From an uncultured Acholeplasma sp. (lineage in GTDB: Bacteria; Bacillota_I; Bacilli_A; Acholeplasmatales; Acholeplasmataceae), in NCBI GenBank assembly GCA_937868795.1, contig CALMNM010000154.1, positions 20,249-84,248 on the forward strand: DNA of 64,000 nucleotides, read 5' to 3'. How positions within the stretch are numbered: the first letter of the stretch is position 1; each line of letters begins with the position of its first letter. Made by a program: the position numbers and the translations under genes. Positions 1 to 64,000 of this stretch are shown here, piece by piece. Under the pieces are notes generated by a model. The model was not told the origin of the DNA. It did no database searches and worked only from the letters and a program-made list of their open reading frames with translations.

Positions 1-2222
1 CATGTCATAAAATCATAAGGTGAAAGGTCCTCAAGTGGATCCATCTCCTCGGTTTCGTGCGTTATAAGGCCATTTAACCGCATTTTAAGCGTGGTTTGTC
101 GTTTATCTGAAAGATGATTCGCCGCATAGATCAAAAGGTTCATATCGCCTAAAATGATCAAGAATCTTTTGGCGCGCGTCATCGCGGTATAAATCAATTC
201 TTTTTTGAGCATATGCATATGGCTGCGAATCATCGGTAACATGACAATCTTGTATTCGCTTCCTTGTGATTTATGAATACTAATCGCATAGGCTAAATTG
301 ATCTCATCGAGATCTCCTTTTTCATACATAACCTGATTATCATCATAATCGACAATCATATAAAGTTCATCCTGTGCATTGGTTTTGATTGCTTTGATGA
401 TACCAATGTCTCCATTCATAATCAGTCGTTCAGGATCGTTGACAAGTTGGATGACTTTATCACCCACATAATATGTCTTATCACCATAAGTCATCTTGAT
501 GTCTTTATTAGGATTTAGTGCCGATTGAAAAGCTTGATTTAAAGCATCAATGCCAAGATCTCCTTTATACATCGGAGCGAGTATCTGGATATCTTCAATC
601 AGATTATACCCTTCGTTAAGTGCACCTTGAACCTGTTTGATCAAAATATCTTTTATTTTTTCAGGATGGGCACGATATAAGTAAACATCCTGTTCTGAGA
701 CGAGATCATCAGCGTTCAAATTTTGTTCATTGACCAAACGAGACAAACGAATGATCTTAGAGTCTTTCGCCTGACGATGAATTTGATTGAGTCGAACGGT
801 GGGAATGGTTTCACTTTCAATCAAATCAGAGAGTATTTGACCCGGTCCTACGGAAGGTAATTGATCGACATCGCCAACGATGACGACTTGACAACCTACC
901 TTTATCGCACCAAAGAGTTTTTTTGCGAGAAAAATATCAATCATCGATGCCTCATCCACAATGATCAAATCATGCGGGAGCGGATGATATTCATCATAAA
1001 GAAATTCGCCATCATAGTTATAACCAAGTTGACGATGGATGGTTTTCGCATCCATGTCGAGTAGTTCTTTCATGCGCTTGGCTGCACGTCCTGTGGGAGC
1101 CATTAAGGCAATTTTTTCACCCATAGAAGGATGCTTTAAATTGAGTCGATGATAAAGACGATAAACCTCTAAAAGTCCATCGATGATGGTTGTTTTCCCT
1201 GTCCCAGGACCACCTGTAATGATGGAAAAAGAATGGGTAAGTGCGGTGATAATCGCCTCTTTTTGAATGTCAGTATATTGCATGTTTTTTTGAATTTCTA
1301 CAGCATCAAGTAATGTTTTGATGTAGGAAAGGTCAACATTGAGTGCTTCAACATGGGTAAGTTTACTGATTTTATCGGCTAAATAGATCTCACTGACATA
1401 AGACATCGTCAAATAGTAACGATCCTCTTCAATGGTGATCCGTTTCTCTTCGATAAGTGCAGAAATCGCATCACGCAAATCCATCGGATCACCTAAGACC
1501 TGTTCAGTATAGGTAAGGAGTTGCGACTCAAGGAGATAAAGATCGCCATTTTGATAGGCGAGTGACTCTAGAGCATAAAGAATGGCAGCTTTAATTCGTC
1601 TGGGATCATCATTAGCTACGCCTAATTTATGCGCAATTTCGTCGGCTTTTATAAATCCGATACCTTCGATATCATCCACGAGGCGATAAGGATTCTCTTC
1701 CAACTTTTCGAGCGTAAGCATTTGATATTTGTTCATCAACTTCATCGCCATTTTACCCGATAAGTTGAATCCATAAAGTGAAATGAGGATGTGTTCATTG
1801 GTTTGGTTTTCCAAAAGTTGTTGATAAAACTTTTCGATACGAACATTAGATAACCCAATCCGTTTGAGAATAGCTTTATCTTCCATGATCAATTTAATCG
1901 CGTCTACACCAAATTCAGCCACAATTTTCTCCGCTGTTTTCGGTCCGATTCCATGAAAAAAGGGTGAGGATAAATAACTGATTAATCCAGAGATACTTTG
2001 CTCTTCACACTTCTTGAATGACTCTACTTTTAATTGTTCTCCATAATTGGGATGTTTCACCCAAGTGCCAGAAAATTCATAAAGGATATCTTCACTGACC
2101 ACTGGAAAATAACCGACTAAGGTTACTTGTTTCATCTCATCGGTGACTAACCGCGCGATAGAATAACTATTTTCATCATTGTGAAAGACGTAATTTTTAA
2201 TTCTACCTCGAACAGTTTCCAT
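1..2222 (-). CDS. recD2: ATP-dependent DNA helicase RecD2, 3' end outside window
   Basis: Superfamily 1B 5'-3' DNA helicase of the RecD2/YrrC type, acting in the cytoplasm in DNA repair without RecBC. The frame stays open to the left edge, so about 740 codons are present and the C-terminus is missing. The N-terminal RecD2-specific region starts METVRGRIKNY, followed by a helix-hairpin-helix stretch (HGIGPKTAEKIV) near residues 95-110 and a second one (DIEGIGFIKADEIA) near 180. The Walker A motif GGPGTGKTT lies near residues 335-345. The ATG at 2222 is preceded by GGTGAGG at good spacing. It has its own promoter and is separated from mnmA by a terminator. Family assignment is firm. Confidence 0.93.
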   Translation of the reverse strand, partial: METVRGRIKNYVFHNDENSYSIARLVTDEMKQVTLVGYFPVVSEDILYEFSGTWVKHPNYGEQLKVESFKKCEEQSISGLISYLSSPFFHGIGPKTAEKIVAEFGVDAIKLIMEDKAILKRIGLSNVRIEKFYQQLLENQTNEHILISLYGFNLSGKMAMKLMNKYQMLTLEKLEENPYRLVDDIEGIGFIKADEIAHKLGVANDDPRRIKAAILYALESLAYQNGDLYLLESQLLTYTEQVLGDPMDLRDAISALIEEKRITIEEDRYYLTMSYVSEIYLADKISKLTHVEALNVDLSYIKTLLDAVEIQKNMQYTDIQKEAIITALTHSFSIITGGPGTGKTTIIDGLLEVYRLYHRLNLKHPSMGEKIALMAPTGRAAKRMKELLDMDAKTIHRQLGYNYDGEFLYDEYHPLPHDLIIVDEASMIDIFLAKKLFGAIKVGCQVVIVGDVDQLPSVGPGQILSDLIESETIPTVRLNQIHRQAKDSKIIRLSRLVNEQNLNADDLVSEQDVYLYRAHPEKIKDILIKQVQGALNEGYNLIEDIQILAPMYKGDLGIDALNQAFQSALNPNKDIKMTYGDKTYYVGDKVIQLVNDPERLIMNGDIGIIKAIKTNAQDELYMIVDYDDNQVMYEKGDLDEINLAYAISIHKSQGSEYKIVMLPMIRSHMHMLKKELIYTAMTRAKRFLIILGDMNLLIYAANHLSDKRQTTLKMRLNGLITHETEEMDPLEDLSPYDFMT

Positions 2223-2249
2223 GGAAAACCTCACCTATATTTTGTCAAT

Positions 2250-2258
2250 ATTATACCA
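2250..2258 (-). promoter_or_regulatory. Extended -10 promoter of recD2
   Basis: On the minus strand TGGTATAAT lies 28-36 bases before the recD2 start codon: a perfect -10 hexamer with an upstream TG. No good -35 box is seen, as expected for an extended -10 promoter. Confidence 0.5.
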
Positions 2259-2455
2259 TGGTTTTTATGTGATAAACTAACACTGATAAACTTTTCAAAT
2301 GAATCGATTATGCATGGATAATTCATAAATTGTTGAGTTTATTCTTATTTAACTAGAAAATCAAAGGTAAAATGAATCGATACTCATCAACATTATGTCA
2401 AAATCGATGAGCATACAATGATTGGTAGACTTGTTAGAAATCCATTCTTCCATTA

Positions 2456-2486
2456 ACAAAAAGACACCTAAATCATCAGGTGTCTT
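2456..2486 (-). terminator. Intrinsic terminator after mnmA
   Basis: Minus-strand hairpin AAGACACCT / AGGTGTCTT (9 bp, 8-base loop) followed by a short T run, just downstream of the mnmA stop codon. It closes the nadD-nadE-mnmA operon. Between here and the recD2 promoter I see no gene. Confidence 0.85.
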
Positions 2487-2491
2487 CATAA

Positions 2492-3622
2492 TTAAGAATA
2501 AAGTCTCGGTTCATGATCCATAAAGACTTGATCAATAAACCCAGAACCCACGCAACAGTCCCCTTGATAAAAGGCACATACTTGACCTGGAGTCACCGCT
2601 CTCACTTTTTGTGGGTAGGTGACTCTTATTTTATCCTCGGTAAGCCATTCAACATTCACGTCATGATCTTTTTGACGATAACGGAATTTAGCGGTCATTG
2701 GACCCTCGGTTTTTGGTCCTCGCCAAATGACGTCAGTAATGATAGCTTCATCAGAGTATAGATAGGGATGATCAAAACCAGGTTCAACCAATAAGGTATT
2801 CGTCTTCAAATCTTTGCCTACGACATACCATGCGTCTGTGCCTTCTTTGGTGCCACCAATTCCTAATCCTTTACGTTGACCGATGGTGTAGTTCATCAGT
2901 CCAAAATGTTCTTTAATAACCGTCCCATCTAAGCGTTTCATCAACCCTTTTTGGGCAGGAAGATAATTACTTAAAAATTGTGCAAAATGACGTTCACCGA
3001 TGAAACATATCCCCGTAGAATCTTTTTTATTTGCTGTGATGAGTCCTTGTTCAGTGGCAATCTTTCGCACCTCTGATTTATCGAGATGCCCAATGGGAAA
3101 CATGACATTTTTGAGCTGTTCAGCCTTGAGCTGTGATAAAAAATAGGTCTGATCTTTATTTTGGTCAAGGGCACGAAGTAAACGAGGATATTCTCCTGAT
3201 AAATCTACTTGGGCATAATGACCCATCGCGATGTAATCGGGATTATAGCGCTTGGCATAGTCGATAAATGCTTTAAATTTAATTTCGTTGTTGCATAGGA
3301 CATCGGGATTAGGTGTCCGATTTTTTTTATATTCATCTAAAAAATAGGTGAAAACACGGTCCCAATAATCCTCGATAAAATCGACTTTATGGAGGATGAT
3401 GCCTAGTTTATCAGCAACCGCTTTTGCATCTTGATAGTCTTTTTCTTGTTCACATACTTCATCAAAAGCGGTGGGATTTCCTTTGATATCTGCATTGGTT
3501 GCACTGTCCCAATTACGCATAAAAACGGCTTCAACATCGTAGCCGTCTTTAAGAAGGAGATAGGCAGCAACACTGCTATCCACACCTCCACTCAATCCTA
3601 TAATGACTTTCTTTTTTGCCAT
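2492..3622 (-). CDS. mnmA: tRNA-specific 2-thiouridylase MnmA
   Basis: Thiolates C2 of the wobble uridine of tRNA-Lys, -Glu and -Gln, using sulfur relayed from a cysteine desulfurase and ATP. The 376 residues are the usual family length. The PP-loop SGGVDSS sits at residues 11-17; the two catalytic cysteines are visible as C110 (NPDVLCNNEIKF) and C206 (STGICFIGER). The ATG has AAAGTGAT upstream and lies 4 bases after the nadE stop, so it is the last gene of the nadD-nadE-mnmA operon. No sulfur donor gene is adjacent. Call is secure. Confidence 0.97.
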   Translation of the reverse strand: MAKKKVIIGLSGGVDSSVAAYLLLKDGYDVEAVFMRNWDSATNADIKGNPTAFDEVCEQEKDYQDAKAVADKLGIILHKVDFIEDYWDRVFTYFLDEYKKNRTPNPDVLCNNEIKFKAFIDYAKRYNPDYIAMGHYAQVDLSGEYPRLLRALDQNKDQTYFLSQLKAEQLKNVMFPIGHLDKSEVRKIATEQGLITANKKDSTGICFIGERHFAQFLSNYLPAQKGLMKRLDGTVIKEHFGLMNYTIGQRKGLGIGGTKEGTDAWYVVGKDLKTNTLLVEPGFDHPYLYSDEAIITDVIWRGPKTEGPMTAKFRYRQKDHDVNVEWLTEDKIRVTYPQKVRAVTPGQVCAFYQGDCCVGSGFIDQVFMDHEPRLYS

Positions 3623-3626
3623 AACA

Positions 3627-5477
3627 TCACTTTCTTTTTACGTCACTCGGCATCCGGTATTGTCCTCGAGGTGATAATGATATCCCCAGAATTTTAGGAC
3701 CTTCGGGTAGCGTAGCACGTTTGAATTGTTGGGTGTAAAATCGTTTGAAAAAGCGGGACACGTAAAGTGTTGCTTCTTCATTTGATAACTGGTAAGACGC
3801 TTTAAGTAAATAAATCAGTTTATCTTCATCAGCCCCACGCTCGAGATGGTGAAATAAGATGAAATCGTTGATATCATAGCGTCCAATAGAACTTTCTGTT
3901 GTTTGATTTTCCAAAAGTTCGGGTGTTATCGGTGCTTCTAAAATGCCTTTTAACGTATCCTTGATGAATCCATAGTCATGATTCATATGATATTCGATTA
4001 ACGTCTGAACCCATGTTTTAGGAAGACCAGCATTCACTGCATACATGCTCATCTGATCCCCATTATAGGTCATCCATCCTAAGGCAATTTCTGAAAGATC
4101 TCCTGTTCCTAAAACGAAACCTCCATGCTTATTGGCTAAATCCATAAGAATCATTGTTCTCATCCGAGCTTGTGCATTCTCGTAAGTGACATCTTTTTCT
4201 TCATGTTGAATGGATTTTAAATGGAGATTCACGGCATCCGCAATTGGAATTTCTAAGGAAGTTACTCCAAGTGCTTCCATCATCGTGGTTGCAAACCCTT
4301 TGGACTTCTTCGACGTCGCATGGGCAGGCATCGTCACAGCAATAATATCCTTAGGACTACGTCCTAGATGTTTCATGGCTTGATGGGACACAAGTAATGC
4401 TAATGCTGAATCAAGACCACCAGATATCCCGATCACGACTTTGCTGGATGATGGTGGAAGGCTTTCAATACGCTTGATTAAGCCGTAAGTTTGTAAACGA
4501 TTGGCTAGCGCGATATCTTCTTCATCTTCAGGTAAAAATGGCTTTTGTGGGGGAAGTTTTTCAAAGGTAAATGTCTGTGACTCATTAAACGTTACTGGGA
4601 CAAACTGATATTGATTCTGGATGTGCATATGCATATCACGATAGGTTGAATCTTGGCGCTTTTGATAGTTAATCGCGGCTAAATCAATGTCTGCGACTAA
4701 CACAGATGACTCCAAGTAGGGTTTAGTATCTTCAGCAATCATCACACCTTGTGATGCAATAAGTTTATGACTTGAAAAAACGACCTCAGAAGAGGATTCA
4801 AAGTGTCCAGTGGAGGCATATACATAGGCTGCCATCTGTTTTCTTGAATGATCAAGTACCAAATGACGTCTTACTTGAAGTTTACCCACACGTTCGGGGG
4901 ATGCAGAGAGATTAAAGATGAGATTCGCTCCTGCTAAGCTCATGTCATCCGAGGGACTATAGGCTGCCCAAAGATCTTGACAGATCTCGACACCAAAACG
5001 AATACTTTGATCCGCATCTTCAAATATCAAATAACCAAAAGGAACGGTTTCGCCAAAGAGTTTGATAGATTTCATCGTCGTTTTGAAACCGGTATGGAAC
5101 CAGCGTTTTTCATAAAATTCATGGTAATTGGGCAAATAATGCTTAGGTACAACACCAAGAACTTTGTTTTTTTGAATGACAATCGCACAATTGTAAAGAA
5201 TACCATAAAGATCCAGTGGAGCACCTAAAATATAAATGCCTTCATACGTGGTTTCCTTCATGATGGCATGAATCGCATCTTTGGCTTCATCGATAAAGGC
5301 TTGTTGATAAAAGAGATCACTCGATGTGTAACCGGTCACCGTCATTTCAGGAAAAACGATAATCCCTGCATGTGTCTGGTTAAGAACTTTTAGAATTTCC
5401 AGTTGATTAAATTTTATATCCCCAACGACAATCTTTGGTGTGGCAGCTGCCACTTTTAAAATGCCATATTTATACAT
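3627..5477 (-). CDS. nadE: Glutamine-dependent NAD+ synthetase NadE
   Basis: Catalyses the last step of NAD+ synthesis, amidation of nicotinate adenine dinucleotide, with ammonia taken from glutamine. Two domains: an N-terminal nitrilase-like amidase (residues 1 to about 300) with the triad E44 (FPEMTVTGY), K112 (VPKHYLPNYHE) and C166 (GVEICQDLW), and a C-terminal synthetase domain with the PP-loop GISGGLDS (350-357). At 616 residues it is the long, glutamine-using form rather than the short ammonia-dependent one. Its start overlaps the end of nadD by 8 bases, so both steps are translationally coupled. Confidence 0.96.
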   Translation of the reverse strand: MYKYGILKVAAATPKIVVGDIKFNQLEILKVLNQTHAGIIVFPEMTVTGYTSSDLFYQQAFIDEAKDAIHAIMKETTYEGIYILGAPLDLYGILYNCAIVIQKNKVLGVVPKHYLPNYHEFYEKRWFHTGFKTTMKSIKLFGETVPFGYLIFEDADQSIRFGVEICQDLWAAYSPSDDMSLAGANLIFNLSASPERVGKLQVRRHLVLDHSRKQMAAYVYASTGHFESSSEVVFSSHKLIASQGVMIAEDTKPYLESSVLVADIDLAAINYQKRQDSTYRDMHMHIQNQYQFVPVTFNESQTFTFEKLPPQKPFLPEDEEDIALANRLQTYGLIKRIESLPPSSSKVVIGISGGLDSALALLVSHQAMKHLGRSPKDIIAVTMPAHATSKKSKGFATTMMEALGVTSLEIPIADAVNLHLKSIQHEEKDVTYENAQARMRTMILMDLANKHGGFVLGTGDLSEIALGWMTYNGDQMSMYAVNAGLPKTWVQTLIEYHMNHDYGFIKDTLKGILEAPITPELLENQTTESSIGRYDINDFILFHHLERGADEDKLIYLLKASYQLSNEEATLYVSRFFKRFYTQQFKRATLPEGPKILGISLSPRGQYRMPSDVKRK

Positions 5478-6045
5478 GGGTTGTCACCTCATACAGTTGA
5501 TGTTGTTTGATATAACGGTAGACTTCTTCGTCCAAATAATGTGCATAGAGGTCAACATGGTGTCTAATTTCAGATGAAGAGATTGGAATATAGAAATCGA
5601 GAAAAATAAACTTGTGAGGAATCTCTTGAAACATGAGATCAGCCTCTTCTTTGGTCATGTAACCCGATCGATTCATAACGATAAAAGGATAGGATGATAG
5701 AAGTTCTTGATAGTTGATCCATTGATCAAAATGGATGAGATTATCAGACCCGATAACAAAGAGCAATTCTTGGTCGATCGTTTCAAGCTCTTTTAATGTC
5801 GCGAGAGTCCCTTGATAAGGTCTTTCGTGTTCAATGGTAGAAATCATGACTTTGCTTATATCTTTCGTTGCGAGTTCAAGCATACGGTAGCGATGCTCAA
5901 AAGTGGCAAGTTCCTTTTTCCGGTAATCATCACCTACGGGGACGATAATAATGGATGCCTGGGGATAAAGCGCTAAAAGACGCTTGATTATCTCGATATG
6001 AGCCAATGTGGGTGGATTAAACGATCCACCATAAACAATTTTCAT
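5470..6045 (-). CDS. nadD: Nicotinate-nucleotide adenylyltransferase NadD
   Basis: Transfers AMP from ATP to nicotinate mononucleotide, giving the substrate of NadE. The 191 residues start with the nucleotidyltransferase signature GGSFNPPTLAHIEI (residues 6-19), and the C-terminal SSSEIR motif (about 157-162) that contacts ATP is present. First gene of the nadD-nadE-mnmA operon, reading away from the Fur-family gene. No quinolinate pathway gene is nearby, so NAD synthesis here probably starts from salvaged nicotinate (inference). Confidence 0.95.
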   Translation of the reverse strand: MKIVYGGSFNPPTLAHIEIIKRLLALYPQASIIIVPVGDDYRKKELATFEHRYRMLELATKDISKVMISTIEHERPYQGTLATLKELETIDQELLFVIGSDNLIHFDQWINYQELLSSYPFIVMNRSGYMTKEEADLMFQEIPHKFIFLDFYIPISSSEIRHHVDLYAHYLDEEVYRYIKQHQLYEVTTHV

Positions 6046-6060
6046 GAAATCACCCTATTT

Positions 6061-6069
6061 ATTATATCA
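6061..6069 (-). promoter_or_regulatory. Extended -10 promoter of nadD operon
   Basis: Minus-strand TGATATAAT, 16 bases before the nadD start codon: a perfect -10 hexamer with an extended TG. No clear -35 box. Confidence 0.45.
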
Positions 6070-6126
6070 TGCTTCAAAGAAAAATGATTGGTCTTTCATC
6101 CGTCTCTCGTTTCAAATGCGTTTTTC

Positions 6127-6167
6127 TTTAAATCAATTCTAAATACTGTTATAATACATATGTATTA
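6127..6167 (+). promoter_or_regulatory. Promoter and palindromic operator of Fur-family gene
   Basis: TTTAAA, 17-base spacer, TATAAT (6150-6155). A perfect 16-base palindrome, TAATACATATGTATTA (6152-6167), overlaps the -10 box and the probable transcription start. The position directly before a Fur-family gene suggests autorepression; the repressor assignment is inference. Confidence 0.6.
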
Positions 6168-6200
6168 CTATTTCGTCATTTCCTGAAGGGAAGGATATCT

Positions 6201-6623
6201 ATGGACTTAAAAGAAAGATATTATCAAAAGATTCGCACAGATAAAATGCGTTTAACAAAAAGTCGTAAAGCGATGATCGAAATTCTCGAAAATCAGCATC
6301 TTACCTTTAAAGAAATCCAAAAGGCGCTCGCATCACGTGGTTTTTATAATGTATCAACCATTTATAACAATTTAGAGTTCTTGGTCGAACAGAAAATTGT
6401 CGTTGAAATCTACATTAATGATACGAAGTATTACGATTTAGCGATGGGTAATCCAATGCATAATGCTGATAGCCATATTCATATTATGAATCGTGATACC
6501 AATGAAATCACCGAGGTCAATAGTCCAGATATTTTTGAATATGTCGCTAGACATCCCGCCTTTAAACATCTTGATTTAGATTATATCCGCATCATCATCT
6601 CCGCATCAACCAAGAAAAAATAA
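6201..6623 (+). CDS. Fur/PerR-family transcriptional regulator
   Basis: 140-residue metal-dependent DNA-binding repressor of the Fur superfamily. The N-terminal winged helix (residues about 15-85) includes the recognition-helix segment NVSTIYNNLEFL typical of Fur proteins (TVYRNL in canonical members). In the C-terminal dimerisation half the metal-site histidines are partly kept (NADSHIHIM), but the protein contains no cysteine at all, so the structural CxxC zinc sites of classical Fur/PerR are missing. Start chosen for the GAAGGGAAGG ribosome-binding site. It stands alone between a promoter-overlapping palindrome and a terminator. The sensed metal or oxidant cannot be told from sequence. Confidence 0.85.
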   Translation: MDLKERYYQKIRTDKMRLTKSRKAMIEILENQHLTFKEIQKALASRGFYNVSTIYNNLEFLVEQKIVVEIYINDTKYYDLAMGNPMHNADSHIHIMNRDTNEITEVNSPDIFEYVARHPAFKHLDLDYIRIIISASTKKK

Positions 6624-6625
6624 TG

Positions 6626-6651
6626 AAACTGCACACAACGTGCAGTTTTTT
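6626..6651 (+). terminator. Intrinsic terminator after Fur-family gene
   Basis: Stem AAACTGCAC / GTGCAGTTT with a 5-base loop and a T run, 2 bases after the stop codon. Confidence 0.9.
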
Positions 6652-6689
6652 GTTATACTAAGAATAAATCACATCTTTTGGGGGGACCT

Positions 6690-7115
6690 ATGTTAACATT
6701 TCAACTGTTTAGTCTACTGACAAGTATCATCTTTTTTCTGTTTTTTACCTTTCACCTTAAACGACTTCCTAAAGTGACTGGTCAACGTTTAAACAGACAT
6801 CTTTGGAAAGCGATGGGTATGTCACTTCTTTTGTTCATCGCTCAGATGACGCTTTACATGATGTCTGAATCACTGTTTGGGTTCGGTGAAACATCAAACC
6901 TCACAGGAATTTTTGGTTTATTTGGGTTTGGCTTTGGTATCTACTTTGCTTATAAACGAATTTTTCCTTTTATAAAAAAAGGAGGATATCGCGACGATTC
7001 TACGATTGGACATCATCTCCATTTTCAATTCATTATGTTTTATCTTATCCTCTTCATCGTTGCTGTAACGATGGAAAGCATTTTATTAACTGTACTACTA
7101 TACAGCTTATTTTAA
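6690..7115 (+). CDS. Hypothetical four-segment membrane protein
   Basis: 141-residue integral membrane protein with four hydrophobic segments (about residues 3-22, 43-62, 72-90 and 113-138). I do not recognise the family. A TTG 12 bases upstream is in frame, but the ATG at 6690 is preceded by a GGGGGGA purine tract at ribosome-binding distance and is preferred. It is monocistronic, with terminators on both sides. The glycine/phenylalanine-rich third segment (GIFGLFGFGFGIYF) is unremarkable for a helix bundle. No catalytic motif is seen. Confidence 0.7.
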   Translation: MLTFQLFSLLTSIIFFLFFTFHLKRLPKVTGQRLNRHLWKAMGMSLLLFIAQMTLYMMSESLFGFGETSNLTGIFGLFGFGFGIYFAYKRIFPFIKKGGYRDDSTIGHHLHFQFIMFYLILFIVAVTMESILLTVLLYSLF

Positions 7116-7134
7116 GATCGCAAGATCTTTTTTT
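7114..7134 (+). terminator. Intrinsic terminator after membrane-protein gene
   Basis: Stem AAGATC / GATCTT with loop GCAA, followed by a T run to 7134. The stem begins inside the stop codon and the T run reaches the end of mgsA on the other strand. Confidence 0.75.
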
Positions 7135-7498
7135 ATTTTCTTAGATTTTTCACAAAATGTTCACCCGTTTCCTTATTGGTCGCGAGTGGAATCTGATACA
7201 CATCAGAAAGACGTAATAACGCTGAGACATCGGGCTCATGGGGCTGTGCGGTCAGTGGATCTCTAAAAAAGAAAATCATATCGATTTTTCGATTTGCGAT
7301 CATTGAACCAATTTCTTGATCGCCACCGAGTGGACCCGATTTTTTTAGCATGACTTTTAGTCCTGTTTCTTTGATAATCAGTGATCCTGTTGTTCCGGTC
7401 GCATAAAGATCATGAAGACGAAAAACATCGAGATGACGCTTGACAAAATCAATCATTTCGGGTTTCTTTTTGTCGTGGGCAATTAATGCAATTCTCAT
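7133..7498 (-). CDS. mgsA: Methylglyoxal synthase MgsA
   Basis: Converts dihydroxyacetone phosphate to methylglyoxal and phosphate, an overflow bypass of lower glycolysis in the cytoplasm. 121 residues, the short family form. Family motifs are visible: ALIAHDKKK (3-11), TGTTG (34-38), [10 protein letters not shown] (56-65) containing the catalytic Asp of the GDQ motif, and the PHEPD segment (86-90). It starts 2 bases after the rsmH stop, with AAGGAGAAGG upstream, so it is cotranscribed with rsmH. The pairing with an rRNA methyltransferase has no obvious functional logic. Confidence 0.95.
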
Positions 7499-7499
7499 G

Positions 7500-8399
7500 T
7501 TACCTTCTCCTTAATGCGCGCAGTTTCGCGGATTTACTCCGCGGATTGATCATCATTTCCTCTTCTTTGGGATAGATGGGTTTACGCGTCAGCACTTCAA
7601 AAGGGGTTTCTTTACTTTGAGGTATGGGAAGTTTTTTTAAGATCGGATCTTCGCTGCTCTCATCTTTAAAGAAATGTTTGACGATACGATCTTCAAGTGA
7701 ATGAAATGTAATCACCACAAGCCTTCCATCTGGATTAAGCAAGGAAACAGCATCTCTTAAGACATCCTCTAATACATGCAATTCATCATTGACGGCAATT
7801 CTTAACGCTTGAAAGACACGTTTGGCACTATGCCCTTTTTCGTTATAGTTGACCTGATCACAAATCTTCACCAAATCCATGGTCGTTTTTAAAGGTCTTT
7901 TTTCGAGAATACGTCTAGCGATTTTAAAACTATTCTTTTCTTCACCATAGACATAAAAAATCTTGGCGAGTTCATCAAGTGTATAGGTGTTAAGGATGGT
8001 TTCAGCTGTGAGCGATTGCCGTTGATCCATCCGCATATCCAAAGCGGTTTCTTTTAGGTAGGTGAACCCTCTTTCTGGATCATCGATTTGAAAGGATGAC
8101 AAACCTAAATCCAGAAGAATTCCATCCACACCATGAATATCTCTCTCATTCAATTCTTTTTTCATATTCTTGAAATTGCTATGGATATAAGTGATATTTG
8201 AGAAATCTTTAAGAACATCTTTGGCGAAGTTAATCGCGAATTCATCCTGATCAAAAACAAAAAGATGCCCATCCTTTAAGGACTCTGCAATGCGTTTGGA
8301 GTGACCTCCACCACCAAGAGTACCATCGACATAAATGCCTTTTTCTTTGATGGCTAAGGATTGAATTGCCTCTTCTTTTAACACTGTGATATGGTTCAT
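7500..8399 (-). CDS. rsmH: 16S rRNA (cytosine-N4) methyltransferase RsmH
   Basis: SAM-dependent methyltransferase acting on C1402 of 16S rRNA. Begins [12 protein letters not shown]; the SAM-binding motif [10 protein letters not shown] lies near residue 25 and the conserved [14 protein letters not shown] near residue 100; ends [15 protein letters not shown] ([14 protein letters not shown]). About 299 residues. The frame opens 18 bases further upstream, but that ATG lies inside the -10 box; the ATG at 8399 has GAGGG at correct spacing. In most Firmicutes rsmH sits in the dcw cluster with mraZ and ftsL; none of those are here. Confidence 0.95.
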
Positions 8400-8415
8400 G
8401 ATATCCCTCATGTTC

Positions 8416-8444
8416 ATTATCTATGAATCTTGATGAAATGTCAA
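8416..8444 (-). promoter_or_regulatory. Promoter of rsmH-mgsA
   Basis: Minus strand TTGACA, 17-base spacer, GATAAT, ending 16 bases before the chosen rsmH start. This near-consensus promoter rules out the more upstream in-frame start codons. Confidence 0.8.
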
Positions 8445-8454
8445 TTCACGAAAG

Positions 8455-8474
8455 AAAAAGGTGCCTTCGGCACC
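8455..8474 (-). terminator. Intrinsic terminator after rpmF
   Basis: Minus-strand stem GGTGCC / GGCACC with a 3-base loop and five T, 5 bases after the rpmF stop. Confidence 0.85.
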
Positions 8475-8479
8475 CTTCC

Positions 8480-8671
8480 TTAATCCTTCTTGGATTCTTT
8501 CTTGGTTAGTACTTGTTGTCCTTTGTAATAACCACTGTTTGGTGTCACACGGTGTGGTAGTGTGAATTCACCGGTTTGTGGGCAAACAACTAATGCTGGA
8601 GCAGTCAACTTAAAGTGAGTTCTTCTCTTTCTTTTAGCAGTTTTACCCGTTCTACGAAATGGAACAGCCAT
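8480..8671 (-). CDS. rpmF: 50S ribosomal protein bL32
   Basis: 63-residue large-subunit ribosomal protein, starting [19 protein letters not shown], the canonical bL32 N-terminus. Only one cysteine remains (VVCPQTGE, near residue 30), so this is the cysteine-depleted, zinc-free version. It lies 11 bases downstream of the DUF177 gene, the conserved yceD-rpmF pair. Confidence 0.97.
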
Positions 8672-8682
8672 CTGTTCACCTC

Positions 8683-9114
8683 CTAAGTCTTGTAATTCTT
8701 ATCCAAATCAGCAAATGCGGGGTGAGGACTCTTTTCTTTTTCGAATGTGGTCTTTTCTGCATCTGGATGATAAATGGTGTAGGGTTTTTCGGTCACGATG
8801 TAACCGAAGATAATATCCGAGATATGGATGGGATCTTCGAGTGGATAATCCGCATCATCGATGTCACCAAAGATAATCTCAGTGTCTAAATTCATCGTGT
8901 AAGGCACTGGTTTCAGTGTCTTTGCACAGGCGAGTTCCATCTGACATTGAAGTTTAAGTGTCATGATCAGATGGTCTTGAAACCAGGACCAATCAAGATG
9001 AATCTTCGCAGGTTTTATCGATACCATGTCTGGAACTGATGTGAGGTTTGACGTAAAGTCGAACTCAAAATCAAGTGAAGTCTTTTCTTTTAATTCATGG
9101 AGTGACATTTTCAT
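8683..9114 (-). CDS. yceD: DUF177 (YceD-family) protein
   Basis: 143-residue cytoplasmic protein of the YceD/DUF177 family, which in other bacteria is linked to large-subunit rRNA accumulation and nearly always precedes rpmF, as here. The family signature of two cysteines before a conserved proline-containing segment is visible: [18 protein letters not shown] (about residues 54-71). An acidic tract ([19 protein letters not shown]) follows. The ATG is preceded by GAGGTGAAATC. Confidence 0.88.
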
Positions 9115-9134
9115 GATTTCACCTCAACGAACGT

Positions 9135-9163
9135 ATTATACAAAACATTCACTAAAAAGTCAA
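9135..9163 (-). promoter_or_regulatory. Promoter of yceD-rpmF
   Basis: Minus strand TTGACT, 17-base spacer, TATAAT, 21 bases before the yceD start. Confidence 0.85.
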
Positions 9164-9185
9164 TGCAAACAGGTGATTATTGTCA

Positions 9186-9893
9186 TTAATTTGCTTGCGC
9201 TTTTCTGCTTTCTCTCACCTTGAATTTTAATGTATCCAAAAGGTCTTTTTCTTGCGCGGTGAGGAGTTGTTGTAAGTCATAATTATCATGAATTCGGTGG
9301 TTTCTTAAGTGGAAAGGAACCTTCGTTCCATCAACGAGTGTGACCTCTAAATCAAGGGTCAGATATTTTGGATGAATGACATGGTCATACTTAAATGCAG
9401 TTTCCATATGAACAACATCAAAATAATTAAATTCTCCAGAAACATCATACGCGATATGACCATTTCTGTGATCCACATTGGCTTGGTGATAAAATAATGA
9501 ATCATCACCAAAAAAGACGGCGGTTACCAATGCTTGATCATAAAGAAGTGTGTATGATCCGTTAGGTTTTTTATCCAAACGGTAGGAGACTTTACTATTG
9601 TGGTCAAAGGCATCAGGAACTGTGATTAAAATAAGCTTTTGATAATCGCTTTCTTGAATGCTTGAAAGTTCATGGGCACGAGTGATAACACTGCGATAAT
9701 CTTCTTGTAGCATACCATCATACGAATCCTGTGCACGACCAGAAAATTTCTTGAAATATTTTGACGTGTACTTCGCACGATTTTTAACCGGTTTCACTTT
9801 GGATTTTTTGTCAACTTCTTTTTTGACGACTACATCATCTTCAGTGATGATTTCTGATTCTGCGACTGCTTTTCTAGGTTTCTTTTCTTTCAT
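9186..9893 (-). CDS. Hypothetical cytoplasmic protein with charged N-terminus
   Basis: 235 residues, family not recognised. The first 50 residues are low-complexity and highly charged (lysine/glutamate-rich), probably disordered; the rest (about 60-215) looks like a compact alpha/beta domain rich in beta strands (for example YRLDKKPNGSYTLLYDQAL). No signal peptide, membrane segment or catalytic motif. The start has GGTGG upstream and its own strong promoter, and there is no clear terminator. It is convergent with nothing and sits between ribosomal and lipoate genes, so context gives little. Confidence 0.65.
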   Translation of the reverse strand: MKEKKPRKAVAESEIITEDDVVVKKEVDKKSKVKPVKNRAKYTSKYFKKFSGRAQDSYDGMLQEDYRSVITRAHELSSIQESDYQKLILITVPDAFDHNSKVSYRLDKKPNGSYTLLYDQALVTAVFFGDDSLFYHQANVDHRNGHIAYDVSGEFNYFDVVHMETAFKYDHVIHPKYLTLDLEVTLVDGTKVPFHLRNHRIHDNYDLQQLLTAQEKDLLDTLKFKVRESRKAQAN

Positions 9894-9921
9894 GATTAAA
9901 CCACCTTTCGCCTTCTATTCT

Positions 9922-9951
9922 ATTATATCGAATATTCAAAAATCCTGTCAA
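9922..9951 (-). promoter_or_regulatory. Promoter of hypothetical gene ending at 9186
   Basis: Minus strand TTGACA, 18-base spacer, TATAAT; both hexamers are perfect matches to consensus. Confidence 0.85.
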
Positions 9952-9981
9952 ATATTCCCAACAATTCATGAAAATAATGCG

Positions 9982-10971
9982 TTATTCCCCTAAAACCCCT
10001 TGTTCAAGAAGTGTTTTAAACTCTTCTTGCTTTACATCAAGGATGTAATCTTCGATCGAATCCTGTTGGAGGATACGTTCGATCGTGACCTTATCATAGG
10101 GTTGTTGTTCGAAATGCTTTTCAAAAGGAATCAAGGACTTCTTATCGAAGAAATCTCCTTGGATAGAAAGTTGTTTGATAATGCCCTCTTCTAAATCGAG
10201 TTTGATCTCAAAAAGGCCGCCAGTAATACGTTTCTTTAGGATTTTGGTATATGGAGGTTGTTTCTTATAAATCCATTCTTTCGTTTGATACTTTTCCGCG
10301 AGTTTATTGATCTTTTTGATGTCTTCAGGGGTAAGTTCATACGTTTGATTCGTCATGGTATTTTCAAAATGTTTGATCAATTGTTCCTGGCTCAATCCGT
10401 GAAGATAAGGTTTGAGATTGGTGACGCGTGATCGAACGGAATCTATGCCTTTTGAGACAAGCTTTTCATCGCTTGGTGTAATGGCACGAACCATAGTTTC
10501 CAAATCACAATCATAGAGGAATGTTCCGTGCATGAGCATGCCATGCTTGTTTTGTAAAAAGGCATTTCCACTAATCTTTTTACCTTCAAACAGAAGATCA
10601 TTACGTCCTGAAAACTCGATATTTATATTAAGTAATTTCATCGAATCGATAATTTTGGACAAATACGTTTTAAAAGAAAATTCTTTATTATGACGCTTGG
10701 TAATAATAGAAAACATCGTGTTTCGATGATCTGCATAGACACAGCCACCTCCGGTGGGGCGACGATAAATATCAATCTTATGCTCTTTTAAGAAATCGAG
10801 ATTGACTTCATTTTCAATCACCTGATTTTTTCCGATGACCACACCGTGAATTTCCCAAGTAAAAAAGTAGGTTTCGTCATCTTTAAGCATGTGTGTTAAG
10901 ACATATTCTTCTAGTGCAAAATAGAAATAGGGTTTGAGTTGTCCTTCATTGTGGTGGCGAATCAAAATCAT
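9982..10971 (-). CDS. lplA: Lipoate-protein ligase
   Basis: Attaches free lipoate (via lipoyl-AMP) to lipoyl domains of 2-oxoacid dehydrogenases or GcvH. The catalytic domain holds the RRPTGGGCVYADHRN motif (about residues 68-82), the lipoate-adenylate loop, and NDLLFEGKKISGNAF (about 122-136) with the conserved Lys; a C-terminal accessory domain brings it to 329 residues, as in bacterial LplA. The frame opens 30 bases earlier, but the ATG at 10971 has GGGAGG at good spacing. Implies scavenging of lipoate. Confidence 0.93.
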   Translation of the reverse strand: MILIRHHNEGQLKPYFYFALEEYVLTHMLKDDETYFFTWEIHGVVIGKNQVIENEVNLDFLKEHKIDIYRRPTGGGCVYADHRNTMFSIITKRHNKEFSFKTYLSKIIDSMKLLNINIEFSGRNDLLFEGKKISGNAFLQNKHGMLMHGTFLYDCDLETMVRAITPSDEKLVSKGIDSVRSRVTNLKPYLHGLSQEQLIKHFENTMTNQTYELTPEDIKKINKLAEKYQTKEWIYKKQPPYTKILKKRITGGLFEIKLDLEEGIIKQLSIQGDFFDKKSLIPFEKHFEQQPYDKVTIERILQQDSIEDYILDVKQEEFKTLLEQGVLGE

Positions 10972-11001
10972 ACGATATACCTCCCATAAATATTCACACA
11001 T

Positions 11002-11010
11002 ATTATATCA
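11002..11010 (-). promoter_or_regulatory. Extended -10 promoter of lplA
   Basis: Minus-strand TGATATAAT about 31 bases before the lplA start; no convincing -35 box. Confidence 0.5.
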
Positions 11011-11132
11011 TATTCATATTCTATCTAAAAACGAGATGACTTAAGATACTTCTTGATTCATCGTGTCGAGTCAAAATGGACCTTTCCAATTTAGATTCGT
11101 GATAAAATACAAGTGAAAGAGAGGTTATATCT

Positions 11133-11534
11133 ATGCTCACATTTTTGAAGCTCTACGCCATCACTTTTGTTATTTTCTTCTTGATTGATATGCTCTGGTT
11201 AGGACTGATCGCGAAGAATCTCTATCAACGACAGATCGGTCATCTCCTAAGCCCCAATGTCAATTGGGTGGCAGCGATTATTTTCTATTTACTCTTTATT
11301 GGAGGGCTAGTTCTCTTCGTGTTGATGCCTGCTGTACAAGATGGAAAATTGCTTCATGCTGTTCTTTATGGCGCACTTTTCGGATTAATCACTTATGCAA
11401 CTTATGATTTAACAAATCTTGCTACTCTCAAGGATTGGCCGATTGCCATTACGTTAATTGATCTTGGATGGGGGACCTTCTTAGGACTCTCAACATCCAC
11501 GTTAGCTTACCTCATCTATCAGTGGATTTTTTAG
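11133..11534 (+). CDS. DUF2177 family membrane protein
   Basis: 133 residues with four predicted transmembrane helices (about 5-25, 47-67, 73-90, 105-130). The family is recognised by the conserved LIDMLWLGLIAKNLY near the N-terminus and TYDLTNLATLKDW in the third-fourth helix loop, as in DUF2177 proteins of unknown function. The ATG follows GAGAGGTTA. The DhaL-DegV gene begins 15 bases downstream, so these are probably cotranscribed with the DUF1295 gene as well: a three-gene unit that could relate to membrane lipids (inference only). Confidence 0.82.
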   Translation: MLTFLKLYAITFVIFFLIDMLWLGLIAKNLYQRQIGHLLSPNVNWVAAIIFYLLFIGGLVLFVLMPAVQDGKLLHAVLYGALFGLITYATYDLTNLATLKDWPIAITLIDLGWGTFLGLSTSTLAYLIYQWIF

Positions 11535-11549
11535 ATTGGAGGTTAGATT

Positions 11550-13319
11550 ATGTCATCATTTATCATTTCCAATGAACTGCTTTACAAATCATTTATCATC
11601 GGCGCGAAACAGGTCATTTCTGAAAAGAACGGATTGAATTCTATTAATGTATTTCCTGTACCAGATGGAGATACCGGGACCAATCTCGCTTCGATGATGA
11701 ATGCCATTATTGAACGCTCAAAATTAGGTCAAACACCTAAAGAAACACTCCAGTCAATCGCAGATGCAGCCATTATCGGTGCCAGAGGAAACTCAGGCAT
11801 CATTTTCGCTTCCTATATCAGTGGTCTATCCGATGCTTTGGATCAAGAATTGATCGATCTCGATACGTTTATTTCTTTAACTCAAAAAGCGTATCAAGCT
11901 GCCTACCATTCAATCAACACCCCTGTAGAGGGCACGATGATCACTGTGATGCGTGCCTGGATGAATGCCTTAAACGAATTTAAAAAAGCAACCGGTGAAG
12001 CGATTGATCTTTTAGTTAAATCCTATGAATATGTTAAAGAAGAACTCGCGAAAACACCAGAGTACCTAAAAGTCCTCAAAGATAATCATGTCGTCGATGC
12101 AGGCGCGAAAGGATTTGTGCATTTTATCGAAGGTTTTATTAAAGCATTTAAGGGTGAGGATCTTGTGATAGAGGTTCATGAAGCCGTCGAAGATCTCCAC
12201 GTCGATCATTTGGAAGACTCGCAATTCCGTTATTGTACAGAAGCCTTACTTCGAGGAAAGCAACTCGATATCGATCATATACGAACAGAATTATCTTCCT
12301 ATGGGGATTCATTAGTCGTTGCGGGAAATGAGCGCACGGTTCGTGTTCACATACATTCTGATCAACCCGATCAAGTGTTCGCCTATTTAGATCAATATGG
12401 TCAAATTCAAGAACAAAAAGTCGATGACATGAAGCGGCAATTTGAAGCGGCAAATCATCGGAAATATCCAATTGCCTTAGTCACAGATTCAATTGCTGAT
12501 CTTCCCGTTGACCTTGTTGATCATTATCAAGTACATCAATACCCGATTACACTTCATATGAATCATTCGGAATATTTAGATAAAGTCACCATTCAAAGTA
12601 CGCGATTCTATGAACTGATGGATTCATTAGAGGTTTATCCCACTTCCTCACAACCCAACGGTAAATCTTTAGAAAACTTCTTCTCTTTTTTAACAACTTA
12701 TTATAAAGAGATTATCGTCATCACCGTATCCAAAGAGATGAGTGGAACGTATCAAGCCTTTGTTGAAGCGGCGAATAAGTTTCCAAAGACTAAGATAAAA
12801 GTCATAAACTCGAAACAAAATTCTGGTGCTGAAGGACTCCTCGTATTGAAAGCAGCGAAGCTCATTCATGAAGGATTACCGATGGATACCATCGTCGATA
12901 CGATTGAAAAGATGACGACCAAGGCGAAGATTTTAGTCAGTGTCAAAACGATCAAATATATGATTCGCTCGGGACGATTAACACGATTATCAGGAACCAT
13001 CGTCTCCTTAATGCATTTAAAGCCTGTTATCTCTATTGATGAAGATGGTAAAGGTATTATCATGATGAAAACCTTATCCACGCACAAAGCGGATCAAAAA
13101 ATATTTGATCATATCAAAGAAATCCATCAAAAACACGGCATTGAGTCATACGCCATTGTCCATGCGAATGCAGAGGATCGCGCATCATTTTATGCATCAT
13201 CACTTGAAAGCTTATTGGGTGAAAAACCCACGTATATCATGGATATATCCACCGTTGTTGCAATGAACGCAGGGATTGGAACGGTCGCGGTAGCCTATAT
13301 TAGAAAGGATCCATCATGA
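11550..13319 (+). CDS. DhaL-DegV fusion, putative fatty-acid kinase
   Basis: 589-residue fusion. Residues 1 to about 200 are a DhaL/DAK2 kinase domain with the Mg-ATP motif PDGDTGTN (38-45) and GARGNSG (about 78-84). Residues about 225-300 resemble the middle domain of FakA/YloV ([19 protein letters not shown]). Residues about 307-589 are a complete DegV/FakB domain, starting [11 protein letters not shown], with the lipid-contact motifs TSSQPN (about 363), SGTYQAF and RSGRLT. In Staphylococcus FakA phosphorylates a fatty acid held by separate FakB proteins; here kinase and carrier are one chain. The likely role is incorporation of exogenous fatty acids into phospholipid at the cytoplasmic membrane face. 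Fatty-acid kinase activity is inferred from the family. Confidence 0.88.
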
Positions 13320-14095
13320 TTATAACCACATTGATTGCTGTTTTTGTCTTTTTTAACATCTTTTATCTCATCGCTCAACTAAAAAAGAATAATGGACTAG
13401 CAGATATTGCATGGGGTATGGGGTATGTTGTTGTCGCTTGGACAATGTTGCTTTCTGATGATGTCAAACACTTCCATCAATGGATCATTGTCGGATTAGT
13501 CACGTTATGGGGCATTCGCCTTTTCCTCCATATTGGAATCAGAAATTGGTCAAAACCAGAAGATTATCGCTATGTCAATATGCGTAACAAATGGAAAACA
13601 AACGTCCATTTAAAGGCTTATGTTTATGTGTTCATGCTCCAGATGATCTTCCTATTGATCATCGCATCTCCAATCATAATCAGTGGTTATACCGGATTTG
13701 ATGAAATGAATCTTTTCGCCCAAATTCTTTTGGGAGTTGGTGTTGTGCTCTGGCTCATCGGTTTCTATTTTGAAGCGCTTGGTGATCATCAGCTTAATCG
13801 CTTCAAATCAAACCCAGAGAATAAAGGAAAACTTTTGACTACAGGACTTTGGAAATACACACGTCACCCCAATTATTTTGGTGAAGCGTTGATGTGGTGG
13901 GGGATTTGGGTCATTGGATTGAGTGGATTATCATGGCTTAGTGCCGTTGTCATCATCAGTCCAATCTTCATCACTTATCTCTTGCGATACGTTTCAGGAG
14001 TACCACTCCTAGAAAAGAAATATCAATCGCGTCCTGATTTTATCGAATATGCGAAAAAGACTTCGGTCTTCTTCCCCCTTCCCCCCAAAAAATAA
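13316..14095 (+). CDS. DUF1295 family membrane protein
   Basis: 259 residues, about six to seven membrane segments. The C-terminal third has the steroid-reductase/isoprenylcysteine-methyltransferase-like signature [20 protein letters not shown] (about 178-197), including the RHPNYFGE motif that binds the nucleotide cofactor in that superfamily. DUF1295 members are annotated only by family. The ATGA overlap with the preceding fusion gene indicates translational coupling, suggesting a lipid-related task. The C-terminus is proline/lysine-rich and ends just before a bidirectional terminator. Confidence 0.85.
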
Positions 14096-14097
14096 AA

Positions 14098-14118
14098 ATG
14101 GAGGCCTAGTGCCTCCAT
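14098..14118. terminator. Bidirectional terminator between DUF1295 gene and dnaJ
   Basis: Stem ATGGAGGC / GCCTCCAT with a 5-base loop, lying between the two convergent genes. On the minus strand it is followed by TTTTTATTTTTT and serves dnaJ well; on the plus strand by TTAATTTTT. Confidence 0.85.
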
Positions 14119-15233
14119 TAATTTTTAAAGAGATTTTTAAATCGTTCCCAACTGGATTCTTTTTCTTTGGCTTCGAGTTTTTCAAGTTGCTCATAAAGTT
14201 TTCTTTCTTGAGAAGAAAGATTTTTTGGCGTCTTGATCTGCACGATGACCTGTTGGTCACCTTTACGCTTTGTTCTAACATTTTGAATGCCCTTTTCACG
14301 CATCCGTAGGATCGTACCATGCTCGATTCCCGATGGGATTTTGAGCGAGACATCCCCATAGATGGTTGGAATATCGACATTTCCGCCTAGGACAGCTTGT
14401 GTGATGGTGATCGGGACTTCAAGGATGATATCATCCTCTTCACGACGGAACACCTTATGGGGGCGAACTCTAAAATTGAGATAGAGATCCCCAGGAGATG
14501 CTCCCTTTGTGCCACCATTGCCATAACCAGCAACTTTGAGCGACATGTTATTGTCCACACCTGCTGGAATATTTACTTCCACGGATTTGGTTGTTTTCAC
14601 ACGGCCACGTCCGTTACAGGTTGCACAACGCTTTTTAATAATTTTACCGCTACCGCCACACTTGGGGCATGCTTGTTGTGAACGCATCGCGCCAAACATG
14701 GTTCGCTGCTCAACATTGATAAAGCCATCCCCGTGACAACGATCACAAACTTCGATGTCTTTGGAAGATTCAGCACCTAAACCATGACATGTATGACAAT
14801 CTTCATCGATATCAACATTGATGGGTTTTTTGGTCCCCAAGACAGCTTCCATAAAGTCAATCGTCATGGTTCGTTCTAAATCATCGCCGCGTTGCGGTCC
14901 GTTATAACTTTCACGACGTTGACGACCCCCGCCAAAGAACTGGCTGAAAATGTCGGAGAAACCTCCGAAATCACCAAATCCAGAGAAACCTGACCCGGCA
15001 CCACCAAATGGATTGCCTTGATGACCATATTGGTCGTATGCGGCACGTTTTTGCTGATCGGATAACGTATCATAAGCTTCCTGAACTTCTTTGAATTTTT
15101 CTTCAGCGTTTGCTTCCTTAGACACATCGGGATGGTATTTTTTTGCTAGTCCACGGTATGCTTTACGGATTTCATCCTCTGTTGCGGTTTTTGAGACGCC
15201 TAGAACGTCGTAATAATCACGTTTATCTGCCAT
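14118..15233 (-). CDS. dnaJ: Chaperone DnaJ (Hsp40)
   Basis: Co-chaperone that delivers unfolded substrates to DnaK and stimulates its ATPase. 371 residues: J domain with YHPDVS in place of the usual loop around HPD (residues about 5-70), Gly/Phe-rich region (about 75-105), four CxxCxGxG zinc repeats (CHTCHGLG, CDRCHGDG, CPKCGGSG, CATCNGRG; about 145-215) and the C-terminal substrate domain. The frame opens 30 bases earlier; the ATG at 15233 follows GGAG and gives the canonical MADKRDYYDVLGV start. Last gene of hrcA-grpE-dnaK-dnaJ. Confidence 0.97.
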   Translation of the reverse strand: MADKRDYYDVLGVSKTATEDEIRKAYRGLAKKYHPDVSKEANAEEKFKEVQEAYDTLSDQQKRAAYDQYGHQGNPFGGAGSGFSGFGDFGGFSDIFSQFFGGGRQRRESYNGPQRGDDLERTMTIDFMEAVLGTKKPINVDIDEDCHTCHGLGAESSKDIEVCDRCHGDGFINVEQRTMFGAMRSQQACPKCGGSGKIIKKRCATCNGRGRVKTTKSVEVNIPAGVDNNMSLKVAGYGNGGTKGASPGDLYLNFRVRPHKVFRREEDDIILEVPITITQAVLGGNVDIPTIYGDVSLKIPSGIEHGTILRMREKGIQNVRTKRKGDQQVIVQIKTPKNLSSQERKLYEQLEKLEAKEKESSWERFKNLFKN

Positions 15234-15253
15234 ATCATCAACTCCATTCACAA

Positions 15254-15272
15254 TAAGGGGCAACGCCCCTTA
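15254..15272 (-). other. Stem-loop between dnaK and dnaJ
   Basis: Perfect 8-bp stem TAAGGGGC / GCCCCTTA with a 3-base loop in the dnaK-dnaJ gap. No T run follows, so it looks like an mRNA processing or stability element that lets dnaK exceed dnaJ, rather than a full terminator. Confidence 0.6.
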
Positions 15273-15277
15273 CTGGA

Positions 15278-17663
<2,386 letters not shown>

Positions 17664-17679
17664 GTTTGATCATCCTTCT

Positions 17680-18693
17680 TTATTTTTTATAGAGTTTTCC
17701 AAGGTTGCTAGCGATATATTCCAAAAGCGGAATGACCTTGTTATATTCCATGCGTGTTGGTCCTACAACAGCAATTGTTCCATGTTCATAATCACTGACG
17801 CGATAGGGTATGGAAATAATCGTACAATTATCCATTGGAATGAGTTGCAAATCACTGCCAAACTTCACCGATAGTCCTTCATGATCACCGATCAGTTTAA
17901 CGAGTTCCCTTCGGTCTAGCATGTCGACAAAGTTTTTAATGTGCCTTACGTTGTGAAACTCAGGTTGTTCAAAAACGTTGGTCACACCTGAAAGATAGAA
18001 ATTATCTTGGGCAAATTTCGAAAATGCATGGATAAAGGACTGAATGAGTTGTGATTGATATTCCATAAAGGATTCAATCTCTGATTTTGCAAACTCTGCT
18101 TCAAGAATGGAACTTGCTTCAGAGATGAGACGATTGCGTAACAAATCATCTAATGTCTTAATGACTTCTTTGACGTCATTGATATTAAGTTCTTCAGGTA
18201 TCCGAATATTTTGGTGTTGCACATGACCTTGATCGGTCACAATAAGCACAACCGCTTCTCTTTCAGATAATGGTATAAAGTCAATCTTCTTAATGACATT
18301 TAGGTTGGATGAAGGACCGATCGCAAGCGCAGTGTAATTGGTGAGTTCAGATAATAAATGAATCGCTTGTTCCACCGCTGCATCGCGTACAATCGTATTT
18401 TTCATGAATACTTCGTCGATTAAGGGAAATTGTTCTAAGACTTCATAATCTCTTGTGACAAGATGTTCAACATAATAACGATAACCTTTTTCTGATGGGA
18501 CACGTCCACTTGATGTATGCGTCTTTTCTAAAAAACCTAGATCTTCAAGCTGTGCCATATCATAGCGTAAGGTCGCAGAGGAGAAGTTGAGATAAGGCAT
18601 GTTGGTGAGCGATTTAGATCCCACAGGTTGGGCATCTTTAACATATTGTTCAATAATCGCTTTTAAAATCAATTTTTGACGACTGGTAATCAT
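17680..18693 (-). CDS. hrcA: Heat-inducible transcription repressor HrcA
   Basis: Represses class I heat-shock operons by binding CIRCE. 337 residues: N-terminal winged helix (MITSRQKLILKAIIEQY, then PVGSKSL and SSATLRYDMAQLEDLGFLEKTHTSSGRVPSEKGYR signatures within about 1-80), then the GAF-like dimer domain. The longer in-frame start 24 bases upstream would lie inside the CIRCE element, past the transcription start; the ATG at 18693 has GAGGTGA at good spacing. First gene of hrcA-grpE-dnaK-dnaJ; no groESL is in the window. Confidence 0.96.
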   Translation of the reverse strand: MITSRQKLILKAIIEQYVKDAQPVGSKSLTNMPYLNFSSATLRYDMAQLEDLGFLEKTHTSSGRVPSEKGYRYYVEHLVTRDYEVLEQFPLIDEVFMKNTIVRDAAVEQAIHLLSELTNYTALAIGPSSNLNVIKKIDFIPLSEREAVVLIVTDQGHVQHQNIRIPEELNINDVKEVIKTLDDLLRNRLISEASSILEAEFAKSEIESFMEYQSQLIQSFIHAFSKFAQDNFYLSGVTNVFEQPEFHNVRHIKNFVDMLDRRELVKLIGDHEGLSVKFGSDLQLIPMDNCTIISIPYRVSDYEHGTIAVVGPTRMEYNKVIPLLEYIASNLGKLYKK

Positions 18694-18706
18694 TCGTTCA
18701 CCTCGA

Positions 18707-18733
18707 TTAGCACTCATTCTTGATTTGTGCCAA
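18707..18733 (-). promoter_or_regulatory. CIRCE operator of hrcA operon
   Basis: TTAGCACTC, 9 bases, TTGTGCCAA. The first arm is a perfect CIRCE half-site; the second matches GAGTGCTAA at 6 of 9 positions. It covers the predicted transcription start, just downstream of the -10 box: the classical site for HrcA repression. Confidence 0.93.
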
Positions 18734-18737
18734 CTTT

Positions 18738-18766
18738 ATTGTACACGAACGTTTTGGCACTGTCAA
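18738..18766 (-). promoter_or_regulatory. Sigma-A promoter of hrcA operon
   Basis: Minus strand TTGACA, 17-base spacer, TACAAT, immediately upstream of CIRCE. Confidence 0.9.
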
Positions 18767-18813
18767 GGATTATGTGCTATTTTTTATAAAAGAATACTAG
18801 ACACATAGTGTCT

Positions 18814-18843
18814 AAAAAAAACACAATCTCTCACGATTGTGTT
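18814..18843 (-). terminator. Terminator after metallo-beta-lactamase-fold gene
   Basis: Minus-strand stem AACACAATC / GATTGTGTT with 6-base loop and a T run. A second small hairpin, TAGACAC / GTGTCTA (18798-18814), follows directly. Confidence 0.85.
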
Positions 18844-19453
18844 ATTTATGCATTTTCTGCCATTTTAGATAATAGGGGTTATTTTTTTGTTCATTGCGAA
18901 TGGTCGTCGTTTCATCGTGACCTGGATAGACTTTGACATTTCCAGGAAGTCCTAAAAGTTTAATGATACTCTTTCTTAAATCAACAAGGTTTCCTGAATA
19001 AAGATCATGCCGACCTACATCTTCTTTAAATAAGGTATCACCTGTGAATAATTTCTGATCATAAAGGAACGATAACCCACCCTTGGTATGCCCTGGTGTC
19101 GCAAAGACATCAATTGTGTGATCCGCAAGCATAATCTTCTTTCCTTCATCGACAAAGATAAAGTCAAGTTGCTTACGCTTATAAGGATGCGTTTTTGGGG
19201 CATATCCATTGTACTGATCTTCAAATAAAAGATGCGCATCATCGCTATGCATATAAATCGGGGCATCAAAGTGACCAATCAGATCCACATGATCCGAATG
19301 TGCATGCGTTAAAAGAACGCCAACAATCGATCGTTCTCCCACTGCATGGATGATGTCATCATAGCTGTGTGAGGGATCAATAATCAAGCATTGATCGAAG
19401 CGACAAAGGATATAAACATGGGATAAATCGTCATTACCTTTAATCTGAATCAT
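18842..19453 (-). CDS. MBL-fold metallohydrolase, glyoxalase II-like
   Basis: 203-residue cytoplasmic hydrolase of the metallo-beta-lactamase fold. The di-metal motif THAHSDHVD (about 49-57) is intact, with the further ligands PGHT (about 119-122), FTGDTLF (about 135-141) and the terminal PGHDETTT. The pattern is that of the YcbL/glyoxalase II-like group; a thioester substrate is plausible. mgsA in the same window makes a glyoxalase-type role attractive but unproven. The ATG begins only 13 bases after the rpmG terminator T run and has no visible Shine-Dalgarno sequence, so expression may rely on read-through or a leaderless start. Confidence 0.85.
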   Translation of the reverse strand: MIQIKGNDDLSHVYILCRFDQCLIIDPSHSYDDIIHAVGERSIVGVLLTHAHSDHVDLIGHFDAPIYMHSDDAHLLFEDQYNGYAPKTHPYKRKQLDFIFVDEGKKIMLADHTIDVFATPGHTKGGLSFLYDQKLFTGDTLFKEDVGRHDLYSGNLVDLRKSIIKLLGLPGNVKVYPGHDETTTIRNEQKNNPYYLKWQKMHK

Positions 19454-19465
19454 GATTTTTGATAG

Positions 19466-19488
19466 AAAAAAAACTATTCAAAGAATAG
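19466..19488 (-). terminator. Intrinsic terminator after rpmG
   Basis: Minus-strand stem CTATTC / GAATAG with a 3-base loop and an eight-base T run, 2 bases after the rpmG stop. Confidence 0.8.
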
Positions 19489-19489
19489 C

Positions 19490-19639
19490 TTATTTCTTTT
19501 CCTTGTGAATGGTGTACTTTCTTTCGCGTGGGCAGTATTTTTTTACTTCCATACGCTCTGGATGAGCTTTTTTGTTCTTATTCGTATGATAGTTTTCTTC
19601 GCCGCATTCGGTACACACCAATTTTACTAGGTCGCGCAT
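19490..19639 (-). CDS. rpmG: 50S ribosomal protein bL33
   Basis: 49 codons from ATG at 19639 to TAA at 19490; begins [19 protein letters not shown] and ends KYTIHKEKK. The first zinc pair CxxC (C9/C12) is present, but the second pair is reduced to one cysteine (KKYCPRERK). GGAGGG lies upstream, with a consensus promoter. A short gene that is easily missed; family is certain. Confidence 0.95.
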
Positions 19640-19665
19640 GATAATCCCTCCAAACGTACGTGACC

Positions 19666-19694
19666 ATTATAACAAATCACATTCACATTTTCAA
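19666..19694 (-). promoter_or_regulatory. Promoter of rpmG
   Basis: Minus strand TTGAAA, 17-base spacer, TATAAT, 26 bases before the rpmG start. Confidence 0.85.
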
Positions 19695-19775
19695 CTGTTT
19701 CTCATTTTAATTTCATTTTCAATTTAAAAATACATCACGGGAGCAAATGTGGTACCCATAATTTGATTTTTATCA

Positions 19776-19781
19776 TATAAT
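19776..19781 (+). promoter_or_regulatory. -10 box of ispG
   Basis: TATAAT 18 bases before the chosen start. No convincing -35 hexamer is visible at 16-18 bases. Confidence 0.4.
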
Positions 19782-19798
19782 CGTTATAGGTGATGACA

Positions 19799-20866
19799 AT
19801 GATAACAAGAGAAAACACACGTCCCGTCCACGTGGGACCTTATCAACTCGGTGGAAACAGTAAAGTCTATATACAAAGCATGACAACGACCTATACCAAA
19901 GATGTGGATGCCACAGTCAAACAAATAAAACAGCTCACAGATGCTGGTTGTGAAATCGTTCGTGTGGCTGTCCTCGATATGGTGGATGCTCAATCTTTAG
20001 GTGAAATTAAAAAGCAAATTTCAATTCCTTTGGTAGCAGATATCCATTTTGATTATCGTTTGGCTTTGGAAGCCATCCGTCAAGGTGTAGATAAGATTCG
20101 TTTAAACCCGGGAAATATTCCTAAGCGTGAACACGTCATGGAAGTGGTTCAAGCTTGCCAAGAAAAAAATATTCCGATTCGTATTGGTGTTAACAGTGGT
20201 TCTCTCCCTAATCGGATGGCTCCTACTGCTGAAAATATGGTTGCTACTGCAAAGCATCATGTGGACATCTTAGAATCGATGGGATTTTATGATATCGTCT
20301 TATCGCTGAAAGCAACCGATATGAAACTGATGATCGAAGCTTACCGGTTAGCCGCGAAAACATTTCCCTATCCTCTTCATCTCGGTGTTACTGAGGCGGG
20401 TACTGCTTTTTCAGGTGCCATCAAAAGTGCGATGGGTATTGGAATCCTGCTTGCTGAAGGTATAGGAAATACCATTCGCGTTTCATTAACGGATAATCCC
20501 GTCTTAGAAATTCAAGCCGCTAAAGAAATACTTAAAAATTTAGGACTTAAAGATAAAGTACCTAATCTAATTTCATGCCCCACGTGCGGTCGTATTCAAT
20601 ACGATATGATCGATATTGCGAAAAAGATTGAACAATATTTGCTTAAGGTGAATAAGAACATCAATGTTGCCATCATGGGATGCGCGGTCAATGGTCCAGG
20701 TGAAGCAATGCACGCAGATATCGGTATCGCTGGGGGTAAAGGTGAGGCTATCCTCTTTAGAAAAGGAAAGATCATTAAAAAGATTAAGGAATCAGAAGTC
20801 TACGATACATTAGTACAAGAGATTGATCAATACGATGATACATTAGAAAACAAGGAAGCCGAGTAG
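19799..20866 (+). CDS. ispG: 4-hydroxy-3-methylbut-2-enyl diphosphate synthase IspG
   Basis: Iron-sulfur enzyme of the MEP isoprenoid pathway that reduces 2-C-methyl-D-erythritol 2,4-cyclodiphosphate. 355 residues: TIM barrel at residues 1 to about 240 ([31 protein letters not shown]) and a 4Fe-4S domain with C260 and C263 (SCPTCGR) and C295 plus E302 ([10 protein letters not shown]) as cluster ligands. A GTG 9 bases upstream is in frame, but the ATG at 19799 fits the AGGTGAT ribosome-binding site better. Stands alone; other MEP genes are not in the window. Confidence 0.96.
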
Positions 20867-20876
20867 GCTTCCTTTT
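20852..20876. terminator. Terminator between ispG and ABC-F gene
   Basis: Stem AAGGAAGCC / GGCTTCCTT with a 5-base loop containing the ispG stop codon, followed by TTTTA on the plus strand. Also the only candidate for ending the convergent operon. Confidence 0.75.
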
Positions 20877-22413
20877 ATGTATAAAGAATGATTTCATAAT
20901 CACATAAGTCTTGATAGAATTCCTTTTCATGTGAGACCAAGATCAGCGTTCCCTCGTAAGCTGCTAATGCATCTTTCAATGCATCTTTCGCAGCGACATC
21001 TAAGTGGTTCGTGGGTTCATCTAAGATTAATACATTTCCTTTTTGATGACGAAGCAGTGCTAAACGTACTTTAGTTTGTTCGCCACCTGAAAGTGAGTTT
21101 AACTCGCGATTAGCCATGTCATAATCAATCCCGTGATTACCCAAAAGACTCATCACATCTTTTTTAGTGAAATGGGGATAGCGATGATGAACGATTTGGA
21201 ATGGGGTGATACCTGCTTCAAACTCCATATCTTGTGCAAAATAGGCAATTTTTGCGGTATCAATCCATTTAAATTCTCCACCAAGTTTGGGAATAATGTC
21301 CATAATGGTTTTGATAAACGTCGATTTACCAATCCCATTTTTCCCTGTGATCGCGACCTTCTCTTGCTTTAATATTGCGATGGATAAGGGTTCTAAAAGC
21401 GGTTCCGAATAACCGATTTCAAGTTGATCTGTGACAAGGACATCTTTACCTGTTTGTGAGGATAAAGGAAATTGAAAATGGTATTTTCGATCATGTTGTG
21501 GCGCTTGAATTCGAACCATCTTTTGCAACATCTTTCGTCTTGATTGGGCACGTTTCGTTGTTTTGGCTCGTACGATATTCTTTTGAATAAACTCTTCAGT
21601 CTTTTGAATGAATTTTTGTTGAGAAACAAAGGCTTTTTCGGCCTGTTCTAAGCGTAATTCCTTTTCCTTAAGATAAAATTCATAGTTACCTTTATAACGC
21701 GTGATTTGTCCGTTTTCTAAGGCGAAAACGGTGGTGGCAATCTCTGCAATGAATTCTTCGAGATGCGAAACGACCAAAAAGGTCTTAGGATAACTTTGTA
21801 GAAACTTCGCTAACCATTCGATATGTTTCACATCCAAGAAGTTGGTGGGTTCATCCAGAAGCAAGACATCAGCATCCGATAATAAAAGCTTACCTAAAAT
21901 AATCTTCGCACGCATGCCACCTGATAAATACTTGATCGGTTCTTCGAGAATATCCATGGTTAATCCTAATCCATGAATAATATTCCCAATCTTTGACTTG
22001 ATGGCATAAAAATCAGCATCCATCAATTCCTCTTGTAGAGTAGCTGCCCATAAAAGCATGCGATCATGATCTTTCTCATGCGCATGGACCACTTTTTCAT
22101 AGATCGATTCCATTTCCTTTTCTTTTTCAAAGAGAGGGAGAAACGCTTCATATAAATATGTGTTTACTTTGAGATCAGGATCAATTTTAGCATACTGGTC
22201 CAAATAACCAATCTTTTTGTTAGGCATCCAAGAAACAGATCCTGAATCAGGAGATAATTGTTTATCGAGCAAACGTAAAAGCGTCGATTTTCCAGTACCG
22301 TTCGGTCCTAAGAGGACAGCGTGTTCACCTTCAAATAAACGCATATTAGCTTTTTGATATAGATTTTCGCCACTATAACTAAACGTTAACTGCTCAATAT
22401 CTAAAATACTCAT
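20875..22413 (-). CDS. ABC-F family ATPase
   Basis: 512-residue cytoplasmic protein with two ATP-binding cassettes in tandem and no membrane domain. Walker A motifs GPNGTGKST (about 37-45) and GKNGIGKST (about 345-353), signatures LSGGMRAK (about 163) and LSGGEQTK (about 435), and a basic linker (about 245-320: RAKTTKRAQSRRKMLQKM) that in ABC-F proteins reaches the ribosomal P/E site. Role is ribosome-associated translation factor or antibiotic target protection; the subfamily is not resolvable by eye. ATGA overlap with the upstream thioesterase gene. Last gene of a seven-gene operon. Confidence 0.9.
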   Translation of the reverse strand: MSILDIEQLTFSYSGENLYQKANMRLFEGEHAVLLGPNGTGKSTLLRLLDKQLSPDSGSVSWMPNKKIGYLDQYAKIDPDLKVNTYLYEAFLPLFEKEKEMESIYEKVVHAHEKDHDRMLLWAATLQEELMDADFYAIKSKIGNIIHGLGLTMDILEEPIKYLSGGMRAKIILGKLLLSDADVLLLDEPTNFLDVKHIEWLAKFLQSYPKTFLVVSHLEEFIAEIATTVFALENGQITRYKGNYEFYLKEKELRLEQAEKAFVSQQKFIQKTEEFIQKNIVRAKTTKRAQSRRKMLQKMVRIQAPQHDRKYHFQFPLSSQTGKDVLVTDQLEIGYSEPLLEPLSIAILKQEKVAITGKNGIGKSTFIKTIMDIIPKLGGEFKWIDTAKIAYFAQDMEFEAGITPFQIVHHRYPHFTKKDVMSLLGNHGIDYDMANRELNSLSGGEQTKVRLALLRHQKGNVLILDEPTNHLDVAAKDALKDALAAYEGTLILVSHEKEFYQDLCDYEIILYT

Positions 22414-22922
22414 ATCGGTAAGTCGAAGAATTCAGGGATTAATTCATCCACATAAATCCATTGCTCCTGTAAAAAATGCTCGTCTTCTGTGACGATGTCA
22501 TTAACATCCTGTTTAAAATACTTGGCATTGCATGTGGCTAAGATATCGCCACTCTCTGTACATAAATAACCTTCGCCTAAAAAGAGTCTACGACGATCCT
22601 CGGTTATCTTACCTACAACATAAAGCGTATCATGAAGAGGGACAGGTTTTTGAAAGCGAATATTCAAATCATAGGTAACACCAAATGTGTTTGGTTCAAT
22701 AATTTGAATTGCACGTCCTATCGTTTCATCGAGAAGTGCTGTGATAATCCCACCATGCATCCGAGTTGGATAACTTTGATGAACATTTTCACCATGAAAA
22801 ACACCTAAAATTATTGAGTGATCGAGCTCATAAAATTTGGTATGTAATCCTGCTTGATTGTGCATCCCACAGACAAAACACATCTGGGAGTTATTTTGTT
22901 TTTTCGTGACTTTATATTTCAT
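22410..22922 (-). CDS. PaaI-like hotdog-fold thioesterase
   Basis: 170 residues with one hotdog domain. The segment MHGGIITALLDETIGRA (about 55-71) is the typical active-site helix of the PaaI/4HBT thioesterase group. N-terminal CFVCGMHNQAGLH resembles the motif CFVCGxxNPxGL common in small PaaI-like proteins. Substrate is probably an acyl-CoA. Overlaps both neighbours by 4 bases (ATGA). Confidence 0.85.
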   Translation of the reverse strand: MKYKVTKKQNNSQMCFVCGMHNQAGLHTKFYELDHSIILGVFHGENVHQSYPTRMHGGIITALLDETIGRAIQIIEPNTFGVTYDLNIRFQKPVPLHDTLYVVGKITEDRRRLFLGEGYLCTESGDILATCNAKYFKQDVNDIVTEDEHFLQEQWIYVDELIPEFFDLPI

Positions 22923-23209
22923 ATAAGACTCAAATCAAAATGAATGTACAACATATATAGCATCCCGTAAAGAGCTAAGATGGTTGTTACAATCAAAAGT
23001 ATAGAGTAAAGCTTTTGGAATCTGAAGGGGCGTTGAAAGGTTTGAAATAAACCGATCGAAAAGGGAATGAATACAACTTTAAGATATGCCTTCGTATCGA
23101 GCTTTTCATGATATCCAATATAGATACGTAGCACTAGTAAAAGTAGTGGTCCCACAAATGCACCTAGATAAAGAGCATAGATAATGGTAAATAAGAGTGT
23201 ACTAAGCAT
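22919..23209 (-). CDS. Hypothetical small membrane protein
   Basis: 96 residues with three hydrophobic segments (about 3-27, 45-58, 66-92). Not recognised. The frame opens 24 bases earlier, but the ATG at 23209 is preceded by GGAGG. It overlaps the 48-codon gene upstream by 8 bases and the thioesterase gene by 4, so it is embedded in the operon and very likely translated. Confidence 0.65.
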   Translation of the reverse strand: MLSTLLFTIIYALYLGAFVGPLLLLVLRIYIGYHEKLDTKAYLKVVFIPFSIGLFQTFQRPFRFQKLYSILLIVTTILALYGMLYMLYIHFDLSLI

Positions 23210-23348
23210 GACGTCTACCTCCAAAAATTCCATACGCTAACACTAGCAATGGAATGAGGAAGAACCAAAGTGTATCTAAGAAAAACAAGCCAAGAACACC
23301 CCAAATGAGTGAGGAAAAAGTTGCTAAAAAGATTTGCTTTTTCGTCAT
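23202..23348 (-). CDS. 48-residue small membrane protein
   Basis: A short frame from ATG at 23348 to TAG at 23202. It starts MTKKQIFLATFSSLIWG and ends GIFGGRRHA, with one or two hydrophobic stretches (about 6-24, 27-40) between basic ends. GTGAGG lies at ribosome-binding distance; the start overlaps the phosphoesterase stop as ATGA and the end overlaps the next gene by 8 bases. Tight coupling on both sides argues that it is a real gene. Function unknown. Confidence 0.65.
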   Translation of the reverse strand: MTKKQIFLATFSSLIWGVLGLFFLDTLWFFLIPLLVLAYGIFGGRRHA

Positions 23349-24292
23349 GATAAAACCTCACTTTCTGAAACAAGGTACGTATTTAGCGTCCCATTCTCCA
23401 AAATTTCAATGTGTCTTCCACCTTTTTCTAAGGTGCCATATCCGTTATAGCCAGTCGCGCGTCCATAAGCAAGCATGATGCCATCGAGCATGAAATAGAA
23501 ATCATTGAGGTGGTCATGGCCGACAAAGAGTGCTTTGGATTTGCCAAACTCAACCATCGCGTCAAAAAATCCCGTATCCATGCCTTGTGAATAAACCCGA
23601 TCTTCACCAAATGTCCCCACGATATTATCATAGAGATTATATTGAATCAGGGGGATATGCATGAAAACGACGGAATCGACAAGATCATTTTCCACATGTC
23701 CACGATACCAATCAACTTGACCTTCTGAAAGATAATCATATTCAAAATCAGCGTCTTCTAACTCAGGAGCTTCTGCTTTTGAATCTAAAAGATAAAGTCG
23801 ATAAAAAGGTAAACCATCTTTGGTGAATGTAAAGTGAAAATTACCCACACCACCTTGATCAATCATCGGTCCTACTTTGAAGTAGAGATATTCGGTTTCT
23901 GGGATAATCGATAAGAAATCCTCATAGGTGTGATAGTCATTCTCGTGATTACCAAAGATAAATGTCCATGGCGTTTTAAGTTTTTCCATGTGTGCGATGA
24001 TTTGCTTGAATAAGCGCGGCGCAGAAGGTGACATCGTCAAATCACCTGAAATAACGATGAGATCATAATCATCAGCTTCAGAGAGCGCTGTAATCAATTT
24101 GAGGGTCTTTTGATCACGAAAATCATACCCGTAGGTTAGATGGAGATCAGTGATTTGTAAAATCTTTAATGTGTCTGCTTTCATTTCTAAAACAAAGGGT
24201 TGATCATCAGTATATTGAATGGGTTCATTTTGACATGATGTCAGGGTTACTGTTAACCCTATGATAATGAAGAAAAGTACAATTTTACGCAT
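23345..24292 (-). CDS. Metallophosphoesterase lipoprotein
   Basis: 315 residues. N-terminal lipoprotein signal peptide with lipobox LTSC (Cys near residue 20), so it is tethered outside the membrane. Calcineurin-like phosphoesterase motifs follow in order: DLHLTYG (about 50), GDLTMSP (about 82), GNHENDY (about 115), VVFMHIP (about 208) and FVGHDH (about 256). The family hydrolyses phosphomono- or diesters with two metal ions; substrate unknown. ATGA overlap with the 48-residue gene downstream and an 8-base overlap with the gene upstream. Confidence 0.87.
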   Translation of the reverse strand: MRKIVLFFIIIGLTVTLTSCQNEPIQYTDDQPFVLEMKADTLKILQITDLHLTYGYDFRDQKTLKLITALSEADDYDLIVISGDLTMSPSAPRLFKQIIAHMEKLKTPWTFIFGNHENDYHTYEDFLSIIPETEYLYFKVGPMIDQGGVGNFHFTFTKDGLPFYRLYLLDSKAEAPELEDADFEYDYLSEGQVDWYRGHVENDLVDSVVFMHIPLIQYNLYDNIVGTFGEDRVYSQGMDTGFFDAMVEFGKSKALFVGHDHLNDFYFMLDGIMLAYGRATGYNGYGTLEKGGRHIEILENGTLNTYLVSESEVLS

Positions 24293-24755
24293 GTTGGGAT
24301 AACCTCTTTAGTAAGTCTTCTAATTCTAAAATACGAACTACATAGAAATCATAGACTTTATCAGCAAATGAGACAAAGACCATTTCATTTTCGTTGATAT
24401 AGCGTTTAACACGAAGTGTTGATGGATAGACAATAACAATTTTCGGATATGGAGAAGATAGACGTTGTGTCTGGTCAATAATATGGGATTTGCCAATTGC
24501 ATGAATATCCCATTTATTTCGACTATTGATGGTAAGTTCTGCATTGGCAGGCACATGTATGTAGGATATCGAATAGATATCTTCATTTATTGAGACCGTA
24601 AGTTGACCATTGATTTCAGAAATTTCCCCGTATTGTTCGATAGTCAATCGCGTATTCTCTTTAATTTTACTCTCATTTTTCTTCTGTTGGAAGATTAGTA
24701 CAAGATAGATGACAAGAAGAATCCCTGTTCCTATGATCAGCATTTCAAGAAACAT
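24285..24755 (-). CDS. Hypothetical single-pass membrane protein
   Basis: 156 residues: one N-terminal membrane helix (about 2-22), then a soluble domain of about 130 residues with predicted beta strands. Not recognised; general shape is that of an NfeD- or DUF-type anchored beta domain. ATG at 24755 is chosen over an in-frame TTG because GAGGTGAT sits at proper spacing. Overlaps the Nudix gene by 11 bases. Confidence 0.62.
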   Translation of the reverse strand: MFLEMLIIGTGILLVIYLVLIFQQKKNESKIKENTRLTIEQYGEISEINGQLTVSINEDIYSISYIHVPANAELTINSRNKWDIHAIGKSHIIDQTQRLSSPYPKIVIVYPSTLRVKRYINENEMVFVSFADKVYDFYVVRILELEDLLKRLSQHA

Positions 24756-25233
24756 CAACAATCACCTCTTTTGTCACTGAAACTAACACATCGTTTTCGA
24801 ATGTGCAATGGAAATGATAGCGCGTTTGATCTGCCATCATTACAGGTAAAAAATAGCGGATATTATGAGCAACTCCGTAGTTTTTGGGATCAATAATCCA
24901 GTCGAGCGATTTCCAATCTAAAATCCCTTCATCAGTTGCAAGTGGTGTCTTTATTTTGGGATAATTATCTCCGTGAATAAGAAATAAGTGCAACCCTTGT
25001 CCGTGAGCATCAAACGTATTCCAGGTCATAATGCCACAGTCTTTGACATCTTCTTTTTGGAACTGCTGTCCAGTTTCTTCAAAAAGTTCACGCAGAATGC
25101 CTTGCAAAGGGGATTCACCTATAGTAAGTTTACCACCCAGTCCATTCCAGCATCCTTGCCAAGGCTTTTTCTTTCGATTCACCATAAGGATTTGATTATG
25201 ATTTGTTATAAATGCTAAAGTGTATGTATACAT
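24745..25233 (-). CDS. Nudix hydrolase, MutT/8-oxo-dGTPase-like
   Basis: 162 residues with a complete Nudix box (about residues 36-58): GKLTIGESP...RELFEETGQ, matching GX5EX7REUXEEXGU. The segment KKKPWQGCWNGLGGK before it is typical of the group that removes 8-oxo-purine nucleotides. Cytoplasmic. Start chosen for GAGGGG. First gene of the seven-gene operon ending with the ABC-F gene. Confidence 0.88.
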   Translation of the reverse strand: MYTYTLAFITNHNQILMVNRKKKPWQGCWNGLGGKLTIGESPLQGILRELFEETGQQFQKEDVKDCGIMTWNTFDAHGQGLHLFLIHGDNYPKIKTPLATDEGILDWKSLDWIIDPKNYGVAHNIRYFLPVMMADQTRYHFHCTFENDVLVSVTKEVIVDVS

Positions 25234-25255
25234 ATGGCCCCTCACACATGACTTT

Positions 25256-25264
25256 ATTATAACA
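25256..25264 (-). promoter_or_regulatory. Extended -10 promoter of Nudix-to-ABC-F operon
   Basis: Minus-strand TGTTATAAT, 23 bases before the Nudix start; no clear -35 box. Confidence 0.5.
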
Positions 25265-25300
25265 TGGTCACCTCATTTTTTGAGATGAAGTATCTTTAAG

Positions 25301-25329
25301 TTGTAGATATCACGAATTTTCTATATAAT
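25301..25329 (+). promoter_or_regulatory. Promoter of DUF1801 gene
   Basis: TTGTAG, 17-base spacer, TATAAT, 30 bases before the start codon. Confidence 0.75.
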
Positions 25330-25359
25330 GTGAGTAGGTATTGAGAAAGAAGGCTAATT

Positions 25360-25710
25360 ATGGCATTTCAATCGATTGAAGATTATCGTGCAACGCTAAC
25401 TGAAGAACAAGGATGGTGGTTTGATCATGTCAGTGATTATGTCAAAAAGACATATCCATCTTATCCATTTGTCCTTTTCTATCAGCGCCCCATGTTTAAA
25501 ATTAAACCTAAATTGTTTTTAATGCTCGGTGGTGGAGCTCATCATTTCTCGATTTATACGACTGACTTTGACTATGTCAACCAGTGGAAAACAAAGAAAA
25601 TACCAGGGCTCAAATTTGGAAAATCTGCTGTTTTATTTCCCTTAGATAAAAAAGAGATGATTACATTAGCATATCAGATGTGTGATGAGGTTATTCAGCG
25701 AGCGAACTAA
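25360..25710 (+). CDS. DUF1801/YdhG-like protein
   Basis: 116-residue cytoplasmic protein of the DUF1801 superfamily (YdhG/YjbR-like fold; some members bind iron and are called frataxin-like). Typical features are the N-terminal IEDYRATL...WFDHVSDYVKKTYP helix region, a central FKIKPKLFLMLGGGAHHFSIY strand pair, and the late GKSAVLFPLD segment. Function is unsettled. Monocistronic with its own promoter; AAGAAGG precedes the ATG. Confidence 0.78.
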   Translation: MAFQSIEDYRATLTEEQGWWFDHVSDYVKKTYPSYPFVLFYQRPMFKIKPKLFLMLGGGAHHFSIYTTDFDYVNQWKTKKIPGLKFGKSAVLFPLDKKEMITLAYQMCDEVIQRAN

Positions 25711-25754
25711 ACATTTTGATGATTTTAAAAATCGATTTTTTATGTCATAAAGAC

Positions 25755-25782
25755 TTGCAATTTTATCATGATATGCTATAAT
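25755..25782 (+). promoter_or_regulatory. Promoter of tRNA-Lys
   Basis: TTGCAA, 16-base spacer, TATAAT with an extended TG (TGCTATAAT), 21 bases before the mature tRNA. Confidence 0.85.
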
Positions 25783-25803
25783 AACACATGCACGGCTAAA
25801 CAT

Positions 25804-25879
25804 GCCTCCTTAGCTCAGCTGGCAGAGCAACTGACTCTTAATCAGTGGGTCCACGGTTCGATCCCGTGAGGGGGTACCA
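25804..25879 (+). tRNA. tRNA-Lys(CTT)
   Basis: 76 bases with genome-encoded CCA. Acceptor stem GCCTCCT / AGGGGGT (opening with a G-T pair), D arm GCTC/GAGC, anticodon arm ACTGA-CTCTTAA-TCAGT with anticodon CTT (reads AAG), T arm CACGG-TTCGATC-CCGTG. The cloverleaf is complete and no intron is present. Flanked by its own promoter and terminator. Confidence 0.96.
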
Positions 25880-25890
25880 TCGAAGATAAA

Positions 25891-25918
25891 AGCACATCGC
25901 AGGATGTGCTATTTTTTT
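25891..25918 (+). terminator. Intrinsic terminator after tRNA-Lys
   Basis: Stem AGCACATC / GATGTGCT with a 4-base loop and a seven-T run. It overlaps the 3' end of the convergent nuclease-fold gene. Confidence 0.9.
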
Positions 25919-26646
25919 CTTACGTTGATAGAGATAGGATAATGATCACTTAGATAAATCGATTCCTTCTTATGATGATGAACGTTTGACCCCTCAATCA
26001 CCCAAGCATCAGATAAAAAGATATAATCGATCGGTTGTCCTTTGATTTGATCACTAAACCCATGGAAGGTCAACGGGGGTACTTCCATCGCATCATAGAG
26101 CGTTTGATGCGATTCTTTTAAAAATGATATCGTGCGTGAATCAGGATATTGATTAAAATCCCCTGTAATCATGTAAGGAAGTTGATCTTTATTAATCAGT
26201 TGGATGATCTTCATTAAATATTCTGCTTGTTGATGACATACATCATCACTCGCATAATCCAAATGCGTATTAAAGAAGTAAAAGGGAAAGCTTCCCCCAA
26301 TCTTTGCATAAGTAACGATCCTTGGAAAGTGGCTTCCTTTAATCGTCGACTCAACAAAGGGCGTATCTGTTAACCATAATGTTCCCTTATCCAAGATGGG
26401 TAAATGTTTATGAACCGCAATAGGCGTTCCTTCCCCACGCGAATCACGACCCTGATAAATCAATTGATATTCATGGCTCAATCCATCCACTAAATCTTTA
26501 AACATACCAGGACCTGCTTCTTGCATCCCAATAATGTCAAAGTTTTCATGTAAGATAAAATCAATCATTGAATCCTTGCGATATGCCCATGAACGCTGCC
26601 CATCCACTGGTACATCAATACGTAAATTTATACTTGCTATCTGCAT
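25909..26646 (-). CDS. Endonuclease/exonuclease/phosphatase family protein
   Basis: 245 residues, no signal peptide. EEP-fold motifs in order: ASINLRID (N-terminal Asn), GMQEAGPG with the metal-binding Glu (about residue 40), FFNTHLDYAS (about 127), MITGDFNQYPDS (about 160) and the terminal LSDHYPI (about 235). The general phosphodiesterase fold is certain; whether it acts on DNA, lipid or another ester is not clear. Among three nearby in-frame starts the ATG at 26646 fits AGGTGA best. Confidence 0.88.
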   Translation of the reverse strand: MQIASINLRIDVPVDGQRSWAYRKDSMIDFILHENFDIIGMQEAGPGMFKDLVDGLSHEYQLIYQGRDSRGEGTPIAVHKHLPILDKGTLWLTDTPFVESTIKGSHFPRIVTYAKIGGSFPFYFFNTHLDYASDDVCHQQAEYLMKIIQLINKDQLPYMITGDFNQYPDSRTISFLKESHQTLYDAMEVPPLTFHGFSDQIKGQPIDYIFLSDAWVIEGSNVHHHKKESIYLSDHYPISINVRKK

Positions 26647-26689
26647 TTTCATCACCTAAACCTATTGTAGCATTAACGATGATGAATAA

Positions 26690-26719
26690 TAAAAAAGATG
26701 TCCTTATTTTAGACATCTT
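26690..26719 (-). terminator. Terminator after small secreted-protein gene
   Basis: Minus-strand stem AAGATGTC / GACATCTT followed by TTTTTTATT, about 22 bases after the stop of the gene at 26741. Confidence 0.85.
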
Positions 26720-26740
26720 GAAATATTTTTTTTACTTTGA

Positions 26741-27058
26741 TTAGCTGACATTGACCGTCAAACTTAATGTTTGTTCGATATAGACTGCGACATAAACTAA
26801 ATCTGCATTCGGCATTTCATCTGGAAGTTCTCCACTCCATCCCACGAAGAGATAACCGGGACGTTCTGGACCTTCAGGAAGGACAAAATCAGAAAGGTTA
26901 GCACCAGCTGCTAGATGTTCGCTATAAACGACATTGCCAAGATGATCTTCAAAGGAAATCTTTTGAATATCTACAGACGTTGCATGTGTCTTTGATACTT
27001 CAAGAACAAAGGTCATTGCAGCAAGTAGCATCGTTAATGTCATGATGATATATTTCAT
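26741..27058 (-). CDS. Small secreted protein with InlB-B-repeat-like domain
   Basis: 105 residues. N-terminal signal peptide (about 1-26, hydrophobic, ending THATS) without a lipobox or later membrane segment, so it is probably exported. Residues about 30-92 form one beta-grasp repeat of the Listeria-Bacteroides/InlB B type: a strand with GNVVYSEHL, then GYLFVGWSGELP (the conserved GYxFxGW core) and a final strand YVAVYI. Such repeats occur in surface adhesins, usually in tandem; here a single copy stands alone. AAGGAG precedes the ATG. Monocistronic. Confidence 0.7.
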   Translation of the reverse strand: MKYIIMTLTMLLAAMTFVLEVSKTHATSVDIQKISFEDHLGNVVYSEHLAAGANLSDFVLPEGPERPGYLFVGWSGELPDEMPNADLVYVAVYIEQTLSLTVNVS

Positions 27059-27140
27059 AGTATAGTGCTCCTTTCATCAATTTCATATTCATTATACGTA
27101 GAATCTCTTACGGTGAAATAACGTGTTTCTTACGTATTTA

Positions 27141-27614
27141 TTAAATCGTTTCTCGGAAAATCATTCGTGTCAAATGTTGTTTGATATTGCGAATGGATTT
27201 CGAAGACTCATAGAATGACAACTGTTCATCAAGCCAAATTAGATTCGATTCTTTGACTTTATGCTCGATCATTTTTTTTGAAAGTTCATGATACCGGCGA
27301 TCATCAATTAACACGCAATGAAATCCATCAGATGTCGATTGACAAATCGCTTGTGTGCGAATGTAGTCGTTTGTCTTTTCACATCTTAGTCGGATCATGG
27401 TATCAAAAGGCTGCTTAAGTGATTGTTCAGAAAAATATTGAAACTTTCGATAATCGTATTTATGAATCCATAATCTCATTTGTTCACTATTCAGTATAAT
27501 TTCATTGGGTGCGTCGTGATTCGTTTGACAGGCATGAGAGGGATGCAAAAAAAGTTCACCCTTATGATGATTGTAGACTAAGTAAAAATCCCAACTAACG
27601 TTAAGCGTCTGCAT
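27141..27614 (-). CDS. Hypothetical PAS-like single-domain protein
   Basis: 157 residues, cytoplasmic. The middle part (about 10-120) has the strand/helix rhythm of a PAS_3-type sensor domain, including IHKYDYRKFQYF and FDTMIRLRCEKTNDYIR. No kinase, cyclase or output domain follows; the C-terminus is a short helical tail. The frame opens 33 bases earlier, but the ATG at 27614 has GGAGGGG at correct spacing. It lies next to an orphan response regulator but is separated from it by a terminator. PAS assignment is by eye and tentative. Confidence 0.55.
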   Translation of the reverse strand: MQTLNVSWDFYLVYNHHKGELFLHPSHACQTNHDAPNEIILNSEQMRLWIHKYDYRKFQYFSEQSLKQPFDTMIRLRCEKTNDYIRTQAICQSTSDGFHCVLIDDRRYHELSKKMIEHKVKESNLIWLDEQLSFYESSKSIRNIKQHLTRMIFRETI

Positions 27615-27693
27615 CGTATCCCCTCCAAGATGCTTATAGTCTACCAAAAAGAGTTTACGAGTCTATGACAGAATTATTAAGTATTTCTTAAAT

Positions 27694-27721
27694 AAAAAAA
27701 GAGAGTTGCATTTACTCTCTT
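27694..27721 (-). terminator. Intrinsic terminator after response regulator
   Basis: Minus-strand stem AAGAGAGT / ACTCTCTT with a 7-base loop and a seven-T run. Confidence 0.88.
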
Positions 27722-27729
27722 CAATCGTT

Positions 27730-28419
27730 TTATTCTTGACCCAATTTATAGCCAAATCCCCACATGGTTAACACAATCTTAGGATGGGATGGATCGTCTT
27801 CAATTTTCTCTCTTAGGCGACGAATGTGGACGTTGATCACATTGTCATTATAATAATACTCTTCACCCCATACCGTACGATACATCTGTTGTTTAGAGAA
27901 CGTCTGGTCAGGATGCGTCACGAGTAACTTCAAGATTTCAAATTCTTTGAGTGTTAATTCCAGTAATTTACCATCTTTTTTGACTTCAAAAGTACTTAAA
28001 TTGATGTTCAGTGGTCCGATATCGATCACACTCTTATGTTCTTTTTCATGAGATTTTTGTGAACGTCTAAGCACTGCTTTGACTCTTGCGACAAGTTCTA
28101 ACATAGAAAATGGTTTGGATAGATAATCATCAGCGCCTAATCCTAAATTAATCGCTTTTTCGACATCGGTATCTTTTGTTGAAATAATGATCACAGGGAC
28201 ATCACCCTTTGATCGGATATGTTTTAAGACCTCTTCCCCATTCTTCAAAGGCAACATCAAATCAAGTAAAACACAATCATAGTCCACAGCATCAAACTGC
28301 TTGATGGCATCTTCTCCATTGAATACGGCTTTGACATCAAACATTTCTTCTTTCAGTTTGGCTTCAATGCTTCGGCTGACGAGGATGTTATCTTCGACGA
28401 TTAGAATTTTTTGTGACAT
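27730..28419 (-). CDS. OmpR/PhoB-family response regulator (orphan)
   Basis: 229 residues: receiver domain (1 to about 118) with the acidic pair VEDN (about 9-12), phospho-acceptor Asp in CVLLDLMLPLKNG (about 53), IISTKD (Thr about 82) and KPFSM (Lys about 104); then a winged-helix output domain (about 130-229) with the signature TLKEFEILKLL and VHIRRLREKIEDDP. The upstream in-frame ATG is rejected because GAGGTG precedes the one at 28419. No histidine kinase is adjacent, so the input is unknown. A putative small RNA ends about 75 bases upstream on the same strand. Confidence 0.93.
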   Translation of the reverse strand: MSQKILIVEDNILVSRSIEAKLKEEMFDVKAVFNGEDAIKQFDAVDYDCVLLDLMLPLKNGEEVLKHIRSKGDVPVIIISTKDTDVEKAINLGLGADDYLSKPFSMLELVARVKAVLRRSQKSHEKEHKSVIDIGPLNINLSTFEVKKDGKLLELTLKEFEILKLLVTHPDQTFSKQQMYRTVWGEEYYYNDNVINVHIRRLREKIEDDPSHPKIVLTMWGFGYKLGQE

Positions 28420-28493
28420 AAGGCACCTCTTCTTCAATTATGATGAAAGCTTATTCTATTTTTATTATACCATCAAGTAAGATAAAGAAGATT

Positions 28494-28533
28494 AAAAAAA
28501 ATGCCTTGACCGCAGGGGGGGCGCGGACAAGGC
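28494..28533 (-). terminator. Strong GC-rich terminator of putative small RNA
   Basis: Minus-strand stem GCCTTGTCCGC / GCGGTCAAGGC (11 bp with one mismatch, 9-base C-rich loop), then A and eight T. Its G/C-richness is unusual for the window. Confidence 0.9.
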
Positions 28534-28609
28534 GACTGAGAATCAGTTAAACGACAAGAACACCCTAAAGGGGTGAAACTCATCATATTGTTTAAAGGAA
28601 TCTCAGGTA
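28494..28609 (-). ncRNA. Putative structured small RNA or leader
   Basis: No reading frame explains this stretch. On the minus strand it has a promoter (28615-28642), a long-range closing stem CTGAGA / TCTCAG (28601-28606 with 28536-28541), an inner stem TTAAAC / GTTTAA, an apical hairpin CACCC / GGGTG, and a very strong GC-rich terminator (28494-28533). Total transcript about 115 bases. It could be an independent sRNA, or a terminated leader of the response regulator downstream. I cannot match it to tmRNA, SRP RNA, 6S RNA, RNase P or any riboswitch class. Confidence 0.5.
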
Positions 28610-28614
28610 CTTTC

Positions 28615-28642
28615 ATTATATATGATTTATCCAAAAAAACAA
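28615..28642 (-). promoter_or_regulatory. Promoter of putative small RNA
   Basis: Minus strand TTGTTT, 16-base spacer, TATAAT, placed 6-9 bases before the first structured base. Confidence 0.6.
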
Positions 28643-28666
28643 GGACTTCACATAAAAGTGTTCTTC

Positions 28667-28693
28667 AAAAAAGAAAAGCCTGTTGCACAGGCT
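28667..28693 (-). terminator. Intrinsic terminator after LacI-family gene
   Basis: Minus-strand stem AGCCTGT / ACAGGCT with a 3-base loop and TTTCTTTTTT, 10 bases after the stop. Confidence 0.88.
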
Positions 28694-28702
28694 ACTTTCG
28701 CA

Positions 28703-29704
28703 TTACTTACGTTTTCGACACGAATCTCTAACGATAATTTCGGTGTCAACGATGATCGGATCAATCTTTCTCACTTTGCCTTCAATCATCCCGAGGAGTG
28801 TCTCGCATGCGAGTTCTCCAAAGGCTTCGTAATCCTGACGAATGGTGGTCAGTTTCGGGGTGACGATCTCACACACTTGCAGATCATCAAATCCGATCAC
28901 GGATACATCACCTGGAACAGAAAAACCGTGATTATTAAGATAATTAATGGCTCCAATTGCCATGAGATCAGACACCGAACAAACAGCTTCAGGAAGTCCA
29001 AATTCTTCAAAGATCATTTTCATGGTCATATAGCCTTCTTCGTAACTATATTTTTCGTTTGATCTTTCGGCTAAATAGAGGGGTTCAAGTCCTTTTTCGT
29101 GAATAAAATCTAGATAAGCGCGTAAACGTTCACGTCCAATAAAATTGGTATAAGAACCGTTGATAAAAGCGATACGCTTATGGCCTAAATCATAAAGATA
29201 CTTGCAAGAACGCTTGATCGAATGATAGGAATCCGAAAAAATGGAATTGGGTCCCTTTTCAGTTGGGTCTAAAGTTAAAACAGCAAGTTGGCTCTGATAA
29301 AGCTTGTGAATGGCTTCAATATTATCCCCACCTGAAACGACGAGTACTGCATCGACGTTTTTTGATTGACAATGTCTTAAGTAATCAAGACCGCTGTCGG
29401 TATTGTGGGATAACAATAAAATATCATAACCTTTAGATTCGATATTTTTACGGAAGGCTTCAAGCACACTAGAGAAAAAGAGATTCTTAAGACCGTACTG
29501 TACTTCATACACAACGCCTACCGTATTTGAGCGCTTGCGCACCAAACTTTGTGCCGTCGCATTGGGCATGTAGCCAAGTTCATCGGCAATATCAATAATT
29601 CTTTTTCTTGTTTTCTCACTGATTTCTGTATAACCATTTAATGCTTTTGATACGGTTGAGATTGAAACTTTCGAAAGTTTCGCGATTTCATCGATGGTAA
29701 CCAT
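28703..29704 (-). CDS. LacI-family transcriptional regulator (first of two)
   Basis: 333 residues: N-terminal LacI helix-turn-helix and hinge (about 1-60: VTIDEIAKLSKVSISTVSKAL, then ELGYMPNATAQSL) and a periplasmic-binding-like sugar-sensing domain (about 65-333; GVVYEVQYG, VIGFDDLQVCEIVTPKLTTI). The frame opens further upstream; the tandem ATGs at 29707/29704 follow GGAAGTGA. It lies directly after the last gene of the beta-glucan operon but has its own promoter with an inverted repeat over the -35 region, so it may control itself and part of the locus. Inducer unknown, probably a gluco-oligosaccharide. Confidence 0.92.
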   Translation of the reverse strand: MVTIDEIAKLSKVSISTVSKALNGYTEISEKTRKRIIDIADELGYMPNATAQSLVRKRSNTVGVVYEVQYGLKNLFFSSVLEAFRKNIESKGYDILLLSHNTDSGLDYLRHCQSKNVDAVLVVSGGDNIEAIHKLYQSQLAVLTLDPTEKGPNSIFSDSYHSIKRSCKYLYDLGHKRIAFINGSYTNFIGRERLRAYLDFIHEKGLEPLYLAERSNEKYSYEEGYMTMKMIFEEFGLPEAVCSVSDLMAIGAINYLNNHGFSVPGDVSVIGFDDLQVCEIVTPKLTTIRQDYEAFGELACETLLGMIEGKVRKIDPIIVDTEIIVRDSCRKRK

Positions 29705-29727
29705 CATTTCACTTCCAGTCCACAAGT

Positions 29728-29758
29728 ATTGTAGCAAATCGACGTAGTAAATGTCGAT
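29728..29758 (-). promoter_or_regulatory. Promoter with inverted repeat before LacI-family gene
   Basis: Minus strand TCGACA, 18-base spacer, TACAAT. An inverted repeat ATCGAC-N9-GTCGAT (29738-29743 and 29753-29758) covers the -35 hexamer and spacer. It differs from the GAAAnCGnTTTC operators further upstream, so this regulator may recognise a different sequence. Confidence 0.5.
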
Positions 29759-29799
29759 ATTTTAAAGAAAATTTACGAATAATGAACGAAATTTTCTCA

Positions 29800-31128
29800 T
29801 TAGTTGATGATTAATGTGACGATGGAGTGGGGTTCAAGATGAATGACTTTACTCTTTGAATCAAGAACCAAAGAGATACTATGGTGATTTGAGGTCTCAT
29901 TTTGGATAACAACGATGAGTTCTTGATCAGGATTTTGATATGAAACAGAATAGACGCCTTGAGGTAGATTCATCACAGATGAAATACGTTTTGCATGTTC
30001 CTTAAGATATCTAGAAAAATGACCAATGTAATAATATGAAGAGTTAATGATGATTTCTTTTGTTTTTCGATCATAAAGAATGGGGGCATCACAGTAGTTT
30101 TTAACGTGGTTTGGCCCGCCTTCTTCATTCAGAATCAAATTCCAATCAATCCAACCCTCAACGTGATTGTTGAAATCACCGATGATATTTCGGCCATAGC
30201 GTTCACCGGTATTCCATGCATGCGGCTTAGGGCCTCCCTCGATACAACCTTCCGTAAATACGAGATGTTTATCGGGGAAAAGTGATTTGACAATCGATAG
30301 ATTTTCAAAGGCTTCACTCACATACCAGTGGTGCGCAATCCCCCAAAGATATTTGTTAGCCTTTTGATCTGAAAGCATTGTATTTGCTCTGGGGATGATG
30401 ATATCACGATTATGATCCCATCCTAAGATTTTTAGCTCAGGATCAAAGGTATGAAGGGTGGGTCCTAAGTAATCTTTTACGAAATCACGTTCTTCTTCCG
30501 CCGAATAGATACAAGAATCCCAGGTCTGTACGGCTTGAGGTTCATTTTGAATCGTGACGGCCCAAAAAGGAATACCGCGCGATTTCATTTCAGATAAATA
30601 TTTGACAAAATAATTCGCCCATGTTTGACGATACTTAGCAAGCAGTGATCCTCCGTGATTCATTTCTTGATTTGTTTTCATCCATGCAGGTGGTGACCAT
30701 GGGGATGCAAGCAATTTTAACTTTTTTTGATACACCATAGCTTTTTTAATCATAGGAACAACAAACTGGTCTTCTCTTGAAAGATCAAATGTGTTTAATG
30801 TTTCATCATGATCAGCTACATAGGTATAATTCCCTAGGGCAAAATCTGAACTATGAATCGCTGTGCGACCCATGGTGTAATTCAACCCTTCCTTGGAGAA
30901 ATATTTTTGGATAACTTCGTGTTGTTGATCAACCGATAGTTCAAAAAAAGTATACGCTGCAGCTTCAGTAAAAGCCCCACCAAATCCGATATGTGATTGA
31001 TAGGTGATCTTTGGATTTAAAACGATCATTGGATAGTTGGATTCAACACCTTGATCAAAGTGTTCAGTGGGGTGCTGATGCCACCGTTCTAAAGTATCTC
31101 TGGCTGTTTGTATTTTAGTTATTTGCAT
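29800..31128 (-). CDS. GH30 glycoside hydrolase, signal-less
   Basis: 442-residue GH30 enzyme with the expected (beta/alpha)8 barrel: FGGAFTEAAAY near residue 50, SPWSPPAWMKT near 142, acid/base Glu in IQNEP (about E196) and nucleophile Glu in VFTEGC (about E293), followed by the small beta-sandwich. GH30 members of this type include glucocerebrosidases and endo-beta-1,6-glucanases. No signal peptide, so it should act in the cytoplasm, probably on imported beta-1,6-linked gluco-oligosaccharides left from laminarin branches (inference). GGAGG precedes the ATG at 31128. Last gene of the long transport operon, 74 bases after the phosphorylase. Confidence 0.9.
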   Translation of the reverse strand: MQITKIQTARDTLERWHQHPTEHFDQGVESNYPMIVLNPKITYQSHIGFGGAFTEAAAYTFFELSVDQQHEVIQKYFSKEGLNYTMGRTAIHSSDFALGNYTYVADHDETLNTFDLSREDQFVVPMIKKAMVYQKKLKLLASPWSPPAWMKTNQEMNHGGSLLAKYRQTWANYFVKYLSEMKSRGIPFWAVTIQNEPQAVQTWDSCIYSAEEERDFVKDYLGPTLHTFDPELKILGWDHNRDIIIPRANTMLSDQKANKYLWGIAHHWYVSEAFENLSIVKSLFPDKHLVFTEGCIEGGPKPHAWNTGERYGRNIIGDFNNHVEGWIDWNLILNEEGGPNHVKNYCDAPILYDRKTKEIIINSSYYYIGHFSRYLKEHAKRISSVMNLPQGVYSVSYQNPDQELIVVIQNETSNHHSISLVLDSKSKVIHLEPHSIVTLIIN

Positions 31129-31202
31129 ATGATCCTCCATCGATTTATCCATATGAAAATGACATGGATGACAATCAAAACTTGTTGTGTCTTATCTTGG
31201 TG

Positions 31203-34200
31203 TTATTTTGACTTTAATATGACACGTACGCGATCAAAATGACCACGTCTTATCTGTTCTGCAAGATGACCATCGACAGTGGATCCCTGAATCGTCACTA
31301 AATCAAAAGCATTTGACAGTTGATATTCGACTGGCTCAAGGCCATCAAACGTATCCTTAAGTTCAGGATTGACGACAGTGATATTCACTTTATTAAATAA
31401 TTTAAAGGATACTTCATGATGATCATCAAAGAAATCCTTCGTTAAGATCGGTTGAACTCTAAACTTCAATACTTGATCTTCAAATGTGAAAAGCTTCTTC
31501 CCGGTCATCATAAGGATCATGAGGGTGATTGCTTCTGAGGTTGTCCCTGTGAGACGAGCGACAAAAGCGCGACCATGATTCTTTGGATTAGGATTATTTG
31601 ATGTCGCGATAAATGAAGCATTTTCTAAGGGGCTTCTACCATAGACTTCAGGATCCATAAACGGAGGCATCGCCGTTTTCATATCGATAAAATACTCTTT
31701 ATAGAGACCGCTCTTGATTAAACTGATTAAGTATTTGTAAGACATGTGCATAAAGCACGCTTCACGTTCTAACCAACCTTTAGTAAAGGCACGTGCACGT
31801 CCAATTTCAAGTGTTTCGTCATCAAGTGGATTTGATGTTAGGTATAGACCAAGTTTTTGATCATACATCTCGGTTTGTTTAATTTTGTCATAAATGATCT
31901 TGGCTTCATCGTGGTCGTGTAACTGTTTTAAGTAAGTCGCTGGAGCTTCTAAATAGAAGGGGAGCATTCTCACTTTCCAGGAACGAACGGTCACAGTAGG
32001 ATAACCTAATTCAGGATGTCTTTTCTCGTTTACTTGATAGTCAAAAGCTTCATAGGATAGATAGGTTGGTAAAATGCCATCGCCCATGTTTTTTGCCTTA
32101 GTTAAGCCCTTTTCAATCGCCTTTTTCATCATAATCAGCCCATGGATAAGTTCATTTTTTGCGATTTTCAAAGGCTGTGGATCGAGGAAAAATTTCGTAT
32201 CACGATCAAATGCTTCGCGTAAATCTTGTAGATAATCATAACCAAAATCGACACCTGCGACAATATCCTTAAAGAATTGTGCAATGCGTGTAGGGACTAA
32301 GAATTGTTCGTCATAAAGCTGTGGCAACCATTCGAGCATGCGATCAACCAACCGCTTCAATGTGATGGTTTCGGTGAGTCCAGAACCGAAAATCGCGGGT
32401 AAACCATTCATAGCATCGTTCCAGCCTGGTTTTTCGCTATCCATCATCATCCCCATACCCTCAGGGTCTAAACTGGTAAATTTGATGGATGCTAAATGAA
32501 TCAGTTTGGTTAAAAGTGTGACCCGAATCGTCTCACCGTGTGAACTCTTGTGGAAGTTGGTTTGATTGACAGCAAGTTTTGCTCTATCGATTTTTTCTTG
32601 GTCATGGTATAGTGGACCGAGTTGACGGACTTCACCTTTTGGTGTCATCACATATTTGATCGAGCGAGGATAAACCGAAACATGATTTTGATAAAAACGA
32701 TATTCAGGACTTAACAGGAGTTTATCTAAGCGATCCGGGAATACATTTAAATAGGATTCAATCAAATCCATGTTATAGATCCAGTGATCACTCCAGTAAC
32801 CTGTTCCATAGACAGATTGAATTTCTTGTGTCGCATAAGAAAGAACGTGGGTTAAGAAACGTTCTTTATCCACAGATAATCCAATCTTATAATGATCCAC
32901 ATCTGTCATCAATTTACCAGGAGTAAATGATTTCTTTAGGATATTTTCGACGCGATCTTGATGTGAGGTCACGAGTTTTAAGATATCGGGTAAATCCTCA
33001 TGACTAATCTTTAGTTTGCTTCCTTGGATCGTTAAAGGATTATGTCCATCGAGCTGAATAAGGTCCATGAACTGACGAATATTAAATAGTTGTGCTTCAG
33101 GAACAAAATAGACGTCATTACGACGGTTTTGATTGACATCGCGATACGAACCATTACCTTGTGAAAAGTATGCGGGTTCAACAAAATAATTGTTGTACTC
33201 TCTTTCCATATCCCCATGAATTCTTGAGTAAATATGGTAAATAATCTCATGGTCTTTTCCTTTAAAGACAAGAGGATAACCTCCACGTAATAAATTATCA
33301 AGGAAGCTTTGTTTTAAATACGCATCAAATGTCTTATATCGTGTAGATACATCCATCGGTGAAGTGACTTCTTCACCTAATGTCATGGCAAATGCTTCAA
33401 GTTTTTCAAAATACTCAAAACTGAGGGTTGTTTCAAGTTCATGCAATTCTTCGAGGTGATTCGCTTTTCCGAAGAGTGTATAAAACGTATACTGGTCCTT
33501 TAGTTCAATGGATGCAGCAGAAAAACCACTCATAAGTTGGTTGACTGTGACTTGATCTTCTAGTAATAGATGAGATAATCCGGTATCTTTAAATACCTTG
33601 GGTTCACGAAGTGACATCTCATAACCAAAGATCAAGGAAGGATCAAAGATGACGTCAAGTTTTTCTTGTTCTTGATTGATCGACACGTAAAAATTGCCCT
33701 GTTCAACCCCTTCAACCTCTGCAGTATCTTCGGTGGTTGAGCGATTTTTTAATAGCGGCATCTTTCTTTCTTGATTAAAGACATCAAACCAAGCAACCGC
33801 TAAATTGCTCATGTTTTTGATCATGAATTGGTTGGTCCCATAAGGCCACATCGTTGCTAAACCATCGACGAGTTCAATTGTTCTTTTGTCTTTTCTTAAA
33901 TTTTTGAGTGATACTTTTCGGATTAATCCTGGATAAGGCTGGTTCGTGACGTTAAAATATTTAACTGTCACTTCGAGATCATCAAAAACTTCTTTAATCC
34001 CTACAGCATTCGTTTCAATCCACATTTGACGTGGATTATCTTGTGTGGAACTAAATGGTTCATGATAGCGTCCATCGACTTTAATAAATGTGCGAAATCC
34101 ATCGATTTCTGTCCGTCGATACGCCATATTGGCTGGACTAAAATCCAAAATCGCTTGATCCTTGGATTCAAGACCAAAACTCGAAATCAGTTGACCTCGA

Positions 34201-34334
34201 TTCACATAATACACCCACATAGGGATGCCATATCGTCCGGCAATGCCAGGCAAAAAGGAGGCAAATGGCTTTTTTTGATCATACTGATCAATCCACAACT
34301 TGCCTTGTTCATATTGGTAAGAAAACTTCATCAT
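31203..34334 (-). CDS. GH149-type beta-1,3-glucan phosphorylase (putative)
   Basis: 1043-residue cytoplasmic protein of the inverting glycoside phosphorylase clan (GH94/GH149/GH161). N-terminal beta-sandwich contains PFASFLPGIAGRYGIPMWVY and FSPANMAYRRTEIDGFRTF; the (alpha/alpha)6 barrel holds GNGSYRDVNQNRRND (about residue 390) and KPGWNDAMNGLP (about 632-643), equivalent to the catalytic-Asp loop of GH94. The length and these motifs fit the long 'cellobiose phosphorylase' group that includes GH149 beta-1,3-glucan phosphorylases better than GH94 itself. Likely reaction: beta-1,3-glucan(n) plus phosphate to glucose 1-phosphate plus glucan(n-1). The start is at one of two adjacent ATG codons after AAAGGA, 3 bases from the GH16 stop. 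Confidence 0.82.
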   Translation of the reverse strand: MMKFSYQYEQGKLWIDQYDQKKPFASFLPGIAGRYGIPMWVYYVNRGQLISSFGLESKDQAILDFSPANMAYRRTEIDGFRTFIKVDGRYHEPFSSTQDNPRQMWIETNAVGIKEVFDDLEVTVKYFNVTNQPYPGLIRKVSLKNLRKDKRTIELVDGLATMWPYGTNQFMIKNMSNLAVAWFDVFNQERKMPLLKNRSTTEDTAEVEGVEQGNFYVSINQEQEKLDVIFDPSLIFGYEMSLREPKVFKDTGLSHLLLEDQVTVNQLMSGFSAASIELKDQYTFYTLFGKANHLEELHELETTLSFEYFEKLEAFAMTLGEEVTSPMDVSTRYKTFDAYLKQSFLDNLLRGGYPLVFKGKDHEIIYHIYSRIHGDMEREYNNYFVEPAYFSQGNGSYRDVNQNRRNDVYFVPEAQLFNIRQFMDLIQLDGHNPLTIQGSKLKISHEDLPDILKLVTSHQDRVENILKKSFTPGKLMTDVDHYKIGLSVDKERFLTHVLSYATQEIQSVYGTGYWSDHWIYNMDLIESYLNVFPDRLDKLLLSPEYRFYQNHVSVYPRSIKYVMTPKGEVRQLGPLYHDQEKIDRAKLAVNQTNFHKSSHGETIRVTLLTKLIHLASIKFTSLDPEGMGMMMDSEKPGWNDAMNGLPAIFGSGLTETITLKRLVDRMLEWLPQLYDEQFLVPTRIAQFFKDIVAGVDFGYDYLQDLREAFDRDTKFFLDPQPLKIAKNELIHGLIMMKKAIEKGLTKAKNMGDGILPTYLSYEAFDYQVNEKRHPELGYPTVTVRSWKVRMLPFYLEAPATYLKQLHDHDEAKIIYDKIKQTEMYDQKLGLYLTSNPLDDETLEIGRARAFTKGWLEREACFMHMSYKYLISLIKSGLYKEYFIDMKTAMPPFMDPEVYGRSPLENASFIATSNNPNPKNHGRAFVARLTGTTSEAITLMILMMTGKKLFTFEDQVLKFRVQPILTKDFFDDHHEVSFKLFNKVNITVVNPELKDTFDGLEPVEYQLSNAFDLVTIQGSTVDGHLAEQIRRGHFDRVRVILKSK

Positions 34335-34337
34335 GTC

Positions 34338-35237
34338 TTATCCTTTCTGTAAATTGGTCACTGTTTCTGATTGATATACTCTCACGTACTCAATTTCCAT
34401 GCGTTGTGGGAAGATAGAGTCATCAACACCTTCAGCGCCACCCCAATTACCACCAACGGCGATATTGAGTAAAAGATGGAAACGTTGGTCAAACGGCCAT
34501 TCTTCAAATCCTGGACAATTTAAATATAAACCTGGATAAAAACGGAAGTATTGCACATCATTGATGTAGAAAATAATCCGTTCGGGTAACCAGACGATGG
34601 AATATTTATTAAATCCTGTCGATGCACTTTCAATCACGCGAGTTCCACTCTTTTGAGTGCCTATCGAATGATTATAAAACTTGGTATGAATCGATCCATG
34701 AATCACATTTTGGTCATAGCCAACATGTTCCATAATATCGATTTCACCGCTATTTGGCCAGCTACCATAACGCCAATCGGTAGGTAACATCCAAATCGCT
34801 GGCCAGGTACCGACACCGGTAGGGAGTTTGGCACTGATTTCAAACTTTCCATAGAGGAAATCACCCTTATTTTTACTGATCACCCGAGCAGAGGTATAAT
34901 CGCGACCTAAATACGCTTCTTTACGTGCTTCAATGATCATCTTGCCATCTTCTACCCAAGAGTTAAGGCCATTCGTGTAGTATTGGAGTTCATTGTTTCC
35001 CCAACCTTGACCTCCCACATCATATCCCCACTTGGTCGAATCTAGGGCACCATCAACATCGAATTCATCGGACCAGACGAGTTCATAATCGTCGATCGTC
35101 GTGAAATCATAGTCATATCCTGCGCCTTTGCAAAGGGAATAATCTGTTTCTTCAGGGGGTGTCGGTTCATCCTCCTCACATGAGGATAAGAGGAAGATGA
35201 ATCCGATAAGTAAAATAAATAGTAAGTTTTTTTTCAT
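34338..35237 (-). CDS. GH16 laminarinase lipoprotein
   Basis: 299 residues. Lipoprotein signal peptide with lipobox LSSC (C20), then a short acidic/proline linker and a GH16 beta-jelly-roll. The catalytic signature GEIDIMEHVG gives nucleophile E165, D167 and acid/base E170, the bulged ExDxxE form typical of endo-beta-1,3-glucanases (laminarinases). Flanking WPAIWMLPTDW and the terminal WPFDQRFHLLLNIAVGGNWGG agree. Anchored outside the cell, it should cut beta-1,3-glucan chains into oligosaccharides for the adjacent ABC systems. Ends 4 bases before the phosphorylase start. Confidence 0.94.
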   Translation of the reverse strand: MKKNLLFILLIGFIFLLSSCEEDEPTPPEETDYSLCKGAGYDYDFTTIDDYELVWSDEFDVDGALDSTKWGYDVGGQGWGNNELQYYTNGLNSWVEDGKMIIEARKEAYLGRDYTSARVISKNKGDFLYGKFEISAKLPTGVGTWPAIWMLPTDWRYGSWPNSGEIDIMEHVGYDQNVIHGSIHTKFYNHSIGTQKSGTRVIESASTGFNKYSIVWLPERIIFYINDVQYFRFYPGLYLNCPGFEEWPFDQRFHLLLNIAVGGNWGGAEGVDDSIFPQRMEIEYVRVYQSETVTNLQKG

Positions 35238-35238
35238 T

Positions 35239-36312
35239 TTATTCTCCTGTCATACCAGTACGTTCGATACCTTCAATAAACTTACGTTGCGCCGCTAAAT
35301 ACATGATAAATAACGGTAACATCGATAAGAAGGTCGCAGCCATACGGTAAGCTTCATTAATTCTTACTTGCCCACCTTGACCAGGAATACTTCCAGCAAG
35401 GTCTTCAAATTGAGAGGCAAACAAAGATAATCTTAACACAATTAATGGATTATTGGAATTATAATAGATCGTTGCTGAATATATATCATTCCAATTCCAT
35501 ACAAAACTAAAGAGGAAAACGGTGATAATAATCGGTGTGACAAGTTTGACATAGATATGCCAGAAAACCTGAGTGGAAGTCGCACCATCGATTCTTGCTG
35601 CTTCATCTAATGAGATGGGAATCATCTTGAAGAAATTGTAGAATATTAAAATGAGGATGGCTGAATTGACACCTTGACCAAACAGAGTGAGTAAGAACTG
35701 AGGAAACATCGTTTGGAAAAGGGTGGGTTTTAAAATGCCATCAAGGAAAGTGCCGCGCAGCGTTGAGTTAAAGAATGGAGTCCAAATCGTATCTTGTAAG
35801 CCAAAGATTGTCATGACACGGGGGATGGTGACCATTGGCAATGGAATGACGAAGGAAAGTAAAACCATCGCAAACCAGAATTTCTTAAACTTAAACTCAT
35901 AACGGGCAAATGCAAATCCTGTGAGTGATGCGATCACCGTTTGAACAAAGGCAACGACACCAATATTTCTCAAGGATTGAAAGAGATTCCCTGCATCACT
36001 AAAGATACCTAAAATCGCTTGAAGTGGTGCTTCAGCAAAATTCGCAAGCGATGGGGGTAAAAGTCCTAAGACGCGATTCGCCACCACATAGTTGGCGAAA
36101 CTGAGTTGTGTTGGAATCCAGTCAACTTCAGGATTAACCAAATCGATTTGTGTCAAGAATGACATCGAAATCATTTTTAAGAGAGGAAAGAGGAAGATGT
36201 AGCTGACACCGATCAGTAACGCATAGACCACCGTTTTACCGATGATGCCTGAGGTTGCTTTATGTCCAAATAGGCGTTTTCTCCATTTAAGAAGATCAAG
36301 CTTGTTGATCAT
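35239..36312 (-). CDS. Sugar ABC transporter permease, MalG type (second pair)
   Basis: 357-residue CUT1 permease with six predicted helices. The cytoplasmic EAA loop DEAARIDGATSTQVFWHIYV (about 245-264) contacts the ATPase. The periplasmic loop before helix 3 is longer than in typical 275-residue MalG proteins (about residues 50-105), which accounts for the extra length. Overlaps the partner permease by 17 bases and ends 2 bases before the GH16 start. No ATPase gene is adjacent, as is usual when a shared MsmK-type ATPase is used. Confidence 0.92.
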   Translation of the reverse strand: MINKLDLLKWRKRLFGHKATSGIIGKTVVYALLIGVSYIFLFPLLKMISMSFLTQIDLVNPEVDWIPTQLSFANYVVANRVLGLLPPSLANFAEAPLQAILGIFSDAGNLFQSLRNIGVVAFVQTVIASLTGFAFARYEFKFKKFWFAMVLLSFVIPLPMVTIPRVMTIFGLQDTIWTPFFNSTLRGTFLDGILKPTLFQTMFPQFLLTLFGQGVNSAILILIFYNFFKMIPISLDEAARIDGATSTQVFWHIYVKLVTPIIITVFLFSFVWNWNDIYSATIYYNSNNPLIVLRLSLFASQFEDLAGSIPGQGGQVRINEAYRMAATFLSMLPLFIMYLAAQRKFIEGIERTGMTGE

Positions 36313-37348
36313 GGCTCTTATCCTCCTTCTTCTTCATTTTCTGTTTAATCTTGTTGGTTAAGTTAATCACACTATCTTTGATTTGATCAAAGAGTGGTTT
36401 TTGTTGCTTTTGTAGCTGCAACTTTTTCATCTTCTCTAATGTTCTTGCTTTTCTTTCTCTGAGTGATTCTTCATATACCGTATCATCTTTTTCTCTCAAG
36501 AGGGCATAAGCAATACCGACAAAGATAATGACGATGAGCGAATAAATCAAGACAACTGCAGCGGCGAAACCAAGGCCATCGGAATAGTTATCACGGATCG
36601 TACCGACCACAAAGTTATAGATCGGGTTCACTTGGAAAATTGCAATTTGAACGACCGAGAAAATGGACACTACAAGTGCGGTTGATTTCAAATTAGGAAT
36701 CGTAATCTTCCAAAGGATCTGCCAAGAATTGGCACCATCGATTTGAGCCGCTTCATAGAGCTGTGAATTAATCTTCTGAAGACCATTCATAAACAGAACA
36801 ATTGGAATCCCAGTAAACCATAAGATAAGGGTAAAGTTGTTAAAGATTCCGGCAATCATATCCGCAATGAAAGGTGAAAAGTTTTCAATCATGCGGAACA
36901 CGATAATTTCGGTGACATCAATGCGGGTCGTTGAGTCCGAGTTAATGAGTTCGCTCATCACAGGTCCTGATAAAACGACAACCGGGAAGAAGTAAATCAT
37001 TCTAAACCCTGCACGGAATTTAATATTGGCATTAAGGAGTAGCGAAAGGATTAATGACAACACGATAATCGCTGGGACATAGGTGAGTTCAACAACCATG
37101 AAGTCCAAGATTAATGGATTAAAGGTCGTGTTCTTAAAGAACGCTGTTTCATAGTTGGCAAGGCCAATCCATGTTTGTGTCCACCCTGTTACATCCCTAA
37201 CGACGTTATTTAATGATAGATATATCGTGTAGAAAAAGGGATAAGCAACAAAGAACACAAATCCAATAAGCCAGGGGAGTAAGAATAAGTAAGCCGAACG
37301 ATTGACATGTTTTGATAAGTCTGAGACTTTTGATTTAGGTTTTTTCAT
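36296..37348 (-). CDS. Sugar ABC transporter permease, MalF type (second pair)
   Basis: 350-residue CUT1 permease with six to seven helices beginning LFLLPWLIGFVFFVAYP. The EAA loop YEAAQIDGANSWQILWKITI (about 200-219) is present. An unusual feature is a strongly basic cytoplasmic tail of about 50 residues (KARTLEKMKKLQLQKQQK and on) after the last helix. Pairs with the overlapping downstream MalG-type permease. Lies 10 bases after the DUF5696 gene. Confidence 0.92.
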   Translation of the reverse strand: MKKPKSKVSDLSKHVNRSAYLFLLPWLIGFVFFVAYPFFYTIYLSLNNVVRDVTGWTQTWIGLANYETAFFKNTTFNPLILDFMVVELTYVPAIIVLSLILSLLLNANIKFRAGFRMIYFFPVVVLSGPVMSELINSDSTTRIDVTEIIVFRMIENFSPFIADMIAGIFNNFTLILWFTGIPIVLFMNGLQKINSQLYEAAQIDGANSWQILWKITIPNLKSTALVVSIFSVVQIAIFQVNPIYNFVVGTIRDNYSDGLGFAAAVVLIYSLIVIIFVGIAYALLREKDDTVYEESLRERKARTLEKMKKLQLQKQQKPLFDQIKDSVINLTNKIKQKMKKKEDKSHDQQA

Positions 37349-37358
37349 CTTAGCCTCC

Positions 37359-39743
37359 TTAATCCAACACGCGGTAGTTGAGTGCGGTCACCGAATGACC
37401 TTCATATTCTACGAGTTCATCGGTATAATTGATCACAATCTTAACACCATTATCATAAGTATTCACGATGACGCCTGGCATGTAAACTTCACGATCTACC
37501 CATGATGCATTAAGCACATCTTGATAAGCATCATTCATTCGAGTATAAATATCATGAATCATGTCTTGGTAAAGCACATATTCAGTAGAGTAGAAATTTG
37601 AAGAATTTGTGGATATCAATTCATAGGATGGGTCATGCGTCAACATAAAGGATGGGAACACATTATAATCGATCATACGAAGCACATCACTATCCGTATA
37701 AAATGAGAAGTTTGCATAGGATGCATAGACTTCCATCGATCCCTGTAAGACAAGTTGCAAGAAAGGTACGGTATCGGTTTGAATGAGATATTGTGAGGTA
37801 AACATGGGTGCTTGTAAGTAACGATCAATAAATGGCCATAAATAGAAGTTAGGTGTTAAGGCATTGATCTTATAGTTTTCATCAATTGCCATCAGAGCAT
37901 CGGTATAAAGCGCCATGACTTCTTGAATAGAAAGTTCGTCACGTCCGTAATCGCTATACAGTAAATTGGTGATTCCTTCATAGGTAAAACTCATTAAATT
38001 TAAGTCTCTAACCGCTTTTTCATGTGATTTAATCCACGAAGCTACCAGTTTAGGACGGGCAAAATAGGTCTCACTCACCGGTCCGACTTCACCGACAATG
38101 TGTTCTCTGATATACCAACCATTGTAGTGTTTCGCTGCATTACCTACTAAGCTCATCTGTTCTTCATAAATCGTCGAGTAATTGAGTGCGAGGGATAAAT
38201 CAATATCAATAGCATTTAGATCAGCGACGACATCTTCAAACTCATTTTTCGAACCGATAGAGCGTGTCCAATTGGGATTATCTTTATCCCCAAGGGTAAT
38301 GCCTCCTCGTTGATAACCATAGACCCCTGAATTAATATTTTCAATGCCTGTTGAATTGAGTTCAGTTAAAATTTCTTTGACCTGATCAATCGTCGTGACA
38401 ACGACATCTTGGGTACCAATCAAGGAATCCATGGCATCTGCCATGATGAAATCAAGACGAATTGGCATTGCGTCCATCTGTTCTTCCATTGGATGAATCA
38501 TATCATTTTCAATTAAAATATCACGATACTTAAGCGCCATACCAACGTAATCCGCAGGATAACCATCGGTTTGTCCATCACCCGCTAAGAACACATAATT
38601 CATGGTGATGTCATAAGCCATCATATCTGGGAAAAGAGTGTTATATCCTGCACCAGCTTGGTTGTAAATCTGCTGGTAGACATTGTTGCGGTTAAACCGC
38701 GCATAGACGTAATTATAAGGAGTTAAGTTATTATGAGGGCTAGAAATAATTTCCATAAACTCAGCCCCATCGGTTGCATGTGCAAAGAAGGCGGCTTGAC
38801 GATTTCCGTGAGCAACGCCATATAGAGGCAGCGAAGGTGTCTTTAGTGGGACATACCCAAATTGCCAACGGTAATGATAGGTGTCGGTACTCATATCGGC
38901 TCCATAAACATCTCCACGATAGGTGGAAAGTGACGTGGTGTAGTCATCAAGTCTGAGCAATGCCCCACTTCCATCGGGGACAAAAATATAACCAGGAATA
39001 CGTTCTTTAGGCACATTTTCAGTCGCCCGTGGATAATCCATCTCGTCCATATCAAAGATCAACTGTTGACCACCAGATGCTCCCATAAATGGTGTAAATA
39101 TAAAGGCAGCAATCTCAGCGGTGTCTTCACCGGTGATTTCATCATTTAGAATTTGATAGCGCATACCATCTTCATTCAAATAGATATGGACTTTAACCAT
39201 GACATCGATGACATCGAAGGTCACATCTAAACGGTAATGCGTAGGATCATTATTGACCATCACTAGTGTCGAACGAACTGCTTCTTCTGATGCAGATGAA
39301 ATACGTTTGATCTGCATCGCACTATCATAATACTCCATGGTTAATAATGAATTTCCAATCCCTTCGAAGAGCGTGTTCATCCGGTCCTCTAAAGGAAGAC
39401 ATGTTTCGAGAATCTCTTCTTCTGTTGGGGGGACTTCGCGTTCTAATAGAAGATCACAATTATCTTTAATTTCATTATCAAAAGGAATGTCTAGACCCGT
39501 TTTCCAAGTGTAACCATTTCGTTTATCGTAGATAGCAAAAACATCTCTTGAATCTCTAAAATAATACTTGTAGGTGTCATTTTCATAAAGAAACTGCATA
39601 TCTGTCGGTTCACTGATCACATAGGTGACTTCATCGGGTGGAAGTTTGGTGTCTTTCGGTGATTCGAGATAAGTCGCACGTACTGTCAAACTTGTCATGA
39701 CTAAAATCAAAAGGATGACTATCAGTTTTTTATTGAAGTACAT
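37359..39743 (-). CDS. DUF5696 protein, secreted or membrane-anchored
   Basis: 794 residues. N-terminal hydrophobic segment (about 5-24) without a lipobox cysteine: signal peptide or anchor, so the protein is outside the membrane. Residues about 40-400 look beta-rich (galactose-mutarotase-like sandwich; SGALLRLDDY, YGVAHGNRQAAFFAH); about 420-680 look like an alpha/beta barrel (IRLDFIMADA, NSGVYGYQRGGITLGDK), the general build of a glycoside hydrolase, though I cannot name catalytic residues. DUF5696 genes are known mainly from Firmicute sugar ABC loci next to Yip1-type genes, as here. Overlaps the Yip1 gene by 14 bases. Role in binding or cleaving glucan is inference. Confidence 0.75.
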   Translation of the reverse strand: MYFNKKLIVILLILVMTSLTVRATYLESPKDTKLPPDEVTYVISEPTDMQFLYENDTYKYYFRDSRDVFAIYDKRNGYTWKTGLDIPFDNEIKDNCDLLLEREVPPTEEEILETCLPLEDRMNTLFEGIGNSLLTMEYYDSAMQIKRISSASEEAVRSTLVMVNNDPTHYRLDVTFDVIDVMVKVHIYLNEDGMRYQILNDEITGEDTAEIAAFIFTPFMGASGGQQLIFDMDEMDYPRATENVPKERIPGYIFVPDGSGALLRLDDYTTSLSTYRGDVYGADMSTDTYHYRWQFGYVPLKTPSLPLYGVAHGNRQAAFFAHATDGAEFMEIISSPHNNLTPYNYVYARFNRNNVYQQIYNQAGAGYNTLFPDMMAYDITMNYVFLAGDGQTDGYPADYVGMALKYRDILIENDMIHPMEEQMDAMPIRLDFIMADAMDSLIGTQDVVVTTIDQVKEILTELNSTGIENINSGVYGYQRGGITLGDKDNPNWTRSIGSKNEFEDVVADLNAIDIDLSLALNYSTIYEEQMSLVGNAAKHYNGWYIREHIVGEVGPVSETYFARPKLVASWIKSHEKAVRDLNLMSFTYEGITNLLYSDYGRDELSIQEVMALYTDALMAIDENYKINALTPNFYLWPFIDRYLQAPMFTSQYLIQTDTVPFLQLVLQGSMEVYASYANFSFYTDSDVLRMIDYNVFPSFMLTHDPSYELISTNSSNFYSTEYVLYQDMIHDIYTRMNDAYQDVLNASWVDREVYMPGVIVNTYDNGVKIVINYTDELVEYEGHSVTALNYRVLD

Positions 39744-41775
39744 TACGAATCACCTCCTTAATAATCGCTTCTAGGAACATATAGAGTTGTTCCCACATCA
39801 TGATAATAATGATGAGGACAACCGCGAACACCACAGAGAACAAAATCGTCATCAGGATGCTCTTAAACGTTTGCCTTGCACTATAATCATGAATTTCTGT
39901 CATACCTAAGAATAGATTAATGAAACTCCATCCTAAACCCACGAGCATGAGCATATTCAAGAAGAATACTTCGTTGTACGTGAGGACATACGATAAGATA
40001 GTTGTCGATAGTAATGCGATCATCAACGGTCCCATCGAATATATGAACATAATGAAGATCTGCTTAAAGCCACCGATACCATCATGAATGGAGGTATCTA
40101 AATAGTTGCTGATGATGAGCACCATCGATATCGAGAAGAAACCGATGACGATAGCGGATAAATCCATATCTTCTGCAGCAACAAACTGATAGATAAATCC
40201 TTTGTTGACACTGTAGTTGAGATACAACAAGAATAAGACAAAATAAAGGATGATTGCGGTTGTTATGGTTGCCCGATGTTCTTTTTTGATCTCATAGAAA
40301 CTATCCAAAGGATGTCTCATTACTCTAAAGATATACATAAGATCTCGTACGATTTTTATGTCGAAGAATTTTCGAACCGGTGCGGTCCACAATGTGATCT
40401 TTCCTGTTTTGCGATCGACAATCACGAGTGTTTTTTGAAGCACCAAGAAGACAACTAAAATGATAATCAATGCACCCAGTGCTTGTTGAATATCGACGTT
40501 ACGCACTTCCCAATAAGCTTCTGAATAACCCGTTCGATTACCTGCGAGCTCGAAATGATACATCGCATCTTCATATCTTTCTTGTTGGAGATACGTTTTG
40601 GCAATCGAGTCATGAGCAATCACAGACATTTGGTTTAGTTGTAGTACTTCTTCCCAAACGACAATGGATTGACTGTATTGACGTGTTGAGTATAGGAAGA
40701 GTGCTTCATATATCTTATTTGCATAATCGGTGGGTTGAAATGACTGAAGGAAGTTTTTAGAGTCATCTAATGCCCAAATATTTCCTTTTGTATCCACTGC
40801 AATCGACGCTAGGCGAGAGAATAGTCCTGAAATATCAGAATTCATTTCACCTGTTAATAAGTTGGATGCACCAAAGTTATAGATGAAATCACCATCAGAA
40901 GTATAGACGAAGATCGTCCCATTTTGCATCGCAGCATAGACAATCCCTTCTTCATCGACATAGATATCACGGGCATCTTCATAAGAAATAGTTCTGCTTT
41001 CCGCGAAAATATTACCACCTTGCGTATTATGCTTCTTGATGGCATTTCTAAAGGTCCCCATGGTCGTTGTATAAATCATGGAGTTTTGATCGATAAAGAT
41101 ATTGGAGAATGTTTGTGGATCTCTTGCAGCGAAATCTTCAAACTGTTCTTCAGAGAAAATGAGTTTGTAGATTTGTTGTGTAAAGGATAATTGAACTTTA
41201 TTGGATGTGAAATATCCTAAGAATTCGCCCGTATTCGAAAGTTGAATGATTCCATCTTTGACCCCTTCACCATAAATATAGAGGTTTCCACGATTATCGA
41301 CGACAACTTTGCTGGGATTATAGGTGGTATCTCCAAAAGATGGCGTTGTTGGGCGATCAAACTGACGAATAAATGTACCATCAAGTTCGAACCAAAAGAC
41401 CGTTTCTGCAGTGGTGTCTGCGACATATATCCCACGATCACTAACAAATACACCTTTAGGTTTATTAAAATCAGGATGTGATAAGACAAAATCTATCGTG
41501 CTTGTCACAGTATTGAATACGACCACACGCTTATTGTCAGTATCGGCGATATAAAGCATATCATCGCCGTAAAAAATCATGTCTTGGGGACCCTTTAACC
41601 CTAAATTGACATAGGTCTTATCGGGTAAATAGGCATCTTGGGTTCTCACATAACGCCCTTTAGCATTCAGTGTCATCGTATAAGATGTGGCTGATGAGGC
41701 TTCGGTAGTCAAACTAAACCCAAAGACTAAAACGAAGGATAAAACGAGGATGGTTAACCATTTGATTGTTCTCAT
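39730..41775 (-). CDS. NHL-repeat/TPR/Yip1 membrane protein
   Basis: 681 residues with an unusual build. Signal peptide (about 1-27); a six-bladed NHL-type beta propeller outside the membrane (about 45-345; repeats such as GPQDMIFYGDDMLYIADTDN and KPKGVFVSDRGIYVADTT); a TPR-like helical pair (about 350-420); a transmembrane helix (about 432-450); a short cytoplasmic stretch; then a Yip1-type domain with five helices (about 500-675). Start at ATG 41775, preceded by GGAGGG; an upstream in-frame start would overlap the permease. Flanked by permeases and DUF5696, it may be a membrane assembly or sensing part of the uptake system. No function is known. Confidence 0.78.
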   Translation of the reverse strand: MRTIKWLTILVLSFVLVFGFSLTTEASSATSYTMTLNAKGRYVRTQDAYLPDKTYVNLGLKGPQDMIFYGDDMLYIADTDNKRVVVFNTVTSTIDFVLSHPDFNKPKGVFVSDRGIYVADTTAETVFWFELDGTFIRQFDRPTTPSFGDTTYNPSKVVVDNRGNLYIYGEGVKDGIIQLSNTGEFLGYFTSNKVQLSFTQQIYKLIFSEEQFEDFAARDPQTFSNIFIDQNSMIYTTTMGTFRNAIKKHNTQGGNIFAESRTISYEDARDIYVDEEGIVYAAMQNGTIFVYTSDGDFIYNFGASNLLTGEMNSDISGLFSRLASIAVDTKGNIWALDDSKNFLQSFQPTDYANKIYEALFLYSTRQYSQSIVVWEEVLQLNQMSVIAHDSIAKTYLQQERYEDAMYHFELAGNRTGYSEAYWEVRNVDIQQALGALIIILVVFLVLQKTLVIVDRKTGKITLWTAPVRKFFDIKIVRDLMYIFRVMRHPLDSFYEIKKEHRATITTAIILYFVLFLLYLNYSVNKGFIYQFVAAEDMDLSAIVIGFFSISMVLIISNYLDTSIHDGIGGFKQIFIMFIYSMGPLMIALLSTTILSYVLTYNEVFFLNMLMLVGLGWSFINLFLGMTEIHDYSARQTFKSILMTILFSVVFAVVLIIIIMMWEQLYMFLEAIIKEVIRNVLQ

Positions 41776-41785
41776 GGGACCCTCC

Positions 41786-42661
41786 TTACTTAATACCGGC
41801 ATGGGCCATCGTGTTCATGACACGTGACTGCATGACGATAAAGATGATTAAATTGGGTAAAAACATGATGAGACCGGCAGCAGCCGCCATACCGACACCA
41901 GCTAAGGTACTACCCGTATTGGCAAGTGCAAGTGTATTTAGGTAGAAGGCAAACGACTTCATGGTTTCATCTTGAATGTAAAGTGATGATGCTTCAACTG
42001 CACCCCAGGTCGCCTGGAACGTCAAAATGGCAACTGTGGCAATCGCGTTTATGGTGAGCGGGATAATAATTTTGAACACAATGTACATATCGGAAGCACC
42101 ATCCACACGCGCAGCTTCAATAATGGGATCCGGGATCTGATCAATAAACTGCTTCATTAAGAATACGGAGACCGGAACCGCTAAATACGGTAAGATATGC
42201 ACTAAGGGATTATTATTAAGTCCGATATTCACGATGATAAAGTAGGTCGGAATAATCACCGCAGTTCTGACGAACATTAATGCAATCTGGTTAATACCAA
42301 ACAATGTTTTCTTCGCTCTGAAGTTCTTCTTTGATAAAACATACCCTGTCGTGACGCTTATCCAAATCGTGAGGAATACCAACACCGTTGTAATGATTAA
42401 GGTGTTAAAGAAGTAACGGGAAAGAGGAACACCAGTAGACGTCGCTGTTCTAAAGAGTTCAACAAAGTTATCAAATGTCGGCTTTTGCACGAAAAAACGG
42501 GGTGGGAATAAGAAAAGTTCATCAAGCGGTTTAAATGCTTGGTTCACGATATAAACCACAGGGAGTAGCATGAAAAGCCCAAGTGGAATCAGAAAGGCAT
42601 AGAAGCCAATTTGTGATTTACTGAAATTGGTTGGATTAATCTTCGTTCCTTGAAAACTCAT
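41786..42661 (-). CDS. Sugar ABC transporter permease, MalG type (first pair)
   Basis: 291-residue CUT1 permease with six helices. EAA loop IEAARVDGASDMYIVFKIII (about 188-207) and the terminal VMNTMAHAGIK are typical of MalG-type subunits. 11 bases after its MalF-type partner and 10 bases before the Yip1 gene. Together with the large solute-binding protein and the MalF-type gene it forms the first complete importer unit lacking only an ATPase. Confidence 0.93.
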   Translation of the reverse strand: MSFQGTKINPTNFSKSQIGFYAFLIPLGLFMLLPVVYIVNQAFKPLDELFLFPPRFFVQKPTFDNFVELFRTATSTGVPLSRYFFNTLIITTVLVFLTIWISVTTGYVLSKKNFRAKKTLFGINQIALMFVRTAVIIPTYFIIVNIGLNNNPLVHILPYLAVPVSVFLMKQFIDQIPDPIIEAARVDGASDMYIVFKIIIPLTINAIATVAILTFQATWGAVEASSLYIQDETMKSFAFYLNTLALANTGSTLAGVGMAAAAGLIMFLPNLIIFIVMQSRVMNTMAHAGIK

Positions 42662-42672
42662 GTCCTCACCTC

Positions 42673-43614
42673 CTAGTCCTTATCCATGAAGAGCTTATAG
42701 GCAACTTTTGAGAACAAATAAATGATGATTAAAAGGACGACCGATAAAGCGGCAGCATAGCCCATCTCATAGCGGATAAATCCGTAATCATCAATATGGT
42801 TTGTAATCAGTTGCGCAGCATACTGTGGTGTCGGGTTAGACCCTGACAAGGCAACCCCAATATAACCATTCGTGAAAGTAGCAACAATCGCCATAACAGC
42901 TCCAAAAAGCATTTGAGGCTTCATCATGGGAATGGTGACATACATGACTTCTTGGAATTTATTACGGATGCCTTCGATATATGCAGCTTCATAAAGTTCT
43001 TCATTACCATTTAAAATACCAGCTAACATCGCCAAAAAGCCGACACCCATACTGCTCCAAAGGGCAACGATAATGACGATATTCATCAAATAATCCGGTG
43101 AGACTAAAAATTGTATTGGACGATCAATCCAGCCATTATCAAGCAAGAATGCGTTGATATAACCAGATTCATCACCACTAAAAATCGTCCGCCATACCAC
43201 CGACATAAAGACACCACCAACCATCGATGGTGTATAAATGGCGAGTGCTAAGATCGTCCGAGGTACTTTTTGAATTTGCGCTAGCATCCAGGCAAGCAGG
43301 AAGGCGAGGAGATACCCTCCTGGTCCAACGATCAGCGCAAATTTCAGCGTGTTTGGTAATACATATTTCAAAAATACGGGGTCTTGTGTAAAGATATTGA
43401 TGAAATTAAAGAGCCCGCGATATTCTGGAAATTGAATGACATTGAAACTAGTGAGTGAAAGATAAAAGGCAATCGCAACGGGAAGCGCAATAAAGATGGA
43501 GAACAATGTCGCATAAGGCAATAACATTAACGCGACAGTAAGTCCATCTTTGAACTTCGCTTGATTTCGATTCTTCTTCTTTAATGTCGTCGCATTCATC
43601 ATGGTATTATCCAT
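42673..43614 (-). CDS. Sugar ABC transporter permease, MalF type (first pair)
   Basis: 313-residue CUT1 permease with six helices; EAA loop [20 protein letters not shown] (about 213-232) has Glu-Gly in place of the usual Asp-Gly. ATG at 43614 follows GAGGAGG and overlaps the end of the large solute-binding protein gene by 8 bases, so the two are coupled and likely work together. Confidence 0.92.
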
Positions 43615-46570
43615 TGTTAGCCTCCTCAATCTTCATTCGTACCCAATCGATATCACGAATGGTATAGGGGACAATGACTTCGCCATCTTGAGTCAAGAAA
43701 CCAAATTCAATCATTTTCTTTCTGATTTCTCGGTCGATGACAATGGTGTAGCGGTCAACAGCGATTCCCGTAGGTGTACCATCATAAACCGCAGTGTTCC
43801 ACACATCAGACAATGAACGTTCAAGCATATATTGGCCTGGTGTTCTTGGGACGTCTACAAGCCATTGAACTTGATCTAAGATAATTGTTTTGTCTTTTTC
43901 TGGGAATGGTGAGTTTCTAAATGCATCGATATTCCCTGACAACCATGCATAGGTAGGACCATATGTGGATTGTAAGTTGAAGGCAAACTGACTTTGGGTA
44001 TCAACGGACATCCACCACTTCAAGAATGACCAAGAATCATCAGGTTGCGTCGTGGATGACAAGATTAGTCCAGCCGTACCATTCGCGATATAATGTCTAT
44101 TTTCTTCACCGTTGACGGTCACACTTGGATATGGTGCAATTTCCCATAAACCAGAAAGTTCAGGTGCTGCATTCTTAATAAGTAAATACGTTCCGAAATC
44201 AGAGATCCCAATGGGAAGTGTTGCATAGCGGAAGCTGTTATAGAATGAGGGAACCTGTTCGGGAAGGGAGTAGTTGGTAAATAATTGGTTGAGGAATGTT
44301 AACCCAGCGATCGATTCTGTACTATTAATCGAAGATTTAACCCCAGTTTCTGAGTAGAGTTTTCCTCCATATTGATAGATAAATCCTGAGGTTTGATAAA
44401 ACCATTTAATGGAAACACCACCAGCAATAGGATGGTAGAAATTCATACCATATTGTTGGAGTTCTGGCAAGATTTGAATGACTTCATCCCAAGTATCTGG
44501 AACCATGAAGTTTAAGGCATCAAAGATATCCTTTCGATAAATGATGACATTGAAATCCAAAGTTTCAGGAAGCGCATACGATTTGTCATTTAAGATGTAA
44601 GGGACAAAAGCACCTGGCGCGAAATGACCAGCAAATTCCCAATAATCAGGGAAGGAAGATAGATCATAAGCGGCACCACGAATGGCTAAGTCATAAGGCA
44701 TATAGGAAGCTAATCCTAAGGCGACATCGGGTTGCTGATCAGCAGCGGAAGCCATGACGAGTTTATTCGGATCAGGCATGACGGAAATCTTTACCTTAAC
44801 CCCTGTGTCAGGTGTAAAAGTTTGATCGGCCATCTTTTGCATCATATCGACATAGGTGATAGGACGGTTGACCCAAACATCCACGACATCTGCTTCTTCA
44901 GTTAGCGAGTACTTGTCTGAGGTAAATGAAGCGAAAAATGCTTGGATACCTGACCATGACTTGACAAAGAAGTTGGCATTCGCACGTGGTAATTTTTCGT
45001 TGTTATACACGAAGATCATGTTTAAGAACATCGGCTGTTCTCTAACCATTGTTAAGGAATCTCCGAGATACTGAGCAATCGAGCCTGTACCACCGGAAAG
45101 ATCTTCAAGATAAAGAGGTACTTTATCGGGATTTTCTTGAATCAATGTCAACTTATACAGTGCTTTTTGAATGTAAGAAATGGTGGTTGATTCTGCTCCA
45201 TTAGGTGCATAAGGTGCAAATTCTGCAATTGCAGACTTAAGAAGGATTTCATAAGCATCCAGATAATCAGGAGTTTCAGGGATATATTGTGTAAACTTCC
45301 AGGTACGATCCCGGTCAACTTCTTTACCGGCAATCTTTCTGATATCAAGTGAGAATTTATTGATGTGGTCAATGACCATTTGTAAATAACGCAATCCCTG
45401 TTCGAGAGGTTCGCTTTCGACACGCATGGTTATCGTGTGTGTTCCTTCGGTAAAATAAAACAGATAAGGATCTTCATTTCCCAATACCTCGATGGCCCAT
45501 TCTTGACCACCTGTATGATTGAATTCATAGGCTTCGAGTTCTTCAAATGGAATGGATCCATCAATGCTGATCGAACGGAAAACGGAATAATCATGTTTCA
45601 TGTTTTGATAATGGAAGGCAAGTTGATAATTACCTTCTTGTTCGACATCAAAGGTATAGGTAATCGATTGTCCAGGTAAATCCCAAGACGTTCCATCGAT
45701 GACGTTTAATTTTTTATAAACAGCGTCAAAAGGATCCATCGCTGGGTCATTAAGCGACATGAGATGGGTAAATGATGAATTCTTTTCTGTATAGTCTGTA
45801 GCATTGACTTCAATCATCGCCTCAATATCCGTTTGAGGTTTACCTTGACGATAGCCGTCATAATCAGGGCGGGACTCAGGTGCAAGTAGCACAAGATCTC
45901 CAAGTTCAATCAACGTTGATGATGTATTCGTAATTTCAATCGTATTTAAACCTTCATTCAAGACAAAGAATAATGGATCTACCGAGACATAGGTGTTGTT
46001 ATATAGAGGGATGAGTTGCCAATCATCGTTAGTCAATTGATTGGGTAAGACTTGATCCCCATAACGATCGACTTGAAAGTCTTTACTTACATCCATCCAG
46101 GTCATCGGAATATCAATCGTCTTTTGATCATCATACAACGTAACCCCATTGATGGTTACAGATAGTGTCAAATTGTTTAACGATTGATTATCCATGAGTG
46201 TTTCCAAAGCAAAATGGACGAGTGTTTCATCGTCTACAGTGACGGTATATGTCGCTTGATCTCCTAGAGAAAGCGTCTTTGATAAACTCAAGATATCATC
46301 ATTATAGAGCGCTTCAGGATCATTCATTGGGACTGTTTGATCATCTGCCAATTTTTGAATAAATGCTGGTAAATCATTCAGATAATCAACATAGGTATAC
46401 CGTGGAGTCTCAAGTGTCGACGCTAATGCTTCATACGCTTGACTGAGTTCAAGACCTGTTATTTCATTTTGTGGAACATAGTTATCATAATCATTACTAA
46501 AAAAGATGATCGCGACGATGACGACGGATAACGACAAAACCGCGACGATAATGTTCTTTAAACTGCTCAA
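43607..46570 (-). CDS. Large membrane-anchored sugar-binding protein with CBM-like modules
   Basis: 987 residues from a TTG start at 46570 (AAGGGTGAT upstream; no ATG is available). An uncleaved N-terminal helix (about 5-25) anchors it, with no lipobox. Residues about 30-270 are beta-rich and unassigned; about 300-415 look like a CBM35/CBM6-type carbohydrate-binding sandwich ([20 protein letters not shown]); a helical linker follows; about 560-985 form a CUT1-type extracellular solute-binding domain ([41 protein letters not shown]). Typical binding proteins have 420-550 residues, so this is about twice normal length. Probably catches long beta-glucan chains for the coupled permeases (inference). 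Confidence 0.82.
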
Positions 46571-46600
46571 AATATCACCCTTCTTTGTGTTGAATAAAAG

Positions 46601-46634
46601 TGAAGGCACCAAACACAGTTGTTGGGTGCCTTCA
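46601..46634 (-). other. Intercistronic stem-loop after first binding-protein gene
   Basis: 10-bp perfect stem TGAAGGCACC / GGTGCCTTCA with a 14-base loop in the gap between the two solute-binding protein genes. On the minus strand it is followed by CTTTTATTC, a poor T run, so it should be a leaky terminator or 3'-end stabiliser giving more binding protein than permease. Confidence 0.7.
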
Positions 46635-46666
46635 TTTAATTGACTACAAATTGTTACTTGGAAGTC

Positions 46667-48295
46667 TTATTCGAAATCAGCGTCTGTTAAGCCGTAGAAT
46701 TCTTTTAATCCTTCACGAAGTGCTGCTTCAGATAATAAGAAGCGTTCGTTCATCGCGGTGTTCCAGTCACCGAGTTTAGATAAGACTAAATCTGTCCAAC
46801 CAGCATCCGAACGGAGTGGTGAAGTTGCTTCTGGGTTACCAGTAATGACTGCTGGGTTCCAAATGTTCTGCCATTCATTTAAGATGGGGCGAACGGTACC
46901 GTTGTCATCATAGGTCCATGGATATGCCTTATCAGAGACATCCCAAATTTCTCCAGCTTCCCAAAGTCTTAAGATTTCATGGAAACCTGGCATAACTGCT
47001 GGGTCTTCAAAACGAGCATGGATTGGTGTTGAATACCAAATGTCCATTTGTTCGTCAAATGCATCACCAGTAACGAGTGGGAATGAGTCATTCATTGCAG
47101 ATTTGAGTGCTTCGCCATCAAGGAATTCTTGAGCAGCTCTTGCTTCCCAAGCACGTGTATCACCAACCCAGAAAGATGCGAATGTGTACGCAATCTTCGC
47201 TTGGAGTTGTTCGTCTTCGGTATATTCTGGGTTACCATCTAACATAGCAAAGTTATATACTGCAAGTGGGTCAAGAACGACACCTACGGTGTTACCTTGG
47301 TATGCTGTAGAAGGTCTTGGATAAATATCCCAGTCATTGGATTGTGCTGCACCCCAGTGCCCTTCGGTTGGGTTTGCTGCATCGCCCATCATCCATGGGT
47401 CGCCATCTAAGGTAAGGATCTTGTTGTCAATGAAGAACTTGAATCCCCACCACCAGCTTGCGTCCATCACTTCATTTGGAACTAAGCCTTGTGCTTGAAG
47501 ACCCCAAATGGATGAATCTGCCCATTCAGAAATATAGGGAATCAATGCTCTAACTTCATTGGAGTTTAGGTTGATGTGGTCGCCTGAACCGTCATATGAA
47601 GAAAGTTGCGCTGCAAGTGTAGTTGTTCCTGTGAAAATGAAGCTAAATGGTGTGTCCATTGCGCCCCAGAAATTGGTCATATCTGCAGAATTAACGAAAT
47701 CTGTATATTCTTCGATTGTCCAATCAGGATCGGGTACGTCGATATTATTTTGTTCAGCAAGTTCTTTGTTAACAAAGACACCCCAAGGTTGTAAGAACTG
47801 AGGAAGACCTGCTTGAATACCAAAATAATTCATCATCTGCATAACGCCTGGGTTAAATGACTGATAAAGTGGGTCATTTGAGAATTGTGAAAGGTCAGCA
47901 ACTAAACCTTTGGTCACGTCATCAACTAAGTTTGTTGATGCCCAGATGTCTGGATAATGACCGTAGTTGGTCTTGAAGTTTTCACGTTCTTGGTCCCAGC
48001 TTACGCCACCATCATTTGGACCAGCTGCTTTAGCATAGACGTTAATTTTAACATTTGGATAAATTTCATTGAACGCCTTAGCTACTGCGTAAATGGTCGC
48101 TTGATTTTGACCTGCTAAATCTTCAGGTGCAAGAGTCTTGTTACCGATATCTTCGATGTATGATCCGTCGCCGGACCAAAGCATGACAGTGACGTCACCT
48201 TCGATACCTGTATCAAGCGCTTCGTACTTGTCCTGACATCCCGCAATAGTCAATGTGACTGCTAATGCGAGTAAAAGCACTAAATACTTTTTCAT
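46667..48295 (-). CDS. Sugar ABC transporter solute-binding lipoprotein
   Basis: 542 residues. Lipoprotein signal peptide with lipobox IAGC (C20), then a CUT1-type solute-binding fold. Aromatic residues are abundant along the likely ligand cleft (ASWWWGFKFF, GDPWMMGDAANPTEGHWG), suiting a long oligosaccharide. First gene of the transport operon, with AGGAGG upstream of ATG and an operator-overlapped promoter. It has no adjacent own permease pair; it may serve the second pair (35239-37348) or both (inference). Confidence 0.92.
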   Translation of the reverse strand: MKKYLVLLLALAVTLTIAGCQDKYEALDTGIEGDVTVMLWSGDGSYIEDIGNKTLAPEDLAGQNQATIYAVAKAFNEIYPNVKINVYAKAAGPNDGGVSWDQERENFKTNYGHYPDIWASTNLVDDVTKGLVADLSQFSNDPLYQSFNPGVMQMMNYFGIQAGLPQFLQPWGVFVNKELAEQNNIDVPDPDWTIEEYTDFVNSADMTNFWGAMDTPFSFIFTGTTTLAAQLSSYDGSGDHINLNSNEVRALIPYISEWADSSIWGLQAQGLVPNEVMDASWWWGFKFFIDNKILTLDGDPWMMGDAANPTEGHWGAAQSNDWDIYPRPSTAYQGNTVGVVLDPLAVYNFAMLDGNPEYTEDEQLQAKIAYTFASFWVGDTRAWEARAAQEFLDGEALKSAMNDSFPLVTGDAFDEQMDIWYSTPIHARFEDPAVMPGFHEILRLWEAGEIWDVSDKAYPWTYDDNGTVRPILNEWQNIWNPAVITGNPEATSPLRSDAGWTDLVLSKLGDWNTAMNERFLLSEAALREGLKEFYGLTDADFE

Positions 48296-48314
48296 TTTTT
48301 CCTCCTATGTGTAT

Positions 48315-48339
48315 TTGAGATTGGTTTTAACCAACTCAA
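48315..48339 (-). other. Stem-loop in 5' leader of transport operon
   Basis: Near-perfect inverted repeat: TTGAG, one bulged base, TTGGTT, TT, AACCAA, CTCAA. It starts at the predicted transcription start, so it could cap the mRNA 5' end or be a further protein-binding site. No terminator-like T run. Confidence 0.5.
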
Positions 48340-48367
48340 TTATACCATTGCTTGAAAACGATTTCAA
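48339..48367 (-). promoter_or_regulatory. Promoter and operator O1 of transport operon
   Basis: Minus strand TTGAAA (48362-48367), 17-base spacer, TATAAT (48339-48344). Operator O1, TTGAAAACGATTTCAA on the plus strand (48352-48367), covers the -35 hexamer and part of the spacer, so a bound LacI-type repressor would block polymerase. Confidence 0.85.
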
Positions 48368-48385
48368 TTAATTTTCTCAAAAAAC

Positions 48386-48397
48386 GAAATCGTTTTA
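48386..48397. promoter_or_regulatory. Operator O2 upstream of transport operon
   Basis: GAAATCGTTTTA, matching the GAAAnCGnTTTC pattern except for the last base. Its centre is 32 bp from that of O1, about three helical turns, allowing two repressor dimers on one face of the DNA. Confidence 0.7.
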
Positions 48398-48475
48398 GTT
48401 AAACCGTGAAACCGCTACCCTAACTTTTCTAAATAATGGCCATCTGAAGGCTTAGATCGCGTTATTTATGAAATC

Positions 48476-49909
48476 TTAGGCGGGAAGTTTCTCGAGTACA
48501 TAACTTGCTGTGGTTGACCCAGACAGCGAAATTGCTGCCTTAGCACCACCGATATCAAGGGTAAAACTTATCTGGCTGCGGCTCTTGTTGTGTGCGACGA
48601 TGACGATTGATCCATCAGGATTGATGAACCCTGTCACCAGCAAACTCGCATGTGTACTGGAAACATCGATGCGTGTTGCGCCTTGTCGGATGAACTTACT
48701 AAAATGACCAATCATATAATACTCTTCGTTTTTGGTGTAGGTTCCATCTTCATGAACCGTGATGACACCGCGACAATTCATACATCCGCCATTCGTCGGC
48801 CCATCATTATCGTCAAGCGCCAAATTCCACATCAAGACGCCTTTCGCATGATAGTTGATTGATCCGATAAAGACATTTTCTAAATTCCAGGACATATTGG
48901 ACGCAAAATCAGTCGCCCAATCGCCCCCTGAGCATTCCGTAAACCAAATGCCCTTTTCTGGGTAAAGCTTGTGGAATGTATCTTGTGATGATACTTCACC
49001 TCCATAACAGTGATATGCTGCCCCATCAACGTAAGGATTAGCAAGTGGGTTGCCGACTACATTAACAGGATAAGGGTTGGTCCAATTATGATCATACGCA
49101 ATGATGAGCGTATCGATATTGTTTGCGTTAAATGCTTGACCTAAGCGTTGGATAAAGATGGCTTGATCGCTTGCGGTCATATACATGGTTGGATAACCTG
49201 TGGTTTGATGAAGAGGTTCATTTTGTGGTGTTACTGCATAAATTGGGATGCCATGTGCTTGATATGCTTGAATAAATTTAACAAAGTAGGTTGCATAAGC
49301 ATCAAAGTAATCAGGGTTTAAAGATCCACCATTCATCGTTTGCGTTGTTTTCATCCAAGCAGGTGCAGACCATGGTGAACCAATGAATAAGAGATTAGGA
49401 TTACGTTCTAGTGCTTTTTTGATCATAGGGATGACATATTCTTCATCACGAGCGATGGAGAATTGTGACATTGAAAGATCCGTTTGTCCAGAAGGTAAAT
49501 CATTATAAGAATAGTTCGATAGTGCAAAATCAGAGGCACCCATAGGGATACGAACAAAACTGACGCCGATCCCATCATTGCCAAATAAGTCATCCATCAA
49601 TGCTTGTTGAACCTCAAGGGGGAGTCCGTTGATGACGTATGCTGAAGATTCGGTCATCGCTGCCCCGAAACCATCCATGGTTTGATAGGTAATTTTCGGG
49701 TCCACTTGAACAGTATATAGTTTTTCTAGTGCATCAAGTGATGTTTCTATGCTCTCTTGAACAGTGAGCAATTCGCTTTTATCACCCTTCGTGAGGTAAG
49801 GAGTAATTTGATATTGGTCTATCACGGTTGGAATCTCCTCCTGATCTTGACATCCATAGATCATCCATGTAAATGCGATCGTAAGTATCATTAACACTAT
49901 TTTTTTCAT
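48476..49909 (-). CDS. GH30 beta-glucanase lipoprotein
   Basis: 477 residues. Lipobox IYGC (C20) anchors the enzyme outside the cell. GH30 barrel with DGFGAAMTESSA (about 79-90), GSPWSAPAWMKT (about 177-188), acid/base E231 in PQNEPL and nucleophile E325 in WFTECSG, then a C-terminal beta-sandwich. Closest functional group by these motifs is the endo-beta-1,6-glucanase/glucosylceramidase branch; cutting beta-1,6 side branches of laminarin fits the locus. The start overlaps the LacI gene as ATGA. A clear terminator is not visible in the following 100 bases. Confidence 0.92.
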   Translation of the reverse strand: MKKIVLMILTIAFTWMIYGCQDQEEIPTVIDQYQITPYLTKGDKSELLTVQESIETSLDALEKLYTVQVDPKITYQTMDGFGAAMTESSAYVINGLPLEVQQALMDDLFGNDGIGVSFVRIPMGASDFALSNYSYNDLPSGQTDLSMSQFSIARDEEYVIPMIKKALERNPNLLFIGSPWSAPAWMKTTQTMNGGSLNPDYFDAYATYFVKFIQAYQAHGIPIYAVTPQNEPLHQTTGYPTMYMTASDQAIFIQRLGQAFNANNIDTLIIAYDHNWTNPYPVNVVGNPLANPYVDGAAYHCYGGEVSSQDTFHKLYPEKGIWFTECSGGDWATDFASNMSWNLENVFIGSINYHAKGVLMWNLALDDNDGPTNGGCMNCRGVITVHEDGTYTKNEEYYMIGHFSKFIRQGATRIDVSSTHASLLVTGFINPDGSIVIVAHNKSRSQISFTLDIGGAKAAISLSGSTTASYVLEKLPA

Positions 49910-50937
49910 TGTGCGGCCTCTTGGGTCGTTTCTCTAATTACTAATTCTACTGGACATTTGTGAATGGTTGGAATATGTAATTCTGGTTGTTCAATTAAAT
50001 CAATTAATAATTTCCCTGCAGTCATGCCCAAATTGGTTTTGTCTTGTCTAATCGTTGTTAATGGTGGAGTGAAATGTCTTGCAAAGGCAATATCATCAAA
50101 ACCAATGACTTGAACTTGTCCAGGAATATCAATTTTCTGGTCTTCCAAATATTTGATCACTCCGAGTGCAAGATCATCAGATGTAACAAATAGAACTTCA
50201 GGTAGATGATCTAATCGACTTAATAGACGTTTAGCACCTTGATAACCACTCGTAAATCCAAAACTTTCAGCAAACTCGATCTTTTCATCCACGAGATTGA
50301 AACCAAGTGTTTGTCCGATGGTTTTGCATAAGGTGACACGTTCTTCAAATGCCTTGGAACTCTTAGGTCCTGAAATGACAGCAATCTCTGTCTTTTTCAA
50401 ATGATCTTTAATGTAGTTTAAAACTAATGAGACACCTTGTTCATTATCACTAATTACGGTGTGAATCCCACTTAAAATCATGTCAGTTGACACACAAGGA
50501 ATCCCTTTACCCACCAATTCATATAAACCTTTGTCTTGATAATTACCAACGACGATGTAAATACCATCAACACGTTTATTTAAACACCATTCATAATAAG
50601 ACATTTGATGTTGACCTAACTTGGTCACGATGAAGGCGAGTTCATAGCCTTTATTTTCAATATAGGTCTTGAAATTTTGTAAGATTGAAGAAAAGAATGA
50701 GTGCTCCAAACCAACATTAGATTCTTCTGTAAAAATGACACCAATGGTATAGGAACGCTTTGACTTTAGTTTTCTAGCCGATGCCGTGGGTACATATCCG
50801 ACGTCTTTAATATAATTTAAAACGCGTTGACGTGTCATTTCATTGATCGAGCCTGTGTTATTGAGCGCTTTAGAAATGGTCGAAGGTGAGAGATTCAATT
50901 CTTTTGCGATGGTGTAAATGTTCTTACGATCATCCAA
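49906..50937 (-). CDS. LacI-family transcriptional regulator (second of two)
   Basis: 343 residues: LacI helix-turn-helix (about 4-58; IYTIAKELNLSPSTISKALN, then VGYVPTASARKL) and sugar-binding-like domain (about 62-330; VIGFDDIAFARHFTPPLTTI). TTG at 50937 is the only possible start in this frame before an upstream stop; AAAGGA lies upstream. It sits inside the phosphorylase-GH30 operon and is the best candidate to bind the GAAAnCGnTTTC operators at both promoters. Confidence 0.92.
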   Translation of the reverse strand: MDDRKNIYTIAKELNLSPSTISKALNNTGSINEMTRQRVLNYIKDVGYVPTASARKLKSKRSYTIGVIFTEESNVGLEHSFFSSILQNFKTYIENKGYELAFIVTKLGQHQMSYYEWCLNKRVDGIYIVVGNYQDKGLYELVGKGIPCVSTDMILSGIHTVISDNEQGVSLVLNYIKDHLKKTEIAVISGPKSSKAFEERVTLCKTIGQTLGFNLVDEKIEFAESFGFTSGYQGAKRLLSRLDHLPEVLFVTSDDLALGVIKYLEDQKIDIPGQVQVIGFDDIAFARHFTPPLTTIRQDKTNLGMTAGKLLIDLIEQPELHIPTIHKCPVELVIRETTQEAAQ

Positions 50938-50939
50938 TC

Positions 50940-51659
50940 TTAATCAATCCTTTCGTAGACCTTGACATATTTGACGCGCATTTCTGTCGGGAAAATCGAA
51001 TCATCGATGGTTCCACCCCAAGTGCCACCTAAAGCAACATTTAAGATAAGATAATAATCCTTATCGAATGGCCATGCTGCTTTATGGATATAGTCTTGTT
51101 TTTTAAAGGTCACCATCAATGTTTTATCGAGATAAAATGAAACTTCTTCTTCGGTCCAATCCATCCGGTATTCGTGAAATCCCTCCAAAATACCAGGGAG
51201 TTTGAAGACTGCGGTTGGTTGATTACCGATATGATGATAATTTGTTTTTGAATGAAGAGAGAAGTGAATGGTTTCGGGGTTATGTCCCACATGTTCCATC
51301 AAATCGATTTCTCCGCATGCTGGCCATCCCACTTGTTCCATATCAGTTCCTAAGAACCAAATCGCTGGCCAAGTACCTCTACCTTTAGGCAGTGATGCCA
51401 TCACTTCGACACGTCCATATTTGAGATGTTTTTTATCTTTTGTTGTTAATTTACCTGAAGTATAATGTCTATTCTTATAATCTTCCTTAAGACCCGTAAT
51501 GATCAGTTCACCCTCGTGAACGCGTACATTTTTGAGACGATTTGTGTAATATTGGGCCTCATTGTTACCAAAACCATGTCCTGCTACTTCAATATTCCAA
51601 TAGTTGGAATCTGGGGTTCCTTCATAATCAAAGATGTCTTGCCAAAGAAGCCTGTACAT
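50940..51659 (-). CDS. GH16 beta-glucanase, signal-less
   Basis: 239 residues consisting of only the GH16 jelly-roll. Catalytic signature GEIDLMEHVG gives E117, D119 and E122, the laminarinase-type ExDxxE. GRGTWPAIWFLGTD and the terminal WPFDKDYYLILNVALGGTWGG agree. No signal peptide: the first residues (MYRLLWQDIF) already form the first strand. It should therefore act in the cytoplasm, trimming imported beta-1,3-gluco-oligosaccharides. GGAGG precedes the start, which overlaps the cupin gene by 32 bases. Confidence 0.92.
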   Translation of the reverse strand: MYRLLWQDIFDYEGTPDSNYWNIEVAGHGFGNNEAQYYTNRLKNVRVHEGELIITGLKEDYKNRHYTSGKLTTKDKKHLKYGRVEVMASLPKGRGTWPAIWFLGTDMEQVGWPACGEIDLMEHVGHNPETIHFSLHSKTNYHHIGNQPTAVFKLPGILEGFHEYRMDWTEEEVSFYLDKTLMVTFKKQDYIHKAAWPFDKDYYLILNVALGGTWGGTIDDSIFPTEMRVKYVKVYERID

Positions 51660-52074
51660 GATTTTCCTCCAAATATCGTTGTTTTAACATGAGTTTTGTG
51701 CGTTCATTAAGATAAATTCTTGGTGAATTGTCATAAGATGTATTTTCCTCTTCTATGATGAGAAGTTTTGCATCATGACTTAAAGTATGTGTATGATAAA
51801 TTCCTTGAGGAATTCGATAGATTTTCTTAGGTTCAAGAAAAACAGAATGAAATCTAACAATCTCATCGTTCATAACCTCTGCAAAATATAACACTGCATT
51901 TCCTTCAAGAAGGACAAACGCTTCGTCCGTTAAGGCATGTGCTTCAACATAATTGATTTGATCAATTTCAAGTTCATCAATATAGTTGAGAATGGCGATA
52001 CGCCAGGATTGAAAGGAAAATAGCTTGCGATACCCATCTTCATCAAATTGGTGTATATCATAAAGTGATGTCAT
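51628..52074 (-). CDS. Cupin-fold protein
   Basis: 148 residues, cytoplasmic, mostly beta. The central part (about 35-115: FVLLEGNAVLYFAEV, then YRIPQGIYHTHTLSHDAKLLIIEE) reads as a single small cupin barrel resembling the WbuC type, with candidate metal ligands at the YHTHT histidines. A sugar-ring binding or isomerase role is possible but unproven. Coupled to the phosphorylase by an ATGA overlap and to the GH16 gene by a 32-base overlap, so it clearly belongs to beta-glucan metabolism. Confidence 0.7.
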   Translation of the reverse strand: MTSLYDIHQFDEDGYRKLFSFQSWRIAILNYIDELEIDQINYVEAHALTDEAFVLLEGNAVLYFAEVMNDEIVRFHSVFLEPKKIYRIPQGIYHTHTLSHDAKLLIIEEENTSYDNSPRIYLNERTKLMLKQRYLEENHVQASLARHL

Positions 52075-54560
52075 TGTAAGAGGACCTCGATTTCTCCATG
52101 GATGTCACTGATTCCTTGATTGATGTTTTTTCCATTCATTTTGATCTGTTGGATCTGATATTTATCGACATCAAGTAAGGCTGGATTGTGATAGGTAATC
52201 TTGACAAGCGAACCATGAATATATGTGGTAATGGATGCTTTACCTAAAATGAAATCTTCTTTGCTTAGTTTGGGTTCAAGATATAGTTTTCCGTAACGCA
52301 TTTGAATACCGAAAACTTCTGTTCTTAAAAGTTTTAGGAACCAAGATGCTGATCCGGTGAGGAATGGGTACATGCCAACACCACGATCGGTAAAGTATTC
52401 CGGAATTCCTGCAAATACATAGGCATCTTTGTCAAGGGCACGACTGAGCAAGGTATACCAAGCTTCTCTACCCTCATGAACTAACCCATACTGATATAAA
52501 CCATAGGCGTACATCATCGCCATATGCGAGAATACTGCTCCATTTTCTTTGTGCCCATAGGCGAAACCATAGGCTCTTCCCATATTGGTGAGAACTTGGT
52601 GATAATTCGTGTTGAGTTGATAACCTCCAAGTTTAGGTTGGAAGAGTTTATCTCGGGTTGTTTGTGCTGTTTTAATGGCTTGGTCTTTCGTTGCTGTTTG
52701 CGATAACAACGCCATAGCTTGACCGGTTAAATTCATTGAGGAAGGATTGTCAACATCGTATCCATCATTGTTAAAATAGCTTTGGAATCTCCCATGATGA
52801 AATGCATTTTTGGTTAAATGTTCGATGCGATCATTCGCTAATACTCTCAAGCGATCAACGACATCTTTCTTCTTATACATCATTGATTCACCAGAAAAGC
52901 GAACCATGTGATCAAAGAAATGAGGTAAAGAGACATGGGCATTTAAGAGTTCTTCCATTTCGATAAATAGCTCAATTTTATCAACATCGAGGGCATTAAT
53001 CATATCTGCAAGAATACGCAAATTATTGGCATACATGTGAGTGAAAGCAATCGTTTCACCTTTCTTGTGTGCCATATCTAAGCCATCATTCCAATCAGCA
53101 TCTTCGAGTTTGACAAATCCGTGTTCACCAATATTGTGGTGACCCACGAGATTTTGAAGGAGTAAATGCTCGAGAATTGTTCCTTGATAAGCTCCTTGAT
53201 CTTTATTTTTCACATATGGGGTATCAAAGGAACGTGTTTTCTTCGTATAATGGGTAAACTGGTCTTGGAAATATCCTTGTTTACGCAGTAAGAAATCTAA
53301 ATCTCCGGTTTCATCGAGATACATTTTCACTGTAAGGAGTGGCCAAGCGCCATGATCGGACCAAACCCGGGTAATCATATTACGATCGGCTTTAAACTCA
53401 CCAGGTTTATCACCAATAATCGTGGCATTTGAACCATCAATTCTGACACCAAAGAAGTTGTTATATAGCATTTCTGTGACCGAATCATCATTCATCATAA
53501 TCAGTGCAAGCAAATCTTGCCATAGGTCACGCCATCCTTTACCACCACGTCCATAATCATGATGTGGCAAATAGGAGTTTCCAAAGTAACGTCTTAACAT
53601 CGGTTGTAGTACGACCCATGATAAGGCTTCACTTTGTGTGTGATCACCGATCGAGAAAGATAGTCCTTTTAAGTATTGATCAAAAAATGCATGCACTTCA
53701 GACAATTCATGATCAAATGCTTTTTCATTTAGTAACTTGCGTGAGGAAAGTGAGTTATCTTTTGATTCATGAATACCAATCGAAAGATAAAAGGTAACCA
53801 TACCCTTTGGTTTGAGATCAATAGGATGAAATTGAATCGCACCGATGGCTTCATATCCATTGATCACGGTTCCAACCGGTGATACATGGTCAAGTCCACG
53901 TGGGAATAACGTGTTTCCTCCCGCCATAAAGTCATCCATGACTGGAATATATCCATGAATGTTTAATTCAGGGCTTTGCGCGTATACACTATATACGTGA
54001 TGATTGGTTTTATGACCGCGTTCATCAAACGATAGTGTGGGTTGATTGATAATTCCAAAGTCAACCACTTCTGTTTGGTTTAAAAGTGAGGTCACATGTC
54101 TGTGATCTCGAATGTTATCTGCACTACGACTATATAAAGGAATGGCTGTCGTAATGGTTAGTTTTATGGGTTTATCTGATGTGTTTGTGAAGGTAATTTT
54201 ATGAAGTTCAACTGTATCAGAGAGGGGAACAAATGAGAGGATTTCAATCCGATTATTTTCATTTTCACGAATGAGTTTATGCGATAAAAAATCAGCTTCA
54301 ACACTTACATGATCATTTTGTTGAAGATGAGTCTGTCCATTTGCAAAGTAATGAGCACCATTGACATCAAAGATGATGTTTCTAGACATGGATAAGTGAT
54401 AGAGATCTAGAGCCGTTGTCGGTTCGGTTGCGTAATGGTGATGGGAAAGTTTGACATCACCACCCCAATAGGGTGAAATCGTTGATCTTAAGCCCTTAAA
54501 ATTAAACAATGGAAAATATTCACCAGTATTGAGTTGATAGTGCTTGATTAGTTTTGTCAT
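52071..54560 (-). CDS. GH94/GH161-type beta-glucoside phosphorylase
   Basis: 829-residue cytoplasmic phosphorylase. N-terminal beta-sandwich (FNFKGLRSTISPYWGGDVK), then an (alpha/alpha)6 barrel with GRGGKGWRDLWQDLLALI (about 337-354), ADRNMITRVWSDHGAWPL (about 391-408) and the catalytic-acid loop EDADWNDGLD (486-495; D492 is the likely acid). Members of this clan in Acholeplasma and Paenibacillus act on laminaribiose or beta-1,3-oligoglucans. Presumed reaction: phosphorolysis of beta-1,3-gluco-oligosaccharide to glucose 1-phosphate. First gene of its operon, with operators on both sides of the promoter. GH94 versus GH161 cannot be decided by eye. Confidence 0.88.
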   Translation of the reverse strand: MTKLIKHYQLNTGEYFPLFNFKGLRSTISPYWGGDVKLSHHHYATEPTTALDLYHLSMSRNIIFDVNGAHYFANGQTHLQQNDHVSVEADFLSHKLIRENENNRIEILSFVPLSDTVELHKITFTNTSDKPIKLTITTAIPLYSRSADNIRDHRHVTSLLNQTEVVDFGIINQPTLSFDERGHKTNHHVYSVYAQSPELNIHGYIPVMDDFMAGGNTLFPRGLDHVSPVGTVINGYEAIGAIQFHPIDLKPKGMVTFYLSIGIHESKDNSLSSRKLLNEKAFDHELSEVHAFFDQYLKGLSFSIGDHTQSEALSWVVLQPMLRRYFGNSYLPHHDYGRGGKGWRDLWQDLLALIMMNDDSVTEMLYNNFFGVRIDGSNATIIGDKPGEFKADRNMITRVWSDHGAWPLLTVKMYLDETGDLDFLLRKQGYFQDQFTHYTKKTRSFDTPYVKNKDQGAYQGTILEHLLLQNLVGHHNIGEHGFVKLEDADWNDGLDMAHKKGETIAFTHMYANNLRILADMINALDVDKIELFIEMEELLNAHVSLPHFFDHMVRFSGESMMYKKKDVVDRLRVLANDRIEHLTKNAFHHGRFQSYFNNDGYDVDNPSSMNLTGQAMALLSQTATKDQAIKTAQTTRDKLFQPKLGGYQLNTNYHQVLTNMGRAYGFAYGHKENGAVFSHMAMMYAYGLYQYGLVHEGREAWYTLLSRALDKDAYVFAGIPEYFTDRGVGMYPFLTGSASWFLKLLRTEVFGIQMRYGKLYLEPKLSKEDFILGKASITTYIHGSLVKITYHNPALLDVDKYQIQQIKMNGKNINQGISDIHGEIEVLLQ

Positions 54561-54582
54561 GATTTTATCTACCTCGAACGAT

Positions 54583-54598
54583 AGGAAATCGGTTTCCT
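54583..54598. promoter_or_regulatory. Operator O3, phosphorylase operon leader
   Basis: AGGAAATCGGTTTCCT: a 16-base palindrome except at the centre, fitting GAAAnCGnTTTC. It lies just downstream of the -10 box, over the transcription start. Confidence 0.8.
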
Positions 54599-54604
54599 GT
54601 TTTT

Positions 54605-54632
54605 ATTATAATCAATTTTATACAAAAGTAAA
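54605..54632 (-). promoter_or_regulatory. Promoter of phosphorylase operon
   Basis: Minus strand TTTACT, 16-base spacer, TATAAT, with O3 downstream and O4 upstream. Confidence 0.75.
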
Positions 54633-54650
54633 GGGCTTTCATAAAAAAAG

Positions 54651-54664
54651 CGAAATCGATTTCG
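54651..54664. promoter_or_regulatory. Operator O4, upstream of phosphorylase promoter
   Basis: CGAAATCGATTTCG, a perfect 14-base palindrome and the best copy of the GAAAnCGnTTTC operator. Centre is 67 bp from that of O3, a spacing that would allow repressor looping across the promoter. Confidence 0.85.
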
Positions 54665-54693
54665 AAAATCTATTTTCATCTGGACTTCTGTTA

Positions 54694-54731
54694 TAAAAAA
54701 AATAAATACAAGCGGTTGTACAGCTTGTATT
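54694..54731 (-). terminator. Terminator after peptidase S51 gene
   Basis: Minus-strand stem AATACAAGC / GCTTGTATT with a 9-base loop followed by TATTTTTTTTAT. Confidence 0.85.
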
Positions 54732-54761
54732 TTTCTATTTTATCAATGATATCCGTATTTT

Positions 54762-55439
54762 TTATAGTATTCCCTTGTGATCGTAAAGGATATCAGCGGT
54801 TTCAACTAAGGTGATTCCCTCTTGATCAACAATCAATGCTCCATCATCAGGAATAGTAAAAATAGGGTGACGAAAGGCACGAAAGACTTTTCTTAACGCT
54901 GCTTTTTGTTTCTTTTTGCGACGATAATGAACCTCTACTGAAAAACCGTGAAGTAAATCAAGTCCTTGCTCATAACGAAAGGCTTGATAATCTTTATCTT
55001 TAGATATGTGGTAGTTTTGAAATTGAATCATAGCACCAGCTGATGATCCAATATAGATCTTTTGATGATTTTCTATTGTCTCTTTTAAGTTTTTTTCTTG
55101 GATACGCTTCATCATTTGATCAGGTGACCCCCCTGGAAAATAAAGAATATCTGCTTGATTAATCTTTGCTTTTGCGTCTTCTTCACTATCCTTGTAATAG
55201 TTAATCCAAAGCAAATTTTCCTCTTTAATTCCATAGGGTGAAAAACTCGAAATCATTTTCAAATAGTACTCGCTTCCAGGCGCATAAAAATCATCATAAC
55301 TTTGTTCGTTAAGAAAATCTTTTTCAAAGAAAGAATACAAAAGAATCGCAACTTTATCCGTGCTTTTGATGATGTCACTTAAGGCATCAACTAAAGGTTC
55401 GGTTCCTAAAATACCTCGACTCATTAATACATTGATCAT
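54762..55439 (-). CDS. Peptidase S51 family protein (dipeptidase E-like)
   Basis: 225 residues with the class I glutamine-amidotransferase-like fold of S51 peptidases. The nucleophile elbow YIGSSAGAM (about 130-138) gives the catalytic Ser; DILYFPGGSPDQMM (about 95-108) is the typical preceding glycine loop. Family members are Asp-specific dipeptidases or cyanophycinases. The second ATG (55439) is correctly spaced from AAGGAG. Last gene of a three-gene run after GDPD and the deoxynucleoside kinase. Confidence 0.83.
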   Translation of the reverse strand: MINVLMSRGILGTEPLVDALSDIIKSTDKVAILLYSFFEKDFLNEQSYDDFYAPGSEYYLKMISSFSPYGIKEENLLWINYYKDSEEDAKAKINQADILYFPGGSPDQMMKRIQEKNLKETIENHQKIYIGSSAGAMIQFQNYHISKDKDYQAFRYEQGLDLLHGFSVEVHYRRKKKQKAALRKVFRAFRHPIFTIPDDGALIVDQEGITLVETADILYDHKGIL

Positions 55440-55467
55440 AATCATTCTCCTTTTTTAGTGATGTAGT

Positions 55468-55491
55468 AAAAAATAGGGAATTCTCCCTATT
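55468..55491 (-). terminator. Terminator after deoxynucleoside kinase gene
   Basis: Minus-strand stem AATAGGGA / TCCCTATT with a 4-base loop and a T run, overlapping the kinase stop codon. Confidence 0.82.
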
Positions 55492-56089
55492 GTATTTTCT
55501 TTATTGCATGAAGTGCCCGTTCAAACACTTCATCTTCTGTAATTCCGTTAGTATCAATAATGACATATGGGATTTCATAAACCGCACATTGTGCAGCCAC
55601 CTTCTTTGTATAGTCTGAGAGAAGGTTTTTAAAATAAGTCTTGTTCTTATCAAAGTTTTCTATCTCTTGTTCACGGCCACGTGCCATAATCCGTGCTTCA
55701 AAATTTTCCCAATCCACATCAAGAATCAAATAGAGATCGGGTTGTTTGACTTGATTCATATAGGCATGAAAAACACCGTTGTACATATTCATAATGGTTG
55801 GCATGCTCTTCAAATTGTGTTGTGCGAATAACCAGTGTTCAACTAAATCACGGTCAACGATAAAGGACCCTTCATACTTGACTTGATTGAGCCAGTGATT
55901 GTGAATAAAGTAAATCTGCAATAACATTTCAACATTGCTCTTTTGTTCGTAAAGCCAACGCAACAAGGTATTAAAGACTTCATCGTCTCTTTCAAATTCT
56001 TCCATGACAGGTAAATTTAGTGCTTGACCTAAACGTTGAACCAGCGTGGACTTTCCTGATGCGATCATACCACCTACAGATATTTTCAT
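55487..56089 (-). CDS. Deoxynucleoside kinase
   Basis: 200-residue cytoplasmic kinase that phosphorylates salvaged deoxynucleosides. P-loop GGMIASGKST (6-15), the ERDD-like base-contact segment near residue 33, the DRD motif in IVDRDLVEHWLF (about 77-88, catalytic/specificity region) and the lid RIMARGREQEIENF (about 132-145). Members of this family in Mollicutes act mainly on deoxyadenosine/deoxyguanosine; substrate here not determined. 13 bases downstream of the GDPD gene. Confidence 0.9.
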   Translation of the reverse strand: MKISVGGMIASGKSTLVQRLGQALNLPVMEEFERDDEVFNTLLRWLYEQKSNVEMLLQIYFIHNHWLNQVKYEGSFIVDRDLVEHWLFAQHNLKSMPTIMNMYNGVFHAYMNQVKQPDLYLILDVDWENFEARIMARGREQEIENFDKNKTYFKNLLSDYTKKVAAQCAVYEIPYVIIDTNGITEDEVFERALHAIKKIQ

Positions 56090-56102
56090 GATGTTCTCCT
56101 TT

Positions 56103-56786
56103 TTAGCGATCGGTTGTTAGATAATCTAACCCCATTTTTTCAAATTTGAGCATTTTCTTCATCTCATTCACGGTATAAACCGCCAACTTAAATCCTTCAT
56201 CTTTAAGATCTTTAACTTTTTGACTATCCAATTCTTCATGCCATAACGACAAATCAATTTTATTGACTTTCGCATCATAAATAATGTCATCACTTAGCTT
56301 ACCTAACAATAATTGCAACTCAACCTCACTATTTAAAGCCCTAAGGAACTTTAAATAATTTAGGTTAAACGAGATGAAAATTGCTTTTAATCCAGGATGA
56401 TCTTCAACGATGTTCATCAATTGAGTTAGTGACTCCATCGATTGAACCCCTTTAATTTCGATAACGGCAACTTTATCATAAAAAACACAGAGTTCAATAA
56501 ACTCTTCAAATTTCGGAACTTTTAGTTCTTTGTATTGTTTTATGTTTTTTCCAGAATTAATGGTATAACTTAGAATTTCTTCGTATGTTAAATCTTTAAT
56601 TAATACATCTGATCCAGTCATGCGTTTGAGATCATCGTCATGGATAATGACAAATTGATGATCTTTTGTTTCATGGATATCACACTCAATACCATAAAAC
56701 CGTTGTTCTTTACCGGCGAGTTCAAATGCAGGCATCGTATTTTCAGGTGCTTTCGAGGACAAACCTCGATGGGCGATTAATTTCAT
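56103..56786 (-). CDS. Glycerophosphodiester phosphodiesterase
   Basis: 227 residues, GDPD TIM barrel. Catalytic His in IAHRGLSSKAPENT (about 4-17), metal ligands in GIECDIHETKD (about 33-43), second catalytic His in FVIIHDDDLKRMTG (about 46-59), and the late YTVNEMKKM and DYLTTDR segments. No signal peptide, so it is of the intracellular type releasing sn-glycerol 3-phosphate from glycerophosphodiesters. Reads away from the MMPL terminator. Confidence 0.93.
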   Translation of the reverse strand: MKLIAHRGLSSKAPENTMPAFELAGKEQRFYGIECDIHETKDHQFVIIHDDDLKRMTGSDVLIKDLTYEEILSYTINSGKNIKQYKELKVPKFEEFIELCVFYDKVAVIEIKGVQSMESLTQLMNIVEDHPGLKAIFISFNLNYLKFLRALNSEVELQLLLGKLSDDIIYDAKVNKIDLSLWHEELDSQKVKDLKDEGFKLAVYTVNEMKKMLKFEKMGLDYLTTDR

Positions 56787-56853
56787 AACGACCTCATGCT
56801 GTCTGTTAACATTATAGTTTTATTGTATCATTTCTTGAGGTGATTTGCACAAC

Positions 56854-56893
56854 AAAAAAAGCGAAGAGAAAGAGATTTCTTTCAACTTCGCTT
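56854..56893 (-). terminator. Terminator after MMPL exporter gene
   Basis: Minus-strand stem AAGCGAAG / CTTCGCTT with an inner AAAGA/TCTTT pairing and a T run. Confidence 0.85.
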
Positions 56894-56914
56894 CATCGTA
56901 GATGAATATGATAT

Positions 56915-59074
56915 TCAAATGGATGACTTGACGATCCACTTATCAAAAATATAGATGAGCTGTGGGAGTAAGACTAATACGGTAAGCATACCAAAGAATG
57001 CGCCTAAGGCAATTTGCAACCCAATCTGTTGAATCGTCAGTATAGACGAGATAAGTCCTATGGACAAACCTGCAATAGCAAAGATGATCGCCGATGTTGT
57101 GATTGATGGTGCGGTATCCTTAATCGCCATCTCAATGGACTCATGTGCATTTTTTTCTTTTCTAACTTCAATATATCGCTTGGTAAATAAGATCGCATAA
57201 TCAATGGTTGCCCCAAGTAAAATCGTGGACACGATAAGATAACCCAAGAAAGAAAGTGAATCTCCAATCAAATAAGGTACCGACATCGCTAAAAAGACGG
57301 AGGTCACGATCACTAAAGGAAGAATAATGGGTAATAATAAATTCTTAAAGGTGATAAAGATGACAATCATGATTAGTCCTAATGCGATTAAATTGACGAA
57401 CAAGTAATCATCTTGAATGACATCTTTAATCGTGATTGCTGCAGAAGTTGATCCTAGGATATAAGCCGTTGAAATGTCTAGTGTATCGAGATGATTGAGG
57501 ATGGTCGTGTAGTGTTCAAAGGCTTCTTCTGATTCCTCAGGCATGTCTAGATCAAGGATGATTCTCGCCCAACCATTTTGATGGAATGATCCTTCAAGAG
57601 AACTAAGAATTAATGGATCTGATGTGAGATTAAGTAGAGAAGGGTACCCTTGAATGGATTGAATGGGGAGCGTTTGATCTTGATATAGGGTTGTCATCAA
57701 GAGTGTTTCATTAACTATATCTTCTTCGATCAAGATAACCATCTGTGTGTGATATCCAAACTGGGCAACGACCTCTTGCTCATCATCATAATACGTCGAC
57801 CCCTCACTTCCCGTTAATGAAGATTCACCATAAATGAACGTGTTATGTGATTGAAAATAGTAAGCAGGCGCGATCAGAATCAAAAAGATCGTGAGAAAAA
57901 TAAAGCGAAAGCGATAAACAAAACGTGCAAATGCACTGAATCGTGGAATAAAAACACGATGTTTTGATCTTTCAATCCATGTATCTAATCCTTTGATTAA
58001 CATTGGGCCAAGGATCAATGCAGATAATACGGAAAGAATAACTGCCTTCATAAATACAATTCCAATATCCATCCCAATTGAAAAGCGCATAAAAACAAGG
58101 GCTAAAAAACTAACTGCAGTGGTAAGAGCAGAGGCTATGACAGGGGACTTGACGTGATTGAGCGTGGTTTTTATGCGTTGTGTTGGATCAGTGACCTCAA
58201 GCCGATCTTCATGATTGCGATGAACGATGAAAATAATGTAATCGAGTGAGATCGCGAGTTGTAAGGCAATAGCCATCGATTGTGTGATGAATGAAACATC
58301 AGGTAGAAACGCATTCGTGCCTAAATTCATAATAATAGCAACTCCACTTACAACAAGGAAAACGATGAGATCCGCATACGAAGGCGTCATGATTAAAAGA
58401 ATGATTAAAATGAGAGGGATAATCAGCCATGTAATCTTCATGACATCCCCTTCAATTGCTTGTCGGGTAAATCTGGTCGCCATCAATCCTCCTGTTAAAG
58501 AGTAGGGCACACCAGTTGTTTCCAGCTTGGTTTCAATCTGATCAATCACTTCATCCGCTTTTGAATCGCTAGCTTGAATCGAAAGGGTCAATGTCATCCG
58601 CCAGGTTTGACTTTGTTGATACCGTTCGAGTGGTTCAGTAAACGCCTCTTTTGCACCTACAGGAAGATTGGTTGCAATCTGATAAAAACTCTCCTCAAAG
58701 GACAGACCTAATCCCATCATCATATCCATTTGACCTTGGATTGCGCCTGCTGATGCTGGATCAAGATTTGATAAAAAAGCTGTATATGCCAAGGGATTAA
58801 AGATTGATTGAATAAAATCGATTGATGTGACATCCTCTATGTCGAGTAAATCATTATAGAGTGCTAAACTTTGGGACAAACTCATATCTTCAGCCATAAG
58901 AATGATGTATGATGAGGATCCAAAATTCGTCTCATAAATATCAATTCCTTCAACAAGAGATGTCCCTTCTGGTAGATATTTCTTGAGATCGTAATTGACA
59001 TTAATGGATCCTATAAAGAGTATCGATCCAATCAGCAAAAGTGATGTAATGATCATGGTTAATTTATATTTCAT
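56915..59074 (-). CDS. MMPL/RND-family membrane exporter
   Basis: 719 residues with the RND duplication: helix 1 (about 5-25), an external loop of about 140 residues, five helices (about 195-345), helix 7 (about 375-395), a second external loop, and five helices (about 560-710). Lacks a signal for cleavage. MMPL-type proteins in Gram-positives export lipids or drugs by proton motive force. The frame opens 84 bases upstream, but the ATG at 59074 has GGAGGTG at ideal distance. Divergent from a TetR gene across an inverted repeat, so probably repressed by it. Confidence 0.88.
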   Translation of the reverse strand: MKYKLTMIITSLLLIGSILFIGSINVNYDLKKYLPEGTSLVEGIDIYETNFGSSSYIILMAEDMSLSQSLALYNDLLDIEDVTSIDFIQSIFNPLAYTAFLSNLDPASAGAIQGQMDMMMGLGLSFEESFYQIATNLPVGAKEAFTEPLERYQQSQTWRMTLTLSIQASDSKADEVIDQIETKLETTGVPYSLTGGLMATRFTRQAIEGDVMKITWLIIPLILIILLIMTPSYADLIVFLVVSGVAIIMNLGTNAFLPDVSFITQSMAIALQLAISLDYIIFIVHRNHEDRLEVTDPTQRIKTTLNHVKSPVIASALTTAVSFLALVFMRFSIGMDIGIVFMKAVILSVLSALILGPMLIKGLDTWIERSKHRVFIPRFSAFARFVYRFRFIFLTIFLILIAPAYYFQSHNTFIYGESSLTGSEGSTYYDDEQEVVAQFGYHTQMVILIEEDIVNETLLMTTLYQDQTLPIQSIQGYPSLLNLTSDPLILSSLEGSFHQNGWARIILDLDMPEESEEAFEHYTTILNHLDTLDISTAYILGSTSAAITIKDVIQDDYLFVNLIALGLIMIVIFITFKNLLLPIILPLVIVTSVFLAMSVPYLIGDSLSFLGYLIVSTILLGATIDYAILFTKRYIEVRKEKNAHESIEMAIKDTAPSITTSAIIFAIAGLSIGLISSILTIQQIGLQIALGAFFGMLTVLVLLPQLIYIFDKWIVKSSI

Positions 59075-59209
59075 AAAGACACCTCCTACTATCAGTTTAA
59101 ACGTCTTCAATCCATTCATACCCATTACGTTTTTTAAAATCATCTCAATAGAGAACATTGTTCATCACCATGTATATTTATCCATCAGATTGCCAACTAA
59201 ATGATGCGA

Positions 59210-59254
59210 AATAAACAACAATGAGCCTATATGTTCAACATTGTGTTGTTTATT
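59210..59254. promoter_or_regulatory. Large inverted repeat, putative TetR operator
   Basis: AATAAACAACAATG (59210-59223) pairs with CATTGTGTTGTTTATT (59239-59254), differing only by a 2-base insertion; 15-base centre. The right arm contains TTGTTT, a possible -35 box for the TetR gene (17 bases before GATAAG). Placed between the divergent TetR and MMPL genes. Confidence 0.65.
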
Positions 59255-59296
59255 GTGTCACATGTTGTGATAAGATGGAATTGAGGAGATGATCGC

Positions 59297-59878
59297 ATGA
59301 ATCCTGAATCGATGGACCACCGCGTACGGGTTACGTATGAAATGCTAAAACAAGCTCTTTATCGCTTGATCAAGGAGAAACCTAAAAGTGAAATCACCAT
59401 CAAAGAACTTTGCTATGAGGCGAAGATCAATCGGACAACATTTTATGCGCATTTCCAAGGGGTTAATGATTTAATTGAGCATCTAGAACGCGAACTATGG
59501 GTCGATATTTTTGTGATCTTAAAACGTTCAGAGAAAGATAGAACCTACTTCGGAGATCGGATATTTTTAGATATTTATGAATTATCCATCCAGTATAAAG
59601 AACTTTTTCACTTATTACTGATTCAGAATGCGGACCCTATGTTTTTAGAGAAAGTGTACAATCTAGGGCGATCTGCGTTCCAAAATCTCTACAATCGTCC
59701 TAAAGGAAATAAAAACCCCATTCAAATGGAGTATTATTATATCTCAGTTCTCAACTCTTTTATTGGTATTTTAAGACAATGGATGACTACCGGGATGAAA
59801 GAGTCGGTTCACGAAATTGCTGATATCACCAAACGAATTATTACACGAGGTATCTATTTCACCCTTGAAGAAAATTAA
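59297..59878 (+). CDS. TetR/AcrR-family transcriptional regulator
   Basis: 193 residues. N-terminal TetR helix-turn-helix (about 8-60): ITIKELCYEAKINRTTFYAHF is the family core; an all-helical ligand domain follows. The C-terminal part resembles the TetR_C_7-like group that often regulates lipid or drug exporters. GAGGAG precedes the ATG. Likely repressor of the divergent MMPL gene. Confidence 0.87.
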   Translation: MNPESMDHRVRVTYEMLKQALYRLIKEKPKSEITIKELCYEAKINRTTFYAHFQGVNDLIEHLERELWVDIFVILKRSEKDRTYFGDRIFLDIYELSIQYKELFHLLLIQNADPMFLEKVYNLGRSAFQNLYNRPKGNKNPIQMEYYYISVLNSFIGILRQWMTTGMKESVHEIADITKRIITRGIYFTLEEN

Positions 59879-59915
59879 AAAATGTCTCAAGCAAATGCTT
59901 GGGACATCTTTTTTT
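59877..59915. terminator. Bidirectional terminator between TetR and AraC genes
   Basis: Stem ATGTCTCAAGC / GCTTGGGACAT (11 bp, one mismatch, 4-base loop) with T runs on both strands. Confidence 0.88.
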
Positions 59916-60768
59916 ATTGGTTCTTAACAATCGGAATCCAGACTTCTGCACGATAATCTTTTCGTGACGAACCATCTTCAGGATAACATTCAAAATCTGG
60001 TGTACCAGCGTGGCGATAACCTGAAGAAGGAAAGAACTCTTCATAAATCTTTTGCCATACATGCTGAATAGCTTGTGGCATAGGTCCGATGGACTCAAAA
60101 ACTGCCCATGTTGACTTAGGGATGACGACATGCTCCAAATGTTTGATCACATGGTCCGCTTCAACCCCGATTAGATACTTAAAACTTCCATCACTTTCCA
60201 TGCCATAGCATACTCCTAGGAATGGTTTGTTCGGCGAAACTTGACAAAGTTCACCCGGAAGAGACGATTGATTTGTCGATTGCCAAAACTTTGAAATGGA
60301 TTGATCTTTCATGTTTTCATCCTGAGTTGTCCTAATCGATTTCCCTACGACAACAAAAGCGTCTTTCTCCAAAATTTGATATTTCATCATTAGTGCTCCT
60401 TTCAAATGAAGTGTGAAGGACATCTTAGGGATAAACAATAACGCATCCTGATGTTTCCGAGCTGCACTTGGACTTAAACCATGAAGCTGTTTGAACGCGA
60501 AACTAAATGCATCTGGAGATTCATACCCATAATCCAGTGCAATCTCCGTAATCGTTTTATGTGTCTTTAGCAGTTCTAGACCTGCCAAAGAGAGTCTTCT
60601 TCTTCTGATATAATCACTGAGAGTCAATCCGGACAAAACTGGAAACATACGGTAAAAAAGTCCTGAGGGGCATAGGGTGATGCGCTCAATCACCTGTTCA
60701 TCTATGGTGTGATTTAAGTTAGCCTCAATGTAGTCCATGGCTTCATTGAATCGTTGAATTGTATCCAT
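59914..60768 (-). CDS. AraC-family regulator with GyrI-like effector domain
   Basis: 284 residues: N-terminal AraC double helix-turn-helix (about 5-105; YIRRRRLSLAGLELL and ITEIALDYGYESPDAFSFAFKQLHGLSPSAARK), then a GyrI-like/SOUL-type effector-binding domain (about 120-284; KFWQ, FLGVCYG, ending YRAEVWIPI). This order, like Rob and BmrR relatives, is used to sense hydrophobic or cationic drugs. Monocistronic; target genes not evident, although the MMPL exporter is near. Confidence 0.88.
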   Translation of the reverse strand: MDTIQRFNEAMDYIEANLNHTIDEQVIERITLCPSGLFYRMFPVLSGLTLSDYIRRRRLSLAGLELLKTHKTITEIALDYGYESPDAFSFAFKQLHGLSPSAARKHQDALLFIPKMSFTLHLKGALMMKYQILEKDAFVVVGKSIRTTQDENMKDQSISKFWQSTNQSSLPGELCQVSPNKPFLGVCYGMESDGSFKYLIGVEADHVIKHLEHVVIPKSTWAVFESIGPMPQAIQHVWQKIYEEFFPSSGYRHAGTPDFECYPEDGSSRKDYRAEVWIPIVKNQ

Positions 60769-60849
60769 AAGTCACCTTCCACTTGTATATTAACATACGA
60801 AAATCATCGATGCCCGTGAGTAAATGAGCAATTATTAGCGGAATATCGG

Positions 60850-62685
60850 TTAAATCTCTTCTTCCATAAATTTTTTCATGACAAGTAACGATTCGGTGGA
60901 GTCACTAAGCCCACCTGTTTTATTACGTGATAACCAGATGTTTTGATAGTTCTGAATGAGCAACGAAAGTTGCTTAGATAACCGTTGTTTAAGATTGAGT
61001 TTGTCTGTTAATTTCAATGTTGGATTGAAATAAATGATAAAGTCGAACAAGGTATCAAGCATAAAGATCGTTACATCGATCTCTTCAAGTACCCATTGTG
61101 CATGTTCAGGTACTTTAATCAGCGTTCTTCTTTGCTTTATCTCATCTATCCATTCTTTTAATTGTGGATATAGACGGATGTTATTCAATGGATGATGCTC
61201 CATCACTTTTTTCATTGATGAAACCACATCCGATGGATCAACAACTCGGTGAAGAATCATTATATCCATCATGGATGTTCGATTGCTTAAATAATTGGGT
61301 TGATAGCGATCATACGTTCCTAAATCGATGATGAGTTTCCCTAGGGATTCACCATCATCTTGGAACCAGCCGCTCAGAATATTCTTAATTTGATGTCGAT
61401 TTTGAGCATGACTACGCCATGACTCTAGCCCAGCATAAATAAGCGCAGGATAACTGATGATAGTTTGTTGCCAGTGACCATTATCACCCCAATCGGTCAA
61501 TAAAATACCTAATCCTTCAAATGCCTTTGTCCAACGACATGCTTCTTCAATATTCTTGATCATGTCATCAGTTCGACCGCTAATGCTGTTCCAAGAAGAT
61601 GTCCCAGGAGCCGCCATGAACTTAACCTTCTTTTCAGAGAGTCGCTTTAATGTCTGATAAAATGGATAATCATAATCATAACCCCAATCCACAAAAATTA
61701 ACTCTTTAGGTAACTTTTCAAGCGTTTCAGGATGATGATTAAGGACGTCTCCCCAAACTAGAGGTGTTATTCCCCATGAAGTGACTAATTCATGTAACTT
61801 GAGTAGATAATCTAGGTAGACTTGACCTACACCCACTGTTAAGGCTTTTTCTTTACTTTTTCCGTGCCCCAATTCATAGGGTTCATCTAAATTCATGTGA
61901 AAATAAGGTGAGATCGATCCTTTGACAGCATCTTGATAGAGTGTTTTGACAAATTCAAAACTTTCTTGTGAGAGCGGATTGAGTGTTGAGGCTTTTCGAT
62001 ATGCCCCCCACATAAACATCCCTTCGGGTAGTTCTGCAAGATGTGGAAACTTCGTCAACCATTCAGTCATATGGCCAAGACCATTGTGACATGGAACCAG
62101 ATCAATCATCTGCTGTTTGGCATAATTTTGCAGTTCAGTAAATTCATCTGGAGTTAATGGTGTCTGATCCTGATGATAAACATCTTTCAATGAAGGATAT
62201 AAAAAACTCATCCCTTCCACATAAAGCTCTAGATGATTATATTTAAGTTTTGCCATCGTATCAATCCATTGTTTGATTGATTTTACTGATGGGATTTTAT
62301 TACGCGATATATCCAACATAAATCCTCTGATGGATAATTCCGGCTCATCATCAATCGTCATACAAGGAATCTTTATTAAGTATTCTTTATTTTGCATCAA
62401 TTGCTCTAATGTGATCAAGGCATAAAACAATCCTTTTTCAGTAGCATAGTGTATCTCTATATTCACATCTTTTATGATTAATTGATAAGCTTCTTCCCCT
62501 AGCGTTTGATCGATTATACATTCAATTGTTGATTGAGATACTAATTTGTCATAAGCTTTTAAGAATGAAAATCGTTGAAATATACTTGATGGTAGGATGG
62601 ATTGATCGATAAAATAATATTTTTGCCACTCATGTGTTTTTATACGATCGATCAAGATTCTTTTCACAGCAGGAAAAATGTTCAT
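60850..62685 (-). CDS. GH20 family glycoside hydrolase, signal-less
   Basis: 611 residues. N-terminal zincin-like GH20b domain (about 1-110), then the catalytic barrel beginning SIRGFMLDISRNKIPS (about 113-128). Acid/base pair in HMNLDEPYELG (about 263-273; D-E), instead of the HxGGDE found in secreted hexosaminidases; VDWGYDYDYP and LLTDWGDNGHW line the pocket. A C-terminal helical region (about 470-611) follows. No signal peptide, so cytoplasmic, like the pneumococcal GH20C type. Probably an exo-beta-N-acetylhexosaminidase or related exo-enzyme. Divergent from a GH16 gene; shared promoter region of 140 bases. Confidence 0.85.
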   Translation of the reverse strand: MNIFPAVKRILIDRIKTHEWQKYYFIDQSILPSSIFQRFSFLKAYDKLVSQSTIECIIDQTLGEEAYQLIIKDVNIEIHYATEKGLFYALITLEQLMQNKEYLIKIPCMTIDDEPELSIRGFMLDISRNKIPSVKSIKQWIDTMAKLKYNHLELYVEGMSFLYPSLKDVYHQDQTPLTPDEFTELQNYAKQQMIDLVPCHNGLGHMTEWLTKFPHLAELPEGMFMWGAYRKASTLNPLSQESFEFVKTLYQDAVKGSISPYFHMNLDEPYELGHGKSKEKALTVGVGQVYLDYLLKLHELVTSWGITPLVWGDVLNHHPETLEKLPKELIFVDWGYDYDYPFYQTLKRLSEKKVKFMAAPGTSSWNSISGRTDDMIKNIEEACRWTKAFEGLGILLTDWGDNGHWQQTIISYPALIYAGLESWRSHAQNRHQIKNILSGWFQDDGESLGKLIIDLGTYDRYQPNYLSNRTSMMDIMILHRVVDPSDVVSSMKKVMEHHPLNNIRLYPQLKEWIDEIKQRRTLIKVPEHAQWVLEEIDVTIFMLDTLFDFIIYFNPTLKLTDKLNLKQRLSKQLSLLIQNYQNIWLSRNKTGGLSDSTESLLVMKKFMEEEI

Positions 62686-62825
62686 TTTGGTTTATCTCCT
62701 ATATGTTATAATTGGATGATGTTTTGATTCTATTCGCGTGTTCCACATGTATAATCTTATCACGAAAATAGAGTAACCCATCCATTTTGTGTTATACTGT
62801 TTTTTGGAACAACGTGGAGGTTAAT

Positions 62826-63539
62826 ATGGAATTTACAAAACTTATATATGATGAAGATTTTACACAGACAAAAACCATTGATCGCAGCATTTGGACCCTC
62901 GAAGTCGGGGAAAAATGGGCAAATAACGAATCCCAATGCTACGTGGATGATTTAGAACATGCTTTTATCCAGAATGGAACATTAACGTTAAGAGCCACCA
63001 TTCACGATGGTGAACATTGCAAATATCGTTCTGCACGCTTAAATAGTCGAGGAAAATTTGAATATCAATACGGGAAACTCGTCATTCGTGCAAAGATGCC
63101 ACAAGGACGTGGAGCATGGCCAGCATTATGGTTAATGGGTGCACAAAAAGGCCAGGTTAGATGGCCTCAATGTGGCGAAATTGATCTCGTTGAATTTGCC
63201 GGAAATAGACCTGGTATTATTACTTGTGCCATTCATACTCAAACCTATAATCACCGTAAAGGCAATGATAAGGGAACGAAGATTACCGTCAAAGATGCAT
63301 CCCAAGCGTTTCACGATTATATTTTAGTTTGGACTAGAGAATACCTTTCGTTCCAAATCGATGGCAAAGAGTTCTTCCGTGTCAATAAAGAAGCTAAAGA
63401 TACTTCTGATGAATGGCCTTTTGATCAGCCTTATTATCTCATCATGAATCTTGCCGTTGGCGGATGGTATGGTGGCAAAATTGTTGATCAAGACCTTCCT
63501 TTCGAAATGCAAGTCGAATCCATCAAAATTTATCAATAA
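62826..63539 (+). CDS. GH16 beta-glucanase, signal-less (third copy)
   Basis: 237 residues, jelly-roll only. Catalytic signature CGEIDLVEFAG gives E118, D120, E123; GRGAWPALWLMG precedes it and WPFDQPYYLIMNLAVGGWYGG ends the fold. The frame opens 39 bases earlier, but the ATG at 62826 follows GTGGAGG. No signal peptide, as for the copy at 50940, so it is predicted cytoplasmic. A TATACT box lies at 62793-62798. Outside the main locus and without the GAAAnCGnTTTC operator, so its control probably differs. Confidence 0.9.
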   Translation: MEFTKLIYDEDFTQTKTIDRSIWTLEVGEKWANNESQCYVDDLEHAFIQNGTLTLRATIHDGEHCKYRSARLNSRGKFEYQYGKLVIRAKMPQGRGAWPALWLMGAQKGQVRWPQCGEIDLVEFAGNRPGIITCAIHTQTYNHRKGNDKGTKITVKDASQAFHDYILVWTREYLSFQIDGKEFFRVNKEAKDTSDEWPFDQPYYLIMNLAVGGWYGGKIVDQDLPFEMQVESIKIYQ

Positions 63540-63545
63540 TGAATA

Positions 63546-63574
63546 AAGAGTTTATCGCCTGATAAACTCTTTTC
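63546..63574. terminator. Bidirectional terminator between GH16 and patatin genes
   Basis: Stem AAGAGTTTATC / GATAAACTCTT (11 bp, perfect, 4-base loop), T run on the plus strand and a short one on the minus strand. Confidence 0.88.
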
Positions 63575-63576
63575 TT

Positions 63577-64000
63577 TTATTTCAAATATTCATTTAAAAA
63601 TGATTTCGCATCCTCATAACCCCATGTGAATAATTTTTCAACATGGGCTTTTGAAAAATCAAGCACATTGCCTAAACTTCCCTTATGTTTGATTTCCCAA
63701 AGTTTGACCTCTGGATAATCTTCCGGTTTAAAAAACAGGGTTCGATTCAGGTGAATGATGATGATTTCATCGCATCCATGAGCAATCAAAGGTTTGATAG
63801 GAATATTATCAAACACACCCCCATCATAGTATTTCTTATGTTGATTTTTTACAGCTGGAAAAATCACTGGGATCGAACATGAAGCAATGACTGCTTTATG
63901 CGATTCCTTTTGGGTGAGTTCATCAAGAGGTAAATAGATGACTTTAGAGTCTTTTCTCAAATAGTGACGATAAGATGATTTCACCAATTCCATCAAACCC
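63577..64000 (-). CDS. Patatin-like phospholipase, N-terminus outside window
   Basis: C-terminal 141 codons of a patatin-family serine lipase; the frame is open at the right edge. Visible: ASCSIPVIFPAV (about 100 residues from the end) and the catalytic Asp motif YYDGGVFDNIPIKPL. The GxSxG nucleophile elbow and the oxyanion loop must lie beyond 64000. Family acts on lipid acyl esters, usually in the cytoplasm. Ends at the shared terminator. Confidence 0.88.
   Translation of the reverse strand, partial: GLMELVKSSYRHYLRKDSKVIYLPLDELTQKESHKAVIASCSIPVIFPAVKNQHKKYYDGGVFDNIPIKPLIAHGCDEIIIIHLNRTLFFKPEDYPEVKLWEIKHKGSLGNVLDFSKAHVEKLFTWGYEDAKSFLNEYLK

Follow-up and report, generated by a model that had tools for sequence, protein, structure and literature searches.

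A recurrent seven-gene transporter block containing an NHL-TPR-Yip1 protein and a DUF5696 protein

The gene pair and its neighbors

The window analyzed here is a stretch of 64,000 nucleotides from an uncultured Acholeplasma sp., and every gene given with coordinates below lies on its minus strand. The gene for an NHL-TPR-Yip1 protein (39730..41775; 681 aa from the ATG at 41775, in an open frame that extends to 41802) precedes that for a DUF5696 protein (37359..39743; 794 aa) in order of transcription, and the two overlap by 14 bases at 39730..39743. They sit between a MalF-like and MalG-like permease pair upstream (A1, 42673..43629, and B1, 41786..42661) and a second such pair downstream (A2, 36296..37348, and B2, 35239..36312). 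A sequence-only reading of this DNA had claimed this order, overlap, and position, and the gene pair is confirmed as described there. Profile matches of the two genes overlap in 113 of 126 fused-type loci, and neither protein reached a cut-off in an NCBIfam scan.

The domain makeup proposed for the first protein holds for its NHL and Yip1 parts, which exceed their Pfam cut-offs (39.5 versus 20 bits for NHL; 54.5 versus 28.6 bits for Yip1, PF04893, at 39811..40329). The propeller spans 40738..41637 (residues 47-346 of the 681-aa form). TPR_2 scored just 17.9 bits against a cut-off of 27, so that the TPR-like assignment (40540..40728, about residues 350-412) draws on the helices of the predicted model at 350-411 and on precomputed TPR hits in some homologs. 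A chance combination of TPR and propeller was rejected, as both are conserved over 67 aligned sequences, where 12 of the 63 positions of the TPR-like stretch are invariant. By eye there is a putative signal peptide, and the propeller and TPR probably face outward. A comparison of the model with the PDB, in which the Yip1 part was barely covered, gave PknD as one of the fold matches to the NHL part. In 31 of 157 loci, one gene encodes the NHL-TPR part and another the Yip1 part. NHL propellers, like TPRs, are interaction folds of a general kind, and their presence is no proof of scaffolding.

All four permeases carry BPD_transp_1 (PF00528) above the Pfam cut-off, as CUT1 importer permeases do (A1 37.7, B1 43.3, A2 30.2, and B2 31.2 bits), and contain what we take to be EAA-type stretches. 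The A2 profile (A6) best matched SugA (8ja7, E 1.6e-17), followed by AlgM1 and MalF. A2 and B2 are fused into one polypeptide in five loci, implying that this pair acts one to one. Upstream of A1 lies LSBP (43607..46612; 1001 aa). Its sequence points to an N-terminal anchor, and profile A5 gave a weak match for a CBM-like part (298-392 to 5x7g, E 8.2e-6) and revealed a C-terminal CUT1-type binding domain (558-866 to Lin1841, 5ysb, E 1.1e-25). Lin1841, presumably a beta-1,2-glucan binder, was the closest of several sugar-binding proteins matched. The lipoprotein SBP2 (46667..48295; 542 aa), in which we take LTIAGC to be lipobox-like, is a second but weaker candidate for a CUT1 binding protein, with no Pfam hit and a weak PDB match (22hh, E 9.9e-9). 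SBP2 is a variable rather than strictly conserved part of the module: it was not found in 9 loci whose contig reached its place, in several of which a diverged binding protein is visible by eye. The one UgpC/MsmX-type ATPase match above cut-off in this genome is encoded away from the module, and just 2 of 162 loci carry an ATPase that resembles this type closely (>580 bits).

Downstream of B2 are a laminarinase-like GH16 enzyme (34338..35237; PF00722, 77 bits), a GH161-type phosphorylase (31203..34334; PDB 9qqk, "gh161 phosphorylase", E 8.1e-205) acting by family on beta-1,3-oligoglucan, a GH30 enzyme (29800..31152; PF02055, 273.4 bits), and a gene that its motif presumably marks as a LacI-type regulator (28703..29737). 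GH16, GH161, and GH30 provide substrate context, and the proposed role in glycan uptake fits these neighbors; the cargo of the module in the window is most likely laminari-oligosaccharide. The suggestion that glucan is the specific substrate did not survive, and we rejected a glucan-specific module because further copies, including two from this same genome, have as neighbors either NamZ/GH3, for peptidoglycan sugars, or a gene of the glucoamylase family (PF10091). DUF4127 is found near one locus (L005) and gives no clue.

Recurrence and block inheritance

The two permease pairs, LSBP, NHL-TPR-Yip1, and DUF5696 form a seven-gene block whose order is preserved among related bacteria. As far as contigs reach, the arrangement around DUF5696 recurs on the same strand in 172 of 172 other loci (82/82, 80/80, and 10/10 in three sets), which excludes a local oddity of one genome and gives the linkage to CUT1-type permeases that the sequence-only reading had set as its test. 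The first homolog set was the best 80 (79 distinct) of 550 confirmed matches and leans to the clade of the window. Outside the window's own genome and G042 there were 90 strong DUF5696 places, fetched as 80 and then 10; in the set of 80, same-strand hits within 9.5 kb were scored, and a recheck revealed none on the opposite strand or farther away. The first-set loci and L005-L007 were themselves the source of the eight profiles, a circumstance that bears on detection and not on order.

LSBP is present in all 153 DUF5696 loci whose contig reaches its place. At E<=0.001, DUF5696 was matched in 83 of the 295 genomes, in 45 of them above the Pfam cut-off; the 42 genomes with no match at E<1e-50 do not enter the counts. 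All three unusual proteins are held by the same 40 of the 295 genomes. Wherever contigs reach, LSBP and both permease pairs accompany the two proteins, which argues against the merely accessory status first given to them. The exceptions are L051, where A2/B2 is inverted and the contig measures 7.6 kb; L059, with the DUF5696 match near the start of its contig; and G042, where a DUF5696 remnant is all that is left. Four NHL-TPR-Yip1 places first listed without a DUF5696 neighbor proved to have one when read. The module occurs in several phyla beside different enzymes, with at least 4 copies in some genomes, copy numbers being lower bounds with up to 4 candidates scored per genome (up to 2 for LSBP).

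The seven parts are inherited as a block. Their pairwise distances are correlated at r 0.81-0.95 over 117 full loci, the highest values being those of NHL-TPR-Yip1 with DUF5696 and of A1 with B1 (both 0.95), and at r 0.84-0.96 within the 22 genomes that hold at least 2 full modules (55 loci). Shuffling partners within a genome reduced the mean r to 0.06-0.11, with 0.54 the largest value in any single shuffle. As within-genome shuffles abolish the correlations, a species-tree effect was rejected as their source.

Fold and barrel acids of DUF5696

The DUF5696 match is strong (473.4 bits against a cut-off of 25.6), and the predicted model adopts a GH129 fold along its full length, with 12-13% identity to the GH129-type structures NagBb (5wzr) and ZGAL_3152 (5opq). 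The "sugar-enzyme build" proposed for the second protein thus stands as a predicted fold, but the catalytic pair expected of such an enzyme is not conserved. By sequence the family model itself, PF11308, had no match in DUF5696 at E<=10, and it matched none of the 295 genomes and no control; a DUF5696 profile search of PDB sequences returned a single chance match (E 2.5). Since the PF11308 search yielded no GH129 sequences, the catalytic comparison was run through four bridging proteins, which carry DUF5696 above cut-off and also hit the GH101 and GH129 Pfam models, all at E<0.001 but with 6 of the 8 hits below cut-off. A single hhalign comparison supports this sequence link at Prob 94 and E 1e-7.

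We take E478 to be the catalytic Glu of NagBb. Its catalytic Asp is D435 (PMC5698469). In the register given by the hhalign alignment, where column confidence is low, an Asp at 583-589 and a Glu at 627-632 occur together in just 8 of 118 DUF5696 sequences. In the sets of 74 and 118 sequences, respectively, 36 and 52 have Asp/Glu at position 589 and 24 and 25 at position 629, and among the 118 neither the beta-4 nor the beta-5 place has a conserved acid. D692, acidic in 118/118, is the sole barrel position acidic in at least 80% of each of both subtypes. From these patterns we predict that DUF5696 is a GH129-fold protein that has lost catalysis, and the lack of a conserved pair makes pre-processing of glycan, one of the roles first suggested, less likely than holding.

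Two DUF5696 proteins additionally carry a CBM_4_9 domain (P0089, 27.3 bits; L021, 27.1 bits; cut-off 25.9). Extra N-terminal parts of DUF5696 (L153, L176, L180, L042) and of permease A2 (L048, L081) gained no further Pfam name. Among six weak DUF5696 places that were fetched from the 42 genomes left out of the counts, four proteins of 603-657 aa represent a separate GH101/GH129-like family, and L120 and L121 are listed only.

A possible uptake complex and known systems

The reading that we favor, at about even odds, is that the block of seven proteins works as one uptake complex for glycan chains. In such a complex, anchored LSBP would catch glycan outside through its CBM-like part, itself a weak match, and SBP2 would add specificity. 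The Yip1 domain would seat the NHL-TPR-Yip1 protein in the membrane among the permeases, with its propeller and TPR holding the outer parts together, while DUF5696 would take hold of the chain and pass it along between LSBP and the permeases of both pairs. Import would be driven by a shared MsmX/UgpC-type ATPase encoded elsewhere. In the window, cutting by GH16 and GH30 would yield laminari-oligosaccharide, which GH161 would phosphorolyse inside. More tentatively, and with doubt prevailing, we propose a new class of ABC importer with seven subunits, in which an NHL-TPR-Yip1 scaffold yokes two permease heterodimers and intact chains pass from an anchored receptor with a CBM to both gates under the guidance of a former GH129-type glycosidase, a swap of receptor and enzymes re-targeting it to beta-1,3-glucan, beta-1,2-glucan-like, or cell-wall glycans.

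A conserved operon can also be compatible with two separate machines. LSBP might serve A1/B1, and SBP2 might serve A2/B2, as two ordinary CUT1 importers with adjacent genes that take up the longer and the shorter products of the same glycan, with NHL-TPR-Yip1 and DUF5696 as separate assembly or adhesion helpers. This would explain two permease pairs and, at many loci, two binding proteins, as well as the A2-B2 fusions, which look like a self-contained pair, and Kuhaudomlarp and others (PMC6484121) read the Acholeplasma laidlawii locus as two clusters. We nevertheless regard it as unlikely, as in loci found through DUF5696 each pair is accompanied by the other as far as contigs extend, bar the inverted pieces of L051, a strong LSBP match without DUF5696 occurs in none of the 295 genomes, and copies within a genome show no exchange of parts.

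It is less probable again that DUF5696 is an active, unconventional glycosidase trimming glycan at the permease mouth with other barrel acids. The full-length predicted GH129 fold is consistent with activity, as are the acids at D436 (74), D657 (72), E671 (66), and D431 (71) in the first 74 sequences, in all of which D692 is acidic too, the invariant N678 and P660 (118/118), and the acid at 589 in about half of the sequences; the missing beta-4/beta-5 acids, the rarity of both acids together, and the isolation of D692 across subtypes argue against it, and the same protein is kept in modules beside different enzymes. A glycan sensor made of the NHL-TPR-Yip1/DUF5696 pair, signaling uptake status with no part in transport, seems highly improbable: propellers do occur as sensor domains, as in PknD, and a LacI-type cluster is near 27 of 82 loci, but neither protein contains a kinase or other signaling family above Pfam cut-offs, and the regulators are of a separate LacI type that is not fixed in the module.

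If the single-complex reading is true, the module is a common uptake chassis missed by annotation, a domain named for its unknown function gains one, and a glycosidase fold has been recruited as a transporter part. DUF5696 differs from the GH129 glycosidases NagBb and ZGAL_3152 in its signal or anchor segment and its fixed transporter operon. Clusters with GH161, GH16, and permeases are described in Acholeplasma laidlawii and A. oculi, with an adjoining GH94 cluster that has an SBP and transporter components; section 7 of that paper treats these as two clusters possibly sharing an SBP and makes no mention of NHL-TPR-Yip1 or DUF5696 proteins (PMC6484121). We found a DUF5696 homolog in A. laidlawii and an NHL-Yip1 homolog in A. 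oculi, so that these cultured species likely hold the same module as the window. Glycan loci now read as two transporters, as in A. laidlawii, would then be one.

Lacking porins of the SusCD type, monoderm bacteria must bring large glycans across the wall, and to our knowledge little is known of how they handle long chains. The idea of a SusC/SusD counterpart is sound as an analogy, surface capture tied to a membrane transporter in several versions per genome being alike in outline in Bacteroidota; by family it fails, as no SusC or SusD family was found among the eight module proteins at E<=0.1 (Pfam), and the module would use ATP-driven permeases instead of a TonB-dependent barrel. The closer likeness is to CUT1 importers such as MalEFGK2, LpqY-SugABC, and AlgM1M2, which share BPD_transp_1 permease pairs, binding proteins, and, presumably, an ATPase encoded elsewhere. 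Where CUT1 systems have one pair per importer, two pairs, which may or may not serve one importer, are encoded together here in loci reaching both. With them come an anchored binding protein of 1000 aa and the proteins NHL-TPR-Yip1 and DUF5696, which we know from no other CUT1 system.

Gene order and recurrence of the module

The window operon is transcribed in the order SBP2 (a lipoprotein binding protein), LSBP (a 1001-aa binding protein), the permeases A1 and B1 (MalF- and MalG-like), NHL-TPR-Yip1, DUF5696, the second permease pair A2 and B2, GH16, GH161, and GH30. The two minus-strand genes picked out by the sequence-only reading, NHL-TPR-Yip1 (39730-41775) and DUF5696 (37359-39743), are present, their 14-base overlap is seen in the sequence, and two BPD_transp_1 permeases (Pfam) lie on either side of them. 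The propeller and membrane domain it proposed were recovered, with NHL, Yip1, and also DUF5696 each above the Pfam cut-off, while its TPR-like part is borne out by helices 350-411 of the model and not by Pfam TPR, which stayed under the cut-off in the window protein. This genome has four DUF5696 genes, the window copy and three others. Also in the window, an MMPL family transporter (56915-59158, 173 bits) bears no relation to the module.

Searching named species genomes with a DUF5696 profile gave 79 loci from the best 80 of 550 confirmed matches, mostly in Bacillota (Erysipelotrichaceae, Lachnospiraceae, Acholeplasmataceae, Izemoplasmatales, Clostridia), alongside two records from Treponema and one each from Chloroflexi and Anaerolineaceae. 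Component order was scored in a first set of 82 loci with eight profiles on six frames, taking matches on the DUF5696 strand. LSBP, A1, and B1 were present in 67, 73, and 75 loci and absent from none, the contig ending first in 15, 9, and 7; NHL-TPR-Yip1, A2, and B2 were present in 78, 74, and 72, each absent once, with contig ends in 3, 7, and 9. In L059, the sole locus lacking an NHL match, only 614 bases precede the DUF5696 match, which starts at query residue 198. In L051, the sole A2/B2 absence, the pair is there but inverted, on a 7.6-kb contig and adjoining a second DUF5696 piece. L058 has an extra permease match on the opposite strand.

In a less biased sample of 295 genomes, drawn evenly from the phylum, DUF5696 was found in 83 genomes at E<=0.001; in 45 it passed the Pfam cut-off and in 41 it reached E<1e-50. 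NHL-TPR-Yip1 was found in 40 at E<=0.001 (weakest 8.3e-28), and LSBP in 45 at E<=1e-10. Of these 45, 40 were at E<1e-50, and in the other five just the binding-protein domain was matched, weakly (E 1e-11 to 1e-14). All three proteins share the same 40 genomes. The extra DUF5696 genome, G042, has a 339-aa frame (L122:6904-7923) with a C-terminal DUF5696 part behind a short start that is GH161-like by eye, and therefore looks likely to be a deletion remnant of the module. Strong DUF5696 matches elsewhere than in G042 and the window's own genome number 90, and each was fetched with its flanks (80, then 10). Among the 80, LSBP and A1 were each present in 76 (contig end in 4), B1 in 77 (3), and NHL-TPR-Yip1, A2, and B2 each in 79 (1), with none absent; the last 10 have all seven components. 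DUF5696 adjoins four NHL-TPR-Yip1 places first scored without it (G006 C52, G006 C63, G126 C3, G158 C174), and at a fifth (G001 C34) the contig stops before its position. The linkage to permeases for which a survey had been proposed is confirmed as far as the contigs reach, with the same same-strand order in 82/82, 80/80, and 10/10 loci.

SBP2 is the variable part, present in 49 loci of the first set (absent 4, contig ends first 29) and in 25 of the 80 places (absent 5, contig end 50). By eye, many genes upstream of LSBP resemble binding proteins missed by the SBP2 profile, and a few do not (L125, L149, L155).

Joint inheritance and the parts of the module

In 117 loci where the seven components are full-length, their pairwise distances correlate at r 0.81-0.95; in 22 genomes with at least two full modules (55 loci), r is 0.84-0.96. 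Shuffling partners between the module copies within a genome in these 55 loci (200 shuffles per pair) lowered r to means of 0.06-0.11, with a largest single value of 0.54. Module copies in one genome therefore do not exchange parts. As read from the genomes, the seven genes exist as a unit.

We infer that their products would form one machine for glycan uptake, in which NHL-TPR-Yip1 would be the scaffold and DUF5696 would grip the chain rather than cut it. The main rival is two ordinary CUT1 importers side by side, and Kuhaudomlarp and others (PMC6484121) do describe the GH161 and GH94 genes of Acholeplasma laidlawii as separate clusters. The lack of swapping between copies argues against two importers, however, as does the presence of both permease pairs with DUF5696 wherever the contig reaches, save for the inverted pair of L051.

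Within the module, five loci (L007, L181, L186, L188, L202) encode A2 and B2 as a single fused polypeptide of 617-631 aa. NHL-TPR and Yip1 are separate genes in 31/157 loci, which suggests two functional halves, one outer and one membrane. Permease A2 has an extra N-terminal region of ~240-550 aa in L081:12537-15323, L083:12562-15339, L048:12523-14367, L054, and L062, with no Pfam name in the two scanned (L081, L048). LSBP ends in a CUT1-type binding protein, for which Lin1841 (5ysb, profile E 1.1e-25) is the closest match, and its middle weakly matches the glucanotransferase 5x7g (E 8.2e-6) in what we take to be the CBM35 region. Its N-terminal hydrophobic segment, read from the sequence, lacks a lipobox and is therefore a likely anchor.

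A separate 603-657-aa family (L116:1236-3056, L117:1389-3215, L118:1168-2979, L119:856-2829) is similar to DUF5696, GH101, and GH129, and 3/4 members also match DUF6259. It keeps the Asp/Glu pair, shows no clear signal peptide by eye, and is possibly an unnamed cytoplasmic glycosidase family.

ATPase and cargo

The ATPase scan covered the 162 loci fetched ahead of the last 15. A close UgpC/MsmX-type ATPase (>580 bits to the window genome's own) occurs in two, L035:16586-17719 and L046:17511-18722, and weaker ABC ATPases (99-142 bits) in L169, L178, and L187. Of 54 matches in the window's genome, one, C150:5963-7057 (L203:1501-2688), exceeds the NF008653 cut-off. By eye it adjoins PGK and TPI genes, as do those of L035 and L046, and no permease is visible beside it in the first 15 kb of the contig. 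With an ATPase in few loci and the own one away from permeases, the module is likely driven by a shared ATPase.

Glycan enzymes of the window include GH16, GH161, and two GH30, as in the laminarin use described in PMC6484121. A second glucan gene set lies upstream (48476-51659 and 52071-54560), with GH30, LacI-like, GH16-like, and GH94-type phosphorylase genes, the LacI-like and GH16-like ones named by eye. Neighbour clusters in the 82 first-set loci, for each of which one or two representatives gave the name, were GH161 (32), LacI (27), GH3 (16), GH30 (16), GH94 (13), and a mixed GH5/GH16 cluster (46/82). The 105 genes downstream of the L123-L180 modules include DUF624 (19), NamZ (17), PF10091 (12), GH16 (8), and GH3 (7). 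Among the other own-genome copies, L006 adjoins GH3 and NamZ, L007 adjoins PF10091, presumably beta-1,2-glucan (GH144), and L005 has no clear enzyme among its neighbours. Modules that encode NHL-TPR and Yip1 separately (L005, L006, and the split-type loci among L123-L143) form a subtype that often has DUF624 and NamZ genes downstream, which suggests import of peptidoglycan sugars.

Comparison with described clusters

Searches of open-licence papers found none on DUF5696 and, among the papers listed, no description of the module. The closest description, in PMC6484121, is the A. laidlawii GH161 cluster, which has two permeases without a binding protein and adjoins a GH94 cluster with one. There, a binding protein shared by the two clusters was proposed, and nucleotide-binding domains are missing from most of the transporters.
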